Part shown: positions 1 to 64,000 of the stretch, one piece after another
Position numbering within the stretch: position 1 is the stretch's first letter
Layout: each line of letters starts with the position of its first letter
From: a bacterium
GTDB taxonomy: Bacteria; UBA8248
Length of the DNA stretch: 64,000 nucleotides
Direction of reading: 5' to 3'
Assembly: GCA_022828125.1 (NCBI GenBank)
Contig: JAJEJD010000032.1
Span: 62,001 to 126,000 of the forward strand
The notes under the pieces: generated by a model
The model's database searches: none
Seen by the model: the letters and a program-made list of their open reading frames with translations, nothing else
What the model was told of the DNA's origin: nothing
Made by a program: the position numbers and the translations under genes

Positions 1-396
1 AACCTCCTGGGAATGGAAGAGGACTTCGCCGCTTTCGTCGTCGGGGGGGAGTACACCTTCAACGCCGTTTTCGGCTCTGCCGCCGACCTCGGCCTGCTCG
101 CCGAATGGAATTACGACGAGCGGCGCGAGCGTTCGAACTCCGAGTTCCAGAACGACCTCTTCTTCGCCGTTCGACTCGGGCTCAACGACGCCCAGAGCAC
201 GGAGATCATCGCCGGCGTCCTGGCGGACGCGGACCATTCCACGCGCACCATGAGCTTCGAATTGAGACGCCGCCTCTCGGACCAGTGGTCCATGAAGCTC
301 GAAGCGATTGTTTTCATGGACGTGGGTGAGGAGGACATCATATACGACACGAGGCGGGACAGCTTCGTGGCCCTGAACGTGACGTATAGTTTCTAG
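1..396 (+). CDS. C-terminal part of an outer-membrane beta-barrel protein (5' end outside window)
   Basis: The frame is open from base 1 and ends with TAG at 394-396, so about 131 C-terminal residues are present and the true start lies upstream. The sequence alternates polar and hydrophobic residues in beta-strand style (for example LLAEWNYDERRE and SFELRRRLSDQWSMKLEAI). It ends in NVTYSF, the terminal aromatic residue typical of BAM-inserted outer-membrane barrels. No signal peptide can be judged because the N-terminus is missing. The family is not recognised. It lies on the plus strand, converging with the P450 fusion gene. A second barrel gene at 7983 flanks the same cluster. An ATG at 13 exists but is probably internal. 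Confidence 0.6.
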   Translation, partial: NLLGMEEDFAAFVVGGEYTFNAVFGSAADLGLLAEWNYDERRERSNSEFQNDLFFAVRLGLNDAQSTEIIAGVLADADHSTRTMSFELRRRLSDQWSMKLEAIVFMDVGEEDIIYDTRRDSFVALNVTYSF

Positions 397-500
397 ATCG
401 AATTTTTCTTGTCCCTGTGTCAGAGCGACAGGCCGGAACTTTCCGCCCCGTTCTGCACGGCCTGGCGCTCCGCCTTATCCTGAGTAGCGGCCGTGGTGCG

Positions 501-2531
501 TCAGACGGGCAGTTCGCGCCTCTGCTCGGCGATGAGGAACTTCAGCTTCTTGTTCGGTTTCATGGATGGAAGCGGGCTGAACCCTAGTTGATAATTCTCG
601 GGGGACACCTTGAGCGTGAAGTAATGCGCTATCATCAACAGGTTGACGGCCAGTTGCAGATCCAGCCACCGCGAACCGAGACAAGTGTGCGTGCCCAGTC
701 CGTACGGCGCGTACCCGGGACCGCGGTGCTCGGCCCGCGAAGGCAGATAGCGGTCGATGTCAAACCTGTACGGGTCCGGGAAAACATCTTCCATGTAATG
801 CGAGGCCGTCATGGCAATGGAGAGCCGAGCCCCCACCGGTAGTTCGTAGCCCTCGATCACAAACGAATTCATCACGTCCCGCATTGACAAAGGGACAATC
901 GGGTACATGCGCAGACATTCCATGATGCAGCGCTGCGTGACGTCGGTCGCTTCCAGGGTGAAATCATCGCCAACCGGGTCGCCGTTCTCGAACAGGGCAT
1001 CGGCTTCACGCCGTATTCTTTCGTAGAGCTCCGGCTGGGATGCCATGGCGTATACCGTGAAGCTGAACGCATCGCCGAGGTAAACACTGGCAATCAGCGC
1101 AGCTGACAGAACGAAACGCAGATTCGACTCCGGCATCAACTGCGGATCACTCGCGTGCAGACTAAGCAGGTCATCCGCGAGGTTCCGCGAACGTCCGGCC
1201 CGCTGTGCGGGCGTGTGGACGCTCTGGACCCGCTCCAGCAATACATCGATGGCTTTCGCCCGTCTTTTCATGCCGGGGGTTTTCAGCATGAATTTTGGCA
1301 GAGCATTAACGATGTGGGTCGAGAGCGCTCGTTCCTTATAGGTCATGAGATCGTTGAAGAGATCCTGCGATTCAACGCTGATAAAAAGGGGTGAGAGTTG
1401 CTCGTTAATCATGAGTCGACACATGTGAGTTGCGGAGTAGATATCTCCAACCTTCCAGCCCGCCATGTGATTACGGGCATATTGGAAGACCTGATCCAAT
1501 TGCCCTGCCAGCCTCCCTCGTGAATAGGCCATCGACAACGACTTGCGAAGACGGAAATGATCGGCGCCGTCCAGGGAAGGCAATACGCCGGACGCGCCAT
1601 AGACTTTCTCGAATTCGGCAAAATAGTCCCTGGCTCTCAGGTGCATCCGGCCGTGCCGATGCACCCAGCGGTTCGTCTCCGGTCCGGCGAGGAAGATCAT
1701 GGGTTTCTTGAACGGCGGGCGGATCTCGAATACCGGGCCATACTTATTCGTAAGTTCTCCCATGAGCGCGGGAATGTTGCCGGTGCGCATGTGTGGACTG
1801 AGCAGCATCCGACTCAGCGAGACACGCGGTATTTGCTTGTTCAGAGCGGAACGTCGAAGCATCGGGCTGGAGATGGTGTTTTTGACAGCATCGGAGATGG
1901 AACGACCGATCAAATCCATCCTGCAGATGAACTTGATGCGCTCTTCCGCCTCGTCATCAATCTCGAATATGAAACGGAAGACGTCGCACGTATTGACGAG
2001 ACAAATAATAATGATGTCTCTCGGATAAGGAATCGTGGCGTTGAAGATAAACTCGCTGATACGCGATTTGATGTATTGACCTGCAGTGTCATCTTGAAAG
2101 TTGCCGTGCCGGTTCGCATGCCGGTTAATTGGAGCAAGCGTCCAGAAATCGCCGTCGTGGTGATTCAAAATTTCCAGTTCAACCAGGCGCTCCAGTGTCA
2201 AATCTATAATAGTCTCCGCCTGGAGAGCGAGCCGCTCAATCCAGTATTGGGTGTTGTGTTGAACCGGTTCGGCTGCGATTTCCTTCAGAATGGGATCCAG
2301 GGCGGGGTTGCCCGTTTCCGTATCGTCCACAAGGAGCAGTGATTCCAGGTCCGAGTCGATGCGCGAGAGGAGAGAGAGTTCCGCGAGTACTGCGCCGATG
2401 ACGGCGCAGTTCAATTCCCAACCGTGTACCTGGTGAAAGTAGCCGGTCTCCTCGTTGAGGAGCATCAGGATGAACTCCTCGAGCAAACTTAGCGTTCGGG
2501 TCGTCTGCGAGAGATCGGAAGTAACAGCCAT
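501..2531 (-). CDS. GPP34 (GOLPH3-like) domain fused to a cytochrome P450
   Basis: This is one 676-residue chain with no stop between its two parts. Residues about 14-220 match the GPP34/GOLPH3 fold: a start like TLSLLEEFILMLLNEETGY, a helix with GAVLAELSLLSRI, a central YWIERL helix and a late IPYPRDIIIICLVNTCDVF helix, in the order seen in GOLPH3/Vps74. Residues about 235-665 are a P450: HFRLRK (C-helix), ExxR at E538-R541, FDIDRY, and the heme loop YGLGTHTCLG with proximal Cys617. The I-helix (about 480-497, SVYLGDAFSF) lacks the usual [AG]GxDT acid-alcohol pair, so oxygen activation may be unusual. GPP34 domains bind phosphoinositides or membranes in eukaryotes. A membrane-tethering role here is inference. 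There is no N-terminal membrane anchor, unlike eukaryotic P450s. The substrate may be sterol-like, given the two sterol methyltransferases nearby. Codon use looks more AT-rich than neighbours. Confidence 0.85.
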   Translation of the reverse strand: MAVTSDLSQTTRTLSLLEEFILMLLNEETGYFHQVHGWELNCAVIGAVLAELSLLSRIDSDLESLLLVDDTETGNPALDPILKEIAAEPVQHNTQYWIERLALQAETIIDLTLERLVELEILNHHDGDFWTLAPINRHANRHGNFQDDTAGQYIKSRISEFIFNATIPYPRDIIIICLVNTCDVFRFIFEIDDEAEERIKFICRMDLIGRSISDAVKNTISSPMLRRSALNKQIPRVSLSRMLLSPHMRTGNIPALMGELTNKYGPVFEIRPPFKKPMIFLAGPETNRWVHRHGRMHLRARDYFAEFEKVYGASGVLPSLDGADHFRLRKSLSMAYSRGRLAGQLDQVFQYARNHMAGWKVGDIYSATHMCRLMINEQLSPLFISVESQDLFNDLMTYKERALSTHIVNALPKFMLKTPGMKRRAKAIDVLLERVQSVHTPAQRAGRSRNLADDLLSLHASDPQLMPESNLRFVLSAALIASVYLGDAFSFTVYAMASQPELYERIRREADALFENGDPVGDDFTLEATDVTQRCIMECLRMYPIVPLSMRDVMNSFVIEGYELPVGARLSIAMTASHYMEDVFPDPYRFDIDRYLPSRAEHRGPGYAPYGLGTHTCLGSRWLDLQLAVNLLMIAHYFTLKVSPENYQLGFSPLPSMKPNKKLKFLIAEQRRELPV

Positions 2532-2703
2532 CTGTTATGGCCCCCTTGTGCCTGAATCCGGGAATTGGCACGGACGCCGACACTACCGTGCGAAACAATC
2601 GGATGCAGAATAGCATAACCGAGTGATGTGGCAAGAAAAATCAGACCCTCATAATGGATGGTGATCCCCTGAAATTAAGGCATGAAGTCGATAATAAGGG
2701 TAT

Positions 2704-3441
2704 TCAGCCGCCGAGAGCCGCCAGCCGCTCGACCGCTTTTTGGTGAATCAGCCGCTCGAAAGCGTCTTTCGGCGGTAATTTTATTGCGCGCTTTAGAAGG
2801 TCGCGCGCCTTAGCGCGGTTCTCGTCGGCATCCAGGCTCAAAAGTCCGTGCGCGTACTCGAATAGCACCACCTTGTCCCGGGGCGCCAGTTCGAGCGCAC
2901 GCCTGAAATGGGCGTGAGCGTCTTCTTCGCTCGCCCCGTAGAGCAGACCGGCGAAGAATCCACCGGCGCCGACGGCGCCCGCATGCCAGGCGCCCAGGCT
3001 GACGTGGGCGGACGCCGAGTCCGGAGCCAGGCGAAACGCCTCTTCAATCGCATCGCGCACTTTGGTTGCGTAGCCCTCCGTCAACGACTTAAGTACGCCG
3101 CTCACCTGCGCCTGGCGTCCCATGGCGTGGGCCAACTGAAGATGGGCCTGCGGGTTGGCCCCGTCGATCCGGATCGCCTTTCGAGCGAGTTCCTCGGCCC
3201 GCTTAAACAAGCCCATCTTCTCACCATCCGGCGCGATGTAATAGCCGTGAATCGCCAGTGAATCGGCGGCCAGCGCATGGCCTTCGGAAGTGCCGAGCGC
3301 ACGGGCGAGATCGGCCGCCTCCACGAAGCGGCCCTCGGCATACGCGGCGCGCGCCTCTTCTATCGACTGTGCGCAGGCAGTCCCCGCCGGCGCGAACGCG
3401 CACGCAATCGTCAGGCAGGTGAGTAATATGGACTTGTTCAT
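2704..3441 (-). CDS. Secreted TPR-like protein (possible sterol-trafficking partner)
   Basis: The start chosen is the ATG at 3441, with GGAAG just upstream. It gives MNKSILL, a classic signal peptide ending near TACAQS, and about 245 residues. The longer reading from 3471 would put charged residues ahead of the signal. The mature part is helical with TPR-like pairs: RAEELARKAIRIDGANPQAHL, AIEEAFRLAPDSASAHVSLG, HFRRALELAPRDKVVLFEYA and DLLKRAIKLPP. The organisation resembles periplasmic TPR proteins such as TRAP-associated TatT, and the Methylococcus sterol-transport protein BstC is described as similar. The link to sterol transport rests on position next to the methyltransferase and RND genes and is inference. 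It could equally be a generic TPR adaptor. Confidence 0.6.
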   Translation of the reverse strand: MNKSILLTCLTIACAFAPAGTACAQSIEEARAAYAEGRFVEAADLARALGTSEGHALAADSLAIHGYYIAPDGEKMGLFKRAEELARKAIRIDGANPQAHLQLAHAMGRQAQVSGVLKSLTEGYATKVRDAIEEAFRLAPDSASAHVSLGAWHAGAVGAGGFFAGLLYGASEEDAHAHFRRALELAPRDKVVLFEYAHGLLSLDADENRAKARDLLKRAIKLPPKDAFERLIHQKAVERLAALGG

Positions 3442-3619
3442 GACGCGCTTCCTGCGGACTGCGAAATCCATAGCCGTTTCGGTTCATGAGGATATTATAC
3501 AAAAATCGCAAGAGGCGTCCGTTTCGCAAAGAAGCCGCCTCGCCTTGGGGTTATTGAAACAATCCTTCCACAAACAGGAAACCTATTTCTCATTCGACAT
3601 AGGCCATAGGTTTATGAAA

Positions 3620-3784
3620 TCACTCCCCCCTTGAGGGGGAGTCGATGAAGCCGAGCGTATTTTGCGAAGGCTGAATCGGTGGGGGGTAAAATGCGTTTTA
3701 TCGCCACTCCGAATTATACCCCCCACCGAATCGCTTTCGGGCTTACGCCCTCAGCTCTTCGACTCCCCCTCAAGGGGGGAGTGA
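3620..3784. repeat. MITE-like palindromic element with 26-bp perfect terminal inverted repeats
   Basis: The arms at 3620-3645 and 3759-3784 are perfect reverse complements over 26 bp. Inside, a second nested pair (GGTGGGGGGTA near 3680 and TACCCCCCACC near 3717) also folds back. The whole 165 bp could form a long hairpin. It contains no coding potential. It fills most of the 405-bp gap between the TPR-like gene and the first methyltransferase, so it may separate their transcription. The remainder of the gap shows nothing recognisable. Confidence 0.8.
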
Positions 3785-3846
3785 ATCTTGCTCTTTCATC
3801 GGTCGCGTCAAACCTTCGTTCATCGACACTTCCCCAACGCCCCTCC

Positions 3847-4878
3847 CTACTCCGGCTTGCGGGCGAGGATGAAATACATCGGGGTGAAAATGCCGAGGCG
3901 GCCGGCTTCGGCCAAGGCGATAGCTGATATGTTCAGCATGGCCGCGACCCGGAAGCTGCCGCGCGGCGCGATTTTCAACAGTTCCAGCAGCCATAGCGAA
4001 CCGTGGGTCAGCCTGCGCCCGAAGGCCGTGCTACGGAAGTTCGAGAGAGATATGCCGGAACCGGCCAGCGGTTCATACCAGGGGATGCCGGGCGGCGCAT
4101 CGGCGGCGAGGTCGCGCGCCTCCAGCAGATCGAAGCCGGCCTCTCGAAGAGCGTCGTCCACTTCATGTGGTCGGGGGATGCCGGGCAGTGCGCCGGAATA
4201 CTCCAAATCGGTCTTGTGTCGATTGTGTTCCGGGTTCTCCGCATCGTACAAATCGGTCATGCAGTATTCGTAGGACGCGAAGCAACCTCCGGGTTTCAGC
4301 AGTCTGAACACTTCGCCGTAAGCGCAGACCTTATCCGGCGCATGGCAGTGCGCCTCGATATTATAGGCGGCGTCGAAACTGCCATCCGGCGCATCGACGT
4401 GCATGAAATCGCAGTTCAGATACTCGGCCAGATGGCTTAGATGTTCCGCTTCCGTCAGCTCTGCGGCGCGCTTCAACTGGTATTCGTTGATGTTGACGCC
4501 GACGATTTTCGCGCCGGAGAAGCGTGCGATCTCGCGCAACGGGCCGCCGACGCCGCAGCCCAGATCGACCACCACCATTCCGGGCTGGAGATTCAGCCTT
4601 TGCGCCATGTAGTGCTCGTGCCGCGCGAGCGAGGCGGCGAAGCTCTCTCCTTCGTAGCGCGGGGCGAAGTGGAAGGAGCGGCCCCACCCGTATTCGTAGA
4701 GATCGGTGACCAGGTCGTAAAACGAGTTCGCGAAATTCCGGTAGTCGGACTTGCGCTCGTCCAGGCCACCGCGCCCGGCGCCGCCGTAGCGCCTCTCGTA
4801 TTCACTGATGCCGGCCTCGACGCGGTCACCGGATTTTGCGTCTTTCAGGATATCCGTGAACCTGGATTTGGATGTCAT
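3847..4878 (-). CDS. Sterol C24-methyltransferase-like (Erg6/SMT family) SAM methyltransferase
   Basis: This 343-residue protein has the full length and motif set of eukaryotic sterol 24-C-methyltransferases. The family signature YEYGWGRSFHFAPR is at 61-74 (sterol-binding region I). The SAM loop DLGCGVGGP is at 105-113, the second family signature IEAHCHAPD at 174-182, and LKPGG follows. The C-terminal sterol methyltransferase domain continues to IFTPMYFILARKPE. These enzymes transfer a methyl from SAM to the C24 side-chain double bond of sterols. Bacterial members are known from uncultured bacteria. It lies 133 bp downstream of the RND transporter on the same strand, which suggests co-transcription. 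A second, divergent member lies at 10429. A tocopherol-type or other isoprenoid methyltransferase is less likely because region I is so close to Erg6. Confidence 0.88.
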   Translation of the reverse strand: MTSKSRFTDILKDAKSGDRVEAGISEYERRYGGAGRGGLDERKSDYRNFANSFYDLVTDLYEYGWGRSFHFAPRYEGESFAASLARHEHYMAQRLNLQPGMVVVDLGCGVGGPLREIARFSGAKIVGVNINEYQLKRAAELTEAEHLSHLAEYLNCDFMHVDAPDGSFDAAYNIEAHCHAPDKVCAYGEVFRLLKPGGCFASYEYCMTDLYDAENPEHNRHKTDLEYSGALPGIPRPHEVDDALREAGFDLLEARDLAADAPPGIPWYEPLAGSGISLSNFRSTAFGRRLTHGSLWLLELLKIAPRGSFRVAAMLNISAIALAEAGRLGIFTPMYFILARKPE

Positions 4879-5011
4879 GGCGATGCGTCAGTCGAGCATG
4901 TTCGGGCGCATTGGGTGTGGCGCTTTGCAGCGCACCTGTTGCCGGAAGTCCGCATCCGCGCAGCGCGAAGACCCTGTGCGCCGATCGGGAGAGGCGAGGC
5001 CCGGAGCATGA

Positions 5012-7294
5012 TTACTTCCGGTCGAGGGCTATCAGCAGGGGCGGGAGGAGCAGCAAATCCAGGATCAGCGCGAAGCTGAGCGTGAGCGCCACCAGGAGGC
5101 CGAGCATCCAGGTGATCGCGAATCCCGACGTGGCGAACACCAGGAAGCCCAGCACCAGGATCGAGGTCGTAGAGAACAGCGCAAAACCTACCGAACGGAA
5201 GGTGGTGCGCACCGCATCGGATGCCGAAAGGCCCTCTCGGCGCCCCTTCAGATATTTGCTCATGAAGTGAATCGTGTCGTCGACGACGATGCCGAAGGCG
5301 ATCGCGGTCACGAGAGAGCCGGCGGGCCCCACCTCGCTGTACAGATAACCCCAGACGCCGAAGGCCATGGCCGCGGGGATTAGGTTGGGCACGAGGCTGA
5401 TGAGGCCGAGGCGCAGGCTCTTGAAAATCCAGATCAGGATCAGCGAAATGAGGATCATCCCGGTGAGCGTACCCCACAACATGCTCAAGGTGTTCTGAAT
5501 GGCCAGATGGGCGAAGATGAGGCTGTAACCCGACGCCTCTTTCGCGAGACCGGGCGCGTTGGCGCTGAGCCATTTCTGCCCGCGCGCTTCGAGCGCGCGC
5601 AACTCCTCGGACTTGAGCCTTTTGAGCGTGACGGTCATGCGCGTCGCGGATTTGGCGACGTTGATGCGGTTGTTGAGGTCCATGCCGAAGGGAACCGAAA
5701 GCTCGTAGAGCAGCAGATACTGCGCGGCGAGTTGGGCGTTTTCGGGCAGCCGGTAGAAGGCGGGATTATCGCCGTTCATGTTCTTGTTGAGGCGCTTCAT
5801 GATGTTCGTAAACACCTGGACGTGCGCCACTTCCGGCTGGGCGCGGTACCATTCGGCGAAAGCCTCGACTTTTTTCAGGTACGCAGGAGCGGTGATTCCG
5901 CCTTCGCGCCCCGAGTCGAGGGAGTACTCCAGGGTTTCCACGCCGGTCAGGTTCTCGATGACGAAGTCCGTGTCGCGCCGGAACTCGTAGCGCTCATCCA
6001 GATGCTGCGTCCAGTTGTCCGTCAGCTCGACGCGGGGCACGCCCGCCACGAGCACGATCGCAACGGCGGCCAGGCCCCAGAACAGGAGCGTGCGGCGCGC
6101 GACGACGAAGGCGCCGAGCCGGTCGAAGAGGCCCGAACCCCCGGCGCTCCCCTGTCGCGCGCGCAGCGGCAGGACCGACAGCAGCGCCGGCAGAAGCGTC
6201 ATGGAATAGACGTAGGCGCACAACATGCCGAACGCCACCAGGTTGCCGAGGACCCGAAAAGGCGGAGAGTCCGAAGCGTTCATGCTGAAGAAGCCTATCA
6301 TCGTCGTGGCCGTCGTGAGGAACACCGGCCAGGCGTTGTCGCGCAGTGATTCGGCGATCGCTGAGTCCTTGTCCAGGCCTTGCCTCATGCTTGTAATGAT
6401 CGCCTCGACGACATGGACGGAGTGCGCGATGGCGAGCGTCATGATGATGAGGGGAACGCTGGAGTTGGCCGCGTTGAGCACCAGGCCGATCCAGCCGATG
6501 ACGCCCATGGTCGAGATGACGGTGAAGATGACCACGGCGACGAGGGACAGCGTGCCGAACAGGGAGCGCAGCAGAACGGCGGAGACGGCTACGATGATGA
6601 AGAATGCCGCGGGCGCGAGGATCCCCATATCGTCCTGGGCCGCTTCCGTCAGGACCTGGTTCACGAAGACGTTGCCGGTAACGTGATATTCGATGTCCGG
6701 GTGGGTCTTCCGGGATTTTTCAAGGAGGCCGCGGATATGGTTGTAAATCCGGATCTCCGCGGCGTCCGAACGCTCGGGCAAGGCGAAACTGATGACCAAG
6801 CCGGCGACGCGCCCGTCTCCCGAGACAAGACGGCCAACGAGACTGCTCTCGCTCAGCGCAATCTTCCTGATCCGCGCGAGGTCCTCATCGCCGAGCGAGC
6901 CCGCGTCGTCCACGAGGCGCTCCACGATCAAGTCGTCCTCTTCCGCCTCCGTGTGGTTATAGTTCGTAATGGAGTCGACCCGTGTGGTCCTGGGCACTTG
7001 CCACAAGGCCTCGGTCAACTCTTCGACGGCGGCGAGCGCCTCCCGCGTGAATACCGACCCGCCCTTGGGCGCGACTGCGATCACCGCCGCATTGGTCGCC
7101 GAATAGGTAGCCTCCATGGCGTCGAATGCGACGAGTTGCGGGTTGCCCTCGTCCAGCATGTCGCGCCAGTCGTTGGAGATGACGATGGTGCGGAGGCCGA
7201 CCGCCAGAATCAACATGGCCGCTACGCTCGCGGCGAGAACCAGCCGGCGGCGGCGCAACAAGAACGCAATGTAGCGGTTCAGAGGTGCGGACAT
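5012..7294 (-). CDS. RND/MMPL-family transporter (HpnN/BstA-like), predicted lipid exporter
   Basis: The start chosen is the ATG at 7294 (MSAPLNRYIAF), preceded by AGAGAGG, giving 760 residues; the upstream reading lacks membrane character. The layout is typical RND/MMPL. TM1 (about 17-40) follows a run of arginines. A large periplasmic loop comes next, then a block of five TMs including LRSLFGTLSLVAVVIFTVIS and LIIMTLAIAHSVHVVEAI. A single TM (LLFWGLAAVAIVLVAG), a second loop and a final five-TM block with the matching VTAIAFGIVVDDTIHFMSKY segment complete it. Single-chain RNDs of this type move hopanoids (HpnN), sterols (BstA) or other lipids between bacterial membranes. Its place beside sterol methyltransferases makes a sterol-like cargo the best guess. 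No membrane-fusion or TolC-type partner is adjacent. Confidence 0.8.
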   Translation of the reverse strand: MSAPLNRYIAFLLRRRRLVLAASVAAMLILAVGLRTIVISNDWRDMLDEGNPQLVAFDAMEATYSATNAAVIAVAPKGGSVFTREALAAVEELTEALWQVPRTTRVDSITNYNHTEAEEDDLIVERLVDDAGSLGDEDLARIRKIALSESSLVGRLVSGDGRVAGLVISFALPERSDAAEIRIYNHIRGLLEKSRKTHPDIEYHVTGNVFVNQVLTEAAQDDMGILAPAAFFIIVAVSAVLLRSLFGTLSLVAVVIFTVISTMGVIGWIGLVLNAANSSVPLIIMTLAIAHSVHVVEAIITSMRQGLDKDSAIAESLRDNAWPVFLTTATTMIGFFSMNASDSPPFRVLGNLVAFGMLCAYVYSMTLLPALLSVLPLRARQGSAGGSGLFDRLGAFVVARRTLLFWGLAAVAIVLVAGVPRVELTDNWTQHLDERYEFRRDTDFVIENLTGVETLEYSLDSGREGGITAPAYLKKVEAFAEWYRAQPEVAHVQVFTNIMKRLNKNMNGDNPAFYRLPENAQLAAQYLLLYELSVPFGMDLNNRINVAKSATRMTVTLKRLKSEELRALEARGQKWLSANAPGLAKEASGYSLIFAHLAIQNTLSMLWGTLTGMILISLILIWIFKSLRLGLISLVPNLIPAAMAFGVWGYLYSEVGPAGSLVTAIAFGIVVDDTIHFMSKYLKGRREGLSASDAVRTTFRSVGFALFSTTSILVLGFLVFATSGFAITWMLGLLVALTLSFALILDLLLLPPLLIALDRK

Positions 7295-7530
7295 CTTTGC
7301 CTCTCTGTCCAGCGGATCAAAGCCGCGGCTAACCCGCCGGTTCCATGGGCGGTTGTCTACCGGATACGAATCCCGATCATCGCAACGCGGCTTGCGCGGT
7401 GAAAGTCCATGACGCCCGGGCCGCCGCAACAGTGAGCCAAGTGGGGCCATTATGGCTTAGCGGATCGATGGATTCAAGTTTTTGTCCTGCGCCGGGTTCC
7501 CCGGACGGTGCGCGGGATACAGGGGGTTGC

Positions 7531-7804
7531 TGAAAAAGCCTCCTCCTCAGGGGATAAAGGCACCCCCCCCTACCCCCCCTTGTCAGGGGGGGAAGAAAAA
7601 GCCCCCGGAAGCAGGGAATCGGTTTCCCGTAGGGGCGGACCTGTGTGTCCGCCCGGTTGTTGATGCGAGCCTTGTCGCTGCTTTCTCCCCCTGTTGGCGT
7701 TCCAGCCCCCGATATCCGTTCGATATGCGAACTTCGCGTTTGGGGCGGACACGCAGGTCCGCCCCTACAAAAAGCGCAAACCCTCATTCATCAGGGCTTT
7801 TTCA
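7531..7804. repeat. Composite MITE-like element A (TGAAAAAGCC ends)
   Basis: Ends TGAAAAAGCC (7531-7540) and GGCTTTTTCA (7795-7804) are inverted. Inside are two facing 26-bp hairpin units beginning GTAGGGGCGGACC (7629-7654) and its reverse complement with one mismatch (7743-7768), plus a C-run/G-run stretch around 7562-7591. The same ends recur at 22410-22565 and, slightly changed, at 33692-33899. It occupies the 688-bp gap upstream of the outer-membrane protein gene. No gene is visible in the rest of that gap. A stretch at 7391-7440 that vaguely resembles part of a cobalamin riboswitch is discussed separately. Confidence 0.65.
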
Positions 7805-7982
7805 GAAAGTCCTATCCGCCGCATCCTTACCGCCTCAAAAAACTTGACAAACATATTGAGCGTCCGTGAGTATGTCAGGGCCTGTACATGAAGTGATCTG
7901 AACCGGAGAAGAAACCGGATGATATCGTCCGTTGAGCGATTACCGAGATATGCGCGAGTCGACCTGAAAACGAGGAGAGGAC

Positions 7983-8918
7983 ATGAGACTGATTTCACAC
8001 CGGCAAACCACCCGTAATCGAATAATTGTTGCGGCGGCGGCAATCGCCGTGTTTCTTCTGGGGGCGTTCACGCCCGATGCGCGCGCGGCGGATTCGAATG
8101 CCCAAGCTGAGGGCTCGAGATGGTACTTCGGCTTGAACGTGCCGGTCATGTTCATCGACGACTCGGACAGCGTCGAGACCGGGACAGCGCAAGGAGTCCC
8201 GTACACTGCGAACGCCCTCACGGAATACGCTACGGGGTTCCGGGTCAGCGGCGTGGTGGGCCGTGAATTCGGCGCGGGCCTGCGCGCCGACGCCGAGCTG
8301 TTCTTCGCCAGGGCCGAGGTCGACAAGCTGATCTACAAGGGACGGACGACCGCCGTGCCGGGGCAACCGCAACTGGGCACCATTCGTATCGAGGGCGACC
8401 ATTCCATCCCCGTGTCCGGCTCGGCGAGCCAGTTGGGCGCCATGGTGAACCTCTGGTACGACTTCAAACCCGGTTCCCGCTGGAGACCCTACGTCGGCGG
8501 CGGCTTAGGCCTTGTCCGGGTCGACTGGGGCGACGTGAAGTATGACCGCAACGAGGTCGCTCAAGGAGCCGCGAACGAGCTTGCGATCCTGCAGGCGCGT
8601 CAGCAAGCCGGCATACCTCCGGAGGCTCCCCTGCCTCCAGGGTTCCGAGAAACGGTCTTGAGCGATCCCAGGGTCGTTCTGCCCCCGGGGACCGTGCCCG
8701 AGCTTTCCGAAACCGATACTGTGTTCGCCTTTCAGCTCGGCGCGGGGGTGGGCTACCAGTATTCCGACGCCCTTACCTTTCAGCTGGGCTACCGCATGCT
8801 GAAAGCCAGCGACCTGGAGTTCAGCGGCAGGAATACCGCAGGTCTGGGCGCAACGGCCAATGCGACGACGGAAATGCTGGTTCATCTGTTCGAGATAGGG
8901 ATACGCTATCGGTTCTAG
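7983..8918 (+). CDS. Outer-membrane beta-barrel protein (OmpW/Omp25-like opacity type)
   Basis: The 311 residues begin with a long signal peptide: hydrophobic run IIVAAAAIAVFLLGAF, cleavage near DARAAD. A barrel follows, with strands such as RWYFGLNVPVMFI, LRADAELFFARAEV, RWRPYVGGGLGLVRVDW and FAFQLGAGVGYQYSDALTFQ, and a terminal IGIRYRF with C-terminal Phe. The GGGLGLVRV and GAGVGYQYS patterns are typical of eight-stranded OmpA/OmpW-like opacity proteins. GAGGAGAGG lies just upstream of the ATG. A proline-rich loop (about 215-235) is probably extracellular. It lies 130 bp ahead of the Rieske oxygenase on the same strand. A role in passage of hydrophobic substrates is plausible from context only. 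Confidence 0.75.
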   Translation: MRLISHRQTTRNRIIVAAAAIAVFLLGAFTPDARAADSNAQAEGSRWYFGLNVPVMFIDDSDSVETGTAQGVPYTANALTEYATGFRVSGVVGREFGAGLRADAELFFARAEVDKLIYKGRTTAVPGQPQLGTIRIEGDHSIPVSGSASQLGAMVNLWYDFKPGSRWRPYVGGGLGLVRVDWGDVKYDRNEVAQGAANELAILQARQQAGIPPEAPLPPGFRETVLSDPRVVLPPGTVPELSETDTVFAFQLGAGVGYQYSDALTFQLGYRMLKASDLEFSGRNTAGLGATANATTEMLVHLFEIGIRYRF

Positions 8919-9048
8919 GCGTCGCGTGGCTCCTGAACGTCCCGCCGGGACGAGGAAGACAATTACGCGCGCCTCATACGGTTGCCCGGCCGGGCATGAC
9001 GCCGGCCGAACCCGAAGGTGCAGCAGCCTTTGAACCGGGGGATGGCGG

Positions 9049-10086
9049 ATGCCGATGAAAACCGAGCGAATCGAGCGCAGAGAAACAGCCTCGCTTTACC
9101 CATTCCCGGAAGGCTGGTACTTCATCGCCACCCGAAAGACGATAGAGAAAAAGAAGCTGATCCAAAGAACCTGGATGGGCGAGCAAATCGTCGTCTGGTG
9201 CGACGATGAGGGGCGCATTTGCGTGGCGAAGGATCTCTGTCCTCATCTGGGATCGGAACTCGGTCCCGAAGTTGGTGGGCAGGTGCGCGACGGCTGCCTC
9301 GTCTGTCCCTTTCACGGGTTCGAGTACGACGCCACGGGGCAATGCGTCAAGACGCCCTACGCGCCTGCGCCCAGAACCGCCAGGCTGAACGTGTTCGAGA
9401 CGCGCGAAATCCTGGGCCTCGTCTTCGCCTGGCGGGGGGTCGGCGGACGGCCGCCGCAATGGAGTCTCCCCGAAGAGCCGAGCGGAGACGACTGGAGCGA
9501 CCTCGAAACCTGGAGCGTCAAGTTCACGGGGCATCCCCAGGAGACGACCGAGAACTCCGTCGACGACGGGCATCTGCGCTACGTGCACGGCTTCGGCAGC
9601 GTGAACCGGGTCGGAACGATAGAGGTGGAGGGCTCCTACCTCAAGAGCTGCTTCGACTTCACGCGAAGCCAGACTCTCGCCGGGATGAATATCTACACAT
9701 ACGACGTTTCCGCCGTCACCCACGTGCACGGGCTGGGCTATTCGTTCGTCGAGGTTCACGAGGACGGCATCGGCATGGATACGCGCCTGTGGGTGCTCGC
9801 GACGCCGGTCGACGACGACCTGCTCGAAATGGTGCTGGTCAGCCAGGTGAAGCGGTTGCGCAAGCCGAAGCGGCCGATCTTCGGCATGCGCTTCCTGCCG
9901 ACCGGCCTGCGCACCCGGCTCATGAACAAAATCATCATGGCGGCCCAGAAGCGCGACGTTTTATCGGACGTCGTCATATGGGATCGAAAAAAATACATAC
10001 CCCGTCCCCGTCTGTGCAGCTCCGACGGGGAGATTGGAACCTTCCGGCGCTACTGTGAGCAGTTCTACCCGGATGGGGACTGTTGA
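9049..10086 (+). CDS. Rieske non-heme iron oxygenase, sterol-type (KshA/Neverland/SdmA-like)
   Basis: This 345-residue terminal oxygenase has an N-terminal Rieske domain with CPHLG (Cys64, His66) and CPFHG (Cys86, His89) for the [2Fe-2S] cluster. The catalytic domain follows, with ENSVDDGHLRYVHG, where Asp172/173, His175 and His180 fit the mononuclear iron site. Related enzymes act on steroid rings: KshA 9-hydroxylation, Neverland/DAF-36 7,8-desaturation, and bacterial SdmA C4 demethylation. They need a reductase partner, and none is present in the window. It is followed by a sterol methyltransferase and then by a truncated copy of itself. The sterol substrate is inferred from family plus neighbours. 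A different hydrophobic substrate cannot be excluded. Confidence 0.8.
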   Translation: MPMKTERIERRETASLYPFPEGWYFIATRKTIEKKKLIQRTWMGEQIVVWCDDEGRICVAKDLCPHLGSELGPEVGGQVRDGCLVCPFHGFEYDATGQCVKTPYAPAPRTARLNVFETREILGLVFAWRGVGGRPPQWSLPEEPSGDDWSDLETWSVKFTGHPQETTENSVDDGHLRYVHGFGSVNRVGTIEVEGSYLKSCFDFTRSQTLAGMNIYTYDVSAVTHVHGLGYSFVEVHEDGIGMDTRLWVLATPVDDDLLEMVLVSQVKRLRKPKRPIFGMRFLPTGLRTRLMNKIIMAAQKRDVLSDVVIWDRKKYIPRPRLCSSDGEIGTFRRYCEQFYPDGDC

Positions 10087-10150
10087 AAAAGACCGAGGCG
10101 CGAGTGTTCGACGCGGACGGATAAGAGGAATTGACGCGAGGGTGTGTAGT

Positions 10151-10380
10151 GACAGGTCGCGACCTGTCCCTACGGTAGCCATTCAAGAAGATGTGTAGGG
10201 GTCGCCGGGCCGGATTGACCCACCGCGCGGCATCGAGCTTCGCAGAACGCTTGACGCCCTCATCCCGGGCGAGCGCCCCAAACCCTCATCCTGAGTAGGC
10301 GCGTAAGCGCCGTATCGAAGGATGGGGGGCGTAAATTTCGCCCTTCGATATGCCGCCTGCGGCGGCTACTCAGGGTGAGG
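10151..10380. repeat. Short palindromic intergenic repeats
   Basis: The gap before the second methyltransferase contains three structures. At 10151-10168 is a perfect 18-bp palindrome around GGTCGCGACC followed by CCCTAC, related to the GTAGGGGC hairpin family. At 10284-10298 and 10366-10380 are inverted CCTCATCCTGAGTAG arms with one mismatch. Nested inside, TATCGAAGG (10313-10321) faces CCTTCGATA (10342-10350). A TGTTGAAAAAG sequence like the ends of elements A-C occurs at the 3' end of the Rieske gene near 10080. No gene is seen here. Confidence 0.6.
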
Positions 10381-10428
10381 CGGAGCGGCGGGCTACGCAG
10401 GACAAAGAGGGAAGGGATACGCTACGCC

Positions 10429-11463
10429 ATGGATATAGGCAAGCTATCGAAAGATCTCAAGGATGCGTACGGGGGGGAGGACGTCACCCCCCGCGTGCAT
10501 GACTTCGAGGGATGGATCGACCGGGCGGCGGCGGAGTCCGACGGCGCGAGCGGGTACGACCACACCGAAACGGTAAAGGCCTACTACGACCTTTGCAGCG
10601 GTTTCATGGTGTGGGGTTGGGGCGAATCCCTGCACTTCGCGCCCCTCTCGCCCGAGGAGAGTCTGGAGGAGTCCAAAGTCCAGCATCAGCGGTTTATGAT
10701 CGACAAATTGGAGTTGCAGAGGGGCATGACGGTGATCGATGTCGGTTGCGGGATCGGCGGCCCGATGCGCCACGTCGCCCGTGAGGCGGGCGTCCGGGTC
10801 GTCGGGGTCAACATCAACAAAATCCAGTTGGAGAGGGCGAGGAGGTTGACCGCCGAGGCGGGACTCGACCACATGATCGACTACGAGGCGTGCAGTTTCA
10901 TGGACATGAGCGCCATCGGGGACGGGGTGTTCGACCGGGGCTACGCCATCGAGTCGACGTGCCATGCGCCCGACAAGCAACGCGCGTTCGAGGAGATATA
11001 CCGCGTGCTGAAACCCGGCGCCCTGTTCTGGGGGCAGGAGATGTGTCTGACGGACGAGTTCGACCCGAACGACGCCCGGCACCGGGCCATCAAGCGCGAA
11101 CTCATGCGCGGCATCGCGCTCAAGGAGATAGCGACGTTCGGGGAAGTGAACCAGGCGCTCGAAGCGGCGGGATTCGAAGTCACCGAAGGGATGGATCGGG
11201 ACGTCCAGGAGGGGCCGTCCACCCCATGGTATCAACCCATGGAGAGCCGGCACGGGACGTTGGGCAACGCCTTGCGCAGGCTTCCGCAGGGCCGCAGAGC
11301 GTTCCTCGCAGGCTCGAAGCTGGCCGAGGTGGTTCGGCTGTTTCCGAAGGGTTCCGCGGAAGTCGTCCGGCTCCTGGATCGGACCGCGGACGCCTATGTC
11401 GCGGGCGGCAAATCGGGTATCTTCACGCCGCTGTATTGCTTCCTGGCTCGTAAACCCCTTTAG
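10429..11463 (+). CDS. Second sterol C24-methyltransferase-like SAM methyltransferase
   Basis: The start is the ATG at 10429 with GGGAAGGG upstream, giving 344 residues. Motifs fall at the same residue numbers as in the paralogue at 3847: a changed region I (MVWGWGESLHFAP, 60-72), SAM loop DVGCGIGGP (104-112), IESTCHAPD (174-182), RVLKPGALF and a C-terminal IFTPLYCFLARKPL. In region I, VW replaces the YEY that precedes GWG in Erg6, and the C-terminal domain is diverged. It may therefore methylate a different sterol, act after the first methyl transfer, or have shifted to another isoprenoid. It sits between the intact and truncated Rieske copies on the same strand. Confidence 0.85.
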   Translation: MDIGKLSKDLKDAYGGEDVTPRVHDFEGWIDRAAAESDGASGYDHTETVKAYYDLCSGFMVWGWGESLHFAPLSPEESLEESKVQHQRFMIDKLELQRGMTVIDVGCGIGGPMRHVAREAGVRVVGVNINKIQLERARRLTAEAGLDHMIDYEACSFMDMSAIGDGVFDRGYAIESTCHAPDKQRAFEEIYRVLKPGALFWGQEMCLTDEFDPNDARHRAIKRELMRGIALKEIATFGEVNQALEAAGFEVTEGMDRDVQEGPSTPWYQPMESRHGTLGNALRRLPQGRRAFLAGSKLAEVVRLFPKGSAEVVRLLDRTADAYVAGGKSGIFTPLYCFLARKPL

Positions 11464-11530
11464 GCCCTATTGACGTTCCGCCACTCCAAATGCGGGTGAT
11501 TACGCCCCTGCCTTGGAAGCCCTCATCTTG

Positions 11531-12013
11531 AACCGGATCGGATCGATATAGGTGGAGGGCTCCTACCTCAAGAGTTGCTTCGACTTCACGCGAAGCCAGA
11601 AAGTAGCCGGGATCAAGATATACACATACGACGTTTCCGCCGTCACCCACGTTCACGGGCTGGGCTATTCCTACGTCGAGGTCCGGGAGCACGGCCTCGG
11701 CATGGAAACGCGCCTGTGGGTGCTCGCAACGCCGGTCGACGACGACCTGCTCGAAATGGTGCTGGTCAGCCAGGTGAAGCGGTTGCGGGAGCCGAAGCGG
11801 GCGATCATCGGCATGCGCTTCCTGCTGTCCGGTCTCCGCACCCGGCTCATGAACAAGATCATCATGGCGGCCCAGAAGCGCGACGTTTTATCGGACGTCG
11901 TCATATGGGACCGTAAACGGTATATCCCCCGCCCCCGCCTGTGCAGTTCCGACGGGGAGATTGGAACCTTCCGGCGCTATTGCGAGCAGTTCTATCCGGA
12001 GCCGGGTTGCTGA
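11531..12013 (+). pseudogene. 5'-truncated duplicate of the Rieske oxygenase (catalytic tail only)
   Basis: From about 11531 the DNA matches the Rieske gene at 9049 from residue about 186 to its C-terminus, with roughly nine in ten residues identical. The Rieske cluster domain and both catalytic histidines (His175, His180) are absent. The codon matching Glu192 is an in-frame TAG (11549-11551). The remainder stays open for about 153 codons to TGA at 12011-12013. It cannot be a working oxygenase. It looks like the residue of a duplication of the Rieske-methyltransferase unit followed by deletion. The conserved reading frame suggests a recent event, gene conversion, or retained expression of a small C-terminal protein. 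Confidence 0.85.
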
Positions 12014-12044
12014 AAAAATCCTTGAGGGTCGGGACTCACCGGCT

Positions 12045-12320
12045 CCGCAATTCCCCGCATTTGCGATGGGTGGATGGACAAAGATTCCGCGTACGATCGC
12101 GGGGCGGCCCGGCGCGCCCGAATGTAAGGAATTTCCGAAAAATTCGATAAATACCGATAAATTCACGGGGTTTTTCGATAAATTGCCGATAAATTTTCGA
12201 GGGGAAATGCGGGCAAATGCGGGGAGCGGCGCGCGCGAAAATCCTCTCTCCCGCAGATGCGTCGTGAGGATACCACGGCCCGTGAGGCGTTAGCGCAGCG
12301 GCAAATGCGGGGAATTGCGG
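12045..12320. repeat. 276-bp element with 20-bp perfect terminal inverted repeats
   Basis: Positions 12045-12064 (CCGCAATTCCCCGCATTTGC) and 12301-12320 are perfect reverse complements. The interior holds repeated CGATAAAT units, including a 29-bp stretch (12156-12184) found unchanged at 44159-44187. A second GGGGAAATGCGGG copy lies at about 12202. There is no convincing coding content. It lies downstream of rpmB (which ends at 12415) and of the Rieske fragment, filling the 400-bp gap between convergent genes. It is probably a non-autonomous mobile element or a structured intergenic repeat. Confidence 0.75.
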
Positions 12321-12414
12321 GGACGAAATACGCGCAAACCCCCGCAGGCGCACAGAAAAACACCCGCCGACATAGCCGGATAGAACCTGCAAATATCTGG
12401 AAATAAAGGAGTTG

Positions 12415-12675
12415 CTAGAGGGCGCGCTCGCGTTTCTTGATGTCGGCCATCACCTTCGTGATGCCGCGCTTGGCGATGATCTTGAGGCCCTTTGCCGAGA
12501 CGCGCAGCTTCACCCAGCGCTTCTCCTCGGGCAGGTAGAAACGCTTGACGTGCAGGTTCGCCTCGAAGCGCCGCCTCGTCTTCTTGTGCGAGTGCGAGAC
12601 GTTGTTCCCGTACATCACGCTCTTGCCGGTGACGACGCATCGCTTGCGCGCCACGGTGTTCTTGTGGGTCTTCAT
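12415..12675 (-). CDS. rpmB: 50S ribosomal protein L28
   Basis: This 86-residue protein carries the L28 signature near its start ([20 protein letters not shown]). It is followed by the basic core and the [15 protein letters not shown] segment typical of the family. L28 binds the 50S subunit near the E site. The ATG at 12675 is preceded by GGGAGA and abuts the TAG of rpmG. An in-frame GTG at 12654 would give the more usual VARKRC start, so the first seven residues are less certain. The zinc-binding cysteines of C+ L28 forms are largely absent. It is co-transcribed with rpmG. Confidence 0.95.
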
Positions 12676-12825
12676 CTATTTGGTCTCCCGAAACGGCTGG
12701 TGGCTTCGACAGAATTTACAGTACTTCCTGAATTCGAGCCGATCCGGCGTATTGCGCTTGTTCTTGGTGCTGGTGTAGCGCATCTTCTTGCAAGTCGTGC
12801 ATTCGAGTTGAATGTTCTCGCGCAT
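12676..12825 (-). CDS. rpmG: 50S ribosomal protein L33
   Basis: A 49-residue reading frame begins [14 protein letters not shown] and ends PFRETK. It has the L33 zinc-ribbon pattern CTTC followed by CKFC, so it is the zinc-binding (C+) form. The stop codon TAG directly precedes the ATG of rpmB with no spacer, which makes a tight two-gene unit. L33 sits near the E site of the large subunit. The protein is very short but the family match is clear over its whole length. Confidence 0.93.
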
Positions 12826-13059
12826 CTCGAAACCTCAACAAAAATCAACGGCTTGGGACGCATCGGCGCATCCCCGGTCCACAAAGAAGCGAAACCATAG
12901 CCAACCACAGGAAAAAAGGCAAGCGGCGCGAGAGGTATTTTGTTCGTCTCTTATGCGCTAGAATCGCGTGTTCCGATTCACCGGGAAGCGGATGAAGCGC
13001 AAGGCGTTTTTTCGAGGCCCGCGCCATCCCGAAATCCAAACGTCGAAGGAGAGAGCACC

Positions 13060-13941
13060 GTGTCTAAAATCGTCGCATATCTGGGGCTCGGCACCATGGG
13101 CGGAGCCATGACCAACAATCTTCTCAAAGCGGGATTCGTGGTTCACGGATACGACCCGTCGCCGGAGGCCCGCGCCCGCGCGGAGGAGGCGGGAGCGAAA
13201 ACCTTCGACTCCCCGGCAGAGGCGGCTTCCGAAGCCGAAGTCATCTGCTCATCCGTGCCTGAAACCAGGGACGTGCACGAAACCTACCTGGGCGAAAAAG
13301 GCGCGCTCCTGACTTCCAAGGAAGGCGTCGTCTGTTTTGATTTCTCCACCATCGCTCCCAGCGGCAGCCAGGACATTGCGCAGCAGGCGGCGGAAAAGGG
13401 CGCGATATTCCTCGATACGCCCGTGAGCGGCAGCGAGCCCAGCGCCATAAGTGCGGAACTGAACGTGATGGTGGGCGGAGACGAAGCGGCGATGAACGCT
13501 CACCGCGACGTTCTCGAGGCGGTGTCGGAGTCCATCAACCATTTCGGGCCGAACGGCGCGGGCCTGCACATGAAGCTCGTGGCCAACCAGATCGTCTCGG
13601 TGTTTCTTTCGGTGGTGTCCGAGGGACTCACCCTGGGCGAACGCTCGGGCCTCGACCCCGTGGAGATGATGGATTATCTGAAAAACGCCTCGATCCCGAA
13701 GATTCTGGCCATCAAGGGCTCCCCCCTGGCGAGCCGGGACTACACGCCGTATTTCAGAATCGACTTGATGCGCAAGGACCTGCGCCTCATCTCCGAGATG
13801 GCCGAGGCCGCGACGACGCCGACGCCCTTCGCAGCACTTGCGAGGCAGGTCTTCATCGCCACGTCGGCCATGGGCTTCGGCGACGTGGACCAAAACGCCG
13901 TGCGCGAGTTTTTCGATAAAACCGCAGGGCTCAGCGCTTGA
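13060..13941 (+). CDS. 3-hydroxyisobutyrate dehydrogenase-family oxidoreductase
   Basis: The start chosen is the GTG at 13060, preceded by AAGGAG, giving 293 residues that begin directly with the Rossmann fold (YLGLGTMGGAMTNNLL). The family substrate signature DTPVSGSEPSAISAELN and the catalytic lysine region GAGLHMKLVANQ are present. Enzymes of this family reduce or oxidise short beta-hydroxy acids such as 3-hydroxyisobutyrate, tartronate semialdehyde or glyoxylate with NAD(P). It stands alone, converging with the ornithine cyclodeaminase-like gene. Two more members occur at 44345 and 47385, so the exact substrate cannot be assigned from sequence. Confidence 0.85.
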   Translation: MSKIVAYLGLGTMGGAMTNNLLKAGFVVHGYDPSPEARARAEEAGAKTFDSPAEAASEAEVICSSVPETRDVHETYLGEKGALLTSKEGVVCFDFSTIAPSGSQDIAQQAAEKGAIFLDTPVSGSEPSAISAELNVMVGGDEAAMNAHRDVLEAVSESINHFGPNGAGLHMKLVANQIVSVFLSVVSEGLTLGERSGLDPVEMMDYLKNASIPKILAIKGSPLASRDYTPYFRIDLMRKDLRLISEMAEAATTPTPFAALARQVFIATSAMGFGDVDQNAVREFFDKTAGLSA

Positions 13942-13958
13942 TACACTGCGCCTGAGAC

Positions 13959-14948
13959 TCAAGTTGCTCTCTTGAAAAACCCCTCTACGGGGAGTGGCGC
14001 GCCCACGCCCCGGGCCTTGGCGCGCCGGTAGAGTTCCGCACCCAGGGCCACGTCCTCTATCGCGACGCCCTGGCTCAGGAACAGGTTAATCTCGTCATCG
14101 GACGCGCGTCCCGGCATCACGCCCGTCGCGATCAATCCGACCTCGGAGACCTGGCCCCACTGGATGACGTTCGCCCGTATGGCGCCGACCAAATCGCCGC
14201 TCTCGAATTCCGCGCCTTCCAGGTTGTCCGTCACGATCCTCCCCGCCGCCGCTCGTCGGAAGGTCTCGTCGTCCACCTCGCGGTTCGTGATGCGGTTCGA
14301 GCCCGCCGCGATGACGGTCGTACCCGGCTCCAGGTCGCCCCCGTCAAATACCGGTTCGCGCGCCGTGGTGATGGTGCAGACGATTTGCGAACCTCTCACC
14401 GCCTCGCTCGCCGTCTCCACCGGCACGAGCTCCGCGCCCACCCTGTCCTGCATCGCGCTGACGAATTTTTCCCTTTTCTCTGGCCTCCGGCTGTGCACCT
14501 TCACGACCTCGAGGTCGCGCGCGCAGCATAGGGCTTCGAGCTGCGACCTCGCCTGCCAGCCCGTGCCGATCAGCCCGGCGACCGAAGCGTCCTCTCTCGC
14601 CATGTATTTCGCAGCGACCCCGCTCGCCGCACCGGTGCGCATCTGGCCTTGTATATTGGCCTCCATGAGCGAGAGCATCTCGGAGGTGTTCGCGTCCCAC
14701 AGCAGGAAAATGAAACGCACGCCGATGCCCGGAAACGTGGTGTAGGCCTTGAGACCCAGATACCCCTCGTTTTCATCGACCACCCCGCCGAACATGACGT
14801 GCATTGTGCCCTTGGGGAGAAAAACCCGCCGCCTCGGCTGATTCGGCGCGCGCCCCTCTCCCTGGGCCCTGAAGCATTTCTCCACCACGTCCATCACATC
14901 GGACATGTTCACCAGACTCTTGACGTCGGACTCACTCAGATAAAGCAA
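13959..14948 (-). CDS. Ornithine cyclodeaminase / mu-crystallin family protein
   Basis: 329 residues from a TTG start at 14948 with GAGAGAGG upstream. It shows the family layout: N-terminal LYLSESDVKSLVNMSDVMDVVE, a middle RTGAASGVAAKYMARED, then a Rossmann nucleotide site VAGLIGTGWQARSQLEAL and HSRRPEKREKF, and the late IAAGSNRITNREVDDE. The family includes ornithine cyclodeaminase, alanine dehydrogenase, ketimine reductase and opine-type enzymes, all NAD(P)-dependent on imino or amino acids. It is the last gene of the minus-strand operon that begins with the enolase superfamily enzyme, 47 bp after the Memo-family gene. Confidence 0.85.
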   Translation of the reverse strand: MLYLSESDVKSLVNMSDVMDVVEKCFRAQGEGRAPNQPRRRVFLPKGTMHVMFGGVVDENEGYLGLKAYTTFPGIGVRFIFLLWDANTSEMLSLMEANIQGQMRTGAASGVAAKYMAREDASVAGLIGTGWQARSQLEALCCARDLEVVKVHSRRPEKREKFVSAMQDRVGAELVPVETASEAVRGSQIVCTITTAREPVFDGGDLEPGTTVIAAGSNRITNREVDDETFRRAAAGRIVTDNLEGAEFESGDLVGAIRANVIQWGQVSEVGLIATGVMPGRASDDEINLFLSQGVAIEDVALGAELYRRAKARGVGAPLPVEGFFKRAT

Positions 14949-14995
14949 CGATCCTCTCTCCTCTGTAATTCAAGATTCCCGGAAACCAGGACATT

Positions 14996-16243
14996 TCAAG
15001 TCAAAGCAACGCTCGAAAAAGTGACCGTCCCGTTCGGGTCCGGCCACTGGGAATAGCGCAGCACCTCCCCTTCGCAACCATCCAAAACGCGCAGCATGGT
15101 GTAGACGGGCGCCAGGCCGCACACGTTCCTGGCATCCCCATCCTCTGCCACGCTCCAGTAGAACGCCTCCGCATCCCCGCGGCACACCGCCTCCAGGGAT
15201 TTCCCGTCCGCACCCGCGAGTTCTTTCAATCGCGCCTCATCCACGGGACTTTCATCGCCGAACTGGGGGCCGACGTGGGCGAAATCCACGCTCGCAATCA
15301 GGCAGACCTTTCCCCCGTTTCGCCGGTGCGCATCTATCGTCTCTCGCAGCCCGGCGATGAAAGTCTCCACCTGCGCATCTCCCCGGGGAGAGCGTCCTTC
15401 CATAACAAAGGGGTGGAACGAGCCCACCAGGACGGGGACGAACCGGACCGGCCGAACGCCCGCGAAGAGATACTGGAGAAAAACCGCCTGAAACTCGATG
15501 GAGTGCTCGCCGCGATGCGCGAATTCATCCTGAAAGGAATTCACCTCCAGCCTGCCCGATAGCTCCTCCACGAATCCTGCATCCGCCTCCAAATCCCCGA
15601 ACGGCGTTTCGAAAGACTTGACCGTGAGGTTGTAAATATATTTCGTCGGGGCGTGGACCGTTCCGAGAACGACGAACAGATCGGCGTCGGCCCGTTCCGC
15701 GATGGACTTGTACGCCCATGCGAACGCGGCGCCGCCGCGATGAAAATCGATATGCGGCGCGACCACGCCTCGAAGCGGTTCGTCCGGAGCGGCGGAATTC
15801 TTCGCGGGCATCCCCGGGCCGTCATCCCCGGTGAAAAAACCATCGATGCGGGACCGCAGACGCGCCGGGTCCGCGTCGTAGCTTTTGCCCGCCAGAAAAT
15901 TCGGCCGCACCGGAGCGCTCAGGTAGGCATCCCTGAGCGATGCGCTCCAGGAGGCGAAACCATCTCCTTCGAGGAAATGGGCCTCCTCGAGGCTCGATAC
16001 CATCGCCCGGTAGCTTTCCTCTGAAACATCCATCCCGTGGCGGGATTTGCATTGTTGCCGGATATCTTCAAACGTGTGATGCCCGTCGAGCAGGCTCAGC
16101 ACGGGAACCAACGCCATCGGAGCAAAAAGAACCGCCTCGCTGAGGCGCAGCGGATCAGTGAGCCTCAACACCTTCCGGCCCTGATGCTCCGCAGGGATGG
16201 CCTCTACGGGCCTCAGCTTCAATCGCTCAGATGCCATATTCAA
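14996..16243 (-). CDS. Memo-family protein (AmmeMemoRadiSam system protein B type) with N-terminal extra domain
   Basis: Residues about 145-415 are a Memo domain: VVAPHIDFHRGG, VVLGTVHAPT, HRGEHSIEFQ, ASVDFAHVGPQFG and a late VCGLAPVYTML. These give the His/His/Cys set that binds metal in Memo1, related in fold to LigB extradiol dioxygenases. The first about 140 residues form a separate alpha/beta region with LRLTDPLRLSEAVLFAPMALVPVLSLLDG, perhaps a PqqD-like winged helix. The usual partners AMMECR1 and radical SAM are absent from the window. The start may be the TTG at 16243 or the ATG at 16237. It lies 6 bp after the MFS gene, so it is translationally close. Function in this operon is unknown. 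Confidence 0.82.
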   Translation of the reverse strand: MNMASERLKLRPVEAIPAEHQGRKVLRLTDPLRLSEAVLFAPMALVPVLSLLDGHHTFEDIRQQCKSRHGMDVSEESYRAMVSSLEEAHFLEGDGFASWSASLRDAYLSAPVRPNFLAGKSYDADPARLRSRIDGFFTGDDGPGMPAKNSAAPDEPLRGVVAPHIDFHRGGAAFAWAYKSIAERADADLFVVLGTVHAPTKYIYNLTVKSFETPFGDLEADAGFVEELSGRLEVNSFQDEFAHRGEHSIEFQAVFLQYLFAGVRPVRFVPVLVGSFHPFVMEGRSPRGDAQVETFIAGLRETIDAHRRNGGKVCLIASVDFAHVGPQFGDESPVDEARLKELAGADGKSLEAVCRGDAEAFYWSVAEDGDARNVCGLAPVYTMLRVLDGCEGEVLRYSQWPDPNGTVTFSSVALT

Positions 16244-16249
16244 AATTCT

Positions 16250-17458
16250 TCATCCTCCGCCTTGTTCGGCATGTCGCCCAAAAAACGGAGCGCAGGATAT
16301 CCCGATGAGCGACACAATAGCCAGCGTATAAAACCCCGGGCCGAACGACCCGGCCCAGTCCCTTATCGCGCCAATCGTCCAGGGCCCGGCGAAACCGCCC
16401 AGATATCCCATCCCGATGATCAAACCGCCCGCCCGGCCCACCTGGCTTTTCTCCACGTATTGTGCGGGATAGGCCAGGCAGAACAAGAACCAGCAATTCG
16501 TGGTCAAGCCCAAAACGGCTGTCCCCATCGCCGCGACCCAGGCGCCTCCCGCCGGCATCACGGCGAGCGCCGCGGCCGTGAACAACCCGCATAAAACCAT
16601 CATCACCCGCTCGCCGCCCAGGGCCGGCGCCATTCTGTGCGCGCTCAGGGAAGCAAAAATCCCGAGCAAAGGCAAACTCGACACGATGAGCGCGGCGCTC
16701 GCCTGCGGCCAGCCTTTCGTCATCAGAACCGTGGCCAGCCAGCCCAGACTCGTATAAAAAACGACGTTGTTGACGAACAAGGAGCCTGCGACAGCCCAGA
16801 CGGCGAGGAGCCGGTACACCCGGCCGCTTCGGGCCGAGGCGGATTCGGAACCTGAGTCTACCGCGACCGAGGCGGAGTTCCTCAGCCAGACGATGAGCGC
16901 CGCGACCAGAACGAGCGCCCAGCCCAGATAGCCGCCGCGCCAGACGCTCCCTCCCCATGAGGCGGGCAAAATCGCAGCAGCGGACGCCATGTAGTGCGAC
17001 GCCGCGACGCCCAGGCCCGCACCCGCGATGATGGAAGCCGTATAAACGGCGGAGCCGAACTCGTTTCGCTCAGGCGGTATTATCGTGCCCACCACTTTCG
17101 GCATGACGGGAAACACCAGGCCCGTGCCCGCGCCCACGAGCGCGATTCCCGCAGCGAGCGACCAGAAATCTCCGCTCGATAGGCGGACGACACCTCCCAG
17201 CAAAGTGAGGAAAACGCCGCAAATGACCATCTTCTTCACACCCAGCCGATCGACCAGCCGCCCCCCGGCGATAGCGAAAAACGCTATCAACGGAAACGGT
17301 GCGGAGAGCAGGAAACCGCCCGCGCCGAAGGACAATTCCAAGTCATCGCGGAGAAAGCCGATGAGCCCGCTCGTCGACACCAGTGAGCCGAAAACGGCGA
17401 AGATGATGAAACAGGCCGCCCCCAATACGGAGCGCCAACCCGGGTTTTCTCCGGTCAT
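16250..17458 (-). CDS. Major facilitator superfamily transporter
   Basis: 402 residues with about twelve hydrophobic segments, such as SVLGAACFIIFAVFGSLVST, GFLLSAPFPLIAFFAIAGG and AMGTAVLGLTTNCWFLFCLA. An MFS loop motif GGRLVDRLGVKK falls between TM2 and TM3, which fixes the family. It looks closest to small organic anion carriers (CynX/oxalate-formate type), but the substrate is not clear. Its ATG overlaps the stop of the amidohydrolase gene by four bases, so the two are translationally coupled and probably share a pathway. It is followed 6 bp later by the Memo-family gene. Confidence 0.88.
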   Translation of the reverse strand: MTGENPGWRSVLGAACFIIFAVFGSLVSTSGLIGFLRDDLELSFGAGGFLLSAPFPLIAFFAIAGGRLVDRLGVKKMVICGVFLTLLGGVVRLSSGDFWSLAAGIALVGAGTGLVFPVMPKVVGTIIPPERNEFGSAVYTASIIAGAGLGVAASHYMASAAAILPASWGGSVWRGGYLGWALVLVAALIVWLRNSASVAVDSGSESASARSGRVYRLLAVWAVAGSLFVNNVVFYTSLGWLATVLMTKGWPQASAALIVSSLPLLGIFASLSAHRMAPALGGERVMMVLCGLFTAAALAVMPAGGAWVAAMGTAVLGLTTNCWFLFCLAYPAQYVEKSQVGRAGGLIIGMGYLGGFAGPWTIGAIRDWAGSFGPGFYTLAIVSLIGISCAPFFGRHAEQGGG

Positions 17459-18408
17459 TCACCCAGCCCCAGCAAGCGCGCCGCGTTCCCGCCCAGCCAT
17501 TTATCCATGACGGCCGGCTTCAGGGGAAGACTTCGCGCTTCTTCAAGAATCTCCCCCAGGGAAATCGGCAGAAGCGGCCAATCGGTTCCGAACAGAATCT
17601 TGTCCTGTATCGTGGAATTCCCGAAATGAAGGAGCATCTCCCAGCCCGAGTGCGGCGTCGTGAAATACTTCCACCGGTGGCCCGAGGGGTCGATGTAGAG
17701 ATTCGGGTGCCGCCATGCGGCGGCGACCATCTCCGGCACCCAGGGCCAGCCGCCATGGCCCGCGATTACCTTGAGGTCCGGCATCTCGCCGCACAGGCGA
17801 TCGAGAGCCAGGGGTCTGCCGAGCTCCATGGGATGCGCGGGCGCCCAGTTCACCGAGGTGTGGATCCATGCGGGAACGTCCAGCTCGACGCACTTTCGGT
17901 AGATGGGGCGGTACTCCGGCGCGTCGGCGGGCAGGCGGTGAAGGAAAGGAACGAGAAACGCCCCGTGCAGGCCGAGTTCGCGTACGCCCTCTTCCAGCGT
18001 AACCGCCGCATCGTCCTTGTTGGGGTCGACGCCCTGAAAGGCCAGAATCCGCTCCGGATACGCATCCACCGCACGGGCCAGAACGTTCGGGTCGAGCGGC
18101 GAGACGCCGGTGGTGCGCTCCTGGTCGATGCTGAAGACGACCGCCTTGTCATAGCCTGCCCCGTCCAGAAGCGATATGAACTCTTCCAGGGGCCGCCCGA
18201 GACTCGCCGATATCTCATCGATGAAGCCGTGGATTTCCGCTCGCGTCGTCCCCACCGTCCTGCGGCGAAACTCCGCTTCGGTCACGCCGCAAAATGCGCT
18301 CAAGCCCTTCGCGAACATCTTCAGATAGCCGGGGATCGAGGCCCAACCCGCCAGACGGGCGCGGTAGGACTCCGCAACGGGCAGGAAGCTGCAGATATCG
18401 ACGATCAA
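17455..18408 (-). CDS. Amidohydrolase-2 family metal-dependent hydrolase or decarboxylase
   Basis: 317 residues of the amidohydrolase-2 (ACMSD/gamma-resorcylate decarboxylase) TIM-barrel family. Landmarks are MIVDICSF at the start, where the usual HxH is degraded, AWIHTSVNWAPAHP in the middle, KVIAGHGGWPWVPE with the conserved histidine, YIDPSG, and the late KILFGTDWPLLP with the metal-binding Asp. Members decarboxylate or hydrolyse aromatic or lactone substrates. The missing first metal motif suggests a single-metal enzyme or changed activity. It overlaps by four bases with the genes on either side, so it is the centre of a coupled operon. Confidence 0.82.
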   Translation of the reverse strand: MIVDICSFLPVAESYRARLAGWASIPGYLKMFAKGLSAFCGVTEAEFRRRTVGTTRAEIHGFIDEISASLGRPLEEFISLLDGAGYDKAVVFSIDQERTTGVSPLDPNVLARAVDAYPERILAFQGVDPNKDDAAVTLEEGVRELGLHGAFLVPFLHRLPADAPEYRPIYRKCVELDVPAWIHTSVNWAPAHPMELGRPLALDRLCGEMPDLKVIAGHGGWPWVPEMVAAAWRHPNLYIDPSGHRWKYFTTPHSGWEMLLHFGNSTIQDKILFGTDWPLLPISLGEILEEARSLPLKPAVMDKWLGGNAARLLGLGE

Positions 18409-19403
18409 CGCGACCGCTCCCGGACCTGTCCGGCAGATGCGTCCGGCCGGGAAATGGAGAAATCATTCTGATTCAATGTCAATCGCGCCGAATTCACGGA
18501 CACCGCCAGGATGAAAACGAGAAAGATGGCGAAAAAAGTGGTCATTCGGGCGTTCCCGCTCCGCCTGAGCGCGCCGAGCAGCAACTCGAACAAGGATACG
18601 ACACATACGGCGCCGATGATCAGGAACGTCACGAAAGCCGAACCGCCCGACGCCAGCATGCCGCCCAGGAAACCAGCCCCCCGGAAGTAGAGCCAGGTTC
18701 CTGCCAATCCCGCCTGGATCATCAGAAAACACAAGGAGAACTTCGCGCCGAGACGAACCCACCGCGCGCCGTTCGACACTGAAGCGGAACTCTCCCACCT
18801 GAAAGCCTTCCCCCCCAGAAACATGAGGAAGAGGCCGCCGACCGAAAACGCCGAAAGATAGAAATGCGCGATGGGCCACCAAAACGAGGAATACGCCCGG
18901 AAGCGCCCATTCCACCCCTCTTCCAAATCGAGGAGGTGCGGATGCATATAAGAAAGCGCGAATACCCAGACCAACCCGGCGCATATTGCCGTCAAGACGC
19001 CCGCTGGAACCATCATCAGGTGAGCGAACCGGTATTTCAGGCGCCATTCCCAATCCCTCGAATGCGCGGTCGCGAGAACCGAGAAGACGAACAACAAGAA
19101 CAACGAGGCGCCCAACGGACGAATCAACGCGATCACGGCGGTGAAAAAAACGGCCGGCTGCATCGTGGACGCGAGCAACGAAAGCGCCCCCCCGATGAGG
19201 AATACGGGAACGAGAGAAGCCAGGCACAAGCCCGAAAGGCGGCGCGCGAATTCCACGTCGGCGGCGTTGTTCTCCCGCCGGCCCCAGAACGCGAGATGCG
19301 CGGAAAACCACGGAAGCGAGACGCTCACGCCCCCGCACAGCCACAAGAGGGAACCCAGCGGGACGATGAACCACTCGCCCGATTCGGCCATCATAACGTT
19401 CAT
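18405..19403 (-). CDS. Multi-pass inner-membrane protein of unknown function
   Basis: 332 residues with about eight predicted membrane helices. Examples are VPLGSLLWLCGGVSVSLPWF, LCLASLVPVFLIGGALSLLA, LGASLFLLFVFSVLATA, FAHLMMVPAGVLTAICAGLV and FLIIGAVCVVSLFELLLGA. Several histidines sit in or near helices (SAHLAFW, RFAHLMM, YMHPHLL, IAHFYL), which could be heme ligands. I do not recognise the family. It overlaps by four bases with the upstream cytochrome c membrane gene, so the two probably form one complex, perhaps a small bd-like or quinol-cytochrome c type redox unit. That is inference only. Confidence 0.6.
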   Translation of the reverse strand: MNVMMAESGEWFIVPLGSLLWLCGGVSVSLPWFSAHLAFWGRRENNAADVEFARRLSGLCLASLVPVFLIGGALSLLASTMQPAVFFTAVIALIRPLGASLFLLFVFSVLATAHSRDWEWRLKYRFAHLMMVPAGVLTAICAGLVWVFALSYMHPHLLDLEEGWNGRFRAYSSFWWPIAHFYLSAFSVGGLFLMFLGGKAFRWESSASVSNGARWVRLGAKFSLCFLMIQAGLAGTWLYFRGAGFLGGMLASGGSAFVTFLIIGAVCVVSLFELLLGALRRSGNARMTTFFAIFLVFILAVSVNSARLTLNQNDFSISRPDASAGQVRERSR

Positions 19404-21106
19404 GGCGAATTTTTCTCTTCTGTTTTTTCCGCGTCTGGTGAGTCGTCCGGCGGACTGGAAGGAGCGGCGGAAACGCTTTTTCCGTCCGCCGGGCTTTCAG
19501 CGTCGGGCCCATCACCAGGCGGACTGGAAGAAACCGTGGAAACGCCCCCCGCCTCTCCGGGTTCCTCGGCACTTGGCGCGGCGGCGGGCGGAGCGGGAGA
19601 ACCGATGGGACGATCCTTCTTCTCAGGCAAATTGGCCTCTTGTGTCCTCTCGGGGGCTTGCGCCGCGTCGGGGGTCGGGAGAACAGGAAGGGCGGCGCCC
19701 TTCTCCACCGCTTCCGGCTTGCCCGCCTCCGGGTTTTCAGAGCGTTTTTCCGCATCCTCGGGAGAGGGTTTCGAGACCATCGCCGGAGGAGCCGACGGTT
19801 TCGGTTCGACGGGCGGCGGCTCGGGGCGCGATGCGAGGGTTCGGCCCGATTTCGCGATCAGCGTTTCCAGATACGCCGCCAGGGCGCGGCGCTCCTCGGG
19901 CGCACCCGCCAAAAGTGGGTACGGGGGGTGTTTGGAGCGTAATTCCCCGAGAAACCGAAGCGCGTCTCCTTTGAGCCTGAATCGGGGGAGACGGGCCGGG
20001 TCTTGCGGCTTCACCCAATCCGCGTGGCAGGCCATACACTGCGCGCGGAAGCCGAACGCGCCGAGTTCCTCCTGTGCGGGCATAGACTCTCCCAGATTCA
20101 CGATGTTCCACAAGCCCGTTTGTTTCGAGTCCTCGGCTTCCTCGATGATGATCCCGTTGCGATACATATACCGGTGGATCTGGAAATCCCCCTTCGCCTC
20201 CACGTACGCCCAACCGCTTATCGCCGCCAGGAGAACGACCAGCGCCGAAGCCGCTCCCGCATGCCGGCGACCCTGCATTTCAGGAACGCGGACGCCCCAT
20301 CTGTATGCGATGCCCCCCAGGGCGGCCGTCGCCGCCGCCGCGGCCGCCACCAACCAGAACACCAGCTTCTGATTCGCGCTTTCCGGGAGGCCGATTCCCC
20401 ACCATATCCATCCAAGAGCGCCGGCGGCGGCTCCCGCCGCCATCCACTTGCCGAGTTCATGCGCCAGGGCGGAGCGCCATGCGCCATCCTTTCGGGTTGC
20501 GGCGTAGAGCAGGCCGAAAGCGCCGAAGGCCGATATCGAAAGCGCCGCCCACGTCAAGAGTGCGGCGGGAAAGGCGGGATTCCAGAAAGCGTTCGAGAGG
20601 GTGGGTTCCGCCACCCAGGCGCCGGTGTGCACCGAAAAAGCCCAAGCCGAAACCAGAACGGCCGCCGCACCCCAAAAGCCGATCCCCGAGGAGACCCCCC
20701 ACGCCGAATGAAGCCGGCTCTCATGGCGATCTCTTCCCCATGAGGAAATATATTGGTGCGAACAACAAAGACCCGATGCAAAAAGCAGCAAACCCAGCAG
20801 GGCGGGCGCGAGGAAAATCGAATGGAGTTGTTCCATCATGCGGGGCCGCTGGGCCATCATGACGACCCAAAGGCCGAGACCCAGGGGACATACCGCCCAC
20901 GCCGCAAGGGCGCGCGTCGTCTTCGCGCACAAAAGAGCAAGGCCGTCCCACCTGGGGTCCATGCTCTCCGAAGCGCGCGACCCGGCGATCAGGGTGAAAA
21001 CCGAACCGCCGCAGACGCACGCGCCCGCCAGGGCGAAGAGAAAATAAAGCCCCGCCGCCAAGAGATGGTCGGAGAATGACAGCGCTTCCTGAAATGGAAA
21101 TGGCAC
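19400..21106 (-). CDS. Membrane-bound c-type cytochrome protein with Pro/Glu-rich C-terminal tail
   Basis: 568 residues from a GTG at 21106. Residues about 1-290 hold about eight membrane helices (for example LLAAGLYFLFALAGACVCGG and AALLTWAALSISAFGAFGLL). A periplasmic cytochrome c segment follows with one heme site CMACH (about residue 368) and a short helical rest. The last about 150 residues are low-complexity, rich in Pro, Glu, Ala and Ser, with repeats such as SSPPGDGPDAES and SSPPDDSPDAEK, probably a disordered periplasmic linker. It probably passes electrons to or from a soluble partner. It is coupled by a four-base overlap to the next membrane gene. The family is not recognised; a bd-like quinol oxidase relative is one option. 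Confidence 0.65.
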   Translation of the reverse strand: MPFPFQEALSFSDHLLAAGLYFLFALAGACVCGGSVFTLIAGSRASESMDPRWDGLALLCAKTTRALAAWAVCPLGLGLWVVMMAQRPRMMEQLHSIFLAPALLGLLLFASGLCCSHQYISSWGRDRHESRLHSAWGVSSGIGFWGAAAVLVSAWAFSVHTGAWVAEPTLSNAFWNPAFPAALLTWAALSISAFGAFGLLYAATRKDGAWRSALAHELGKWMAAGAAAGALGWIWWGIGLPESANQKLVFWLVAAAAAATAALGGIAYRWGVRVPEMQGRRHAGAASALVVLLAAISGWAYVEAKGDFQIHRYMYRNGIIIEEAEDSKQTGLWNIVNLGESMPAQEELGAFGFRAQCMACHADWVKPQDPARLPRFRLKGDALRFLGELRSKHPPYPLLAGAPEERRALAAYLETLIAKSGRTLASRPEPPPVEPKPSAPPAMVSKPSPEDAEKRSENPEAGKPEAVEKGAALPVLPTPDAAQAPERTQEANLPEKKDRPIGSPAPPAAAPSAEEPGEAGGVSTVSSSPPGDGPDAESPADGKSVSAAPSSPPDDSPDAEKTEEKNSP

Positions 21107-21176
21107 CGGAGTTACCTGCCCGAAATGATGAAAGACGCCCCGGAATCGAAACCGGAGAAGCCGATTCCGCCGCTGT

Positions 21177-22295
21177 TCACACCCTGACGACTTCGCGCGT
21201 CAGATACTTCTCCATCCTGTCCTCATCCAGGGCGACGCCCAGCCCGGGCGCGTCGGATATCGTATGCCGCCCCGCGCTCATGTCGACCGGAGAATCCACG
21301 ACGTCGTCCAGCATCTTCTCGGGGCCGACGGACTCTATCGCCGCCAGGAAAGCGTTCGAAGTCGCCGCTACGTGAATCTCGCCCAGCGTGTAGGGCGACA
21401 ACCCGAACCCGTGGCCGATGACCAGCTTCATCCCGGCGGCCTCCGCCGTGCCGACCATGTCCCTGACGCGAAGAGGGCCGCCCTGCTTCATGATCTTGAC
21501 CTTGACGATGTCGGCGGCTTCCGCCCGGATGATCTCGAGCAGGCTCTCCGGCCCGAACACGCACTCATCCGCCATGACGGGGATGTTGATGGAGCGGCGC
21601 ACGCGGGCGAGCCCCTCGATGTCGGTTCTGGGAACGGGCTGCTCGAAATGATGGATATCCGCCCCCTCCACCTCGCGCGCGAGGGCGACGGCGTCTTCCA
21701 CGTCCCCGTAGGACTCGTTCGCGTCGATCCGTATCTCGAAATCATCCCCCGTCGATTCCCGCACGGCCAGCACCCGCGCCGCGTCGGATTCCACGTCTCC
21801 CCCCGTCTTCACCTTGCAGGCCCGCCAGCCGCGTTCGTAAAAACCCCGCGCCTCCCGCCCCGCCTCATCGGGCGTCTTGATGCCGATCCAGGCGTTGAAG
21901 CGCACCTCGCGCTTCACGGCTCCGCCGAGCAGTTCATACAGCGGGACGCCCAGGTATTTCGCGTGGAGGTCCGCCATGGCGAGCGACAAGGCGCCCTTGC
22001 CGCCGTCGAAGCCGTCGCAGACCTCGTCCATCTTCTGCGTAATCTCGCGCGAGGCTCTCGGGTTCGCGCCGATGAGCGCGGGCGCGAGCTTCTGCTCCAC
22101 CGCGTCCGCGATATCGTCGCGGCTCAGGCCCGAATACCCCGCCACGGGCTCGACGTCGCCGATACCCGAGAAGCCGTCGTCCGAGGTCACCCGAACGACG
22201 ACCGAGGGCTGGACGTTGTGGTTGTGGTTCGCGTTCTTGAAAAAGTCCCGCATCGGCATGTCGACGCGGAACACCTCGACCGATTCGACCTTCAC
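21177..22295 (-). CDS. Enolase superfamily enzyme, muconate-lactonising/dipeptide epimerase subgroup
   Basis: 372 residues from a GTG at 22295 with AGGGGAGGG upstream. Catalytic features are in place: KVK at 161-163 (KxK general base), metal ligands Asp191, Glu218 and Asp243, and the second base in KVK at 265-267. Lysines on both sides place it in the MLE subgroup (muconate lactonising enzymes, o-succinylbenzoate synthase, dipeptide epimerases, N-succinylamino acid racemase). The capping domain (VRVTSDDGFSGIGDVEP) is intact. As first gene of the seven-gene minus-strand operon it may set the substrate, most likely a carboxylate or amino acid derivative. Confidence 0.88.
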   Translation of the reverse strand: MKVESVEVFRVDMPMRDFFKNANHNHNVQPSVVVRVTSDDGFSGIGDVEPVAGYSGLSRDDIADAVEQKLAPALIGANPRASREITQKMDEVCDGFDGGKGALSLAMADLHAKYLGVPLYELLGGAVKREVRFNAWIGIKTPDEAGREARGFYERGWRACKVKTGGDVESDAARVLAVRESTGDDFEIRIDANESYGDVEDAVALAREVEGADIHHFEQPVPRTDIEGLARVRRSINIPVMADECVFGPESLLEIIRAEAADIVKVKIMKQGGPLRVRDMVGTAEAAGMKLVIGHGFGLSPYTLGEIHVAATSNAFLAAIESVGPEKMLDDVVDSPVDMSAGRHTISDAPGLGVALDEDRMEKYLTREVVRV

Positions 22296-22409
22296 GGCAA
22301 CCCTCCCCTATTCATATAGAACAGCCCGAAGCCCGGCAAAATGAATTATACGCTTCCGTTGACGACTTTTTTCCCGCTCGGGGGTTTCCCGCTCTCCCCT
22401 TGGGGGAGA

Positions 22410-22565
22410 TGTTGAAAAAGCCTCATCAATCGGGCTCGACACGTAGGGGCGGGCCTCCGTGCCCGCCCGTATAGGGAATGTCTACCCCCGTAGTTTCCTC
22501 GGACAGGCACGGAGGCCTGTCCCTACGGCGAACAATCTGGAAGGGCGGACAGGGCTTTTTCAACA
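22410..22565. repeat. MITE-like element B with 13-bp perfect terminal inverted repeats
   Basis: TGTTGAAAAAGCC at 22410-22422 and GGCTTTTTCAACA at 22553-22565 are perfect inverted ends. The interior holds two facing 26-bp hairpin units of the GTAGGGGC family (22443-22468 and 22501-22526). It shares its architecture with element A (7531-7804). It lies in the 365-bp gap between addA and the enolase gene. CCCCTTGGGGGAG and CATCAAGGGGGG flank it and resemble the arms of the 3620 element, so it may be inserted in an older repeat. Confidence 0.75.
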
Positions 22566-22660
22566 GCCCCATCAAGGGGGGGTGATTACGTCATTCCCTT
22601 CCCCAGCCGGAGCCTGAAATCCACTGTCGAGCCGCGTATATGATTCCCTTTACGAAACCC

Positions 22661-25600
22661 CTACCCCGCTTCCGACACGGCCTCTCTTACGCGCTGTCTT
22701 AACACATCATCGACGGGGCGGGAAACGTCCACGCCCGGACGCAGAAAGGAAAACACGAGCTCGCCCGCTTCGAGACCCGTCGCCGCCTCAAGCCCCATCA
22801 CGTAGGCGGCTCCCTGGTTCTCATAAAACGAGGCCTTATCCTCCGCTTCGCCCGCCGCGACGTTATCCGTCTTGAAGTCCACGACCACGAGCTTGCCCTC
22901 TTCTTCGAATACCAGATCGATGAATCCCCGGATCACCCTGCCCTCCAGCTCGAACACGAAGGGAAGCTCCCGCCGGCGCTTCGATGCCGCCGCCGCGCGC
23001 GCCAGAATCCTCCCCGTCCCCATCGAGTCCCGAATCAACCCCATGGCGTGTTCCACATCCTCGGGGCCCAGGCCGAACGTGCGGGCATAAGCGACGCCTT
23101 CTTCTCTCAAACTCTCCAGACGCTCAGGCTTGGGCGGCTCGAGCCGCGCGAGGATCGCATGAACCAGGCTTCCGAAATCCGTCCCTCCCGCATGGATCTC
23201 GACGTCCCGGGGCGCATCCTCTTCGTCAAGCGTCTGTGAGGCTACAGGCTCTTCCTCGTCGAATCCCTTCACCAGCCCGCTGGGAGCCAGGGGCTTTCTC
23301 GTCTCAACCGGCTTTTTGAGGCGCTTCAGTTTCTCATCCAGAGCGGCGCGCCGCGCAGTGATGCTCCCCGAGCCCCCGTTCACCGGACGGAATACATCGT
23401 CGCGAAGGCGGAGGATGGATTCTGGCTCCCCGGGCTCTTCCGGCGAAACTTCGAGGGCAGAAGCGGAGGCCGCCTGAATCACCTCGTCTGTTTCCTCCTC
23501 CGGGAGTCCCGCACTTTGCATGAACCCGCGAAAGCCTGATTCCGGCCAGAGCAGACAGTCCTTCGCCCGCGTCGCGCCCACATACCAAAGACGTTTGATT
23601 TCCGCTTTCTGAAACCATTTTTCGCGCTCGAGCGCATCCACAAAACCCAGCGAATCGAGCCGCCTGGAGCCTGAACCCAGATGTAAATCGACCGCACCCT
23701 TTTGACGATCCACGAGTGGCTGTTCCTGCAATCGACGTGAATCTACCCTCCCCTCCAAATCGGCGAGGGCGACCACGGAAAATTCCAGACCCTTGGCCTG
23801 GTGGACAGTCATGAACCGAACCGCCTCGCTCTCCCGGGCGTCCAGAAACGCCTCGGGTTCCCTGGCGTCGCGCCCCAGGTCGTATTGCGCCTCCAGATGC
23901 GCGGCGAACGCATCCACGCCTTCTCTCCCGTTCCCGGCATCTTTATGCGCCAAGTCCAGGAGCTTGTTCAGATTGGCGACGCGCTGCTCCCCATTCGATG
24001 AAGCCAGGAACAACTCGAACGCCCCCGTTCGGCGGTATATCTCCTCCAAGAGGGCGCGCGCGCTCAAGTCTTTTTTCTCCGCATGAAGCAGATGTATCTC
24101 CCGGACCGCCTCTTCCAGTTCCCCGGGCGGGTCTTGCGTTTTCAGGAAATAGCGGGCGAGTTCTGCATCCGAAAAACCGTACAAGGGAGAGCGCAGGGCG
24201 GCGGCCAGCGCCAGCGGGTCGCCGGGCCGCGCGACGGCGGATAATACCGATACGACCGCGCCGACCTCGAACTTTTCGTAAAACCCGTTTCCCCCGTCTG
24301 TAATAAACGGAACATCCGCGCCCCGGAAGGCGTCCTCGAACCGGGGATAGCCCGTGCGCGCGCGGAACAGCACGGCGACATCGCCGTAACCGACGGGGCG
24401 GCGCGTGTTTTCCTCTTTATCGTGAATCTCTACTTTCCTCTCCACCAACTCGCGGATCGCGGCGGCGAGACAGGCGGCCTCGGCTTTGCGCCTGTCCTCC
24501 TCTTTCACTTTGCCGCCGTCCTCGGGCTCATCTCCGTCTTGTTGCTTCTTGATAAGGAAAACGGCTGGGCCTGCGGATCCGCGGTGCGCCATGAGTTCGA
24601 CGTATTCGGGCTGAACGTCCGGGTTTTCGGGATCGTCGACGATGACGCGCGAGAACGCCTCGTTTACGAAATCGATCGCGCCGGGTGTGCTGCGGAAGTT
24701 TTCCTGAATATGCAGCAGGCGGCCATTCTGGAGCGAGCGAATCTTTTCCCTCACTTCGTGATAGACGGCGATATCCGCCCGCCGGAAGCGGTAGATGGAC
24801 TGCTTGGGATCGCCCACGAGAAACAGCCTGGCGTCATCCAACAGCATCTCGCGCCAGTCGGAGGCGTCTCCCTCTCCCGCGAGCAGGAATATCAACTCCA
24901 CTTGCAGGGGATCGGTATCCTGAAACTCATCGACCAGAAAATGCCGGATGCTCTCGCGTATTCTCCGGCGAACGGCAAGGTTCTTCCGGACGAGCTTGGC
25001 CGCCTGAAAGAGCATGTCCTGATAGGACAACAGCCCCGCTTCGCGCATTTCCCGCTCGAAGGATTCGGCGAAACCCCGGACGAGGGGAACCAGACCGGCG
25101 AGTGTGTCGTGGGCGATCATCGAGGCGCCTTTCTCTATTTCCGACCACAACAGATCGTGATCCTCCCGGAATAAATCGAGGTTTGCTTTCCCGGCCTCTT
25201 TACCACCCCAATTTTTTTGTGAACCCACATTTTTGTTCAGCTTGAAGCCGGGACCCCATAGCTCGCGCAGCAGTTCGGTTTGCGGAAGCCCGGAGAGGCT
25301 CTCCAGCCAACCTCTCGCTTTTTCGAGTTGCTGAAACGCTTTGTCCGCTCTATCGCTGCAATGGCGCTCGCCCACCTCCGCCCAGGCGTCGAACGCCTCT
25401 TTGATGGACGCAAGGATTTCATCGGGAGACGCGCCCTCGGCGCGAGGGAAATGCTCCCTCAGTTCGGGCAGGACGAGCAGGGCGTTGCGGATTCTCTCCA
25501 GATCGGCCGCCGAAAAGCCAAGCTCCAGGAAATCGCGCAATTGCGCATTCTCCGTGTTCAGCTCCCGCGCCAGCCAGCCGCGCCAGGCTTCGTCGCGCCG

Positions 25601-26014
25601 CGCGTCATACTCGATTTCATCCACGCTTTCCAAATCGGGCCGAAGCCGCGCTTCCACGGAGAAGCCCCGCAAGATATCGAGGGCGAAGCCGTGGATGGTG
25701 GAGATGCGCGCGGATTCGAGGTTATCCAGCGCGTCCTGCAGGCGCGCTTTCTCCTCCTCGTCGTCTTCTTCTTTTCCGACCGCCGAGAGAATTTCACGAC
25801 GAATCCTGTCTTTGAGCTCCGCCGTCGCCTTGCGCGTGAAGGTGATGGCGGCTATTTCACCCAAGCGCACGCCCTCGTTCCGAATCAGATGCAGGATTCT
25901 CTCCACGAGCAGGGTCGTCTTGCCCGTGCCCGCGGCCGCCTCGACCAGAACGGGGCCGCGCGTCCAAGTCGTAGCTTCATCCCTTTGTTTTTGGTCGCGA
26001 GGCTGCGCGTTCAT
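22661..26014 (-). CDS. addA: AddA-type helicase-nuclease (UvrD/RecB family)
   Basis: The start chosen is the ATG at 26014, overlapping the addB stop by four bases and preceded by GGGAGAGGG, giving 1117 residues. It has superfamily 1 helicase motifs: Walker A AAAGTGKTTLL (about 27-37), AITFTRKATAELK, FLVDEFQDTDPLQ, FLVGDPKQSIYRFRRAD, and a later VKFMTVHQAKGLEF-type motif (VRFMTVHQAKGLEFS). A C-terminal PD-(D/E)XK nuclease domain follows with RGFIDLVFEEEGKLVVVDFK. With AddB it would resect double-strand breaks and load RecA at Chi-like sites. It is of full length for the family. Confidence 0.93.
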   Translation of the reverse strand: MNAQPRDQKQRDEATTWTRGPVLVEAAAGTGKTTLLVERILHLIRNEGVRLGEIAAITFTRKATAELKDRIRREILSAVGKEEDDEEEKARLQDALDNLESARISTIHGFALDILRGFSVEARLRPDLESVDEIEYDARRDEAWRGWLARELNTENAQLRDFLELGFSAADLERIRNALLVLPELREHFPRAEGASPDEILASIKEAFDAWAEVGERHCSDRADKAFQQLEKARGWLESLSGLPQTELLRELWGPGFKLNKNVGSQKNWGGKEAGKANLDLFREDHDLLWSEIEKGASMIAHDTLAGLVPLVRGFAESFEREMREAGLLSYQDMLFQAAKLVRKNLAVRRRIRESIRHFLVDEFQDTDPLQVELIFLLAGEGDASDWREMLLDDARLFLVGDPKQSIYRFRRADIAVYHEVREKIRSLQNGRLLHIQENFRSTPGAIDFVNEAFSRVIVDDPENPDVQPEYVELMAHRGSAGPAVFLIKKQQDGDEPEDGGKVKEEDRRKAEAACLAAAIRELVERKVEIHDKEENTRRPVGYGDVAVLFRARTGYPRFEDAFRGADVPFITDGGNGFYEKFEVGAVVSVLSAVARPGDPLALAAALRSPLYGFSDAELARYFLKTQDPPGELEEAVREIHLLHAEKKDLSARALLEEIYRRTGAFELFLASSNGEQRVANLNKLLDLAHKDAGNGREGVDAFAAHLEAQYDLGRDAREPEAFLDARESEAVRFMTVHQAKGLEFSVVALADLEGRVDSRRLQEQPLVDRQKGAVDLHLGSGSRRLDSLGFVDALEREKWFQKAEIKRLWYVGATRAKDCLLWPESGFRGFMQSAGLPEEETDEVIQAASASALEVSPEEPGEPESILRLRDDVFRPVNGGSGSITARRAALDEKLKRLKKPVETRKPLAPSGLVKGFDEEEPVASQTLDEEDAPRDVEIHAGGTDFGSLVHAILARLEPPKPERLESLREEGVAYARTFGLGPEDVEHAMGLIRDSMGTGRILARAAAASKRRRELPFVFELEGRVIRGFIDLVFEEEGKLVVVDFKTDNVAAGEAEDKASFYENQGAAYVMGLEAATGLEAGELVFSFLRPGVDVSRPVDDVLRQRVREAVSEAG

Positions 26015-29000
26015 ACCGCCCTCTCCCGCAACTTCCGAAGATCGCTCATCCGCGAATCTTGCTCCTTTCGCGCGGCGCGCTCGGCCCTGTCGGGTCCGCA
26101 GAGCGTCTTGTAATCGCAATACTTGCACCCGGCATCGGTGGGCGTCGGAAAAAACCGTCCCTCCCCGGCCGAGGCGAGGAAATAGTCCAAAAGCGCATCC
26201 ACGTCCGCCATGCGTCCTTCGATATCCTCACAGGTGCGCGCGCGTTCGACGACGCCTTCTTCTTCGGTGACGTAGACGTATGCGCCGCTCACCCGGGCGT
26301 CTTCCGGCAAGGCGCCGGGCCGCCCGCGCAGACCCCGCGCGTAGAGATGCAGCTGGAGACTCTCGCCGCCGTCCAGAATTTTGCTCTTGGCCGGAATCGA
26401 ACTCCTCCTCCCCGTGGTCTTGAAGTCGACGACGCGGTATTCCCCCGCCTCGTCTCGCTCGAGCAGGTCCATCCGCCCGCTGAGAGAAAGCTCTCCCGTT
26501 TCCAGGGGGATGCGTATAGACTCCGAATCCCGGCCCCCGAACCTCTCTTCCACGCTCACCGGGAGCCGGCCCGAGGAGTCCGCGCGCATAAGCTCCAGGT
26601 AGCCCCGCAAGCGCCGGTAGAGCGCATCCTCGAGCACCGCCCAGGGCAGCGCGAGCAGGGGCGGCGACCCGGCCTTTTCCGACTCCTCGCGCATCGCTTC
26701 TCGAATCACCCGGCGGAGCGCATTCTGCGCGGTCGATTCACCTAACGCATGAAGCGGCCGGTCCTCCTCCTTGAGCCAAAGGTGAAAGAGTTCGAGAATC
26801 CGGTGCGTCAATTCTCCCCGGCTTATCCCGTCCATGGCGAAAACCGGGAGGGGTTCTTCGCGCTTCTCCATACCGGGGTGCAGGCGCTTGTTGATGAAGC
26901 GATACGGACACCCGAAGAATACCTCCACCGAGGTGACCCTGATGGAGCGGGAGGGCGAATATATCTTCTCTTGAATACCCTGCGGCAGTTCAAGCTCGTT
27001 GAACATACCGTCGTACGCGGTCAACTCATTCAGCCGCCAACGTTCGCTCAGGGCCTTTCGTCTGCGGAGAAACCCCGGAAAATCGTTCATCCAGGAGAGG
27101 CCGCCCGCCTCGGGCCGGCCGATCTGCTCCGCCATCAGCGCCAGGTCGTACTCGCGAAGGTGGGCGGGATTTCCGGCGATGGCCGCCGCATCCAGCGTCG
27201 CGGCGGCGGTGCGGCTGCGCGAGCTCACGAAAAGCCCCCATGCGCCGTCTGTCTCCTCCCCCAGCGCGTCGGCCAGATAATGCAAAAACATGCTCGGAAA
27301 AGACGCCGCATTATCCCCCAAACCATCCTCCGCACTCGTCGCCGTGAGAATGAGGCGCTTGCGCGCCGATTGAAGGATCGTCCACAACTGAAAGCGCGCT
27401 TCGTTCTCGCGGGATTTCTTGAGCGGAAGCGCTATCTCTTTATCCGGGAAGGCCTCCTGCGCGGCGCGGTTCAACTTCTCGCGGGCCGAATCGGGCAGGA
27501 GCGGATCTTCGATCCCCCGGGGCGGAAACAGTCCCTCGCCCAGGCCCGAGAGGGCGACGGCGTCGAAAGAAAGACCGCGCGCGTTCTGGATGGAGGAGAG
27601 ACTCGCCAGATGGCCTCCTTCCGGCTCGTTCCGGCTCAGGGGGGATTTCTCGAAAATGCGCTCGCAAAGATCGTGGAATCGATCCAGCGTGATTTCCCCG
27701 GTAATATCGTCCAAATCCGGCAGGCAGGAGATCGCCTCCTTCACCGCTTTCAGGTCGGCCAATCCGCTCGTCGCCTCCGAGAAAGCCGCAACGGTCAGCT
27801 TGATCAACGTCGAGGGCTGCCCCTGTCCGGGAATTTTCTCGAGCAGATCGAAAACATCGCTCATCGCCATGGCGAAAGAACAGGCAGCGTCATATTCTTC
27901 ATCCCCTTTCCCCAACCTCACCAGGACGTCATCGAGTTCTGAGAACCAGGCGTCTGCGCCTCTCAGGTAGGGCAGGCTTCTCGAAAAATACTCCCATCTG
28001 GACGCAAGGGCGGGGTCTTCGGCAACGTCTTCAAATTCGTATTGCCGCGTCAGTTCCCGGAACATCAGCGAAGCCGTGAAGCCGCCCTCATCCAGAAAAC
28101 GCATCAGTTCCCGGCGAGGATAGCCGTCAATCGGCAGACGGAGCATGAGGAGGAACAGGCGGGCGGCGGGCGCATCGGCCAAGGGATTTCTTTCTTCCGC
28201 CCGGCAGGGAATCTCGAGGGTGTGGAACGTCTCCTCGAACAAATCCTGATAGCCCTCCCGCGCGCTCATCAGGACGCATACTTCATCATCGCCCCCGAAA
28301 TCCTCTCGTGCCCGTAGTATTTCCCGGCACGCCTCCCACGCCTCCCGGCCTCTTGTCGGCGCGGCCACGACGCGCAGGGCCTCTTCCGCCACAGGCTCCG
28401 CCTTGTCTTCGGAAAACAGCGCCCTCGCCAGGCCCGAGAGCGGCCTCGGCTCAATCGGCCCGGCATCTTCCCTGTGGAAACCTTGCCGCTCGAACCAGTC
28501 GATTAAAGGCCGCGCGTGCGCGCACGCGGGCGCATCCGGCTGCGCAGGAACCAGGGCCTGTGCCTCCGCCTCGCGGCAGACCGCCGCCGTCAGCCTGCGC
28601 TGGAGCGCGTTCATCTCGGCGAAGCCGTAGAAGATGGTGGGAACGTGCGGGGGTTCGGCTTCCGCCCTCTCGCACGCCGTCAGGAAAAGCGAAGAGCGAT
28701 CGTAAAATCCGCTCTTGCGCATCGAGATATGGAAACGCTCAGCTAGAAGCGCCAGGTCGCGGCACCGCGCCGCATCGGGAGCGGGGATTTTCCCGGAAAG
28801 TTCCCTCAAGGCTTCGGGCGAGAGGTTCGCCTCGGCGAGGTCGGTCAACGTCGCGCAGATGCTCTCGCCGTATCCTCTCGTAGCGGTCTTGAAAAAGGCG
28901 AATTCCTCCAGCGCGCCCCCGAACATCTTCTCGGCCAGGATTTCGGCGATGGCCGGGTGGGGCTGCGCGCATCCCGCCAGGGCGCGCTCCGGCTCGGCAA

Positions 29001-29220
29001 TCTCGCGCGCCAGGTCAATCATGCTCAGAACCTCCACGCCGGCGAAACCGCCCGCGCGCGCGAGCACCCCCTGGACGTGATCGCGAAGCCGGTTCGAGAT
29101 GACGACGACCCGCCTGTGCGCGAGGGGGTCTCCACCGCCCAGGCCGCGCACGCGCGAGGCAAGAGATGATTCCAGATGATGGAAAGGAGCGGTGAGGAGA
29201 ATTTTGGGGGCCTGCGTCAT
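26011..29220 (-). CDS. addB: AddB-type exonuclease subunit (PD-(D/E)XK)
   Basis: The start is taken at the ATG at 29220 (MTQAPKILL); an ATG at 29232 is also possible. The 1069 residues hold a degenerate helicase fold that lacks a Walker A lysine at the start (LLTAPFHHLESSLAS). A C-terminal nuclease follows with YRVVDFKTTGR. Cysteines VFFGCPYRF, then GCKYCDYKTLC, give the four-Cys set that holds the AddB-type [4Fe-4S] cluster. The absence of Walker A fits AddB proteins outside Firmicutes. It is translationally coupled to addA through ATGA. The pair is likely the sole RecBCD-equivalent in this genome. Confidence 0.88.
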   Translation of the reverse strand: MTQAPKILLTAPFHHLESSLASRVRGLGGGDPLAHRRVVVISNRLRDHVQGVLARAGGFAGVEVLSMIDLAREIAEPERALAGCAQPHPAIAEILAEKMFGGALEEFAFFKTATRGYGESICATLTDLAEANLSPEALRELSGKIPAPDAARCRDLALLAERFHISMRKSGFYDRSSLFLTACERAEAEPPHVPTIFYGFAEMNALQRRLTAAVCREAEAQALVPAQPDAPACAHARPLIDWFERQGFHREDAGPIEPRPLSGLARALFSEDKAEPVAEEALRVVAAPTRGREAWEACREILRAREDFGGDDEVCVLMSAREGYQDLFEETFHTLEIPCRAEERNPLADAPAARLFLLMLRLPIDGYPRRELMRFLDEGGFTASLMFRELTRQYEFEDVAEDPALASRWEYFSRSLPYLRGADAWFSELDDVLVRLGKGDEEYDAACSFAMAMSDVFDLLEKIPGQGQPSTLIKLTVAAFSEATSGLADLKAVKEAISCLPDLDDITGEITLDRFHDLCERIFEKSPLSRNEPEGGHLASLSSIQNARGLSFDAVALSGLGEGLFPPRGIEDPLLPDSAREKLNRAAQEAFPDKEIALPLKKSRENEARFQLWTILQSARKRLILTATSAEDGLGDNAASFPSMFLHYLADALGEETDGAWGLFVSSRSRTAAATLDAAAIAGNPAHLREYDLALMAEQIGRPEAGGLSWMNDFPGFLRRRKALSERWRLNELTAYDGMFNELELPQGIQEKIYSPSRSIRVTSVEVFFGCPYRFINKRLHPGMEKREEPLPVFAMDGISRGELTHRILELFHLWLKEEDRPLHALGESTAQNALRRVIREAMREESEKAGSPPLLALPWAVLEDALYRRLRGYLELMRADSSGRLPVSVEERFGGRDSESIRIPLETGELSLSGRMDLLERDEAGEYRVVDFKTTGRRSSIPAKSKILDGGESLQLHLYARGLRGRPGALPEDARVSGAYVYVTEEEGVVERARTCEDIEGRMADVDALLDYFLASAGEGRFFPTPTDAGCKYCDYKTLCGPDRAERAARKEQDSRMSDLRKLRERAV

Positions 29221-29285
29221 GGGGAGTTCCATATCACCGGTGGCGGAGCGGATATCCGCCGGATGAAGCAAATCCGAACGCTCGA

Positions 29286-30251
29286 CTAGGTGCTCCGCAC
29301 GCTCTCGCCGAACAGATCCGCCACATCGAGCAGGCCGGGCGTGAGGCCCTGCGCGTGGGCGTAGGAGAGGAGCTTTTCGAGTGAGGCGCGGTTCGCCTCC
29401 ACCCCGTAGGGCCAGAAATCGTCTCCGAAGATCTCGCGCGTCTCGTCCATCACCGCGGGCAGGAACGGGATCATGGCCGAGAGCGCGCCGTTGTCGCTCA
29501 GAAATTCGAGCGTCTTCCCGCGCGCCTCGCACATGGCCTGGTAGATGGAGCCGAGCGCCCAGGGGTTTTGCGCGTGAACATCTTTGCGCAAAACGACGCA
29601 GTGCATCATGGGGTGAACGCCCGTTCGTTTATAATACGCCATTTCGGCGGCCTTGTAGTCCGGGAAGAGGCGTTTCACGCGCGGCGAACCCTTGGCGAAG
29701 CACTCCGGCACCTGGTGGATGAGCGCGCCGTCCACCTCGCCCGATTCGAGCATGTTCGATACCGTCTGGCCGGGCTTCATGTAGCGGATGCGCGCGCCGG
29801 CGGGCATGGGTATCGGCACGCGCGGCTCGATGGCCGCCACCCAGTCCACCGAACTTACGTCGAGGCCGTACTCTTCGGCGAGAATGCCCACGATCCACAC
29901 GACCGCCGTCATCCCCCATTCGCGGATCGCGACTCGCTTGCCGTTCAGGTCGGCTACCTCGTCGACGCCCGCATCGGTGTTGGCGTAGACCATCGAGTGC
30001 CGGAAGACGCGGCTCGGGAAGGCGGGCATCCCCACGAAGGGGCTCTCCCCCTGCCCGAGCAGGAACATGTGCGCGCCCATCGACATCTCCGACAGGTCGA
30101 ACTCCTGGTACCTGCACATGCGGAAGAATATCTCGGTGGGCGGAAGGGAAAGCACCCGGAGGTTTACGCCCTGCGGGCGAACCGAGCCCATCTTGAGAAT
30201 GTTGGTCCGATCGTAATCCCCGAACGCCGCCGTCAGTTCCAGATCCGGCAT
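29286..30251 (-). CDS. 4,5-dihydroxyphthalate decarboxylase-like / periplasmic-binding-fold protein
   Basis: 321 residues with no signal peptide. The start DLELTAAFGDYDRTNILKMG, the middle LPPTEIFFRMCRYQEFDLSEMSMG and the later GKRVAIREWGMTAVVWIVGIL match the 4,5-dihydroxyphthalate decarboxylase (Pht5) group, which has a type 2 periplasmic-binding fold (NMT1/THI5-like). Members decarboxylate dihydroxyphthalate or bind small ligands. Because there are no phthalate genes nearby, the activity is uncertain. It ends 66 bp before addB on the same strand and is divergent from the homoserine dehydrogenase-like gene. Confidence 0.8.
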   Translation of the reverse strand: MPDLELTAAFGDYDRTNILKMGSVRPQGVNLRVLSLPPTEIFFRMCRYQEFDLSEMSMGAHMFLLGQGESPFVGMPAFPSRVFRHSMVYANTDAGVDEVADLNGKRVAIREWGMTAVVWIVGILAEEYGLDVSSVDWVAAIEPRVPIPMPAGARIRYMKPGQTVSNMLESGEVDGALIHQVPECFAKGSPRVKRLFPDYKAAEMAYYKRTGVHPMMHCVVLRKDVHAQNPWALGSIYQAMCEARGKTLEFLSDNGALSAMIPFLPAVMDETREIFGDDFWPYGVEANRASLEKLLSYAHAQGLTPGLLDVADLFGESVRST

Positions 30252-30452
30252 CTTCTCCCCTTTCGCGTCGTAAATCCTGAAAGCGCATCATGTTTGTGGA
30301 ACGGTCAACAGGTTTCTCATAGTTTTCCCCGCTCGGCAACGAGGCGAGCCTTTCGGCGCCTGAAAGCCCCCGAGTTGACCGCCCGCCGTCCGGCGTGGCA
30401 TGAAGGGGCGGGAAATCATTGGCTCCTCATCGACAACCGAAAAGGACGGCGC

Positions 30453-31490
30453 TTGGCTACAGAAATAAAAGTGATCGTATGCGGATTCGGGCGCGTGGGG
30501 CGTGAGTTCGCGAAACTCGTCCACGAAAAAGCGGAACGCATGCGGACAGCTTACAGCCTGGACGCGGTCATCGTCGGCATAGGCGAGTTGAACGGGAGCC
30601 TGCACCACACCCGCGGACTCGACGCGGCGAAGACGGCGGACGCCTTCGAGCGGGCGGGCAGCTTCGCGGATCACCCCAGCCTTAAGGCGGACTGGCAGGG
30701 CCTCGACCTCATCCGCTCCGCACAGGCCGACGTCCTCATCGAGACGACGCCCACCGAGGTCCGCACGGGCGAGCCCGCCTTGAGCCACATCCGCGAGGCG
30801 CTTGCGAGAGGCATCCACGTCGTGAGCGCGAACAAGGGGCCCTTCATCCGCGCCTACCGCGAACTGACCGGCCTGGCGCGGGAGAAAAAGGTGAGTCTTA
30901 AAATCTCCGCCGCCGCGGCCGCCGCGCTTCCGACCATCGACGTGGCCGAGACGTGTCTCGCGGGCGCGGAGATTCTCGAGGTCGAGGGCGTGCTGAACGG
31001 GACGACGAATTTTATACTCACGCGCATGAGGACAAACGGCCGGAACTACGAAGAAGCGCTCGCAGAAGCGCAGGCGCTCGGCATCGCGGAGACCGACCCC
31101 ACGCTCGACGTGGAGGGTTTCGACACGGCGAACAAGCTCGCCCTCATCACGAACGTCTGCATGGGAGCGGACCTGACGCCCGAAGACGTGGAGCGGACGG
31201 GCATCGCCGGGATGTCGCTCGCCGAGGTGCAAAGCGCGAGCGCAGCGGGCAAGATCATGCGCCTGGTGGGCGCCGCGAGGCGGGATGAGGCCGGGCGCGT
31301 CTCGGCCCGCGTCGCGCCCGCGCTGCTCCCGCCCGATCATCCCCTCGCAGGAGTGGAGGGGGCGGAGAAGGGAATCACCTATACGAGCGATACGATGGAT
31401 CGCGTCACCGTCGTGGGCGGCAAGAGCGACCCGCGCGGCGCCGCCGCCGCATTGCTGAAAGACTTCATCAACATTTATCGTCATTCATAA
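30453..31490 (+). CDS. Homoserine dehydrogenase-family protein
   Basis: The start is a TTG at 30453 with AAAGGA six bases upstream, giving 345 residues; the frame further upstream is antisense to the neighbouring gene. Rossmann site VIVCGFGRVGREFAKLV is followed by VLIETTPTEV, SANKGPF, EVEGVLNGTTNFILTRM and DPTLDVEGFDTANKLALI, which are homoserine dehydrogenase signatures including the catalytic lysine. There is no C-terminal ACT domain, so it would not be feedback-inhibited by threonine in the usual way. It is followed 22 bp later by a TPP enzyme, which suggests a catabolic or specialised pathway rather than the housekeeping one. Confidence 0.88.
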   Translation: MATEIKVIVCGFGRVGREFAKLVHEKAERMRTAYSLDAVIVGIGELNGSLHHTRGLDAAKTADAFERAGSFADHPSLKADWQGLDLIRSAQADVLIETTPTEVRTGEPALSHIREALARGIHVVSANKGPFIRAYRELTGLAREKKVSLKISAAAAAALPTIDVAETCLAGAEILEVEGVLNGTTNFILTRMRTNGRNYEEALAEAQALGIAETDPTLDVEGFDTANKLALITNVCMGADLTPEDVERTGIAGMSLAEVQSASAAGKIMRLVGAARRDEAGRVSARVAPALLPPDHPLAGVEGAEKGITYTSDTMDRVTVVGGKSDPRGAAAALLKDFINIYRHS

Positions 31491-31512
31491 TTCCAAGCCG
31501 GAGACATCCCAC

Positions 31513-33114
31513 ATGAACAACGCGGACCTGATCGTCAAGACCATGAAGGAAGCGGGCGTCACGCACTGCTTCGGCATCCCGAGCGGAAACGTCCTGCCCA
31601 TGCTCGAAGCCATGCGCAAGGGGGGGCTCACCTTCGTCCTGACCGCGCACGAGGGCTCGGCGAGCTTCGCCGCCGACGTGATGGGCCGCCTGACGGGCGC
31701 GCCCGGCTTTTGCATCGCCACCCTGGGACCCGGGGCCACCAACCTCTCGACCGGTGTGGGCAACGCCTATCTGGACCGCTCTCCGCTCATCGCGCTGACC
31801 TGCAACCTGCACACGCACCAGCTGGGGCGCCGCATCCAGATGTACATCGACCACCATACCCTCTACCGGCCCATAGCCAAGGCGAGTCTCCCGCTCAGGA
31901 AAGGGCGCGTCGCCTCCGTCCTCGAAGATGCGATGGGCCTCGCGCTCAGCGAACCGCACGGCCCGGTTCACCTCGATTTGCCCGAAGACGTATCCCTCGC
32001 GCCCGCCACCGAGGATATGCCCCCGATCCCCCAGGGAAAGCGCCACAGGCCCGCGCCCGAGAACGCATTCGCGAAACTGGAATCTCTTCTCCAAAACGCC
32101 AAGCGGCCCGTCGCCGTCCTGGGCTCCACGAGCATGAGAATGGAAAACCCGTTGCTTCTGCGCGCCTTCATCGACCGCCACCAGCTTCCCTTCGCCACGA
32201 CCACCATGGCCAAGGGGATGATAGACGAGGATCACCCGCTATCCATAGGCTGCATCGAACGCGGCAAGCGGCAGGTGCAGCGCGAGTTCCTGAGAAGCGC
32301 GGACTTGATTCTCGGTATCGGCTACGACGTGGTCGAGGTGGAATACGAGCAGTGGATCAAGGACGTGCCCCTCGCCAGCGTGGACATCGACCCGGTGGAC
32401 GCGGATTCCTCGGTCGAGATCGCGCACGAGGTGGTGGGCGACCTCGACGCGTCTTTGAGGCGCATGAACGATTTCGCGCCGGGCAGCTACGAATGGCCCT
32501 CAGACGCCGCCTTGCGGCACAAGGAGCGATACCAGAAGGCCCTGCGCCCCCAGGTTCCGCACTTCGCGGCGCACGAGGCCATCGACGTGGTGCGCGAGGT
32601 GACGCCCAAAGAGGGAATCCTCTCCTTCGACGTGGGCGCGCACACGCACCAGATCGCCAGCCAGTGGACGGTGCACGAGCCGCGCACTTTTCTGATCACG
32701 AACGGATGGTCCTCGATGGGCTTCGGCCTGCCGGGGGCCATCGCCGCGAAACTGGCGAATCCCGACAAGCCCGTCGTCGCCTTGATCGGGGATGGCTGTT
32801 TCCAGATGACGTGCGGCGAGGTGGCCGTCGCCAAGCGGATGGGGCTCGCCATCCCCATCGTCGTGCTGGACGACCGCTGGCTCTCGCTCATCCAGGTCAA
32901 GCAGGACAGGCGCGACTACGGCCGCTACGGCACCGAACTCCAGGCCGAGGAATACCAGGCCCCGCCCGCCCATTATTTCGGGGTGCCCGCCGTGGGCGCG
33001 CGTACGCCCGAGGAACTCAGGCGCGCGCTCACCGAAGCCTTCAAGGCCGAGGGGCCGACCGTCATCGAGGCGGTGGTGGACGCCGCGCACTACGACGACA
33101 CGGTGTTCGATTAG
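31513..33114 (+). CDS. Thiamine pyrophosphate-dependent enzyme (acetolactate synthase/benzoylformate decarboxylase family)
   Basis: 533 residues with all three domains. The N-terminal Pyr domain has the cofactor-activating glutamate in LTAHEGSASFAADV. The central domain has CIERGKRQVQREFLRSADLILGIG. The C-terminal PP domain has GDGCFQMTCGEVAVAKRMG with a terminal DD in place of the usual NN metal pair. Such enzymes decarboxylate 2-keto acids or condense aldehydes. It is 22 bp after the homoserine dehydrogenase-like gene and probably co-transcribed. The precise substrate cannot be told. The full length rules out a fragment. Confidence 0.85.
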   Translation: MNNADLIVKTMKEAGVTHCFGIPSGNVLPMLEAMRKGGLTFVLTAHEGSASFAADVMGRLTGAPGFCIATLGPGATNLSTGVGNAYLDRSPLIALTCNLHTHQLGRRIQMYIDHHTLYRPIAKASLPLRKGRVASVLEDAMGLALSEPHGPVHLDLPEDVSLAPATEDMPPIPQGKRHRPAPENAFAKLESLLQNAKRPVAVLGSTSMRMENPLLLRAFIDRHQLPFATTTMAKGMIDEDHPLSIGCIERGKRQVQREFLRSADLILGIGYDVVEVEYEQWIKDVPLASVDIDPVDADSSVEIAHEVVGDLDASLRRMNDFAPGSYEWPSDAALRHKERYQKALRPQVPHFAAHEAIDVVREVTPKEGILSFDVGAHTHQIASQWTVHEPRTFLITNGWSSMGFGLPGAIAAKLANPDKPVVALIGDGCFQMTCGEVAVAKRMGLAIPIVVLDDRWLSLIQVKQDRRDYGRYGTELQAEEYQAPPAHYFGVPAVGARTPEELRRALTEAFKAEGPTVIEAVVDAAHYDDTVFD

Positions 33115-33153
33115 AAATCTCCCCAAACCGAGCACTATTGGGTAAATTCCGTC

Positions 33154-33200
33154 ATTATCCTTGCAAATTGAAAGTCAGACTTTTAATTTGCAAGGATAAT
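33154..33200. terminator. Long perfect stem-loop, possible bidirectional terminator
   Basis: Arms at 33154-33169 and 33185-33200 pair over 16 bp (ATTATCCTTGCAAATT). The stem then continues after a single mismatch with AAAGT/ACTTT around a CAG loop. An outer TTCCGTCATT/GGAATGACGG pair frames it. It lies 40 bp after the TPP enzyme and 90 bp before the end of the convergent pentapeptide gene. No clear U-run follows, so termination is a guess. It may instead be a repeat. Confidence 0.4.
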
Positions 33201-33291
33201 TCGCGATTTCGCATACGAAACGACTCCGGAATGACGGCGGTGATCAACTCCGAGCGAGGAGAGGTTTTTCAACAACCCCTATGCGCGCGCC

Positions 33292-33654
33292 TCAAAGAAA
33301 CCGCGCGTCCTCGATGATCGCCTCATCGAAGTTCACGCCCTCGATGTCGGCGCCGACGAGATCCGCATCCCGGAAGCTCGCGCCCGCGACGTCGGCATCA
33401 TTCAAGAGAGCGTCTCGGAGAACAGCGCCCTCCAGATCGGCGTTTCGCAGATCCGCCTCACGCATGTCCGCGCCCGAGAGGTCGGCGCCGCCCAGGTTCG
33501 CGCGCACCAGGCTCGCCCCTCTCAGGTTGGCGTCCGTGAGGTCGCATCCGCTCAGGTCCGCCCAGGAGAGGTCTTGCCCCTCCAAGGAGAGCGGCTCGCC
33601 CTTTTGCGCGGCTTCTTCAATCAGTTGCTCCAGTTTCTCTCGCGGCATGTTCAT
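33292..33654 (-). CDS. Pentapeptide-repeat protein
   Basis: From the ATG at 33654 this gives 120 residues. After a short N-terminal helix (MPREKLEQLIEEAAQKGEP) almost the whole protein is A(D/N)LxX pentapeptide repeat, as in DLSWADLSGCDLTDANL, GGADLSGADMREADL and RDADLVGADIEGVNF. Such proteins form a right-handed quadrilateral beta-helix. Some protect DNA gyrase, but most have no known role. There is no signal peptide. The upstream sequence could extend the frame but lacks repeats. It is bounded by the hairpin at 33154 and element C. Confidence 0.82.
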   Translation of the reverse strand: MNMPREKLEQLIEEAAQKGEPLSLEGQDLSWADLSGCDLTDANLRGASLVRANLGGADLSGADMREADLRNADLEGAVLRDALLNDADVAGASFRDADLVGADIEGVNFDEAIIEDARFL

Positions 33655-33691
33655 GATGGGAAAATCATAAATCACATCGACGAACTTGCAA

Positions 33692-33899
33692 GGGGCTGTT
33701 GAAAAAGTCCTCTTTTCAGGAAGTAGAGGGGACGCTCCTCTCGACGGAAAACAACCCCCCCTACCCCCCCTTGTCAGGGGGGTATAAAAAGGGCGATGCG
33801 CCTTCGCCGGGCCGAGGGGGTTTTGCTTTTTCTTGCCCCCCTGACAAGGGGGGGTAGGGGGGGTTCCTCCTTTGACAAAGGGTTTTTCAACAACCCCCA
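33692..33899. repeat. MITE-like element C with nested C-run/G-run inverted repeats
   Basis: The ends GGGGCTGTTGAAAAAGTCC (33692-33710) and the reverse complement of the right edge near 33880-33899 match except for a few bases, the same end family as elements A and B. Inside, 33753-33782 and 33836-33865 are a perfect 30-bp inverted repeat made of C7-TA-C7-TTGTCA-G6. The interior differs from element B but one arm resembles part of element A. With the remaining sequence it makes up the 420-bp gap before the 3-hydroxyacyl-CoA dehydrogenase gene. No gene is seen. Confidence 0.72.
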
Positions 33900-34074
33900 C
33901 AAGGACGGATTGACAAGATTCCGGCGCGAAGCCTACAAATAGAGCCGCAAGCAACAATTTGAAGATGAGCAACGGCCCTTCTTCTATGAATTATCGAACT
34001 GAAAATGCGGTCTGAAACTGCAAAATACGGGCGGGGAAACGCGCCTCGTCCATGTAAATCGAGGGGAGAATTCC

Positions 34075-35856
34075 ATGAAGGTTCAAAAGGTGGGCGTCGT
34101 CGGTCTGGGTACGATGGGCTCGAACATCGCCATCGTATGCGCCCGGGGCGGCAAGGAGACGGTCGTGTTCGAGGCGAACGCGAAGGCCATGGAGGCCGGC
34201 ATGGGGCGGGTGCGCTCGTTCGTCGACGCAGGCGTCGAAAAGGGAAAGACCTCCCCCGAGGAGAGAGACGCGATGATGGGCCGGATCCATCAAGCCGATT
34301 CGCTCTCAGGGCTCGGGGATTGCGAGCTGGTGATCGAGGCCATCACGGAAGACCGCGAGGAGAAGAACAAGTTGCTCCGCAGCCTGAACGCCGTCCTGGG
34401 CGAAAGCGCCATCATCGCGTCCAACACGAGCACGCTCTCCATCTCCCACATGGGGGCGGCGTCGGGTCGGCCGGCCCGGACCATCGGCACCCATTTCTGC
34501 CTGCCCGCCGCGCTCAACAAGCTCGTGGAAGTCGCCCCCGGCCTGCTCACGAGCGATGAGACCGTAAGCGCGACGAGCGCCTTTCTGGAAGAAGTCGGGC
34601 AGACGCCCGTGACGGTCAAGGACTGGCCCGGGTTCGTGATCAACTACTTCCTCGTGGCGTTCCAGAACGACTGCATCCGCTTGATCGAATCGGGCTACAC
34701 CAACCCGGCGGACCTCGACGCGGGCGTGCGCCTGGGCCTGGGCTACAGGATGGGCCCCATGCGCCTGCTCGACATCGAGGGGCTCGACATCCACCGCACG
34801 GTCTCGCTCTCGATGTACGAACAACTGAAGGACCCGCGCTACATTCCCCCGCCGCTGGTGGACCGCATGATAGACGCGGGCCACCTGGGCACGAAAACGG
34901 GACGAGGCTTTTACACCTATAAATCCGCCGGCGTTTTCGGCGTCGCGGAACCAGAAGAAGACGCCGCGAACGAGCGCGACCTCTCCCGCGGTCAGCCCAT
35001 CGCGGACGCGGTGAAGAAAGTGGGCGTCATCGGTCTCGGCGCCATGGGTTCGGGCATCGCGCAGGTCTGCATCACCGCAGGGCTGGAGGTAACCGGCATA
35101 GAAGTAAACCCGGAGGCTCTGGAAGCGGGCCTCACCCGCATCCGCCGGAACCTGGACGGCGCGGTGAAGCGCGGCAAGATGGACGAGGCCCAAAAAGAGG
35201 AAACGCTCGCGCGCCTCGGCGGTTCGACCGATCTTGAAGCGCTTTCCGACTGCGACCTCATCATCGAGGTGATCGTGGAGAACTTGGACGCCAAGCTCGA
35301 ACTCTTCGAAAAGCTGGGGAGCATCGCGAAAGAAGGCGCCGTCATCGCGTCGAACACCTCGTGCCTCTCCGTGACCGCCATGGCGGCCAAGACGAAAGCC
35401 CCCGAGCGCGTGGTGGGCCTCCACTTCTTCAACCCGCCCTACGCCATGCGGCTCGTCGAGGTGATCGAGGCCGTCCAGACGGCGCCCGAGATCACCGAAT
35501 TCGGAATCGCGTTCTGCAACCGCATCGGCAAGACGCCCATTCCCGTCAAGGACAGGCCGGGATTCCTGGTGAACCGCCTGCTCGTGCCCTACCTCAACCA
35601 CGCCGCCCATGCCTTCGACGAAGGCCTTGCGGACAGGGAGAGCATGGACAAGGCCATCAGCATGGGGCTGGGACACCCGATGGGTCCGCTCACGCTCATC
35701 GACCTGGTGGGCATCGACGTGCAGACCTTCGTCGCCGATTCGATGGCGGAAGAACTGGGCGAGGCGAGGTTCTACGCGCCGCCCATCCTGCGCCGGATGA
35801 CCTCGGCGGGGTGGCTCGGCAGAAAGACGGGCAAGGGCTTTTATGACTACGAATAG
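34075..35856 (+). CDS. Tandem-duplicated 3-hydroxyacyl-CoA dehydrogenase
   Basis: 593 residues contain two complete copies of the 3-hydroxyacyl-CoA dehydrogenase fold. Copy 1 (about 1-295) begins VGVVGLGTMGSNIAIV and copy 2 (about 313-593) begins VGVIGLGAMGSGIAQV. Each has an NAD site, an IIASNTSTLS or VIASNTSCLS segment and a C-terminal helical domain ending KTGRGFYTY or KTGKGFYDY. Copy 2 keeps the usual GLHFFNPPYAMRLVEV catalytic loop, whereas copy 1 reads GTHFCLPAALNKLVEV and has lost the NP motif. Copy 2 is therefore the likelier catalyst. This enzyme oxidises 3-hydroxyacyl-CoA in fatty acid or aromatic degradation. Confidence 0.9.
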   Translation: MKVQKVGVVGLGTMGSNIAIVCARGGKETVVFEANAKAMEAGMGRVRSFVDAGVEKGKTSPEERDAMMGRIHQADSLSGLGDCELVIEAITEDREEKNKLLRSLNAVLGESAIIASNTSTLSISHMGAASGRPARTIGTHFCLPAALNKLVEVAPGLLTSDETVSATSAFLEEVGQTPVTVKDWPGFVINYFLVAFQNDCIRLIESGYTNPADLDAGVRLGLGYRMGPMRLLDIEGLDIHRTVSLSMYEQLKDPRYIPPPLVDRMIDAGHLGTKTGRGFYTYKSAGVFGVAEPEEDAANERDLSRGQPIADAVKKVGVIGLGAMGSGIAQVCITAGLEVTGIEVNPEALEAGLTRIRRNLDGAVKRGKMDEAQKEETLARLGGSTDLEALSDCDLIIEVIVENLDAKLELFEKLGSIAKEGAVIASNTSCLSVTAMAAKTKAPERVVGLHFFNPPYAMRLVEVIEAVQTAPEITEFGIAFCNRIGKTPIPVKDRPGFLVNRLLVPYLNHAAHAFDEGLADRESMDKAISMGLGHPMGPLTLIDLVGIDVQTFVADSMAEELGEARFYAPPILRRMTSAGWLGRKTGKGFYDYE

Positions 35857-35927
35857 GCGCGCCCGCTAACCGCCCCGGATTCCACGATGCGCATCGCCGC
35901 CACGTCCATCGCACAGGAAGAGAGGCG

Positions 35928-36869
35928 ATGAGCCGCGCATTCCCAAAACCCGTCGTCGTGGTGAGCAAGTGTCTCGAATTCGAGGCCTGCCGCTACAACG
36001 GCGAGCGCATCTCCTCATCCTTGATCGAACGGCTGAAACCCCACGTTCGCTTCCGGCCCGTCTGCCCCGAGGTGGAAATCGGCCTCGGCACGCCGAGGGA
36101 CCCGATACGAATCCATTTGCAAGACGAGCGCAAGGCCCTCTACCAGCCCGCTACGAAGAAAGACTTGACGGGGGACATGAACGCCTTTTCGAAGCGCTAT
36201 CTCGCTAGTCTCGAAGAAGTCGACGGCTTTATTCTCAAGGCGAAATCCCCGTCGTGCGCGATCGACGACGCCAAGGTATTTCCCACAGCTACTTCCGCGA
36301 ACCACACCGCCCTGGGGGCGGGCCTGTTCGCAGGCTCCGCGCTGGAGAGATTCGGCGCGCGCGCTTTCGCCGACGAGGCCGGACTGAACGAGCCGGACGT
36401 GCGTGGGGGCTTTCTCACCAAAATCTTCGCGCTCGCCGCTTTCAGAGAAGCCAGGGAATCCGGCCGCGCGGCCCGCCTCGTCCGCTACCACGCGCAGAAC
36501 AAGCTGCTGTTCATGGCCTACCATCAAGAAACCATGCGCGAGATGGGGCGAATCGCGGCGAATCACGAAAAAAATGAGTTCGGCGAAGCCGCCGCCCGAT
36601 ACGAAGACGCGCTCCTGCGGCTCCTCGCCCGTACGCCCGGCCAAGCCTCATGGGTGAACGCCCTCACCCACGCCAAGGGGCATCTTTCCGAGAAAATCGG
36701 TGGAGAAGAAAAGAAGCGCTTTCTCGATGCGCTGGAAGAATACCGGGAGGGGAGAATCCCGCTGGGCGAACCGCTCGATATGCTTCGAGAGTGGAGCGAG
36801 CGTTTCGGATCGGAATACCTGGAGAAGCAGACGATCTTCGAGCCTTATCCGAGGGTGTTGGGTGGGTAA
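35928..36869 (+). CDS. DUF523-DUF1722 fusion protein
   Basis: 313 residues. The N-terminal half (about 1-160) is DUF523, with SKCLEFEACRYNG, RPVCPEVEIGLGTPRDPIR and the cysteine in KAKSPSCAI. This family includes the thiouracil desulfidase TudS, which uses an Fe-S cluster on three cysteines. The C-terminal half (about 180-305) is DUF1722 (YbgA), with RLVRYHAQNKLLFMAYH and GHLSEKIGGEEKKRFL. The same fusion is widespread but its role is not established; sulfur removal from nucleobases is one guess. GAAGAGAGG precedes the ATG. It is separated by 71 bp from the dehydrogenase gene. Confidence 0.9.
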   Translation: MSRAFPKPVVVVSKCLEFEACRYNGERISSSLIERLKPHVRFRPVCPEVEIGLGTPRDPIRIHLQDERKALYQPATKKDLTGDMNAFSKRYLASLEEVDGFILKAKSPSCAIDDAKVFPTATSANHTALGAGLFAGSALERFGARAFADEAGLNEPDVRGGFLTKIFALAAFREARESGRAARLVRYHAQNKLLFMAYHQETMREMGRIAANHEKNEFGEAAARYEDALLRLLARTPGQASWVNALTHAKGHLSEKIGGEEKKRFLDALEEYREGRIPLGEPLDMLREWSERFGSEYLEKQTIFEPYPRVLGG

Positions 36870-37355
36870 TCCCGATTGAAGAATGAGGGATTATTCCGAC
36901 CGATGAGGGAGAGATTGCGATTTTGTAGGGGCGGCTCGCGAGCCTCTTTAAGGAACTATCTCTCTTGGCTAACACCTACCACGGATTCAATCTGCTCCTT
37001 CGGTAAGTCGATGTCGTGACGGTACATAAAGAATTCCTGTATTGCCATCATGCCAGTCCTTATTATCGAGCCATAGCCCCCTCGCTTCGATGACGGATCA
37101 CGAATCGATGAGGCAGAACCGTGGGAAGACCGGATCGCCCGAGAACGTGGATACCCGTTGCGGCCTGCTATCAGACTGGCCCGTGCCGAAAACCTGACCC
37201 AGGACGGTGAAATGCGTCCGGATTTTGCACGTAGACATTTGCTAATTCTTCTGGTAGCTTGGAGACACCAAATGCCATCCAATCATTCACGCCATCATAT
37301 AGAAATACGGAGGTTTAATACGCGCTAGTCAATCTCTATTACAAGGAGGTTCAAG
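36870..37355. other. Intergenic region with a possible gene remnant
   Basis: This 486-bp stretch has a perfect 12-bp palindrome GGCTCGCGAGCC (36933-36944) beside GTAGGGGCGG, a degenerate member of the short hairpin family. From about 37075 to 37329 a plus-strand frame stays open for about 80 codons (EPWEDRIARERGYPLRPAI, then RPDFARRHLLILLVAWRHQ) and ends TAG at 37327-37329. It has no good start and is less GC-rich than average. It looks like the tail of a lost gene but I cannot identify it. AAGGAGG at 37341-37347 is the ribosome binding site of the next gene. Confidence 0.35.
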
Positions 37356-38540
37356 ATGCGCTACACAATCTCTATCTGGCGTCGGTTTCAAATTTCCGCA
37401 ACAGTTCTTGTATTCGCTCTGGCAGCCATAGTCGTCGCGCCCTTCGGCGGGCACGCCGAAGCGGCGAAAGTATTGCGACTCGGCGTGCTCGGCCCTCTTA
37501 CCGGCGATCTTGCGTTCGGTGGTCAATTCCAGCTCAAGGGGGCCCAACTGAAGGCCGAAGAGCTGAACAAGATGCAGGACAAGGTCAAGATCGAGATCAT
37601 CGCCGAGGATGACGAATCCAAATGTGACGTATCAGTCTCGGCTGCACGCAAGCTGATCACGCGCGACAAGATTCATGCGCTCCTCGGAGCATGGCAAAGC
37701 ACTTGTACGCTCGCCATCGTTCCGATAACCGCAGCGGCGAAAATTCCGCAATATACAACGAGTGTTGCGGGGCCTATCACCCAGCAGGGTTCCAAGTGGA
37801 TCTTCCGGGTTGCTATCCCGACCAAGGGCCTGAATATCGCAACCGTCAATTACGCCGTTAAGAATCTTGGTCTGAAAAAGATCGCCATCCTCTCGTCCAA
37901 TGAGGAGGTCGGAAAATCCTTCTCCGCCAGCACCGTCGCCGTATTGAAGTCACTTGGACTCAAGCCCGCGGCGAAACAGGAATATGCGCGTGGCGACAAG
38001 GACTTCACGGGCCAACTCGGCCGCATCAAGGCCGCGGGCGCGGATGCGGTCATCATGGCGACGGGATTCCAGGAGCAGGCCATCATTGCCCGCCAAGTGA
38101 AAGAACTCGGCATGAAGGTTCAGCTTCTCGGTGGCGATACAATCGGCGGGAATCCGAAGTTCGTGGAACTCGGCGGCAAGCACGTAGAGGGATTGGTGTT
38201 CGCCACGACCTTTATCCCCGTAAGCGCCGACAAGCGTCTGGCGCCCTTCATGAAAGCATACATCGCGAAATTCAATGAACGTCCCGACCCCTGGGCCGGC
38301 GAGTTCTATGACGCGGTGGGCATCGTTTTCGAGGCTGTCAAGGCCAACGGCTACGTCCCTGACAGCAAACAGATAGGCGCATTCACGCGCAATCTCACAA
38401 GCGCCAAAAGCAGCTACAGCGGTATCTTGGGCAACGTTTATTTCGATAAAACCGGAGATGGTGCCTGGGAACCGATTATTGGGGAAATTGTCGATAGCAA
38501 AAACCCCGATGGAGAGTTTTGGCGATCTCTCGGTCGATAG
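37356..38540 (+). CDS. Branched-chain amino acid-type ABC transporter substrate-binding protein
   Basis: 394 residues with a signal peptide (about 1-36, ending HAEAAK) after a strong AAGGAGG site. The mature part is a type 1 periplasmic-binding fold of the LivJ/LivK family: VLRLGVLGPLTGDLAFGGQ, IIAEDDESKCDVSVSAARKL and the later AVIMATGFQEQAIIARQV. It would capture an amino acid or a related compound (for example an amide or aromatic acid) in the periplasm for the permease encoded next. It opens the Liv-type operon, which has visibly lower GC than flanking genes. A stable stem-loop follows its stop codon. Confidence 0.92.
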   Translation: MRYTISIWRRFQISATVLVFALAAIVVAPFGGHAEAAKVLRLGVLGPLTGDLAFGGQFQLKGAQLKAEELNKMQDKVKIEIIAEDDESKCDVSVSAARKLITRDKIHALLGAWQSTCTLAIVPITAAAKIPQYTTSVAGPITQQGSKWIFRVAIPTKGLNIATVNYAVKNLGLKKIAILSSNEEVGKSFSASTVAVLKSLGLKPAAKQEYARGDKDFTGQLGRIKAAGADAVIMATGFQEQAIIARQVKELGMKVQLLGGDTIGGNPKFVELGGKHVEGLVFATTFIPVSADKRLAPFMKAYIAKFNERPDPWAGEFYDAVGIVFEAVKANGYVPDSKQIGAFTRNLTSAKSSYSGILGNVYFDKTGDGAWEPIIGEIVDSKNPDGEFWRSLGR

Positions 38541-38554
38541 CGTCTACTGCAATA

Positions 38555-38590
38555 CACGGCAGTCCAGTTGCTTGCAGCCGGACTGCCGTG
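38555..38590 (+). terminator. Stem-loop after the binding-protein gene (mRNA stabiliser or attenuator)
   Basis: CACGGCAGTCC (38555-38565) and GGACTGCCGTG (38580-38590) form a perfect 11-bp stem with a 14-base loop, 15 bp after the stop codon. No full U-run follows, so partial termination or 3'-end protection is likely. That would give more binding protein than permease, as in known ABC operons. The rest of the 451-bp gap to the permease gene has no recognisable gene, only short frames on either strand without family features. Confidence 0.65.
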
Positions 38591-38991
38591 ATTGATTTTC
38601 GGGCCTAATGTTCGAGAGTTGATGGCCTTTACGCTTGAAGAGCGACGCGAATGTTCTCAACCACGCTCAGGGCGATACGTTCAATTGGTCGAGGTTGCCG
38701 CGCCGAGCTACTTGTTCCAGAAAATCAATATCTTGAAAGATGACCTGCGACGAAAACATTCCCCGATGCAGGACGGAGATATCTTTGGCGAGGCGATAGA
38801 TGGAAGAGGTGTCTGGATGAGGAGAAAACTCGCCGGTTGGGCTTCGTAATACGACCGGCTCACTAAAATGAGACCGTCGGGTGCCGGCGGTAGAGATCCC
38901 ATTACAGCGATAAGAAATACGGGTATGGTCCATCATGGCATTGAAGGTTTCCCGTGGACTCCGGGGCCATTAAAACGACACGGAAAGTGAT

Positions 38992-40950
38992 ATGGGGATA
39001 GATTTACATATCGTCACGCAGCAGGTCGTGGGCGGGCTGGCGGTCGGCTGCGTTTATGCCCTGATCGCTCTTGGTTTCACGATGATGTTGCGAGCAACCG
39101 AGCTCGTCAATTTCGCACAGGGCGAACTGGTGATGTCAGGCGCATTCATCGGGTACACCCTTTTAGTGGCAACACCACTGCCGTATCTGGCCGTGTTCAT
39201 AATCGCGAGCATCTTGACCGGCATTCTGGGTATGCTGATCGAGCGCGTAGCCCTGCGCCCGATTCGACTTCGACAATCGCCGCTCTTGAATTTAATCATC
39301 GCAACAGTCGGTATCGGGATATGCCTTCGGCTGATCTCACAGTTGATTTGGGGAGCCGCACCACTGCGTTACCCGGTATCCGTTGGCCAAGTGGGCCATC
39401 TTGTCGTGGCCGGTCTGCCGATGAGCGTTCAGCATATCTGGATTATCGCCCTCGCCATCCTTTCAATGCTCGGTCTGCATTACTTCTTTCAGCGAACGCT
39501 ACTCGGCATCGCGTGGCGGGCGTCGGCATACGATTCTTATACAGCGGAAATTATGGGTGTAAGTTTCGACCGCGTCGTCACCATGACTTTTGGCATCAGT
39601 TCCATGCTGGCGGGCGCCGCCGGCGTCCTCATCGCGCCATTGTTTTTTGTCGCGCAGGAACTTTGGCTGCAGGGACCCCGGGCATTCGCCGGTGCGGCGC
39701 TTGGACAGTTTCATATACTCGGTACGATGATTGGAGGTCCCATTCTAGGCCTGTTGGAAACTTTCGCTGCGGGTTACATTTCATCCGCTTACAAGAACGG
39801 GATTGCCTTTGGCATCACCATCATCGTGCTGATGCTCGTAGCGATCCCTCGAATGCCGCGCGGCGGGAGCCTGGTGTTCAGGTACAGACGGCAAACGATA
39901 GCGGACTTGTTTGAGCTGAACGAAAAGCAGGCCGTCCATCTCAGGTACGGCATGATCGCCGCACTCGGCGTCATGGCCTTGCTGCTGCCGTCGCTCCTCG
40001 ATACATACGAGCTCTACCTCGTCACGCTCATCCTGATCTACGCCACGGGCGCCCTCGGACTCCAGCTCGTAATCGGATACGCCGGCGCCATCATCGTCGG
40101 TCATGCGGCGTTTCTGGGAATCGGCGCCTACACTTCGGCGATCCTGACCGTATATTTTGGCGTTCCATTCCTGCTTGCAATCATTGCGGCGGCGATTGTT
40201 GCCGGGGTATTCGGATTGCTGTTCGGGCCGATTTTGAGGCTGCCGACCCATTTCTGCGCCATCGCAACCCTGGGCTTCGGCGAAATTATGCATCTCACGT
40301 TCATCAACTGGAAGGAAGTTACAAACGGGATGTCGGGCATCAGCGGCATTCGAAAACCGTCCATCGGTTCCTTTGTGTTCGAGGAAGGTGCACCCTTTTA
40401 TTTTTTGACAATAGCCGTCCTGGTAATCGTCTTCGTGGCGCTACAGCGTCTGATAGGGTCACGTTACGGCCGTGGCTTGATCGCAGCACGCGAGAACGAG
40501 CTGGCTGCGGTCGCCATGGGAGTGAATGTCGCCTGGTACCGGACACTCTCCTTCTGTATCGGCGCCGGTTGCGCCGGGACAGCAGGTTCTCTTTATGCCC
40601 ACTTCTTCTCCTATATCAGTCCGGATTCCTTCACGATCCTGCAGTCGATCGCATTCCTTACGATGATCGTGCTCGGTGGTCTTGGCAGCTTTGCCGGCGC
40701 CGTTATCGGCGCGTTCTTCGTCCTTGGGGTTCCGGAAATGCTGCGCTGGCTTGCGGAATATCGAATCCTGATCTTCGGGTTGCTTCTGGTCGCGTTCATG
40801 ATGTTCTTGCCGGGGGGACTGGCTGACCTCGTCCACCGATTGCTGTCTGCTTTCAGACGCAAGGAAGAAACTTCCGAAGTCTCTGTCATCAGTTCGGAGC
40901 ATAACGAAACCTTAGCTGCCAATCCGGTGAAAACCAATGTCGATTCTTAA
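38992..40950 (+). CDS. Fused LivH-LivM branched-chain amino acid-type ABC permease
   Basis: 652 residues join both permeases that are normally separate. Residues about 1-300 are LivH-like (VGGLAVGCVYALIALGFTMM, ELVNFAQGELVMSGAFIGY, QRTLLGIAWRASAYDSYTAEIMG). Residues about 310-630 are LivM-like (TGALGLQLVIGYAGAIIVGH, AAFLGIGAYTSAI, RGLIAARENELAAVAMGVN). Both coupling loops are present, so one chain may replace the heterodimer. The last 30 residues are hydrophilic. The stop overlaps the LivG start by 14 bases, which couples their translation. Confidence 0.92.
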   Translation: MGIDLHIVTQQVVGGLAVGCVYALIALGFTMMLRATELVNFAQGELVMSGAFIGYTLLVATPLPYLAVFIIASILTGILGMLIERVALRPIRLRQSPLLNLIIATVGIGICLRLISQLIWGAAPLRYPVSVGQVGHLVVAGLPMSVQHIWIIALAILSMLGLHYFFQRTLLGIAWRASAYDSYTAEIMGVSFDRVVTMTFGISSMLAGAAGVLIAPLFFVAQELWLQGPRAFAGAALGQFHILGTMIGGPILGLLETFAAGYISSAYKNGIAFGITIIVLMLVAIPRMPRGGSLVFRYRRQTIADLFELNEKQAVHLRYGMIAALGVMALLLPSLLDTYELYLVTLILIYATGALGLQLVIGYAGAIIVGHAAFLGIGAYTSAILTVYFGVPFLLAIIAAAIVAGVFGLLFGPILRLPTHFCAIATLGFGEIMHLTFINWKEVTNGMSGISGIRKPSIGSFVFEEGAPFYFLTIAVLVIVFVALQRLIGSRYGRGLIAARENELAAVAMGVNVAWYRTLSFCIGAGCAGTAGSLYAHFFSYISPDSFTILQSIAFLTMIVLGGLGSFAGAVIGAFFVLGVPEMLRWLAEYRILIFGLLLVAFMMFLPGGLADLVHRLLSAFRRKEETSEVSVISSEHNETLAANPVKTNVDS

Positions 40951-41716
40951 AGTGGATGATCTGACCGTAAATTATGGGGCGCTTACGGCTCTCTCGAGCG
41001 TATCGCTCGAGATCGGCACTGGTGAGATCCATGGGCTGATTGGTCCGAACGGATCTGGGAAGACGACGCTTTGCAACGCGATAACGGGGTTTCTACATCA
41101 AAAAACGGGAGAAGTCGTCTTTAACGGCCAGAACATCAGCTCGACCAAGGCATACAGCATGGCCGGCCTGGGTATTTCGCGCACCTTTCAAGACCTCCAG
41201 GTGTTTTCGGAGATGACGGGGCTTGAGAACGTCATGGTCGGCTATCATGGCAAGAGCCGAAGCGGTGTTATCGGCGGGGTCGTTCGCCCGCCTCGGGTCG
41301 TGCGGGAAGATTCGGAGATCAGGGACAGGGCGTATGAGGCGCTTGAATCCGTGCGGCTCGCTCATCTTGCCAACCGTCCGGCAAACCGGATGTCGTTTGG
41401 GCAACAACGCATGTTGGAGCTCGCGCGCGCACTGGTTTCCGATCCGCTGCTCGTCCTGTTGGACGAGCCGGCCGCGGGATTGAGTCCGGTGATGTACGAG
41501 CGGCTCACCGAAATCCTGGACAACCTGCGATCCCGCGGGAAAACAAGCATATTGCTGATCGAGCATGTCATCCGCCTGGTGATGAGCATTTCCGATCGGA
41601 TCACGGTTTTAGATCACGGCGAGAAGATCGCCGAGGGGACACCCGAGGTCGTACGCAGGGACCCGAATGTAATCGAGGCCTACCTGGGCAAGGCGATGAA
41701 ATATGTTGACTCTTGA
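40937..41716 (+). CDS. LivG-type ABC transporter ATP-binding protein
   Basis: 259 residues with Walker A GPNGSGKTTL, a Q-loop region with SRTFQDLQVF, signature NRMSFGQQRMLELARAL (S-F-G-Q-Q variant of LSGGQ), Walker B LLVLLDEPAAGLSP and the H-loop LLIEHVIRLV. The C-terminal EGTPEVVRRDPNVIEAYLG is typical of LivG. It couples ATP hydrolysis to uptake through the fused permease. It starts inside the permease gene and itself overlaps LivF by 14 bases. Confidence 0.93.
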   Translation: MSILKVDDLTVNYGALTALSSVSLEIGTGEIHGLIGPNGSGKTTLCNAITGFLHQKTGEVVFNGQNISSTKAYSMAGLGISRTFQDLQVFSEMTGLENVMVGYHGKSRSGVIGGVVRPPRVVREDSEIRDRAYEALESVRLAHLANRPANRMSFGQQRMLELARALVSDPLLVLLDEPAAGLSPVMYERLTEILDNLRSRGKTSILLIEHVIRLVMSISDRITVLDHGEKIAEGTPEVVRRDPNVIEAYLGKAMKYVDS

Positions 41717-42407
41717 CAATATCTGGGCCGCATATGGCCCCGTACAGGTATTGAGCGGTGTCTCGCTCGACGTTCCAGCCGGCAAGGTCATTACCCTGCT
41801 TGGCGGTAACGGCTCGGGAAAATCAACGACATTGAAAACGATCGTCGGCGCCGTGAAGGCGAGCGCCGGCAGCATTCGATTCGAGGATAGGGAAATCTGC
41901 GATATGGAACCCCGTGAAATCGTTCCAATGGGCATTTCTCTTGTGCCGCAGGGCCGCCGCATCTTCGCGCCGCTGACGGTTATGGAGAACCTGAGGCTCG
42001 GCGCCTTCGCGCGGCGGCGCCAGGAGAAATCGAAAGATGATTTCGAGTCGATCTACGAACGGTTTCCTGAAATTCGACAATGGTTGAACCGTAAGGGGAA
42101 TACTCTCAGTGTCGGACAACAGCAACTCGTCGCATTCGGGCGCGGTCTGATTTCGCGGCCGAAGCTTCTGTTGCTTGATGAGCCTTCGTCGGGTCTTGCG
42201 CCAATACTCGTTGAGCGCCTAGGGGAAATCATCAAGAAACTGAAGGAGGCCGGAATGACGATTCTTCTGGTCGAGCAAAATGTCCACCTGGCGCTCTCGG
42301 TCGCTGACTTCGGGTACATATTGCGCGACGGTAAGATCTCCATGGCCGGGCCCACCGCCAGTCTTATCGGGGACGGTGACCTGATACGCCACTATCTAGG
42401 GGGTTAA
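41703..42407 (+). CDS. LivF-type ABC transporter ATP-binding protein
   Basis: 234 residues with Walker A GGNGSGKSTTL, the LivF-style SLVPQGRRIFAPLTVMENL, signature NTLSVGQQQLVAFGRGL (LSVGQQ in place of LSGGQQ), Walker B LLLLDEPSSGLAP and LLVEQNVHLAL. It is the partner ATPase of LivG. ATGTTG bases within the end of livG give its start, so the two are translationally coupled. The binding protein, fused permease and both ATPases make a complete importer, unlike the dipeptide-type system at 51-55 kb. Confidence 0.93.
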   Translation: MLTLDNIWAAYGPVQVLSGVSLDVPAGKVITLLGGNGSGKSTTLKTIVGAVKASAGSIRFEDREICDMEPREIVPMGISLVPQGRRIFAPLTVMENLRLGAFARRRQEKSKDDFESIYERFPEIRQWLNRKGNTLSVGQQQLVAFGRGLISRPKLLLLDEPSSGLAPILVERLGEIIKKLKEAGMTILLVEQNVHLALSVADFGYILRDGKISMAGPTASLIGDGDLIRHYLGG

Positions 42408-42465
42408 GTTTTTGCAACCGCGTGACAACCGGTCATCACGAGTCTCAAGATAGGAGAATTCCAAT

Positions 42466-43707
42466 ATGCCCAGAACAATACAAGACCCGAGACTGCCACC
42501 GCCATCAGGACCGTACTGTTACGCGTTCCGGGCGGGGGATTACATCTTTCTTGGCGGGATGCCGGGCATCACGACCGAAGCATTGATGGTCGATGGCATC
42601 CCGAATGGCCGAATGGCCGGAGAAACGCCCGGTCGTGCTGATATGGAAGCCCAGACGCGCGAGGCCATCGAGTCCCTGAAACTCGCCGTCGAGATCGCCG
42701 GTGGTAAGTGGAGTGATGTTCTTCGGTTGAATCTGTTTCTAGAAGGCTGGAAAGAGATCGGGCCATTCATCAAAGCGTACGAGAAGTATCGCACCCCGGC
42801 TGAACCGGCTGACACGCTCACCGGCTACGGCCTCTATATGCCGTCGATGATCATGGAAATCGAAGGGTTTGCCGGCGCCGTAGAAACCACACCTCTCCAG
42901 CCCGCCGGGAAGCAGGCGCATGAGTATGCGCCGTCCTGCGCCGGCAGGAGGATGGGCGACCTGTTGTGCCTGAGTGCGCGGCTGCCGCTCGACGCCAGGG
43001 GTGAGGTCGTCTCGCCGGGGAATCCGAAGGCGCAGACCGAAGCTATTCTCGAAGGAATTGGAGACATATTGACCGAAAACGGTGGATCCCTCGGAGACGT
43101 CATCCGCCTGCGGGGGTTCGTCCGTGACATGAGAGACGTGGAGGCGGTTGAAGCGGCAATCGCCGATGCATTTGCGGAACCAGGACCGATCACGACGATC
43201 GTGACTGCGTCATTACCGATTCTCGAAGCCGACGTGAAGATAGAGGCGACCGCATACCTTGGTGAGAAGGAGTACCGGACGGGGCCCGGAAACGCCCGAG
43301 GCGTTCTGGCCGGTGAGATGATGATTTCCAACGGAATCCTCAGCGTGGATGACGAAGGCGGCGTGCGCGATCCTAGTGACATCCAGAAGCAGACGCGAAA
43401 CGTCCTCTCCAATGTGGAACATCTTCTGAAGGAGTTCGACATGGAGGTGCTGGACGTCGCGCAATCTCAGGTGACGCTGACCGATTTCCGCGACTATGAC
43501 GCCTACAACGCCCTTTACAGGAACTTCTTCGCCTTTCCGTTCCCCGCCAGGAACTCGGTCGAAGCTGGTTTGGGGAAAATCTCGCAATACGGCTTGAAGT
43601 ACCAGATCGAGGTTACAGCGATCCGCAATGCCTCGACCGAGGGGCTGGTCGTGACGGCCGAGGACAGTTTCTACTTCAGGCGCATCGAAATAGAAGGTGG
43701 AGCGTAA
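42466..43707 (+). CDS. Triple-domain RidA (YjgF/YER057c) family protein
   Basis: 413 residues contain three RidA-like domains in a row, about 1-130, 140-265 and 275-405. Each has the conserved pattern of a FLGGMPG or LSARLP strand, an acidic helix with QTREAIESLKLAVE, QTEAILEGIGDIL or QTRNVLSNVEHLL, and a late strand with EIEGFAG, KIEATAY or QIEVTAI. RidA enzymes hydrolyse enamine/imine intermediates and normally act as trimers with a catalytic arginine. Only domain 3 has it (PARNSVEA, about Arg362); domains 1 and 2 have Asp or Thr. It ends the Liv-type operon, 59 bp after livF, and may detoxify reactive imines made from the imported substrate. Confidence 0.85.
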   Translation: MPRTIQDPRLPPPSGPYCYAFRAGDYIFLGGMPGITTEALMVDGIPNGRMAGETPGRADMEAQTREAIESLKLAVEIAGGKWSDVLRLNLFLEGWKEIGPFIKAYEKYRTPAEPADTLTGYGLYMPSMIMEIEGFAGAVETTPLQPAGKQAHEYAPSCAGRRMGDLLCLSARLPLDARGEVVSPGNPKAQTEAILEGIGDILTENGGSLGDVIRLRGFVRDMRDVEAVEAAIADAFAEPGPITTIVTASLPILEADVKIEATAYLGEKEYRTGPGNARGVLAGEMMISNGILSVDDEGGVRDPSDIQKQTRNVLSNVEHLLKEFDMEVLDVAQSQVTLTDFRDYDAYNALYRNFFAFPFPARNSVEAGLGKISQYGLKYQIEVTAIRNASTEGLVVTAEDSFYFRRIEIEGGA

Positions 43708-43949
43708 ACTGCCGGGAACCTTTCCGTATCTTGGATGGCCGGCGTCATGGGTTTATCCCCTGATACCAATCTGTTTGAATGGTTCGAAAAGACAGCCTCA
43801 CACCGAATCCGCCAAAGACCGTATTTCTGGTTCGGGTGCTATTTGTGACTAGTGATCAGCCTACCGCAAAGCAAGTTTCGTAGGAGCTGGCCATCTTTTC
43901 GATCAAGCAAGAAGATCCGAAACCAATGGGAACATTCCTGAGGTATTGG

Positions 43950-44335
43950 CGCTCCCCCCTCACCCCGCATTTCCCCGCAATTGCCGTACTCTCTGAAACA
44001 ACGGATTCCGGTATCGTGCGCGCGGCGAAGGAAAGCGGTATTCGCCGCCCACGCGCCCTCATCAGGAAGGGGCGGGAATCGTTTCGAGGAGAGAAATCAT
44101 GCTCATGGATGCAAGGATAACAGCGATAATGAAAATAATCATATTTCCCGTAAAATTCGATAAATTCACGGGGTTTTTCGATAAATTTCTGGAAATTATT
44201 TTCTCGATAACTAATTGTAATTCAAATAGTTACTCTGAAGATATGAGCGCCGCGCACTCAGATTCAGCGGCAAAAAAAGTTTTTCGCCTCCCGCGCATTT
44301 CCCCGCAACTGCCCGCATTTGGGTGCGGCGCCATC
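43950..44335. repeat. Intergenic repeat related to the 12,045 element
   Basis: The 637-bp gap after the RidA gene holds CCGCATTTCCCCGCAATTGCC (near 43967) and a second GCGCATTTCCCCGCAACTGC (near 44298) in the same orientation. The exact 29-bp stretch at 44159-44187 is also found at 12156-12184. The interior is AT-rich with CGATAAAT units. Nothing coding is visible. A degraded or rearranged copy of the 276-bp element is the simplest explanation. The first 240 bp after the RidA gene show no feature. Confidence 0.6.
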
Positions 44336-44344
44336 CCTCCCTCC

Positions 44345-45247
44345 TCAGTCGGGATTGTCAATCCTCGAAGGCAGGCCTCCCATCTCGCGCAGCACCTCGT
44401 AGAAGGCGACGGTGTCCTCTTCCGCGTAGCCCCGCTCGTAGGCCATCTGCAGGACCTGCGACCAGATGTTCGTGAACAGCATGGGCGAGCCGTGGAGCTG
44501 GCCCTGCTCCAGCATGAGGCGCGAATCCTTGAGGGAGGTCTTCACCTGGCCCTGCTTCGAGTAATCCGCATGAATCATCTTGGGGCCCTTGTCTATCATC
44601 GTCTTGGAGGAACAGGCGCCGTCTTTCAGCACCTCCAGCAGGGTGTCCATCTCCAGGCCCACCTTCGTGCCGAGCATCAGCCCCTCCGCCAGGGCGAGCC
44701 GGTTGCCCGCCAGGATCATGTTGATGACGAGCTTCGTCCGCGCGCCCGAGCCCACCGGCCCCATGTGGTAGGCCGCCCGGCTGAAGCCCGCGAAAACGGC
44801 GCGGCAGGCGTCGAAATCCTCCGCCTCGCCGCCCGCGATGACCACCAGATCCTTGGCGACCGCCATCGTGCTCGTCCCGCTCACGGCGGAATCGAGAAAG
44901 CGGACCCCCCGCCCGGCCAAATCACCTGCCAGGCGAACCGAGTCCTCGGGGCGCGAGGTCGTCGTGTCGAGAAGGTAGAGGCCCTCTTTCGCCCCCTCGG
45001 CGACCCCGCCCGGACCGAAAGTGGCCTCCCGCGCGACGTCGCTGGTGGGCAGCGAGGTGATCACGAAGTTCACGTCCCTAGCGGCTGCCGCGGGCGTCTC
45101 GACGGGGTGGCCGCCTTTTTCGCTTAAGTCGTCCATGCGCTTAGGGTCCACGTCGAAGCCCTGCACCTCGAAACCCGTCTCCCGCATGTTCTTGATGAAC
45201 GCCTGGCCCATCAGCCCCATGCCCACGATACCCACGCGTTGCGACAT
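44345..45247 (-). CDS. HIBADH-family NAD(P)-dependent oxidoreductase
   Basis: 300 residues, starting MSQRVGIVGMGLMGQAFIKNM (Rossmann) after GGAGAAAAAAAG. The substrate signature FLDSAVSGTSTMAVAKDLVV and catalytic lysine region GSGARTKLVINMILAGNRL are present. It belongs to the 3-hydroxyisobutyrate/tartronate semialdehyde reductase family and should act on small beta-hydroxy acids. It is upstream of, and on the opposite strand to, tRNA-Sec. A closely similar arrangement occurs at 47385, and these may be paralogues with different substrates. Confidence 0.85.
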   Translation of the reverse strand: MSQRVGIVGMGLMGQAFIKNMRETGFEVQGFDVDPKRMDDLSEKGGHPVETPAAAARDVNFVITSLPTSDVAREATFGPGGVAEGAKEGLYLLDTTTSRPEDSVRLAGDLAGRGVRFLDSAVSGTSTMAVAKDLVVIAGGEAEDFDACRAVFAGFSRAAYHMGPVGSGARTKLVINMILAGNRLALAEGLMLGTKVGLEMDTLLEVLKDGACSSKTMIDKGPKMIHADYSKQGQVKTSLKDSRLMLEQGQLHGSPMLFTNIWSQVLQMAYERGYAEEDTVAFYEVLREMGGLPSRIDNPD

Positions 45248-45401
45248 CTTTTTTTCTCCTATGATGGCGATGAATTTCGCTCCCTTTTAGGGCTTTCTCA
45301 TCCCGAGGACAAGCGCCCCGGTGAACGGTTCAGATCTTGCGGCGCGCCTTACCCGTTGACGGCGCTTTCAGAACCATCCCCAGCCGTTGTATTCTCTCGT
45401 T

Positions 45402-45498
45402 GGGAGCGCATCGGTGCTGGTGTGCCGCCTGGACTTCAAATCCAGTGGACGGGGCTAATCACTTCGTCGGTGGGTTCGACTCCCACGCGTTCCCGCCA
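45402..45498 (+). tRNA. selC: Selenocysteine tRNA (anticodon TCA)
   Basis: 97 nt including an encoded CCA end. The 8-bp acceptor stem pairs GGGAGCGC (45402-45409) with GCGTTCCC (45487-45494) through one G-U. A 6-bp D stem CGGTGC/GTGCCG closes on a TGGT loop. The anticodon arm is CTGGACTTCAAATCCAG with TCA. A long variable arm and a T-arm with GGTTCGACTCCCAC complete the molecule. The 8-bp acceptor, extended D stem and long variable arm are the tRNA-Sec hallmarks. SelA/SelB are not in the window. No obvious in-frame TGA selenoprotein was seen here. Confidence 0.95.
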
Positions 45499-45514
45499 TT
45501 TCGCACCCAAAACA

Positions 45515-46258
45515 TCACACGATGGTCAAACCGCCGTCGAGCACCAGGACCTGTCCCGTCATGTAGGACGAACGCGGCGTCACCAGATACTCCATCGCGT
45601 CGAGCACCTCATCCACCCGCCCGAACCTGCCCATGGGGGATTTGCGGTAGCGCTCCGCCAGGTTCTCGGGGTCGCCGTCTCCCTGGGATTCCCTGAGTTT
45701 CGTCAGCACCGGGCCCGCCGCGATGGCGTTGACGCGGATGTTCGAATCCGCCAGTTCGACGGCCAGCGCGCGCGTGAGGCCCTCGACGCCTCCCTTTACG
45801 GCGACGTAGACCACGCGCTCCTTCGCCGGCGTATGCGCGTAAAAGCTCGACATGTTGACGATGGCGCCGCCGCCCCGCTTTTTCATCTCCGCCGCCGCGC
45901 GCTTCGCGCACAGGATGCCGCCCTTGAGGCCCACGCCCAGCGCCAAATCGATCGTGGCTTCCTCGATCTCCGACAGGGGGCCGTTCCCCCGGATGACGGC
46001 GCAGTTGATCAGAACATCCACGCCGCCGAACCTCGCCGCCACCGCGTCGAAGGCATCCTCGACGCCCTCCTCATTCGAGATGTCCGCCCTCACCCCGAGG
46101 ATGGCACCACCCGCTTCGGTTTCGAGCCTGCGCAGGCCGTCTTCTTCCACGTCCAGGGCCGCCACTTTCGCGCCCATGCCCGAAAACCTGCGCGCGGCGT
46201 CCGCCCCGATTCCACGCGCCGCGCCCGTGATGACGAAAATTTTTCCACTCAAGTCCAC
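45515..46258 (-). CDS. Short-chain dehydrogenase/reductase
   Basis: The start is a GTG at 46258 with GGGAAGAA upstream, giving 247 residues. It shows the classical SDR features: TGAARGIGADAARRF cofactor loop, LINCAVIRG (NNAG variant), catalytic Ser in VNMSSFYAHTP, YxxxK (YVAVK) and a C-terminal GQVLVLDGGL. It reduces or oxidises a hydroxyl group with NAD(P). The substrate is unknown. It sits 16 bp downstream of tRNA-Sec on the opposite strand and 46 bp from the CapA-like gene on the same strand, forming a likely operon with it. Confidence 0.88.
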   Translation of the reverse strand: MDLSGKIFVITGAARGIGADAARRFSGMGAKVAALDVEEDGLRRLETEAGGAILGVRADISNEEGVEDAFDAVAARFGGVDVLINCAVIRGNGPLSEIEEATIDLALGVGLKGGILCAKRAAAEMKKRGGGAIVNMSSFYAHTPAKERVVYVAVKGGVEGLTRALAVELADSNIRVNAIAAGPVLTKLRESQGDGDPENLAERYRKSPMGRFGRVDEVLDAMEYLVTPRSSYMTGQVLVLDGGLTIV

Positions 46259-46304
46259 GGTGTTCTTCCCGCGCTTCGGCCAAATGGAGGGACAAGCCAG
46301 GTAT

Positions 46305-47315
46305 TCAAAACGAGACAACCCCCTCACCCCGGATGATCTCCATCTGCGTCCCCAGCTTCCTGGAGAGCGATGTGAGAGTATCCAGGATCTCCGCTGATTT
46401 CGGCTCCTCGTCGCCGAGTATCCGGGGGCTGCCGTCCGCTTCGATCAAAACGGGCGATATCGCCGCCCGGCTGAGCGCTCCGCCTCTCAAAGTCAGCTTC
46501 AGGCAAATCGACTCGCGCGCCGTGGGCAGGAACATCGGGTGGTCGTGATCGAGCACGAAGTTGCCGAGCGCGTAGAAAACGGGCCGCCCGCGATACACTT
46601 CGACCCCCTGCACGATGTGGGGATGATGGCCGACGACGACGTCCACCCCCGCCTCGATAGCCGCGTGCGCCGCCGCCTGCTGGGAAAGCGTGAGCGTACG
46701 GCTCTGGCTCGCGCCCCAGTGGAACGAGGCCAGAAGAAAATCGACCCGCGGCCGCGCGCGCTCGACGTCGGCGATCATCGCCTCCAAATCCTCCTCGTTG
46801 AGGTAGGGAGGGCCATAGAGCGCATCCTGCCGGATGGGCGCGACGCCGGGCTTTGAAGGGCCTGCGCCCCAGCCCAGGGGGAGTTCCAGCACGTAGGATA
46901 AAAAACCGTACCGCACGCCGCCTCGCTCGATGACGGCGGGCGTTCGCGCTTCCTGGATGTTCCGGCCCGCGCCCGAATATGCGATCCCGTTTCGCTCGAG
47001 CAACTCCATCGTCTCGACGAACGGTTCGACCCCGTAGTCCATGCAATGATTGCTGGCGAACGCCAGGACATCGAAGCCGCCCTCGATATAGCCCTGAATC
47101 ATCTCCGGGTCATGGCGCATCACGATCTTCCCGCTGGCCGGGGTACCCAGGTGGGACATCGAGGCTTCCAGGCCGCCGAAGCGCAGATCGGCCACTTTGA
47201 GATACGAGGCGACCTCCGAGAAAGTATTCTGGGGCTCTGCGCGGTCGATTTCCATGTCGCCCACAACGACGAGCGTGGATTCTTTATCCGCTGAATCTTG
47301 CGCTTCACCCGGCAA
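46305..47315 (-). CDS. CapA-family metallophosphatase-like protein
   Basis: The start chosen is a TTG at 47315 following GGGGGTGG; a TTG at 47366 is possible. The 336 residues have the CapA/poly-gamma-glutamate synthesis fold of calcineurin-like phosphoesterases: VVVGDMEIDRAEP, GGLEASMSHLG, FDVLAFASNHCMDYG, FLLASFHWG and VDVVVGHHPHIVQGVEVY. Metal-binding Asp, Asn and His residues are in place. Substrates in this family are varied, including D-glutamate polymers, lipids and peptides. No other capsule genes are in the window. There is no clear signal peptide. Confidence 0.85.
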   Translation of the reverse strand: MPGEAQDSADKESTLVVVGDMEIDRAEPQNTFSEVASYLKVADLRFGGLEASMSHLGTPASGKIVMRHDPEMIQGYIEGGFDVLAFASNHCMDYGVEPFVETMELLERNGIAYSGAGRNIQEARTPAVIERGGVRYGFLSYVLELPLGWGAGPSKPGVAPIRQDALYGPPYLNEEDLEAMIADVERARPRVDFLLASFHWGASQSRTLTLSQQAAAHAAIEAGVDVVVGHHPHIVQGVEVYRGRPVFYALGNFVLDHDHPMFLPTARESICLKLTLRGGALSRAAISPVLIEADGSPRILGDEEPKSAEILDTLTSLSRKLGTQMEIIRGEGVVSF

Positions 47316-47384
47316 CGTCCACCCCCATTGTTGAAATACCGCGCATCCCTGCCTCCTTCCACTCAAAAGGACGCAGGAGGCGTC

Positions 47385-48296
47385 CTATTTCTTGTTTTCC
47401 CGCTCCAGGTAGGAGAGATACACGGCCGCGCTGTCCAGTTCTCCATTGCCTGCGCGCGCGCCTTCCCTGTACAGCGGCGCGCATGCGTTGCCTACCGGCG
47501 TCACGGCGCCGTGCCTCCTGGCCAGTCTGAGACCAAGCCCGATGTCCTTCCGGATGACGTTCAAGGTGCTCCGGGGACGGCGATACCGGCCCCGCACCAT
47601 GATGCCGCCGTGGCCATGGAACCCGCTTGAATCGCCCGCGCGGCTTCTCTTGAGCGTGTCGAACAAGAAATCTTTCCCGAATCCACTGCGCATCCCCAGC
47701 CTTAAACCTTCGGCGATGACGCACCGCCCCATGGAGGTCATGTAGTTCACGACCACTTTCATCTTGGCCCCGGAGCCCGACGGCCCGCAGTAAACCTGAT
47801 CGGAAAGCATCGTCTCCAGAAGCGGCGCCACCTTTTCGTAGGCTTTCCTGTTCCCGCCCACGAGAAACAAGCCTTCCCGATTCGTCACGTGGTCGCTGTT
47901 GCCGCTTACGCTGGCGTCCAGGTAGGGAATTCCCCTCTTCCGGCAAAGTTCGGCGTGTTTTCTCGAATCCTCCGGATCCGACGTCGTCGTGTCGAGCACG
48001 ACATCGGGCGCGGATTCGGGCGCGCAGGCCAGATAACCGTCTCTCCCGCGCGCGGTCTGAAGGGAGATTTTAGAGTTGGGAACGGAGATGAAAACGATGT
48101 CCGCCGCTTCGGCCACGGCGCGGGGCGATTCCAGGGCCTCTCCCCCCAGACGCCTGAACTTCCGCATCGCCCCCGCCAGCACGTCGGTTCCCACGAGGCG
48201 TTGGCCGTCTGCAATGAGATTCTTGGAAAACGCCTGTCCCATGAGGCCCAGGCCGATGAAGCCGATTGTTTTATTCGGGTTCTTCTTTTTGGACAT
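47385..48296 (-). CDS. HIBADH-family NAD(P)-dependent oxidoreductase
   Basis: 303 residues beginning with a basic tail and the Rossmann loop TIGFIGLGLMGQAFSKNLI. The signature YLDASVSGNSDHVTNREGLF and catalytic lysine region GSGAKMKVVVNYMTSM mark the 3-hydroxyisobutyrate dehydrogenase family. It is a paralogue of 44345 and lies between the CapA-like gene and the GntR regulator on the same strand. The three members in the window are all of similar length but clearly diverged from one another. Confidence 0.85.
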   Translation of the reverse strand: MSKKKNPNKTIGFIGLGLMGQAFSKNLIADGQRLVGTDVLAGAMRKFRRLGGEALESPRAVAEAADIVFISVPNSKISLQTARGRDGYLACAPESAPDVVLDTTTSDPEDSRKHAELCRKRGIPYLDASVSGNSDHVTNREGLFLVGGNRKAYEKVAPLLETMLSDQVYCGPSGSGAKMKVVVNYMTSMGRCVIAEGLRLGMRSGFGKDFLFDTLKRSRAGDSSGFHGHGGIMVRGRYRRPRSTLNVIRKDIGLGLRLARRHGAVTPVGNACAPLYREGARAGNGELDSAAVYLSYLERENKK

Positions 48297-48353
48297 TTCG
48301 CCCCTCCCATCAGGTGGAAATATAAAGAAGCGCGCAGCATGAGACGCGAGGGA

Positions 48354-49097
48354 CTACTCGCTTACGAGTTCCACTCTGTATCGGTGCTGGTCTCCGCGAT
48401 AATAGATTTGAGAGAATTCGACGGGCTTCCCGCTTTTGCTGTAGACGAAGGTTTCCACATACAATACCGGCGCCAGGACGCCGATGGAAAGATGGCCGGC
48501 GACATCGCTCTCGGCGATGCGCGCCTCGAACGTCTGCTGAATCTTGCCCAGCGGGATGTTCAGCCGACTCTTCAGGATGTGGAGCATGCTGCGGGTGCGT
48601 ATATCTTCTTGCGGAATGTCTTTCGCAATCTTTTGGGGCAGATAATTCATCACGTAGCAAAGAGGTGCTTCCTCCGCCATCCTGAGACGCTGAACCCTGG
48701 TCAACTTCTCCCCGTCGACCAAGTCGAAGAATTTCTGAAGCCGGACCGAAGCATCTACGTCTTCCGTCGATATGACCCGCAGCTCCTCGCCGCCCGCGTC
48801 CTCCTCCCAGACGAGGCCGGTGAGTTGAATCATCTTCGATTTCACGCCCCCGTGGTTGACGAACGTGCCCTTGCGGCGCTCGCGCGTCAGGAGCCCTTCT
48901 TTCTCCAGTATGGCGAGGGCTTGTCGCAGGGTGACCCGGCTGACGCCGAAATGCTTCGACAGGTCCAACTCTTTCGGGAGCTTCATGCCCGCGAACAGTT
49001 CTCCGCTTTCGATTTTGCCGCGCAAGAGATTCGCGATCTGGTAGTAGTAGGGGATGAATTCGTTCGAAAACGGTTTTTCCGCAATCAGTTCCCGCAT
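48354..49097 (-). CDS. GntR-family transcriptional regulator with UTRA ligand domain
   Basis: 247 residues. The winged helix (about 10-85) includes the recognition helix in LSKHFGVSRVTLRQALAIL and the wing EGLLTRERRKGTFVNHG. A UTRA domain (about 100-240, HutC subfamily) follows, with EKLTRVQRLRMAEEAPLCYV and FVYSKSGKPVEFSQIYYRGDQHRY. Such regulators usually repress catabolic operons until a small ligand binds. It faces the SDR operon across a 244-bp spacer that holds a 26-bp palindromic operator on a consensus promoter, so it most likely controls that operon and itself. Confidence 0.92.
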   Translation of the reverse strand: MRELIAEKPFSNEFIPYYYQIANLLRGKIESGELFAGMKLPKELDLSKHFGVSRVTLRQALAILEKEGLLTRERRKGTFVNHGGVKSKMIQLTGLVWEEDAGGEELRVISTEDVDASVRLQKFFDLVDGEKLTRVQRLRMAEEAPLCYVMNYLPQKIAKDIPQEDIRTRSMLHILKSRLNIPLGKIQQTFEARIAESDVAGHLSIGVLAPVLYVETFVYSKSGKPVEFSQIYYRGDQHRYRVELVSE

Positions 49098-49210
49098 CCT
49101 CTCCTCGCTTTCGACATCCTCGTAAACCGACAGGCTTCAAGCATCAGGCAAGGCGCAAGTTTCACATATCGCAACTTCGTTGAAAATGGGCATCTTCGCG
49201 AAAATAACAC

Positions 49211-49246
49211 TTGCGATCTTTAATGGTATTAAATATAATACCATTA
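49211..49246 (+). promoter_or_regulatory. Sigma70-type promoter overlapped by an 11-bp inverted repeat operator
   Basis: TTGCGA (49211-49216) and TATAAT (49234-49239) are spaced by 17 bases on the plus strand, pointing at the SDR gene at 49342. The perfect inverted repeat TAATGGTATTA (49221-49231) / TAATACCATTA (49236-49246), with a four-base spacer, covers the spacer and the -10 box. GntR/UTRA regulators bind such palindromes. Occupation would block RNA polymerase. The flanking AT-rich stretch is unusual for this GC-rich window. Confidence 0.75.
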
Positions 49247-49341
49247 TTCAAGATTTAATTCACATTTTTCGTTAAGGTTTTGAGGCGAGAATTGCTTTCG
49301 CTGGTTGCACTAATTTATGTTTTTTCGTTCACCCTTAGGAT

Positions 49342-50103
49342 GTGTGCCGCATGAAACTCGAAGGACGAACCGCGCTCGTTACCGGCGCAACGCGCGGCAT
49401 CGGCAAGGCCATCGCCCACGCACTGGCCCGCGAAGGCGCCACCGTCGCCGTGCACTACCATGCAGGCGAAGAGGCGGCGCAGGAGGCGGCGAAAACGATT
49501 CGAGAAGCCGGCGGCAGCGCGTTCAGCGTCCAGGCCGACGTGAGCCGGCATGACGAGGTGGAGCGCATGTTCGGGGAATGCGAAAAACAGATGGGCGGCG
49601 TCGAAATTCTCGTCAACAACGCGAGGCAACTGGTGAAGGGCAGAGCCTTCATGGAGATGAACTGGGAGGAGGACTACGAGCCCCAGATCCAGGTGATGCT
49701 CAAGGGCGCTTTCCATTGCTGCCAAGCGGCGCTGCCGGGAATGCAGGAAAAAGGCCAGGGCCGCATCGTCAACGTCTTGTCCACCGTGCTGGGAGAGAAG
49801 CGAGCGCGCACGAATTCCTATGGGGCCGTCAAATCCGCCCTGCTCTATTTCTCGCAAAACCTGGCCGTGGAAATGGGTCCTTACGGCATTACGGTCAACA
49901 TGGTCTCGCCGGGCCTAACCGAAACGGAGCGGCCCATCCTCCATGCGGAGGATTATCAAAGAGAATACATCGACGCCATCCCCATGAAGCGCCTGGGGCG
50001 CTCCGAGGACGTCGGGGGCGCCGTGGTGTTTTTCTGCAGCGATGAGGCCGCCTACGTGACGGGCGTGAACATGGCCGTCTCGGGCGGTAAAGTAATCTTT
50101 TAA
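49342..50103 (+). CDS. Short-chain dehydrogenase/reductase (3-oxoacyl-ACP reductase-like)
   Basis: 253 residues from the ATG at 49342 (MKLEGRTALVTGATRGIGKAI). The TGATRGIGK cofactor loop, NNAR in ILVNNARQLV, catalytic Ser in NVLSTVLGEKRART, YGAVK and C-terminal GVNMAVSGGKVIF are present. It is the first gene of the GntR-controlled operon, with the operator about 100 bp upstream. It is probably a catabolic alcohol or sugar dehydrogenase rather than FabG, because no fatty acid synthesis genes are nearby. Confidence 0.88.
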   Translation: MCRMKLEGRTALVTGATRGIGKAIAHALAREGATVAVHYHAGEEAAQEAAKTIREAGGSAFSVQADVSRHDEVERMFGECEKQMGGVEILVNNARQLVKGRAFMEMNWEEDYEPQIQVMLKGAFHCCQAALPGMQEKGQGRIVNVLSTVLGEKRARTNSYGAVKSALLYFSQNLAVEMGPYGITVNMVSPGLTETERPILHAEDYQREYIDAIPMKRLGRSEDVGGAVVFFCSDEAAYVTGVNMAVSGGKVIF

Positions 50104-50130
50104 CGGTACGCAACACGAAGGAGAGGAAAG

Positions 50131-51273
50131 TTGGGGTTATCGACCAAAGAGCGTGATCGCCGCCACGCAAATCTAAGAGCGGCAATGGGGCGCGAGGGTC
50201 TGGACGTTCTCGTCGTCTACGGCAACAGCGGCCGTCAGGGGCCGCGTACGGGGAACCTGGCCTACGTCAGCAATTTCATCTCGTTCTCCGGCCAGCAAAT
50301 CCTGGTATTCCCGCGCGAGGGAGAACCCGTCCTGTTCGTGGGGGTGGAGAACCAGCGAATCGAATCCCTGCGAAACGGCTGGATTTCCGACACCCGCTGC
50401 GAGGCCATGACACCCGTTCCGAAGCAGGCATGCAATTATCTGAACGAGATAATCACTTCCAACTCCAGAATCGGTATCTCCTCGCTCGCCATAATCCCCG
50501 TGGCCTGGCACCAGCAACTTCAGGATCAGGTAACAGCGAAAGAATGGGTGGAGGCGGGCGAGCTGGTATGGAAGCTGCGCCTCGTCCAAAGCGATGAGGA
50601 AGTCGAAATGTCGCGCCACGCGGCCCGGCTGGGTGATAAAGTGTGGAATCATCTGTGTGATTTCATTCGCGAAGGGGTGACCGAACTCGACATGCGCGCC
50701 GAGATGGACCGGGTGATCATCCCCGAAGGGGGAGTTGAGAACTTCAACATGATGGGCCTCGCCAGTATGGCCGACGGCGGCGAAGCACCCTGGGGCTACG
50801 TCATTCCTCAGACGGACAGGCCCATCAAGCAGGGCGACGCCGTCCTGCTGGAAATCTCCCCGCGCGTTCGGGGTTACTGGAACCAGATAGTACGTGTTCT
50901 GGCGCTGGGCGAGGCGGAAAAGTGGTTGGTCGACGCGCACCAGGTGGTGCGCGAGGCGCGCGACGCCTCGCTGGAGCACATGAAACCGGGAGAGCCGATG
51001 GTCGGCATGGTCACGGCGATGAACGACGTTTTCGAAAAACACGGCTACGAAGTGTGGCCCTACGGTCTCGTGCACCTCACGGGCCTGGACCTCACCGATT
51101 ACATGATCACGCCGGTATCCGAGGGAGAGTTGGAACCCGGCATGGTGGTGACGACGCATCCCATGTTCAACCTGGGCCCCAACCGCCAGATTTTCTGGGG
51201 TGAAACCTATCTGGTCACGGACGATGGCTATGAACCGCTGAACACGAGTACAGATGAATTGGTTTGTCTCTGA
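50131..51273 (+). CDS. M24-family (creatinase/aminopeptidase P-like) protein lacking the metal ligands
   Basis: The start is a TTG at 50131 with AAGGAGAGG, giving 380 residues. It has the two-domain pita-bread architecture: N-terminal creatinase-like domain with NLAYVSNFISFSGQQILVFP and C-terminal catalytic domain from about residue 160. Where metallo-members have Asp and Asp (see the paralogue at 57657, FIDIGAQWNGYFGDVAR), this protein has LLEISPRVRGYWNQIVR, so the two-metal site is lost. A histidine remains in YGLVHLTGLD. It therefore resembles creatinase, which hydrolyses C-N bonds without metal. The substrate is unknown. Confidence 0.8.
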   Translation: MGLSTKERDRRHANLRAAMGREGLDVLVVYGNSGRQGPRTGNLAYVSNFISFSGQQILVFPREGEPVLFVGVENQRIESLRNGWISDTRCEAMTPVPKQACNYLNEIITSNSRIGISSLAIIPVAWHQQLQDQVTAKEWVEAGELVWKLRLVQSDEEVEMSRHAARLGDKVWNHLCDFIREGVTELDMRAEMDRVIIPEGGVENFNMMGLASMADGGEAPWGYVIPQTDRPIKQGDAVLLEISPRVRGYWNQIVRVLALGEAEKWLVDAHQVVREARDASLEHMKPGEPMVGMVTAMNDVFEKHGYEVWPYGLVHLTGLDLTDYMITPVSEGELEPGMVVTTHPMFNLGPNRQIFWGETYLVTDDGYEPLNTSTDELVCL

Positions 51274-51311
51274 CGGCTTGTTTGATTCTTACCTAAGAGG
51301 AGGAACACGAG

Positions 51312-52826
51312 ATGAAGAAGCTTTGGCTTTGGATAGTTGTTCTGTCGCTGCTGCTGCTCCCCGCGGGAGTGAAGGCGGCGCCCAAGGGGAAGGTGGTGCT
51401 GGGCATGGCCGGTGCGCTGACGACGTTCGATCCGCACACCTTCAGTTCCCTGCCGATTTCGATGCATCACCCGAACGTTTTCGAGACGCTGCTCGCGCGC
51501 GCTCCCGACGGCTCCATGACGAACCAGCTCGCCGAGAGCTACAAGATGGTGAGCCCCAAGGTATGGGAGTTCAAGCTCAGGAAGGGCGTGAAGTTCAGCA
51601 ACGGCGACCCCGTGAACGCGGCGGCTGTCAAGTTCAGCTTCGAACGGATTCTCGACCCCAAGATGAAATCGAGGCAGTACCGCTACTTCAAGAGCATGGC
51701 GAAACTGGAAGTGGTCGATGAGCACACGGTCCGGATTCACACGAAAAAACCCGACCCCATGCTCCCGCCGTTCCTGGCGATCTACGGCTTCATCGTGCCG
51801 CCTGACTACTACAAGAAACACGACAAGAAACACCTCTCTCGCAACCCGGTGGGCAGCGGTCCCTTCGTGATGAAGAAATGGCGCAAGGGCCAGGAAGTCG
51901 TCTACGAGGCGAACCCCAACGCCTGGAGAAAACCCAGGGTGAAGACGGCGGTCGTGAAGTTCATCCCCGAGTCCACCACGCGCGTCTCCGCGCTCATCTC
52001 GGGCGACGTGGACGTCATCGACAACCTGCCTCCGGCCCTGAGCGAGCGCGTCCGGGCGAGCGGCAAGACCGACGTCATCGCCAAGCAGTCGCCGCGCACC
52101 AACTACATCCTGATGGTGATCAAAGAGGGCGCGCCCTGGATGGACGTGCGGGTCCGCAGGGCCATGAACCTGGCGATCAACCGCGAGGCCATCACCAAGA
52201 ACGTGATGATGGGCTTCGCCAAATCGGTGGCGATCATTCAGGGTCCCGCAAGTTTCGGCTTCAACCCCGAACTCAAGCCCTACCCCTACGATCCCGCCCG
52301 GGCGAAGAAGCTGCTCGCCGAGGCCGGGTTCGCGAAGGGATTCTCCTTCGACGTGTACATCCCCCGCGGCCGCTTCATGATGGGCAAGGAAGCGCTCGAG
52401 GGCATCGCCGGACAGTGGGCGAAAGTCGGCCTCAAGGCCAACGTCCGCGTGATGGAATGGGGCGCGATGAAGAAGATCATCTTCAGCAAATACAAGAAGA
52501 ACGTGAAGCCGTTCCTGTACTATCTGGCGCGCATGAACACGGCCTTCAGCGCAGAGCACATGTTCGCCGGCGCCATCAGCAGCCGATCGGCCTACGGCGG
52601 ATTCCGCGACAAGGCCGTGGACGCGATGATCAACGACGCACGCTCGACGCTCGACAACAAGGCGCGGGAGAAGAAATACCAGAACATCGCCAAGGTTCTG
52701 CGTCATGAGAAGGTGCCGATCGTTCCGCTGTATCAGACCTTCCGCATCTTCGGCGCGAACAAGAAGATAGACTGGAAACCGCGCGCCGACGGAAAACTGA
52801 TAGCCGCAGAAGTCGGCCTCAAGTAG
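51312..52826 (+). CDS. Dipeptide/nickel-type ABC transporter substrate-binding protein
   Basis: 504 residues with a signal peptide (MKKLWLWIVVLSLLLLPAG, cleavage near KAAP). The family 5 extracellular binding protein fold shows MAGALTTFDPHTFSS, FETLLARAPDGSMTNQLAES, FKLRKGVKFSNGDPVNAA, KNPVGSGPF-like RNPVGSGPFVMKKW and LAGDVDVIDNLPP-like SGDVDVIDNLPP. These bind peptides, opines, nickel chelates or oligosaccharides. GAGGAGG lies directly upstream. It is followed by a stem-loop and then by permease genes. Confidence 0.92.
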   Translation: MKKLWLWIVVLSLLLLPAGVKAAPKGKVVLGMAGALTTFDPHTFSSLPISMHHPNVFETLLARAPDGSMTNQLAESYKMVSPKVWEFKLRKGVKFSNGDPVNAAAVKFSFERILDPKMKSRQYRYFKSMAKLEVVDEHTVRIHTKKPDPMLPPFLAIYGFIVPPDYYKKHDKKHLSRNPVGSGPFVMKKWRKGQEVVYEANPNAWRKPRVKTAVVKFIPESTTRVSALISGDVDVIDNLPPALSERVRASGKTDVIAKQSPRTNYILMVIKEGAPWMDVRVRRAMNLAINREAITKNVMMGFAKSVAIIQGPASFGFNPELKPYPYDPARAKKLLAEAGFAKGFSFDVYIPRGRFMMGKEALEGIAGQWAKVGLKANVRVMEWGAMKKIIFSKYKKNVKPFLYYLARMNTAFSAEHMFAGAISSRSAYGGFRDKAVDAMINDARSTLDNKAREKKYQNIAKVLRHEKVPIVPLYQTFRIFGANKKIDWKPRADGKLIAAEVGLK

Positions 52827-52852
52827 GTTCGACGCTTTCATTCGAAGCGACG

Positions 52853-52892
52853 CTCCGGCCGGGTGCGGTTATGAACCCCGCCCTGGCCGGAG
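52853..52892 (+). terminator. Stem-loop after the binding-protein gene (attenuator or 3'-stabiliser)
   Basis: CTCCGGCC (52853-52860) pairs with GGCCGGAG (52885-52892). The stem extends outwards imperfectly (ACG/CGT) and inwards through GGGTGCGG against CCCCGCCC. It lies 27 bp after the stop of the binding-protein gene and 110 bp before the permease. It resembles the placement of the hairpin at 38555 after the other binding protein, so both operons probably use a similar device to raise binding-protein levels. The rest of the gap holds no gene. Confidence 0.6.
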
Positions 52893-53001
52893 GCGTTCGT
52901 GAAATACCTGCCGCCGGGTGGTTTTCATCGGGCGCGATTCTCTGGTAACGAGGCGAACCTCGCCCTCGAATTAAGATGGCTCCACATCGCTGGGTGGCTC
53001 A

Positions 53002-53919
53002 ATGGCCGGATATGTCGTAAAGCGCTTGATTCAGGCAATCGTCCTCCTCAAGTGCGTCATGATCATCGTGTTTCTCCTGCTTCACATGACGGGCGACCCC
53101 GTCCTGGTGATGCTCGATACCGATGCGACCCACGAAGACATCGAGCACTTGAGGAAACTCATGGGGTTCGACCAGCCGCTCCACGTGCAGTACGGGCGTT
53201 TTTTCAAAAACGCCCTGCAGGGGAACTTCGGGGAATCCACCGAACACGGCGAATCGGCCATGGGCCTCGTTCTGGAGCATTTCCCGGCGACGATAGAGAT
53301 GGCGGTCGGCGCCTTCGTTTTCGCCGTGCTCATCGGGATTCCCTTCGGCTGTCTGGCAGCATTCAGAGAGGGTTCGACTTACGACAAGGGCTGCGTGGGA
53401 ATCACGGTGCTGATGCAGGCGGTTCCCGATTTCTGGCTGGCGATCATGTTCATCATGTTCTTCTCGGTGACGCTGGGGCTTCTGCCCTCCTTCGGTCGCG
53501 GCGGGTGGGAGCATTTCATCATGCCGGCTTTCGCCGCCTCCACGTATCACCTCGCCCGGCTCGCAAGGCTCATGCGCTCACAGATGCTCGAGGTGCTGCG
53601 CCAGGACTACATCACCACGGCGCGGGCGAAGGGGTTGAGCGAAAAGATCGTGCTCATGGTGCACGCTCTAAAGAACTCTTCGATTCCCATCGTGACCGTC
53701 ATGGGGCTGGATTTGGGGATTCTCCTCGGGGGAACCGTGATCATCGAGGTCGTTTTCGCGTGGCCGGGGGTCGGGCGACTGGTGGTCGATTCGATCGCGA
53801 ACCGTGATTTCCCGATCGTCCAAGCCGCCGTGTTTCTTCTGGCGTCGGGGTTCGTGATCATCAACCTAGCGGTGGACCTCGTATACGCCTATCTCGACCC
53901 GCGGATCAGTTACGAATGA
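53002..53919 (+). CDS. DppB-type ABC transporter permease
   Basis: 305 residues with six membrane helices and the DppB signature start: YVVKRLIQAIVLLKCVMIIVF, then GDPVLVMLDTDATHEDIEHLR, GFDQPLHVQYGRFF, and the EAA-type loop VLRQDYITTARAKGLSEKIV near residue 200. It brings peptide-like ligands through the inner membrane together with DppC. It overlaps the DppC gene by four bases (ATGA), so both are coupled. A weak ribosome binding site precedes the ATG. Confidence 0.93.
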   Translation: MAGYVVKRLIQAIVLLKCVMIIVFLLLHMTGDPVLVMLDTDATHEDIEHLRKLMGFDQPLHVQYGRFFKNALQGNFGESTEHGESAMGLVLEHFPATIEMAVGAFVFAVLIGIPFGCLAAFREGSTYDKGCVGITVLMQAVPDFWLAIMFIMFFSVTLGLLPSFGRGGWEHFIMPAFAASTYHLARLARLMRSQMLEVLRQDYITTARAKGLSEKIVLMVHALKNSSIPIVTVMGLDLGILLGGTVIIEVVFAWPGVGRLVVDSIANRDFPIVQAAVFLLASGFVIINLAVDLVYAYLDPRISYE

Positions 53920-54821
53920 GAGAACAAGCGCTCGCGATTCAGGAAACGATGGAACTCGAAGCGCTCCCGGAGCGCCCGAAGGTATGGGCGTCGCTTTGGA
54001 AGGATAAATCCGCACTCCTGGGCTGCGTGATCCTTCTCTCCGTGGTGGTGATGGCCGTCTTCGCGCCGCTGCTCGCCCCCATGGATCCGCAGGCCCAACT
54101 CCTGGACAGAAATCTCAAGCCGCCCATGTGGTCGGACGGCCAGCAAATCTATCTCCTCGGCACGGACCACCTGGGTCGGGATTTTCTGAGCCGCCTCATC
54201 TACGGCGCGCGCATCTCGCTGCTGGTGGGCTTTTTCGCCGTTTTGCTCACGGGATGTTTCGGGCTTTGCGTAGGGCTGGTGGCGGGCTATTTCGGCGGGA
54301 AGGTGGATTTCCTGCTCATGCGGCTCGTGGACCTCGTGCTCTCGTTTCCGTTCATATTGCTGGCCCTGGCGACCATCGCCATCGTGGGGCCGAGCCTCGT
54401 CGTGCTCATTCTCGTGATGTCGATGCGCATCTGGGTCATCTACGCCCGCGTCGTGCGCGGCGAGGTGCTCACGCTGCGCGAACAGGAGTTCGTCCAGGCG
54501 GCGCGGAGCATCGGCGGGAGTCATTTCCGCATCATCGTCCGCCACATTCTTCCGAACGTGCTGGCGCCCGTCATCATCATCGCCTCCCTGTATCTCGGAA
54601 GGATGATCATCATCGAGGCGGGCCTGAGCTTCCTGGGTCTCGGCGTGCCGCCGCCCACGCCCACCTGGGGCGGTCTGCTGAGCGACGGGAAGGTGCATCT
54701 CTACACCTCCTGGTGGGTCGTCACCCTGCCCGGACTGGCGATTACGGTGACGGTTCTGGGGGCGAACCTGGTGGGCGATTGGCTGAGAAACGTGCTGGAC
54801 CCGCGTTTGAAATCGGTGTGA
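53916..54821 (+). CDS. DppC-type ABC transporter permease
   Basis: 301 residues with the OppC_N segment (KDKSALLGCVILLSVVVMAVFAPLL), the PMWSDGQQIYLLGTDHLGRDF motif and the EAA loop LREQEFVQAARSIGGSHFRI, followed by FLGLGVPPPTPTWGGLLSDG. It is the partner of DppB. No DppD or DppF ATPase follows. The next gene is a Gfo/Idh dehydrogenase, so this importer must borrow ATPases encoded elsewhere. Confidence 0.93.
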   Translation: MREQALAIQETMELEALPERPKVWASLWKDKSALLGCVILLSVVVMAVFAPLLAPMDPQAQLLDRNLKPPMWSDGQQIYLLGTDHLGRDFLSRLIYGARISLLVGFFAVLLTGCFGLCVGLVAGYFGGKVDFLLMRLVDLVLSFPFILLALATIAIVGPSLVVLILVMSMRIWVIYARVVRGEVLTLREQEFVQAARSIGGSHFRIIVRHILPNVLAPVIIIASLYLGRMIIIEAGLSFLGLGVPPPTPTWGGLLSDGKVHLYTSWWVVTLPGLAITVTVLGANLVGDWLRNVLDPRLKSV

Positions 54822-54850
54822 GTTCGTTGAGGAATGAGGAGAAAAGTTAG

Positions 54851-55882
54851 ATGAGCGATCCATTGAGGGTGGCCGTGGTCGGGCTGGGCCGCTGGGGCAA
54901 CACGCTGGCGTCCTACATCGAGAGAACGCCCGGGATGAAGATCACCACATGCTTCACCAGAACGCCCGAAAAACGAAAGGCGTTCCGTGAGAAATTCTCG
55001 TGCGGTGAAGAGGCGAGCTACGAGGATGTGGTGCGGAGTCCCGATGTGGACGCCGTCGTTATCGCGGCGCCCAACAACAAGCACGCCGAACTCGCAATGG
55101 CGGCGGCCGAGCAAGGGAAGCACGTGCTCGTCGACAAGCCGATCGCCGCTTCCATCCCGGATGCCAAGAGGATGATCCGCGCGTGTGAGGACGCCGGCGT
55201 CACCCTGGGCGTAGGCGCGAGTTCGAGATGGCTCAGGGGCCATCGCCTCTTCAAGCAACTGCTCGATGAGGGAACCATCGGCACCCTGGCGATGGCCGAG
55301 ACCAACTACTCGAACGACCGGGGGCTTCACTACACGCCGGACAACTGGCAATGGTACGCGGAAGGCTCCCCCGGCGGCCCGCTCCTCCAGGTGGCCATCC
55401 ACCAGGTGGACAACCTGCTCTATCTCTACGGGCCCATCAAACGCGCCTCTGCGGCGTTCAGCAAAATAAAGACAAAATCGGAAATTCCCGACGTGAGCGT
55501 CGTGTGGTTCGAGTTCGAATCCGGCCTGCTCGGCACGCTGGGGACGAGCTTCATCAGCCCGCGCACGCCGAACGGGCGCTACACCTACTTCATGAACGCC
55601 TACGGGGATGAGGCGAACCTCTACCACGACAGGTGGGAGGGCATCAAAATCCTGCGACCGGACGGGGAGAAGCGAGAAGAGATCCCCTATGAGGAATACC
55701 CCAGGCAGGATTACCTGATAGAGGAGTTCAAGGATTTCGAAGGCGCCGTCCGGGAAGGTCGCCCGCCCGAGGTGGGCGGACCCGAAGGACTCCACGTTCT
55801 GGGCGCCGTGTGGGCGGCCATGCGCTCCTGGGAGCGCGGCGAGCCCGTGGAAGTGGCGGAGGTGCTCGAAGAAGGCGATTAG
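54851..55882 (+). CDS. Gfo/Idh/MocA-family oxidoreductase
   Basis: 343 residues with the N-terminal Rossmann fold (VAVVGLGRWGNTLASYI), the family motif KHVLVDKPIAASIPDAKRM (EKP variant, DKP) and a C-terminal substrate domain with LLQVAIHQVDNLLYLYGPI, in which the conserved HxxD pattern is present. It oxidises or reduces a sugar, inositol or similar polyol with NAD(P). It is 29 bp after dppC. A second family member at 59032 lies in the same operon, so they may act in sequence on the imported compound. Confidence 0.9.
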   Translation: MSDPLRVAVVGLGRWGNTLASYIERTPGMKITTCFTRTPEKRKAFREKFSCGEEASYEDVVRSPDVDAVVIAAPNNKHAELAMAAAEQGKHVLVDKPIAASIPDAKRMIRACEDAGVTLGVGASSRWLRGHRLFKQLLDEGTIGTLAMAETNYSNDRGLHYTPDNWQWYAEGSPGGPLLQVAIHQVDNLLYLYGPIKRASAAFSKIKTKSEIPDVSVVWFEFESGLLGTLGTSFISPRTPNGRYTYFMNAYGDEANLYHDRWEGIKILRPDGEKREEIPYEEYPRQDYLIEEFKDFEGAVREGRPPEVGGPEGLHVLGAVWAAMRSWERGEPVEVAEVLEEGD

Positions 55883-55936
55883 ACGCGAATGGCTCCGGCG
55901 GGGTAGACCCGCCCATCACCGGAAGGAAGGAGACCC

Positions 55937-57214
55937 ATGTACGACTACCGAATGACGGATGAGCAAAAAGAGTATCAAAGAATCGCGCATGAATTCGCGC
56001 GGGACGAAATCCGGCCCATCAGCCTGGAACTGGATCACAAGGAAGACCCGCTGGATTGCGCCTACATGCCCCATCTTCTCGAAAAACTCGACAAGACGGG
56101 CCTGAGGACGATGAGCATCCCCAGGGAATACGGCGGCGGTGGCGTGAACGATTTGCTCACACACTGCATCGTGGGCGAGGAGATCTCCTGGGGCGACAGG
56201 GGCGCCACGGGGTTCATGCTCTCCTCCACTAAGATCGCTCACATCCTATCCAGCGAGCTTTTGGGAAACCCGGAACTGGCGGACTACTGGATGCGCGAGT
56301 ACGTGAGCGACCCCACGTTCCTCATCGGCACGGCGACGACCGAGCCACAATCGGGTTCGGAGAACCAGCTCCCCTACAACGGGGCGGACGGCGGATACCA
56401 GACCACCGCCGTGCTCGACGGGGACAACTACATCGTGAACGGCAAGAAGCACTTCATCTCCAACGTCGGCTGGGCGCGGCTCATGTTCACGTTCGTGCGA
56501 ACGAACCCCGACGTGGGCGTCGAGCAGGGGGCTTCCCTCCTCATGGTACCCACGGATGCACCCGGCGTGAAGATGGGCAAGGTGCACAACAAAATGGGCT
56601 ATCGCCTGAACCAGAACGCGGAGATCATCTTCGAGGACGCGATAATCCCCGCCAAGTACCGCCTGGGACCCGAGAACTGCGGCGTCTCCTATATCCGGCG
56701 CCACCTGCGCGGCGACGCCCTCATCAACGCGGCCGGCCAGATCGGCGTGGCGCGCGCGGCGTATGAGAAATCGCTCGAATTCGCGCAAAACCGCAAACAG
56801 AGCGGACGACCCATAGCGCACCACCAGTCGGTCGGCATCAAGCTCGTCGACATGTACACGAAAATCCAGGCGGCGCGCGCCTACGTGCACTACGCGGCGT
56901 GGCGTCAGGACATGCGCCACGAGATTCCCATCGACCCGCCCATGACGCTCACCGCCAGCGCCTTCGCGCACGAGATCTCCTGCGACGTCACGAAGATGGC
57001 GATGGAGATACACGCGGGCGTGGGCGTGCAGCGCGAGAATTTTCTCGAAAAATGGTTCCGCGACACGCACAACATGCTTTTCTCGAGCGACGGCGGAAAC
57101 AACATGAAGAAGGTGCGCGCGATGTACGCCATCACCGGCGAGTGGGGCGCGCGGAGCGAGGAGGAAAACCCCGTGCCTGGCGGCGCCTACGTCGCCGTCG
57201 GTGACGGACTCTAG
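55937..57214 (+). CDS. Acyl-CoA dehydrogenase-family flavoprotein with Asp at the catalytic base position
   Basis: 425 residues with the usual three-domain layout: N-terminal helical (MTDEQKEYQRIAHEFARDEI), middle beta with TTEPQSGSEN and YIVNGKKHFISNVGWARLMF, and C-terminal helical with RKQSGRPIAHHQSVGIKL and GVGVQRENFLEKWFRDTHNM. The usual EGT near the end is replaced by SSDGGNN (Asp385). Asp serves as base in nitroalkane oxidase of the same family, so the substrate may not be an acyl-CoA. The 3' end of the gene overlaps the upstream reading of the VOC gene. It lies in the GntR-controlled operon. Confidence 0.85.
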   Translation: MYDYRMTDEQKEYQRIAHEFARDEIRPISLELDHKEDPLDCAYMPHLLEKLDKTGLRTMSIPREYGGGGVNDLLTHCIVGEEISWGDRGATGFMLSSTKIAHILSSELLGNPELADYWMREYVSDPTFLIGTATTEPQSGSENQLPYNGADGGYQTTAVLDGDNYIVNGKKHFISNVGWARLMFTFVRTNPDVGVEQGASLLMVPTDAPGVKMGKVHNKMGYRLNQNAEIIFEDAIIPAKYRLGPENCGVSYIRRHLRGDALINAAGQIGVARAAYEKSLEFAQNRKQSGRPIAHHQSVGIKLVDMYTKIQAARAYVHYAAWRQDMRHEIPIDPPMTLTASAFAHEISCDVTKMAMEIHAGVGVQRENFLEKWFRDTHNMLFSSDGGNNMKKVRAMYAITGEWGARSEEENPVPGGAYVAVGDGL

Positions 57215-57242
57215 GACCATCACGAACAAGGGAGGAAAAAGG

Positions 57243-57626
57243 GTGGCATCACGAACCCATCACGTGCACCACGTCGCCAAGGACCCCCAGGCGGCGGCGG
57301 ATTTCTACATCAACCACTTCGGCGGCGAGCTGTTCACGCCCGAGATCGAATACCGGGGCTCTTCCTACATCAGCGTCATGCTGGGCGAGGTGGAGATCCG
57401 CATTCGCGGCTTGAGAGACGATGAAGACGATTCCATGGCCAAGGTGGGCCGCGGCCTTCACCACTTCGGAATCCAGGTGGAAGGCATCGACGAGGTGGCC
57501 GAACGCCTCGAGAAAGCGGGCGTCGTCTTCACGAAAAAGCCGGGGGACGGCGTTCTGGGTTCGAGGACGGCCTTCATCATCGCGCCCGATAACGTCGTGA
57601 TCGAACTGGTGGAAGAACCTGAATAA
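57243..57626 (+). CDS. VOC-superfamily (glyoxalase/dioxygenase) protein
   Basis: The start is a GTG at 57243 with GGGAGG upstream, giving 127 residues: HHVHHVAKDPQAAADFYINHF with the first metal histidine, then GRGLHHFGIQVEGIDEVAERL with the second histidine and EGID pattern, and VVIELVEEPE with a terminal Glu. The H-H-E triad of vicinal oxygen chelate enzymes is present, with one pair of paired-beta modules. It may be an isomerase, lyase or dioxygenase on a small oxygenated substrate. It sits 28 bp after the acyl-CoA dehydrogenase-like gene. Confidence 0.82.
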   Translation: MASRTHHVHHVAKDPQAAADFYINHFGGELFTPEIEYRGSSYISVMLGEVEIRIRGLRDDEDDSMAKVGRGLHHFGIQVEGIDEVAERLEKAGVVFTKKPGDGVLGSRTAFIIAPDNVVIELVEEPE

Positions 57627-57656
57627 CGATTCGTTTGCACACAGGAGAAAGACCTG

Positions 57657-58877
57657 ATGCCGGGATTCGCGCGGGGCCAATTCAACGTCGACTATGAAGA
57701 ACGCGTCGACGTGGGCGCACTTCGCCGAAAGCGCGTGGAGAAGGCGCAAAAAGCGATGGCCGAGCAGGATATCGACGCCCTTTTCCTCTGGAAGGTCGAG
57801 AACGTGCGCTACCTCACGAGCATGCGCTCCTCTTTTCTGGCGCACAGGGAAGGTACGAGAAACGCCGTCATTCTCCCGCGAGAGGGAAGAGCGCACATCA
57901 TGACGAACGGCGGGGAGATACCCCGCGTCTCGCGCGACATGCCCTGGATAGAGAAATTCCATCACCTGGCGAAGATGGAGGAACAGCCCCTCGTGGACAA
58001 GATGATCCGCGAGACGCTGCGCCCCCTCTTCGAGGAGATGGGCCTCATCGGCAAGCGGGTGGGCCTGGACCTCATGACGTTCATCCAGTTCAGCGCCTAC
58101 CAGAAACATCTGGACGACGTGGAGTTCGTGAACGGCGATTCGTTCATGCACAAGGTGCGCCGGCACAAGATGCCCGAGGAGGTCTACATGATCCGCGAGG
58201 CCTGCGCGATCGCCGACGCCGTGAACGAGGAGGCCATGGACAGCGTGCGGGCGGGAAAGCGCGAGTGCGACGTGGCGGCGGACGCGATGAAGGTGCTCCA
58301 CCACTACGGGGGCGAAATGGCGCACCTGGTCTCCCCTTTCGTCGCCTCGGGCGAGCACATGTCGCCGCCCTACCGCTTCGCGAGCGACAAGATCATCCGA
58401 AGCGGCGACCTGGTGTTCATCGACATCGGCGCGCAGTGGAACGGATATTTCGGCGACGTGGCCCGGACGATGATCTGCGGAAAGCCCTCGAAACGGCAAA
58501 AGGAGATCTACACCGCCGTGCATGAATCCCTGCAGTTGGGACTCGAGCGCACCCGCCCCGGTTTCACCAACAAGCAGGTGGCCGAGCGAATCTGGGAGAC
58601 GGGCGAGAAATACGGTTTGAGAAAGAACTGGTTCTCGCTCAGCATCGGCCACGCGGTAGGAACCTCGCCCAACGAACCTCCCTACATCGGCGAGCCCGAC
58701 CCCGATTCCGAAGAAGTCGATCTCGAGCCCGGCATGGTCTTCGCCATCGAGCCGCTCATCTGGGTGCCCGACGTCCCCGGAGGCGGCGGCGTGCGCATCG
58801 AGGAGACGGTGCTCATCACCGAAGAAGGCCATGAGGTGTTGACGCGCTCGCGCATGGACGACCGCCTGCTTCTTTGA
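57657..58877 (+). CDS. M24-family metallopeptidase (Xaa-Pro aminopeptidase-like)
   Basis: 406 residues. The C-terminal catalytic domain keeps the full metal set: LVFIDIGAQWNGYFGDVART (two Asp), SIGHAVGTSPNEPP (His), AIEPLIW (Glu) and RIEETVLITEEGHEVL (Glu). The N-terminal domain (about 1-170) includes RYLTSMRSSFLAHREGTRNAV and resembles creatinase/prolidase. It should cleave Xaa-Pro bonds or a related C-N bond. It contrasts with the degenerate paralogue at 50131 in the same operon, so the two may work on different steps of one substrate. Confidence 0.9.
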   Translation: MPGFARGQFNVDYEERVDVGALRRKRVEKAQKAMAEQDIDALFLWKVENVRYLTSMRSSFLAHREGTRNAVILPREGRAHIMTNGGEIPRVSRDMPWIEKFHHLAKMEEQPLVDKMIRETLRPLFEEMGLIGKRVGLDLMTFIQFSAYQKHLDDVEFVNGDSFMHKVRRHKMPEEVYMIREACAIADAVNEEAMDSVRAGKRECDVAADAMKVLHHYGGEMAHLVSPFVASGEHMSPPYRFASDKIIRSGDLVFIDIGAQWNGYFGDVARTMICGKPSKRQKEIYTAVHESLQLGLERTRPGFTNKQVAERIWETGEKYGLRKNWFSLSIGHAVGTSPNEPPYIGEPDPDSEEVDLEPGMVFAIEPLIWVPDVPGGGGVRIEETVLITEEGHEVLTRSRMDDRLLL

Positions 58878-59031
58878 GGCGCGCCGCCTCGCCAGACCAA
58901 TCCCCGGAAAACTCCCGGACATTCAAGACGGCGACTTGCCTGCTGCGACTCGCGATCCCGATTGAAGGCGAGTCGTACGGGGCGTAGAATGCCGCGCGTT
59001 GTTCCTGTCCAAGTCATTGAGGAGGCTCGCC

Positions 59032-60132
59032 TTGACGCTTTTCCATAGAACCGAACTCGGTGTCGCCGTCGTGGGCGCCGGACGCATCGGCACACACCGA
59101 TCGCGCCTCGCGGCGCAACACCCCGCCGTGCGCTTCCTGGCGATCTCGGACGCCGAGCCCGAGCGCGCGAAGGCCCTGGGCGCGCGCGTGGACGCGCAGG
59201 TAACATCGGGCAGCAACGAGGAGGTGATCTCCCATCCCGACGTGGGCGCCGTCATCGTCTCGACTTCCGAGTTCGCTCACGTGGAGCCGGTGCTCCAGGC
59301 GCTCGAACTCGGCAAGCCCGTTCTGGTGGAAAAGCCCATCGCCATGACCCTGGAGGACGCCGACCGCCTGCTCACCGCGGCGGAGAGATACGATACCGAC
59401 CTCCGGGTGGGCTACATCATGCGCTACAAGCGGCGCTATTTCCTCGGAAAAGAGCAGATACAGCAGGGCCGCCTCGGGAGACTCATCGGCGCTACGGGCC
59501 GCGTGTTCAACACCAGGGCGCAGGCGTTCGAAATTCTCAAGCGCTCGGCCGACGCCACGCCCGTTCTCGACGTCCTCACCTACTGGGTCGACATGATGTG
59601 CTGGTTCATGGAGGGAAACCCGCCCGTCGAGGTGGTCTGCCGGGGAGGCGGCTTCGTCTTCAAGGAGGCGGGCTACCCCAAGGTGGACGACGTGAGTTGG
59701 ACGATCATGACCTTCGCCGACGGCGCGACCGTGAACTTAGGGATATGCTACGCGCTACCCGCGAAATACCCCACCGCGGGGCAGAGCATTCGTCTCGAAG
59801 TCATCGGCACGGACGGCGTGATGCTCTTCGATGAGGACCACAAAGAGAACATCCTCTACACCGAAAAGGGCTACCCCCACGCCTACGTCCCCGACCACCA
59901 CCTGCCGATGGTCTTTCTCGGCAGCACGTCTTCGGGTGACTGGGCGCTCGACACCATGTACGGCCCCATCGGCGATGAGACGAGGAGCTGGCTGGACCAC
60001 CTCGCCACGGGGCGGCCCTGTCATCTCGCCACGGCGGAGGACGCGCGCCAGACCCTGGAGGTGACCATCGCCATGGAGGAATCGGCGCGCACCGGCGACG
60101 CCGTAAAACTCCCCCTGGGAGAGGGGCACTAG
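59032..60132 (+). CDS. Gfo/Idh/MocA-family oxidoreductase (inositol 2-dehydrogenase-like)
   Basis: The start is a TTG at 59032 with GAGGAGG upstream, giving 366 residues. Rossmann start LGVAVVGAGRIGTHRSRL, VLVEKPIAMTLEDADRLL (EKP) and a central YIMRYKRRYFLGKEQIQQGR followed by a C-terminal domain with LDVLTYWVDMMCWFME. The DVLTYWVDMM pattern resembles inositol dehydrogenase-type members where HxxD is replaced. It is the last clearly operon-linked gene before MalQ, 154 bp after the M24 gene. Confidence 0.88.
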   Translation: MTLFHRTELGVAVVGAGRIGTHRSRLAAQHPAVRFLAISDAEPERAKALGARVDAQVTSGSNEEVISHPDVGAVIVSTSEFAHVEPVLQALELGKPVLVEKPIAMTLEDADRLLTAAERYDTDLRVGYIMRYKRRYFLGKEQIQQGRLGRLIGATGRVFNTRAQAFEILKRSADATPVLDVLTYWVDMMCWFMEGNPPVEVVCRGGGFVFKEAGYPKVDDVSWTIMTFADGATVNLGICYALPAKYPTAGQSIRLEVIGTDGVMLFDEDHKENILYTEKGYPHAYVPDHHLPMVFLGSTSSGDWALDTMYGPIGDETRSWLDHLATGRPCHLATAEDARQTLEVTIAMEESARTGDAVKLPLGEGH

Positions 60133-60263
60133 CCATTATGCTTTTTTCCTTGAACAAACGGCGCGCGCCGTGCCATATCTGTATGCAGACGGCGAACCCG
60201 GCGCCGCGCCCGGCGCAAGGTGAAGCGAAGGCGCAAAATTTTCTCCGGTGAACGGGCCTTGGA

Positions 60264-61790
60264 ATGAACCAGGAAAATCCTTTTCACGACAGAAAGAGCG
60301 GTATCCTGCTCCACCCCACCTCGCTGCCGAGCGAGGCGGGCTTCGGCGATTTAGGCTCCGGAGCGTTCGAATTCGTCGACCAACTCGCATCATCCGGCCA
60401 GAGCTGGTGGCAGATGCTGCCCGTATGCCCCACCGACGAGACAGGGTCCCCCTATGTCTCCTCATCCACGTTTGCGGGAAACCCCCTGCTGATATCACTC
60501 GGCAGGCTCGCCGAAGAGGGCCTACTCTCCGCGAAAGATATGGAAGACCGCCGTCAGAACGGCGGAGGGGAAATCGAACCGGCGCAGGCGCTCCAGGCCC
60601 ATGAATCGCTGCTGGCCAAGGCGTTCGAGGCGTTCTCGAACGACGGCGGGGCGCGCGACGCGGCATTTACGGCGTTTTGCGAGGCGCAAGCCGGCTGGCT
60701 GGCCGACTACGCGAGGTTCCGTGCGCTCAAGCGCGCGCACGAAGGTTCCCCCTGGTGGGAGTGGCCGGAAGACGCAAGAGACCGCAATCCCGATGATCCC
60801 GGGTTCGAGGAAAACATCCGCTACACCCAATTCGAGCAATTCATCTTCGACCGGCAATGGCGCGCCCTCAAGGACTACGCAGCCGGAAAAGGAGTCGGCT
60901 TCATCGGCGACATCCCCATCTACGTCGCTCACGATTCGGCGGACGTATGGGCGAGGACGCACCTGTTTGAACTCGACGAATCCCGCCGGCCGCGCGCCTA
61001 CGCCGGCGCGCCGCCCGATTACTTCAACGAGGATGGCCAGCACTGGGGGAACCCCCTCTATGACTGGGCCGCGCACCGTGAGGAGAATTTCGCCTGGTGG
61101 AAGATGCGCATGGCCGTCAACGTATCGCGGTTCGACGCCTTGCGCCTCGATCATTTCATCGGCTTCGCGCGGTTCTGGGCGATTCCGGCAGGCGCTGAAT
61201 CACCCAGGGAAGGCGCGTGGCGCGAGGGGCCGGGCGAGGCCTTTTTCAGCGCGCTGGAAGAAGAATTCGGCCCGCTCCCGCTCATCGCCGAGGACTTGGG
61301 TTCGGTGGGAGACGACGTCCACGCCCTCAGAGACCGCTTCGGCCTGCCCGGCATGCGCGTGTTGCAGTTCGCCTTCGACGGCAGCCCGGACAACCCCCAT
61401 CTGCCCCACAACATTCCCGAGAACGCGGTGGTCTACACCGGCACGCACGACAACGACACCGCACAGGGCTGGTTCCACGGCGCGGACCCGATTCTCCGAA
61501 ACGAAACGCCCGCAGGCTTCGCCATTTCGCGCGCCACGGCGCTCAGGACTTTCGGGGGCGAACCCGAGGACATCCACTGGTCGATGATTCGCGCAGCGAT
61601 GAAATCCGGGGCCGCGCTCGCCGTCATCCCCGCCCAGGACGTGCTCGGTCTCGGCAACGAGGGCCGCATGAACCGTCCCGGCGTGCCGCAGGGCAACTGG
61701 GTCTGGCGGATGCGCGAAGGCGCATGGAACGGGGCAATCCAGGACAGACTCCTGGGGCTCACGCAACGCAGCGGCCGTGCGCCGGAGTGA
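60264..61790 (+). CDS. malQ: 4-alpha-glucanotransferase (amylomaltase)
   Basis: 508 residues of glycoside hydrolase family 77: SGILLHPTSLPSEAGFGDLG at the start, QMLPVCPTDETGSPYVSSS, GFIGDIPIYVAHDSADVWA, LRLDHFIGFARFWAIPAG with the nucleophile Asp, LIAEDLGSVGDDVHALRD with the acid/base Glu, and VYTGTHDNDTAQGWF with the third carboxylate. It moves glucan chains between maltodextrins in glycogen or maltose metabolism. It is full length for bacterial MalQ. It is downstream of the catabolic operon but 131 bp apart, so a separate unit is likely. Confidence 0.95.
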   Translation: MNQENPFHDRKSGILLHPTSLPSEAGFGDLGSGAFEFVDQLASSGQSWWQMLPVCPTDETGSPYVSSSTFAGNPLLISLGRLAEEGLLSAKDMEDRRQNGGGEIEPAQALQAHESLLAKAFEAFSNDGGARDAAFTAFCEAQAGWLADYARFRALKRAHEGSPWWEWPEDARDRNPDDPGFEENIRYTQFEQFIFDRQWRALKDYAAGKGVGFIGDIPIYVAHDSADVWARTHLFELDESRRPRAYAGAPPDYFNEDGQHWGNPLYDWAAHREENFAWWKMRMAVNVSRFDALRLDHFIGFARFWAIPAGAESPREGAWREGPGEAFFSALEEEFGPLPLIAEDLGSVGDDVHALRDRFGLPGMRVLQFAFDGSPDNPHLPHNIPENAVVYTGTHDNDTAQGWFHGADPILRNETPAGFAISRATALRTFGGEPEDIHWSMIRAAMKSGAALAVIPAQDVLGLGNEGRMNRPGVPQGNWVWRMREGAWNGAIQDRLLGLTQRSGRAPE

Positions 61791-61798
61791 GATGGGCC

Positions 61799-62326
61799 TC
61801 ACGTAACCGGCGGAATCTCGAAGGCGTTGAGCGTCATGGAGATGGCCGAGTAAAAACCCACGAGGGCGGTGAGGTCGACCACGCCCTTCTCGCCCAGAAG
61901 AGAGAACGCCTCCTGATAGGCGGCGTCCGACGCCTTTTTGGTTTCAAGCAGCTCGGTGCAATACCTGTAAACGCAAAGTTCGAGTTCAGTGCCCTCGGTA
62001 GGCGTCTCCTGCGCCATTACGGCGGCCACGAGGGCGGGCGTAAGTCCGCTGTCGAGCGCCTGCGCCTCGTGCGCGGAGAAAGCATAAGTCGCCCCCCAGT
62101 GGCGCGTGGTGATGATGATGGCGAGTTCGCGGATGTCCTCGGTGATGACGCTCTCCTCGTAATAAAACTTCATGAGACCACGAAGGGCGATGACAAGGCC
62201 GGGGCTGCGCACCCAGACCCCGAATGGCCCGCGCACGCCGCCGCGCTGGTTGGCGATGAGTTCCTCATAGGCATCACGTTGGCGGGGCGGCATATTCTCG
62301 GGTTCAAGCGGTGCGAGTCGGCTCAT
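61799..62326 (-). CDS. Carboxymuconolactone decarboxylase (AhpD-like) family protein
   Basis: 175 residues, all helical. The family pattern is GVRGPFGVWVRSPGLVIALR, then REMAILITTRHW-like RELAIIITTRHWGATYAFSA and a helix with ALDSGLTPALVAAV. The CxxC pair found in AhpD is missing (HWGATYAFSAHEAQA has none), so it is not a peroxide reductase and is closer to carboxymuconolactone decarboxylase-type proteins of unclear activity. It converges with malQ (8 bp between stops) and is divergent from the flavin-binding protein gene. Confidence 0.85.
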   Translation of the reverse strand: MSRLAPLEPENMPPRQRDAYEELIANQRGGVRGPFGVWVRSPGLVIALRGLMKFYYEESVITEDIRELAIIITTRHWGATYAFSAHEAQALDSGLTPALVAAVMAQETPTEGTELELCVYRYCTELLETKKASDAAYQEAFSLLGEKGVVDLTALVGFYSAISMTLNAFEIPPVT

Positions 62327-62413
62327 CGAGGTATCTCCTTATGGCGTCGTTCATCCGGAAATTTTGCTACAATGGCGAAAACATTCTCTTCCCTCATCCT
62401 AGCGAGGTATCTC

Positions 62414-62839
62414 ATGAACTTCGAAGATGCAAGACCGTTTATGGAGAAAAACCACAAGGGCATGGTCACTAGCTTAAGACCGGACGGCACGGCGCAATCG
62501 AGCATTATCGTGTGCGGAGCGTATGAAGATTGTGCCGCTTTCGTCATCGTGCGCGGCTGGTCGGTGAAGCTCAAGAACCTGCGCAAGAACCCCCAGTGCA
62601 CGGTGCTCTACGTCACTCCCGACTGGCGCACCTGGGTGAGCGTGGAGGGGAAAGCCAGGCTGTTCGATTACGAAAACACCGAAAAAGAGGAAATGCGCGT
62701 GATGTTCCGCGAGGTGTTCCGCGCCTGCGGAGATTCGGACCACCCCGACTGGGAGGAATATGACCAGGCGATGATAGACCAGGGCGCGGTTGCCGTGCTG
62801 GTCACGCCCGAGCGCGTTTACGGGCGTCTGCCGGCTTAA
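62414..62839 (+). CDS. Pyridoxamine 5'-phosphate oxidase-like split-barrel flavin/F420-binding protein
   Basis: The start is the ATG at 62414 with GCGAGG upstream, giving 141 residues. The split barrel of the PPOX class is shown by FMEKNHKGMVTSLRPDGTAQ, AFVIVRGWSVKLKNLRKNPQ, WVSVEGKARLFD and AVLVTPERVYGRLPA. The VKLKNLRKNP loop is typical of F420- or FMN-dependent members acting on small substrates. It is short for a true PdxH and lacks the pyridoxal-specific tail. It ends overlapping by four bases the convergent GalE-like gene. Confidence 0.85.
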   Translation: MNFEDARPFMEKNHKGMVTSLRPDGTAQSSIIVCGAYEDCAAFVIVRGWSVKLKNLRKNPQCTVLYVTPDWRTWVSVEGKARLFDYENTEKEEMRVMFREVFRACGDSDHPDWEEYDQAMIDQGAVAVLVTPERVYGRLPA

Positions 62840-63765
62840 TTCTCGAGTGATTCCACGAAAGCGGCGATGCCCTCCTCGAGCGAAAAGCTGTGCCGCCAGC
62901 CGGTTTTTTTTTGAAAAGCATTCGCGTCGAGGCCGATTCTGAACACCTCGCCCGCGCGCAGAGGGGCGCGCTCGACGCTCACGGGGTTTTTCCCCATGCG
63001 GCGGGAGAGGATATCGAGCAGCGCCTCCACCTCGGTGATGACGCCGGTGCCGATGTTGTAGGCGCCGCCGTCCGCACCGCCCTTCCCCGCCGTGAGGAAC
63101 GCTTCGACCACGTCTTTCACGTAGACGTAATCGCGTCCCGCGCGTCCGTGTCCGTAGAGGGTGAGGGCTTCGCCCCGCATCAGTTTTTCCGCGAAAATCG
63201 ATATCACGCCCGCATCGAGCGTCGCGCGCTGCCTCGGCCCATAGACGTTGGCCAGACGCAGCGAGACGACGGAAAGCCCGAAATGCTCCCCGTAGAAGGC
63301 CAGATACCGCTCGCCCGCCACCTTGCTCATCCCGTAGTGCGAAGCGGGAGCGAGGGGGCAGCTCTCATCCACGATCTCCTCTTCGGGGTCCCCGTAGCAC
63401 GCTCCGCCCGTGGCGGCGTAGACGATCCTCGGCGGCGCATCCATGCTCCTGGCCGCCTCGAGAACGCTCAGTGTGCCCATGACGTTCGCCCGCGCATCCA
63501 ATGAGGGTTCAGCCAGGCTGTGCGTAACACTCGACTGGGCCGCGAGATGGTGGATGACAGCGGGGCGCGCCTCTGCTACCAGGCGGCGCATGAATTCCGC
63601 ATCCGCAATATCACCCTCGCAAAAAGCCGCGCCAGAGGGGATGTCCTTCACCAGGCCTGACGCGAGATTATCCACCACCCATACGGAATCGCCCGCTTCG
63701 AGACACGCTTCCGCTACATGGGAACCGACGAAACCTGCGCCTCCCGTCACCAACACGTTCGCCAT
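62836..63765 (-). CDS. NAD-dependent epimerase/dehydratase (UDP-glucose 4-epimerase-like)
   Basis: 309 residues of extended SDR type: VLVTGGAGFVGSHVAEACL (Rossmann with GGAGFVG), DAEFMRRLVAEARPAVIHHLA, catalytic YGMSKVAGERY (Tyr-x3-Lys) and YVYVKDVVEAFLTAGKGG. Such enzymes epimerise or dehydrate nucleotide sugars for polysaccharide or LPS synthesis. The family includes GalE and related rhamnose/galacturonate enzymes. The precise substrate is open. Length and motifs are complete, so it appears intact. Confidence 0.88.
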   Translation of the reverse strand: MANVLVTGGAGFVGSHVAEACLEAGDSVWVVDNLASGLVKDIPSGAAFCEGDIADAEFMRRLVAEARPAVIHHLAAQSSVTHSLAEPSLDARANVMGTLSVLEAARSMDAPPRIVYAATGGACYGDPEEEIVDESCPLAPASHYGMSKVAGERYLAFYGEHFGLSVVSLRLANVYGPRQRATLDAGVISIFAEKLMRGEALTLYGHGRAGRDYVYVKDVVEAFLTAGKGGADGGAYNIGTGVITEVEALLDILSRRMGKNPVSVERAPLRAGEVFRIGLDANAFQKKTGWRHSFSLEEGIAAFVESLEN

Positions 63766-64000
63766 CTCGGATTCTCAATCTTTACAAGAGCCGGGTGCGC
63801 AGGACACGAAGTCCAGACACGGCCCGAGAAACATGAAACGGCTACTCCCCCAACCGCATGGAGAATATGTTCGCCCATATCAAACCAACCATTGCGGATT
63901 GCGGCGCGGATTTCAACCACGGGCCGCGTTTTGCCGGAACCACTCGCTCCTGATAGCCTTGGGCGCAAGTTCCAAGGCAAACGAGTTCGTTGCAAGGAGA
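63766..64000. other. Intergenic end of window
   Basis: These 235 bp upstream of the epimerase gene contain no convincing gene; reading frames on either strand are short and lack family features. A promoter for the epimerase gene may be here but no clear -35/-10 pair stands out. Confidence 0.5.

Follow-up and report, generated by a model that had tools for sequence, protein, structure and literature searches.

The window, the whole stretch of 64,000 nucleotides that was analysed, carries at 501-12013 a gene cluster that probably serves sterol side-chain alkylation, oxidation and envelope trafficking. Its host is probably an uncultured sponge symbiont. A sterol methylation, oxidation and trafficking cluster had been proposed here by a sequence-only reading, and families, motifs and linkage to a full sterol pathway in relatives speak for it. 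All seven genes that it named are full ORFs at the positions below, each with family support. The features are as follows (window positions unless a contig is given):

-1756..-863, outside the window: LolA_like carrier, preceding a ~418-aa barrel
C30:58729-60084, outside the window: FAD amine-oxidase-family protein, preceding the same barrel
13..396, + strand: C-terminal part of this outer-membrane barrel (whole ~418 aa, weakly DUF1302-like), which starts left of the window
501..2531, - strand: GPP34-cytochrome P450 fusion, 676 aa (GPP34 93.8 bits, P450 123.7 bits)
2704..3471, - strand: secreted TPR/helical-repeat protein, 255 aa, with a signal-peptide-like N-terminus
3847..4878, - strand: SMT1, sterol methyltransferase, 343 aa (Sterol_MT_C 81.4 bits, cut-off 21.7)
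5012..7450, - strand: MMPL/RND transporter, HAE3-like, up to 812 aa (MMPL 116.5 bits)
7451..7982, no strand: intergenic region between two divergent transcription units, with short dispersed repeats inside
7983..8918, + strand: OmpW/OmpA-like eight-stranded outer-membrane barrel, 311 aa
9049..10086, + strand: KshA-type Rieske oxygenase, 345 aa (Rieske and KshA_C, the latter 87.0 bits)
10375..11463, + strand: SMT2, divergent sterol-methyltransferase-family protein, 362 aa (Sterol_MT_C 57.8 bits, cut-off 21.7)
11552..12013, + strand: truncated repeat of the Rieske gene's 3' portion (DNA repeat 11529-12000 against 9602-10073)

Two divergent units leave the region 7451-7982, RND-SMT1-TPR-GPP34-P450 leftward and OMP-Rieske-SMT2 rightward. 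The cluster reaches past the left edge of the window with the FAD oxidase, the LolA-like carrier and the larger barrel, and this end adjoins the cluster in congeners (L015-L017) too. Gene order is kept in these congeners and largely in two Nitrospirota (L018, L043), and the GPP34-P450 and SMT2 genes are adjacent in many loci, spaced ~35-50 bp apart in many Chloroflexota, Gemmatimonadota and Latescibacterota; the cluster is thus not a chance assembly. Families, motifs, synteny, the synthesis genes elsewhere in the genome, the pathway linkage in relatives and the wide sharing of SMT2, P450 and Rieske are read directly from sequence. An identification of the FAD oxidase as HpnE was unsupported (27.7 against a cut-off of 283.05).

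Both methyltransferases exceed the Pfam cut-off for Sterol_MT_C. They had been described as two Erg6-type enzymes, which holds for SMT1, whose region I (YEYGWGRSFHF) fits the consensus used for SMT/Erg6 (YExGWGxSFHF). SMT2 is a family member of a divergent type: its region I reads 'MVWGWGESLHFAPL', without the 'YE' of the Erg6 motif. Nearly all members of the SMT2 clade have M[VI]xGWGESLHF, and YExGWGxSFHF was not found there. Given its canonical YEYGWG motif, SMT1 plausibly performs C24 alkylation, and the substrate of SMT2 may differ, since the conserved region-I Tyr-Glu is lacking. The outgroup sequence, which we take to be that of yeast Erg6, serves as a lead only.

The GPP34-P450 retains the heme Cys and ExxR, and the I-helix acid-alcohol pair is replaced by Val-Tyr; the Tyr is conserved across the copies of the gene in other genomes. 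Among solved structures, the P450 domain matches CYP51 (sterol 14-alpha-demethylase) of M. capsulatus best. However, the residues aligned with the CYP51 I-helix signature G-x-H-T are A-S-V-Y, with Val-Tyr for His-Thr, and a GPP34 domain stands in front. Assignment as CYP51 was rejected because the signature is missing and because a true CYP51 (I-helix AGQHTS) coexists with the fusion in L018. With so unusual an I-helix the enzyme may differ from an ordinary monooxygenase.

The Rieske protein carries the CxH...CxxH and D-x2-H-x4-H motifs of the KshA type, conserved in its copies elsewhere, and KshA is its best solved relative. It is not SdmA (4beta-methylsterol monooxygenase), reaching 36.8 bits where the model (NCBIfam NF052579) requires 600; this was nevertheless the best match to the SdmA model in the whole genome. 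In L018 the genuine SdmA is a protein distinct from the Rieske oxygenase.

The transporter matches the Sterol-sensing domain (36.8 bits, cut-off 22.3). It had been placed in the style of HpnN/BstA, which did not stand: the BstA model (NCBIfam NF045600, cut-off 1400) gave no match at 0.001, and the HpnN models gave 61.7 against 751.85 (TIGR03480) and 34 against 1100 (NF052374). Another protein, RND2, reached 21.1 bits with the BstA model. What the window protein shares with HpnN, the hopanoid transporter, and with HAE3 MMPL proteins that have LolA_like partners is the MMPL fold and the presence of LolA_like and barrel genes close by; its scores lie far under the HpnN cut-offs. Its translation may begin not at the listed ATG but ~50 codons further in, at MSAPLN.... 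The predicted model of the TPR protein is close in fold to the sterol transporter BstC (7t1s; TM 0.68/0.74, 16% identity), with scores almost as high for PTPIP51 (0.64/0.71) and one further TPR protein. TPR folds are common, so the match with BstC is suggestive only. A Pfam scan of the cluster genes showed no BstB-like gene (phosphonate-binding-type periplasmic protein).

Either synthesis genes elsewhere or the use of host sterols had been proposed, and a genome check for squalene epoxidase (SE) and oxidosqualene cyclase (OSC) located both, fused in one 1111-aa ORF on contig C31. The SE part is assigned by PF08491 (74.6 bits, cut-off 20.1) and FAD_binding_3 (76.0, cut-off 22). The OSC part passes TIGR01787 (506.9 against 322.7), contains the VSDCTAEA motif and falls just short of the narrower TIGR03463 (736 against 851); its best solved relative is human lanosterol synthase (E 5e-134). 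The residues at human T381/C449/V453 are A/H/V, from which the product is not readable. An SQS_PSY domain occurs twice in one frame of the same genome. No squalene-hopene cyclase was found there, the OSC fusion being the only cyclase. Single profile searches of this genome returned neither ERG24 (Δ14-reductase) nor a true SdmA nor a close CYP51, so that the pathway looks incomplete here and may stop short of a mature desmethyl sterol. The ERG24 model exceeds its cut-off in L018, in L123 and in Chloroflexota, and the control genomes gave no positive control for it.

Co-occurrence across genomes had been suggested as a check, and the gene set proved to be conserved in related genomes. SMT2, GPP34-P450 and Rieske are recurrent neighbours, with ~55-70% mean identity between phyla. 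Within 8 kb of SMT2, GPP34-P450 is present in 22 and Rieske in 18 of the 34 loci with flanks of 6 kb or more on either side. SMT2 and Rieske distances are correlated (Mantel r 0.81, p ~0.0005), and for the P450 r is 0.46. The core of this cassette is common to symbionts of ~10 phyla, mostly without sign of sterol synthesis of their own; taxon labels in the counts are those of the record titles, and the names of the cassette-bearing MAGs point to sponges. The L018 locus holds GPP34-P450, SMT2, Rieske, OMP, SMT1, SE-OSC, CYP51, ERG24, SdmA and an SdmB-like SDR together, and L043 has the same set with SE-OSC partial at the locus edge. In one congener the genes are split over two contigs, the first with SE/OSC-CYP51-ERG24-SdmA-SdmB-GPP34-P450-SMT2 and the second with Rieske-OMP-RND-SMT1-TPR-P450. 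Because the cassette genes adjoin SE/OSC-CYP51-ERG24-SdmA-SdmB in two Nitrospirota and this congener, they are tied to sterols, and the Rieske enzyme is set apart from SdmA.

In the proposed pathway, squalene from the SQS/PSY double-domain protein would be epoxidised and cyclised by the SE-OSC fusion, the delta-24 side chain would be methylated at C-24 by SMT1, and SMT2 would add a further or alternative methylation. The product would then be oxidised by the GPP34-anchored P450, the KshA-type Rieske enzyme and the neighbouring FAD oxidase, passed by the RND protein to periplasmic carriers (LolA-like and BstC-like TPR), and moved by the barrels into or through the outer membrane. Substrates, reaction order, membrane anchoring by GPP34 and the direction of transport are here what we infer.

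Many holders of the cassette lack SE-OSC, so it probably also acts on host-derived sterols. That this is its main business, with sponge-derived sterols as substrates, transporters for uptake or exchange and de novo synthesis as an occasional addition, is a tentative alternative of some weight. SE is absent, with no OSC-like match above the family cut-off, in 26 of 34 SMT-bearing genomes, although gaps in MAGs can look like absence. At least seven genomes without SE and OSC have the full trio of SMT2, GPP34-P450 and Rieske (L030, L036, L041, L042, L059, L061, L063), and OSC is absent from two congeners (G038, G042) that have SMT genes and a completeness of 93-95%. Several Chloroflexota encode reductases of the ERG4/ERG24 family close to the cassette, which also speaks for the main reading; some of them are without SE-OSC. 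A similar host-sterol argument was made for a chlamydial SMT by Brown et al. 2023 (PMC10070321). Against it, the window genome has SE-OSC, and the full pathway adjoins cassette genes in Nitrospirota and one congener.

It is unlikely that the genes tailor a sarasinoside-like defence metabolite, a triterpenoid or a steroid, for export by the RND system. The P450, Rieske, FAD oxidase and exporters look like tailoring sets, CYP51, ERG24 and SdmA were missing from the profile searches of the window genome, and literature cited by Kelly et al. (PMC9531527) links a sterol cluster of a Melophlus symbiont to a sarasinoside; but the annotated cluster genes include no glycosyltransferase, and a breadth of ~10 phyla better suits a membrane or host-interaction role. 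Methylation of a non-sterol lipid (hopanoid, quinone, fatty acid) is very improbable: CMAS and UbiE models also match the methyltransferase domains and the SMT2 motif is divergent, yet both proteins pass Sterol_MT_C, relatives show linkage to OSC, CYP51, ERG24 and SdmA, and squalene-hopene cyclase was not found, as noted. Least probable is steroid catabolism, with ring degradation begun by the Rieske enzyme. Its KshA_C domain and its kinship with KshA would suit this, whereas SMTs are anabolic, the Rieske gene adjoins a biosynthetic set in L018 and L043, and no other steroid-degradation gene is among the annotated cluster genes.

The likeness in logic to the SdmA/SdmB and BstA/B/C proteins of Methylococcus capsulatus (eLife 2024, PMC10942540), noted in the sequence-only reading, stands in part. 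Sterol modification again lies beside an RND-periplasm-outer-membrane route, with a TPR protein whose predicted fold resembles that of BstC; here, in contrast, a LolA-like carrier and barrels are present, putative C-24 methyltransferases are added, the Rieske protein is not SdmA, the RND protein is not BstA, and BstB has no counterpart among the cluster genes. An envelope route for sterols unlike BstA/B/C is proposed. Bacterial SMTs of sponge symbionts, Sandaracinus and Chlamydiae are reported by Brown et al., who place members of the SMT family within sterol gene clusters from sponge metagenomes and whose Methods mention 'fused SMO/OSC homologs', so that the SE-OSC fusion was already known. 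A term search of its main text found no mention of GPP34-P450, and the part consulted describes neither the KshA-type Rieske nor the transport module. Kelly et al. 2022 report ERG24-CYP51-LSS steroid gene clusters in Ircinia symbionts of many phyla (UBA8248 included), with horizontal transfer, ERG6 nearby and a 3765-position LSS alignment, long enough for an SE-OSC fusion; a separate SMT2/GPP34-P450/Rieske cassette, mostly without SE-OSC, is not described in the part consulted. Already known, then, are SMTs in bacteria, sterol clusters in sponge symbionts and the fusion of epoxidase with cyclase; the cassette, uncoupled as it is from synthesis, seems to extend this known kind of system.

Side-chain-alkylated steranes are used to trace early sponges and algae. 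Since the cassette core resides mostly in symbionts without sign of sterol synthesis, it may alter sponge sterols, fossil-biomarker ones included. The conserved, divergent SMT clade, with the GPP34-P450 and the Rieske enzyme to which it is physically tied, supplies a few candidate proteins by which bacteria might remodel host sterols. C-26-methylating enzymes were still undiscovered according to Brown et al. That SMT2 is this sought sterol C-26 methyltransferase (aplysterol or 26-methylstigmastane type), and that with the GPP34-P450 and the KshA-type Rieske it forms a horizontally shared cassette used by sponge symbionts across many phyla to remodel the sterols of their hosts, making 'sponge biomarker' side chains partly bacterial, is a speculative and quite improbable reading.

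The last piece of the cluster as first delimited is corrected: 501-12013 stands as to its genes, and at 11552-12013 the 3' end of the Rieske gene recurs in truncated form, the repeat measuring 472 bp with 90.9% identity to 9602-10073.

The genome containing the window (G000, contig C30, positions 62001-126000) is 3.9 Mb in size and 97% complete. All seven genes named in the sequence-only reading as a sterol modification and trafficking cluster are there, with good family support, arranged in two divergent transcription units. The cluster extends past the left edge of the window, where an FAD amine-oxidase-family protein (75% identical to one adjoining the cassette in Chloroflexota) was also identified.

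Features of the cluster
From 7451-7982, leftward: RND transporter, SMT1 (3847..4878, minus strand), TPR protein, GPP34-P450
From 7451-7982, rightward: outer-membrane protein, Rieske oxygenase, SMT2 (10375..11463, plus strand)
Start left of the window, end at window 13-396: barrel, ~418 aa
Left of the window: LolA_like protein, 209 bits

The end of the range originally assigned to the cluster (11552-12013) is Rieske-related, but holds only the 3' end of the Rieske gene in a second, truncated copy. This copy belongs to a direct repeat (11529-12000 vs 9602-10073; 472 bp, 90.9% identical) that flanks SMT2 and is a remnant of duplication or recombination. A short repeat of ~40 bp lies in the divergent intergenic region (7561-7602), with copies elsewhere in the window, including 33752-33863, one of them inverted.

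SMT1 carries the canonical YEYGWG region; its identity to yeast Erg6 is 45%, and that of SMT2 35% (both against a provisional Erg6 sequence). The SMT2 region reads MVWGWGESLHFAPL, a pattern retained across the SMT2 clade (SH-aLRT 100), which has a long stem branch and short inner branches. In congeners, an additional SMT-like protein with an altered region I (LYEIAWGRSHHMCS) is encoded at L126:7043-8056, and SMT1 at L017:10001-11030 is apparently frameshifted into two frames and appears to be an error or a pseudogene.

In many phyla SMT2 neighbors a GPP34-P450 and a KshA-type Rieske protein, here termed the cassette. Frequently an FAD oxidase, the TPR protein or a transporter of RND type (MMPL, or AcrB with HlyD) is close by as well. 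In most acidimicrobial loci SMT2 lacks these neighbors within the flanks covered. Between phyla, SMT2 proteins share 70% identity on average, the P450s 55% and the Rieske proteins 59%. Distances correlate strongly between SMT2 and Rieske (r 0.81) and more weakly between SMT2 and P450 (r 0.46), host relatedness also contributing. The GPP34-P450 retains ExxR and the heme Cys; in alignments to CYP120 and CYP51 its I-helix Glu/His-Thr is replaced by Val-Tyr. The Tyr is kept in cassette copies, and E-T occurs only in the distant locus L060. The P450 at the same position in three congener loci (L015-L017) is a different subtype, 44-45% identical to window 501-2531, whereas the Nitrospirota counterpart is 72% identical, which suggests from sequence comparison that the gene was replaced by transfer.

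When one genome per species was scanned, the two SMTs matched 53 loci. The nearest matches are MAGs labelled Nitrospinota; other labels are Nitrospirota, Acidimicrobiia, Actinomycetes, Chloroflexota, Dadabacteria, Gemmatimonadota, Latescibacterota, Rhodothermaceae/Bacteroidota and Truepera. Their bin names (COS, RHO and IRC series, among others) suggest an origin in sponge metagenome projects, and a study matching them is PMC8163846. Among 18 genomes sampled from the phylum, SMTs turned up in just one of six genera, a distribution that an acquired trait would be expected to show. In this genus, OSC was found only in the window genome (G000) and one congener (G041).

No description of the cassette was found in the literature, subscription papers being mostly outside reach, and a literature search on GPP34 yielded insect papers only. 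It is apparently an undescribed variant among known elements: bacterial SMTs and fused SMO/OSC (PMC10070321), sponge-symbiont sterol clusters spread by transfer (PMC9531527) and BstA/B/C (PMC10942540).

In the Nitrospirota locus L018 the cassette genes and SMT1 adjoin a fused squalene epoxidase/oxidosqualene cyclase (SE-OSC), CYP51 (AGQHTS), ERG24, an SdmB-like SDR and SdmA. The SdmA match scores 338 bits on a piece of 280 residues, the cut-off of 600 being set for the full-length protein. All of these genes recur in a second Nitrospirota locus, L043, where the locus edge truncates SE-OSC. In one congener, a single contig bears the pathway genes together with GPP34-P450 and SMT2, and another contig a window-like cluster. 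Because SdmA-like and CYP51 proteins are present in addition to the Rieske and P450 of the cassette, the latter two most likely have a different role. A genome search located synthesis genes outside the window, one of the two possibilities raised in the sequence-only reading.

Sterol synthesis loci
L004:9629-12964 (contig G000:C31, window genome): SE-OSC fusion, 1111 aa
L123:2820-19562 (contig G041:C23, congener): contiguous FAD oxidase, SMT, SE/OSC, CYP51, ERG24, SdmA, SdmB, GPP34-P450, SMT2

The 1111-aa ORF holds the only squalene epoxidase and the only squalene/oxidosqualene cyclase of the window genome. Its N-terminus matches FAD_binding_3 and SE; the cyclase part carries VSDCTAEA and is closest, among solved structures, to human lanosterol synthase. 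The architecture recurs in Nitrospirota, Acidimicrobiia and one congener. In the window genome the fusion gene is flanked by further copies of two cluster families, a second GPP34-P450 and another MMPL protein. One open frame of 719 aa (G000:C23:271589-273208) combines two SQS_PSY domains and is perhaps a fused HpnC-HpnD. No ERG4/ERG24 reductase, true SdmA or close CYP51 was found in the genome of this species, which may therefore lack nuclear demethylation or carry it out with other enzymes.

Squalene epoxidase was found in 8 of 34 SMT-bearing genomes searched, always in the same open frame as OSC (1116-1216 aa); the other 26 had neither. Cyclase matches in these, where any, score 430-480 bits in frames mostly of 650-760 aa, or are fragments; by score and length the non-fragmentary ones would be squalene-hopene cyclase-like. 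MAG incompleteness can account for some absences, hardly for all, and several such genomes retain ERG4/ERG24-family reductases near the cassette. The absences and the retained reductases together favor use of host sterols in these lineages.

The RND protein has an MMPL/sterol-sensing match; it had been likened to HpnN/BstA, and by NCBIfam cut-offs it is neither. The predicted TPR model (pLDDT 86) matches BstC (7t1s) with TM 0.68/0.74, and the PTPIP51 TPR domain matches nearly as well. The predicted barrel model, of moderate confidence (pLDDT 69), is OmpW/OmpA-like. A putative route would lead from the RND protein through the LolA-like and TPR proteins to the barrels. Elsewhere in the window, 22661-26128 encodes an AddA-like protein with a UvrD-family helicase and a PD-(D/E)XK nuclease domain, with no relation to the cluster.
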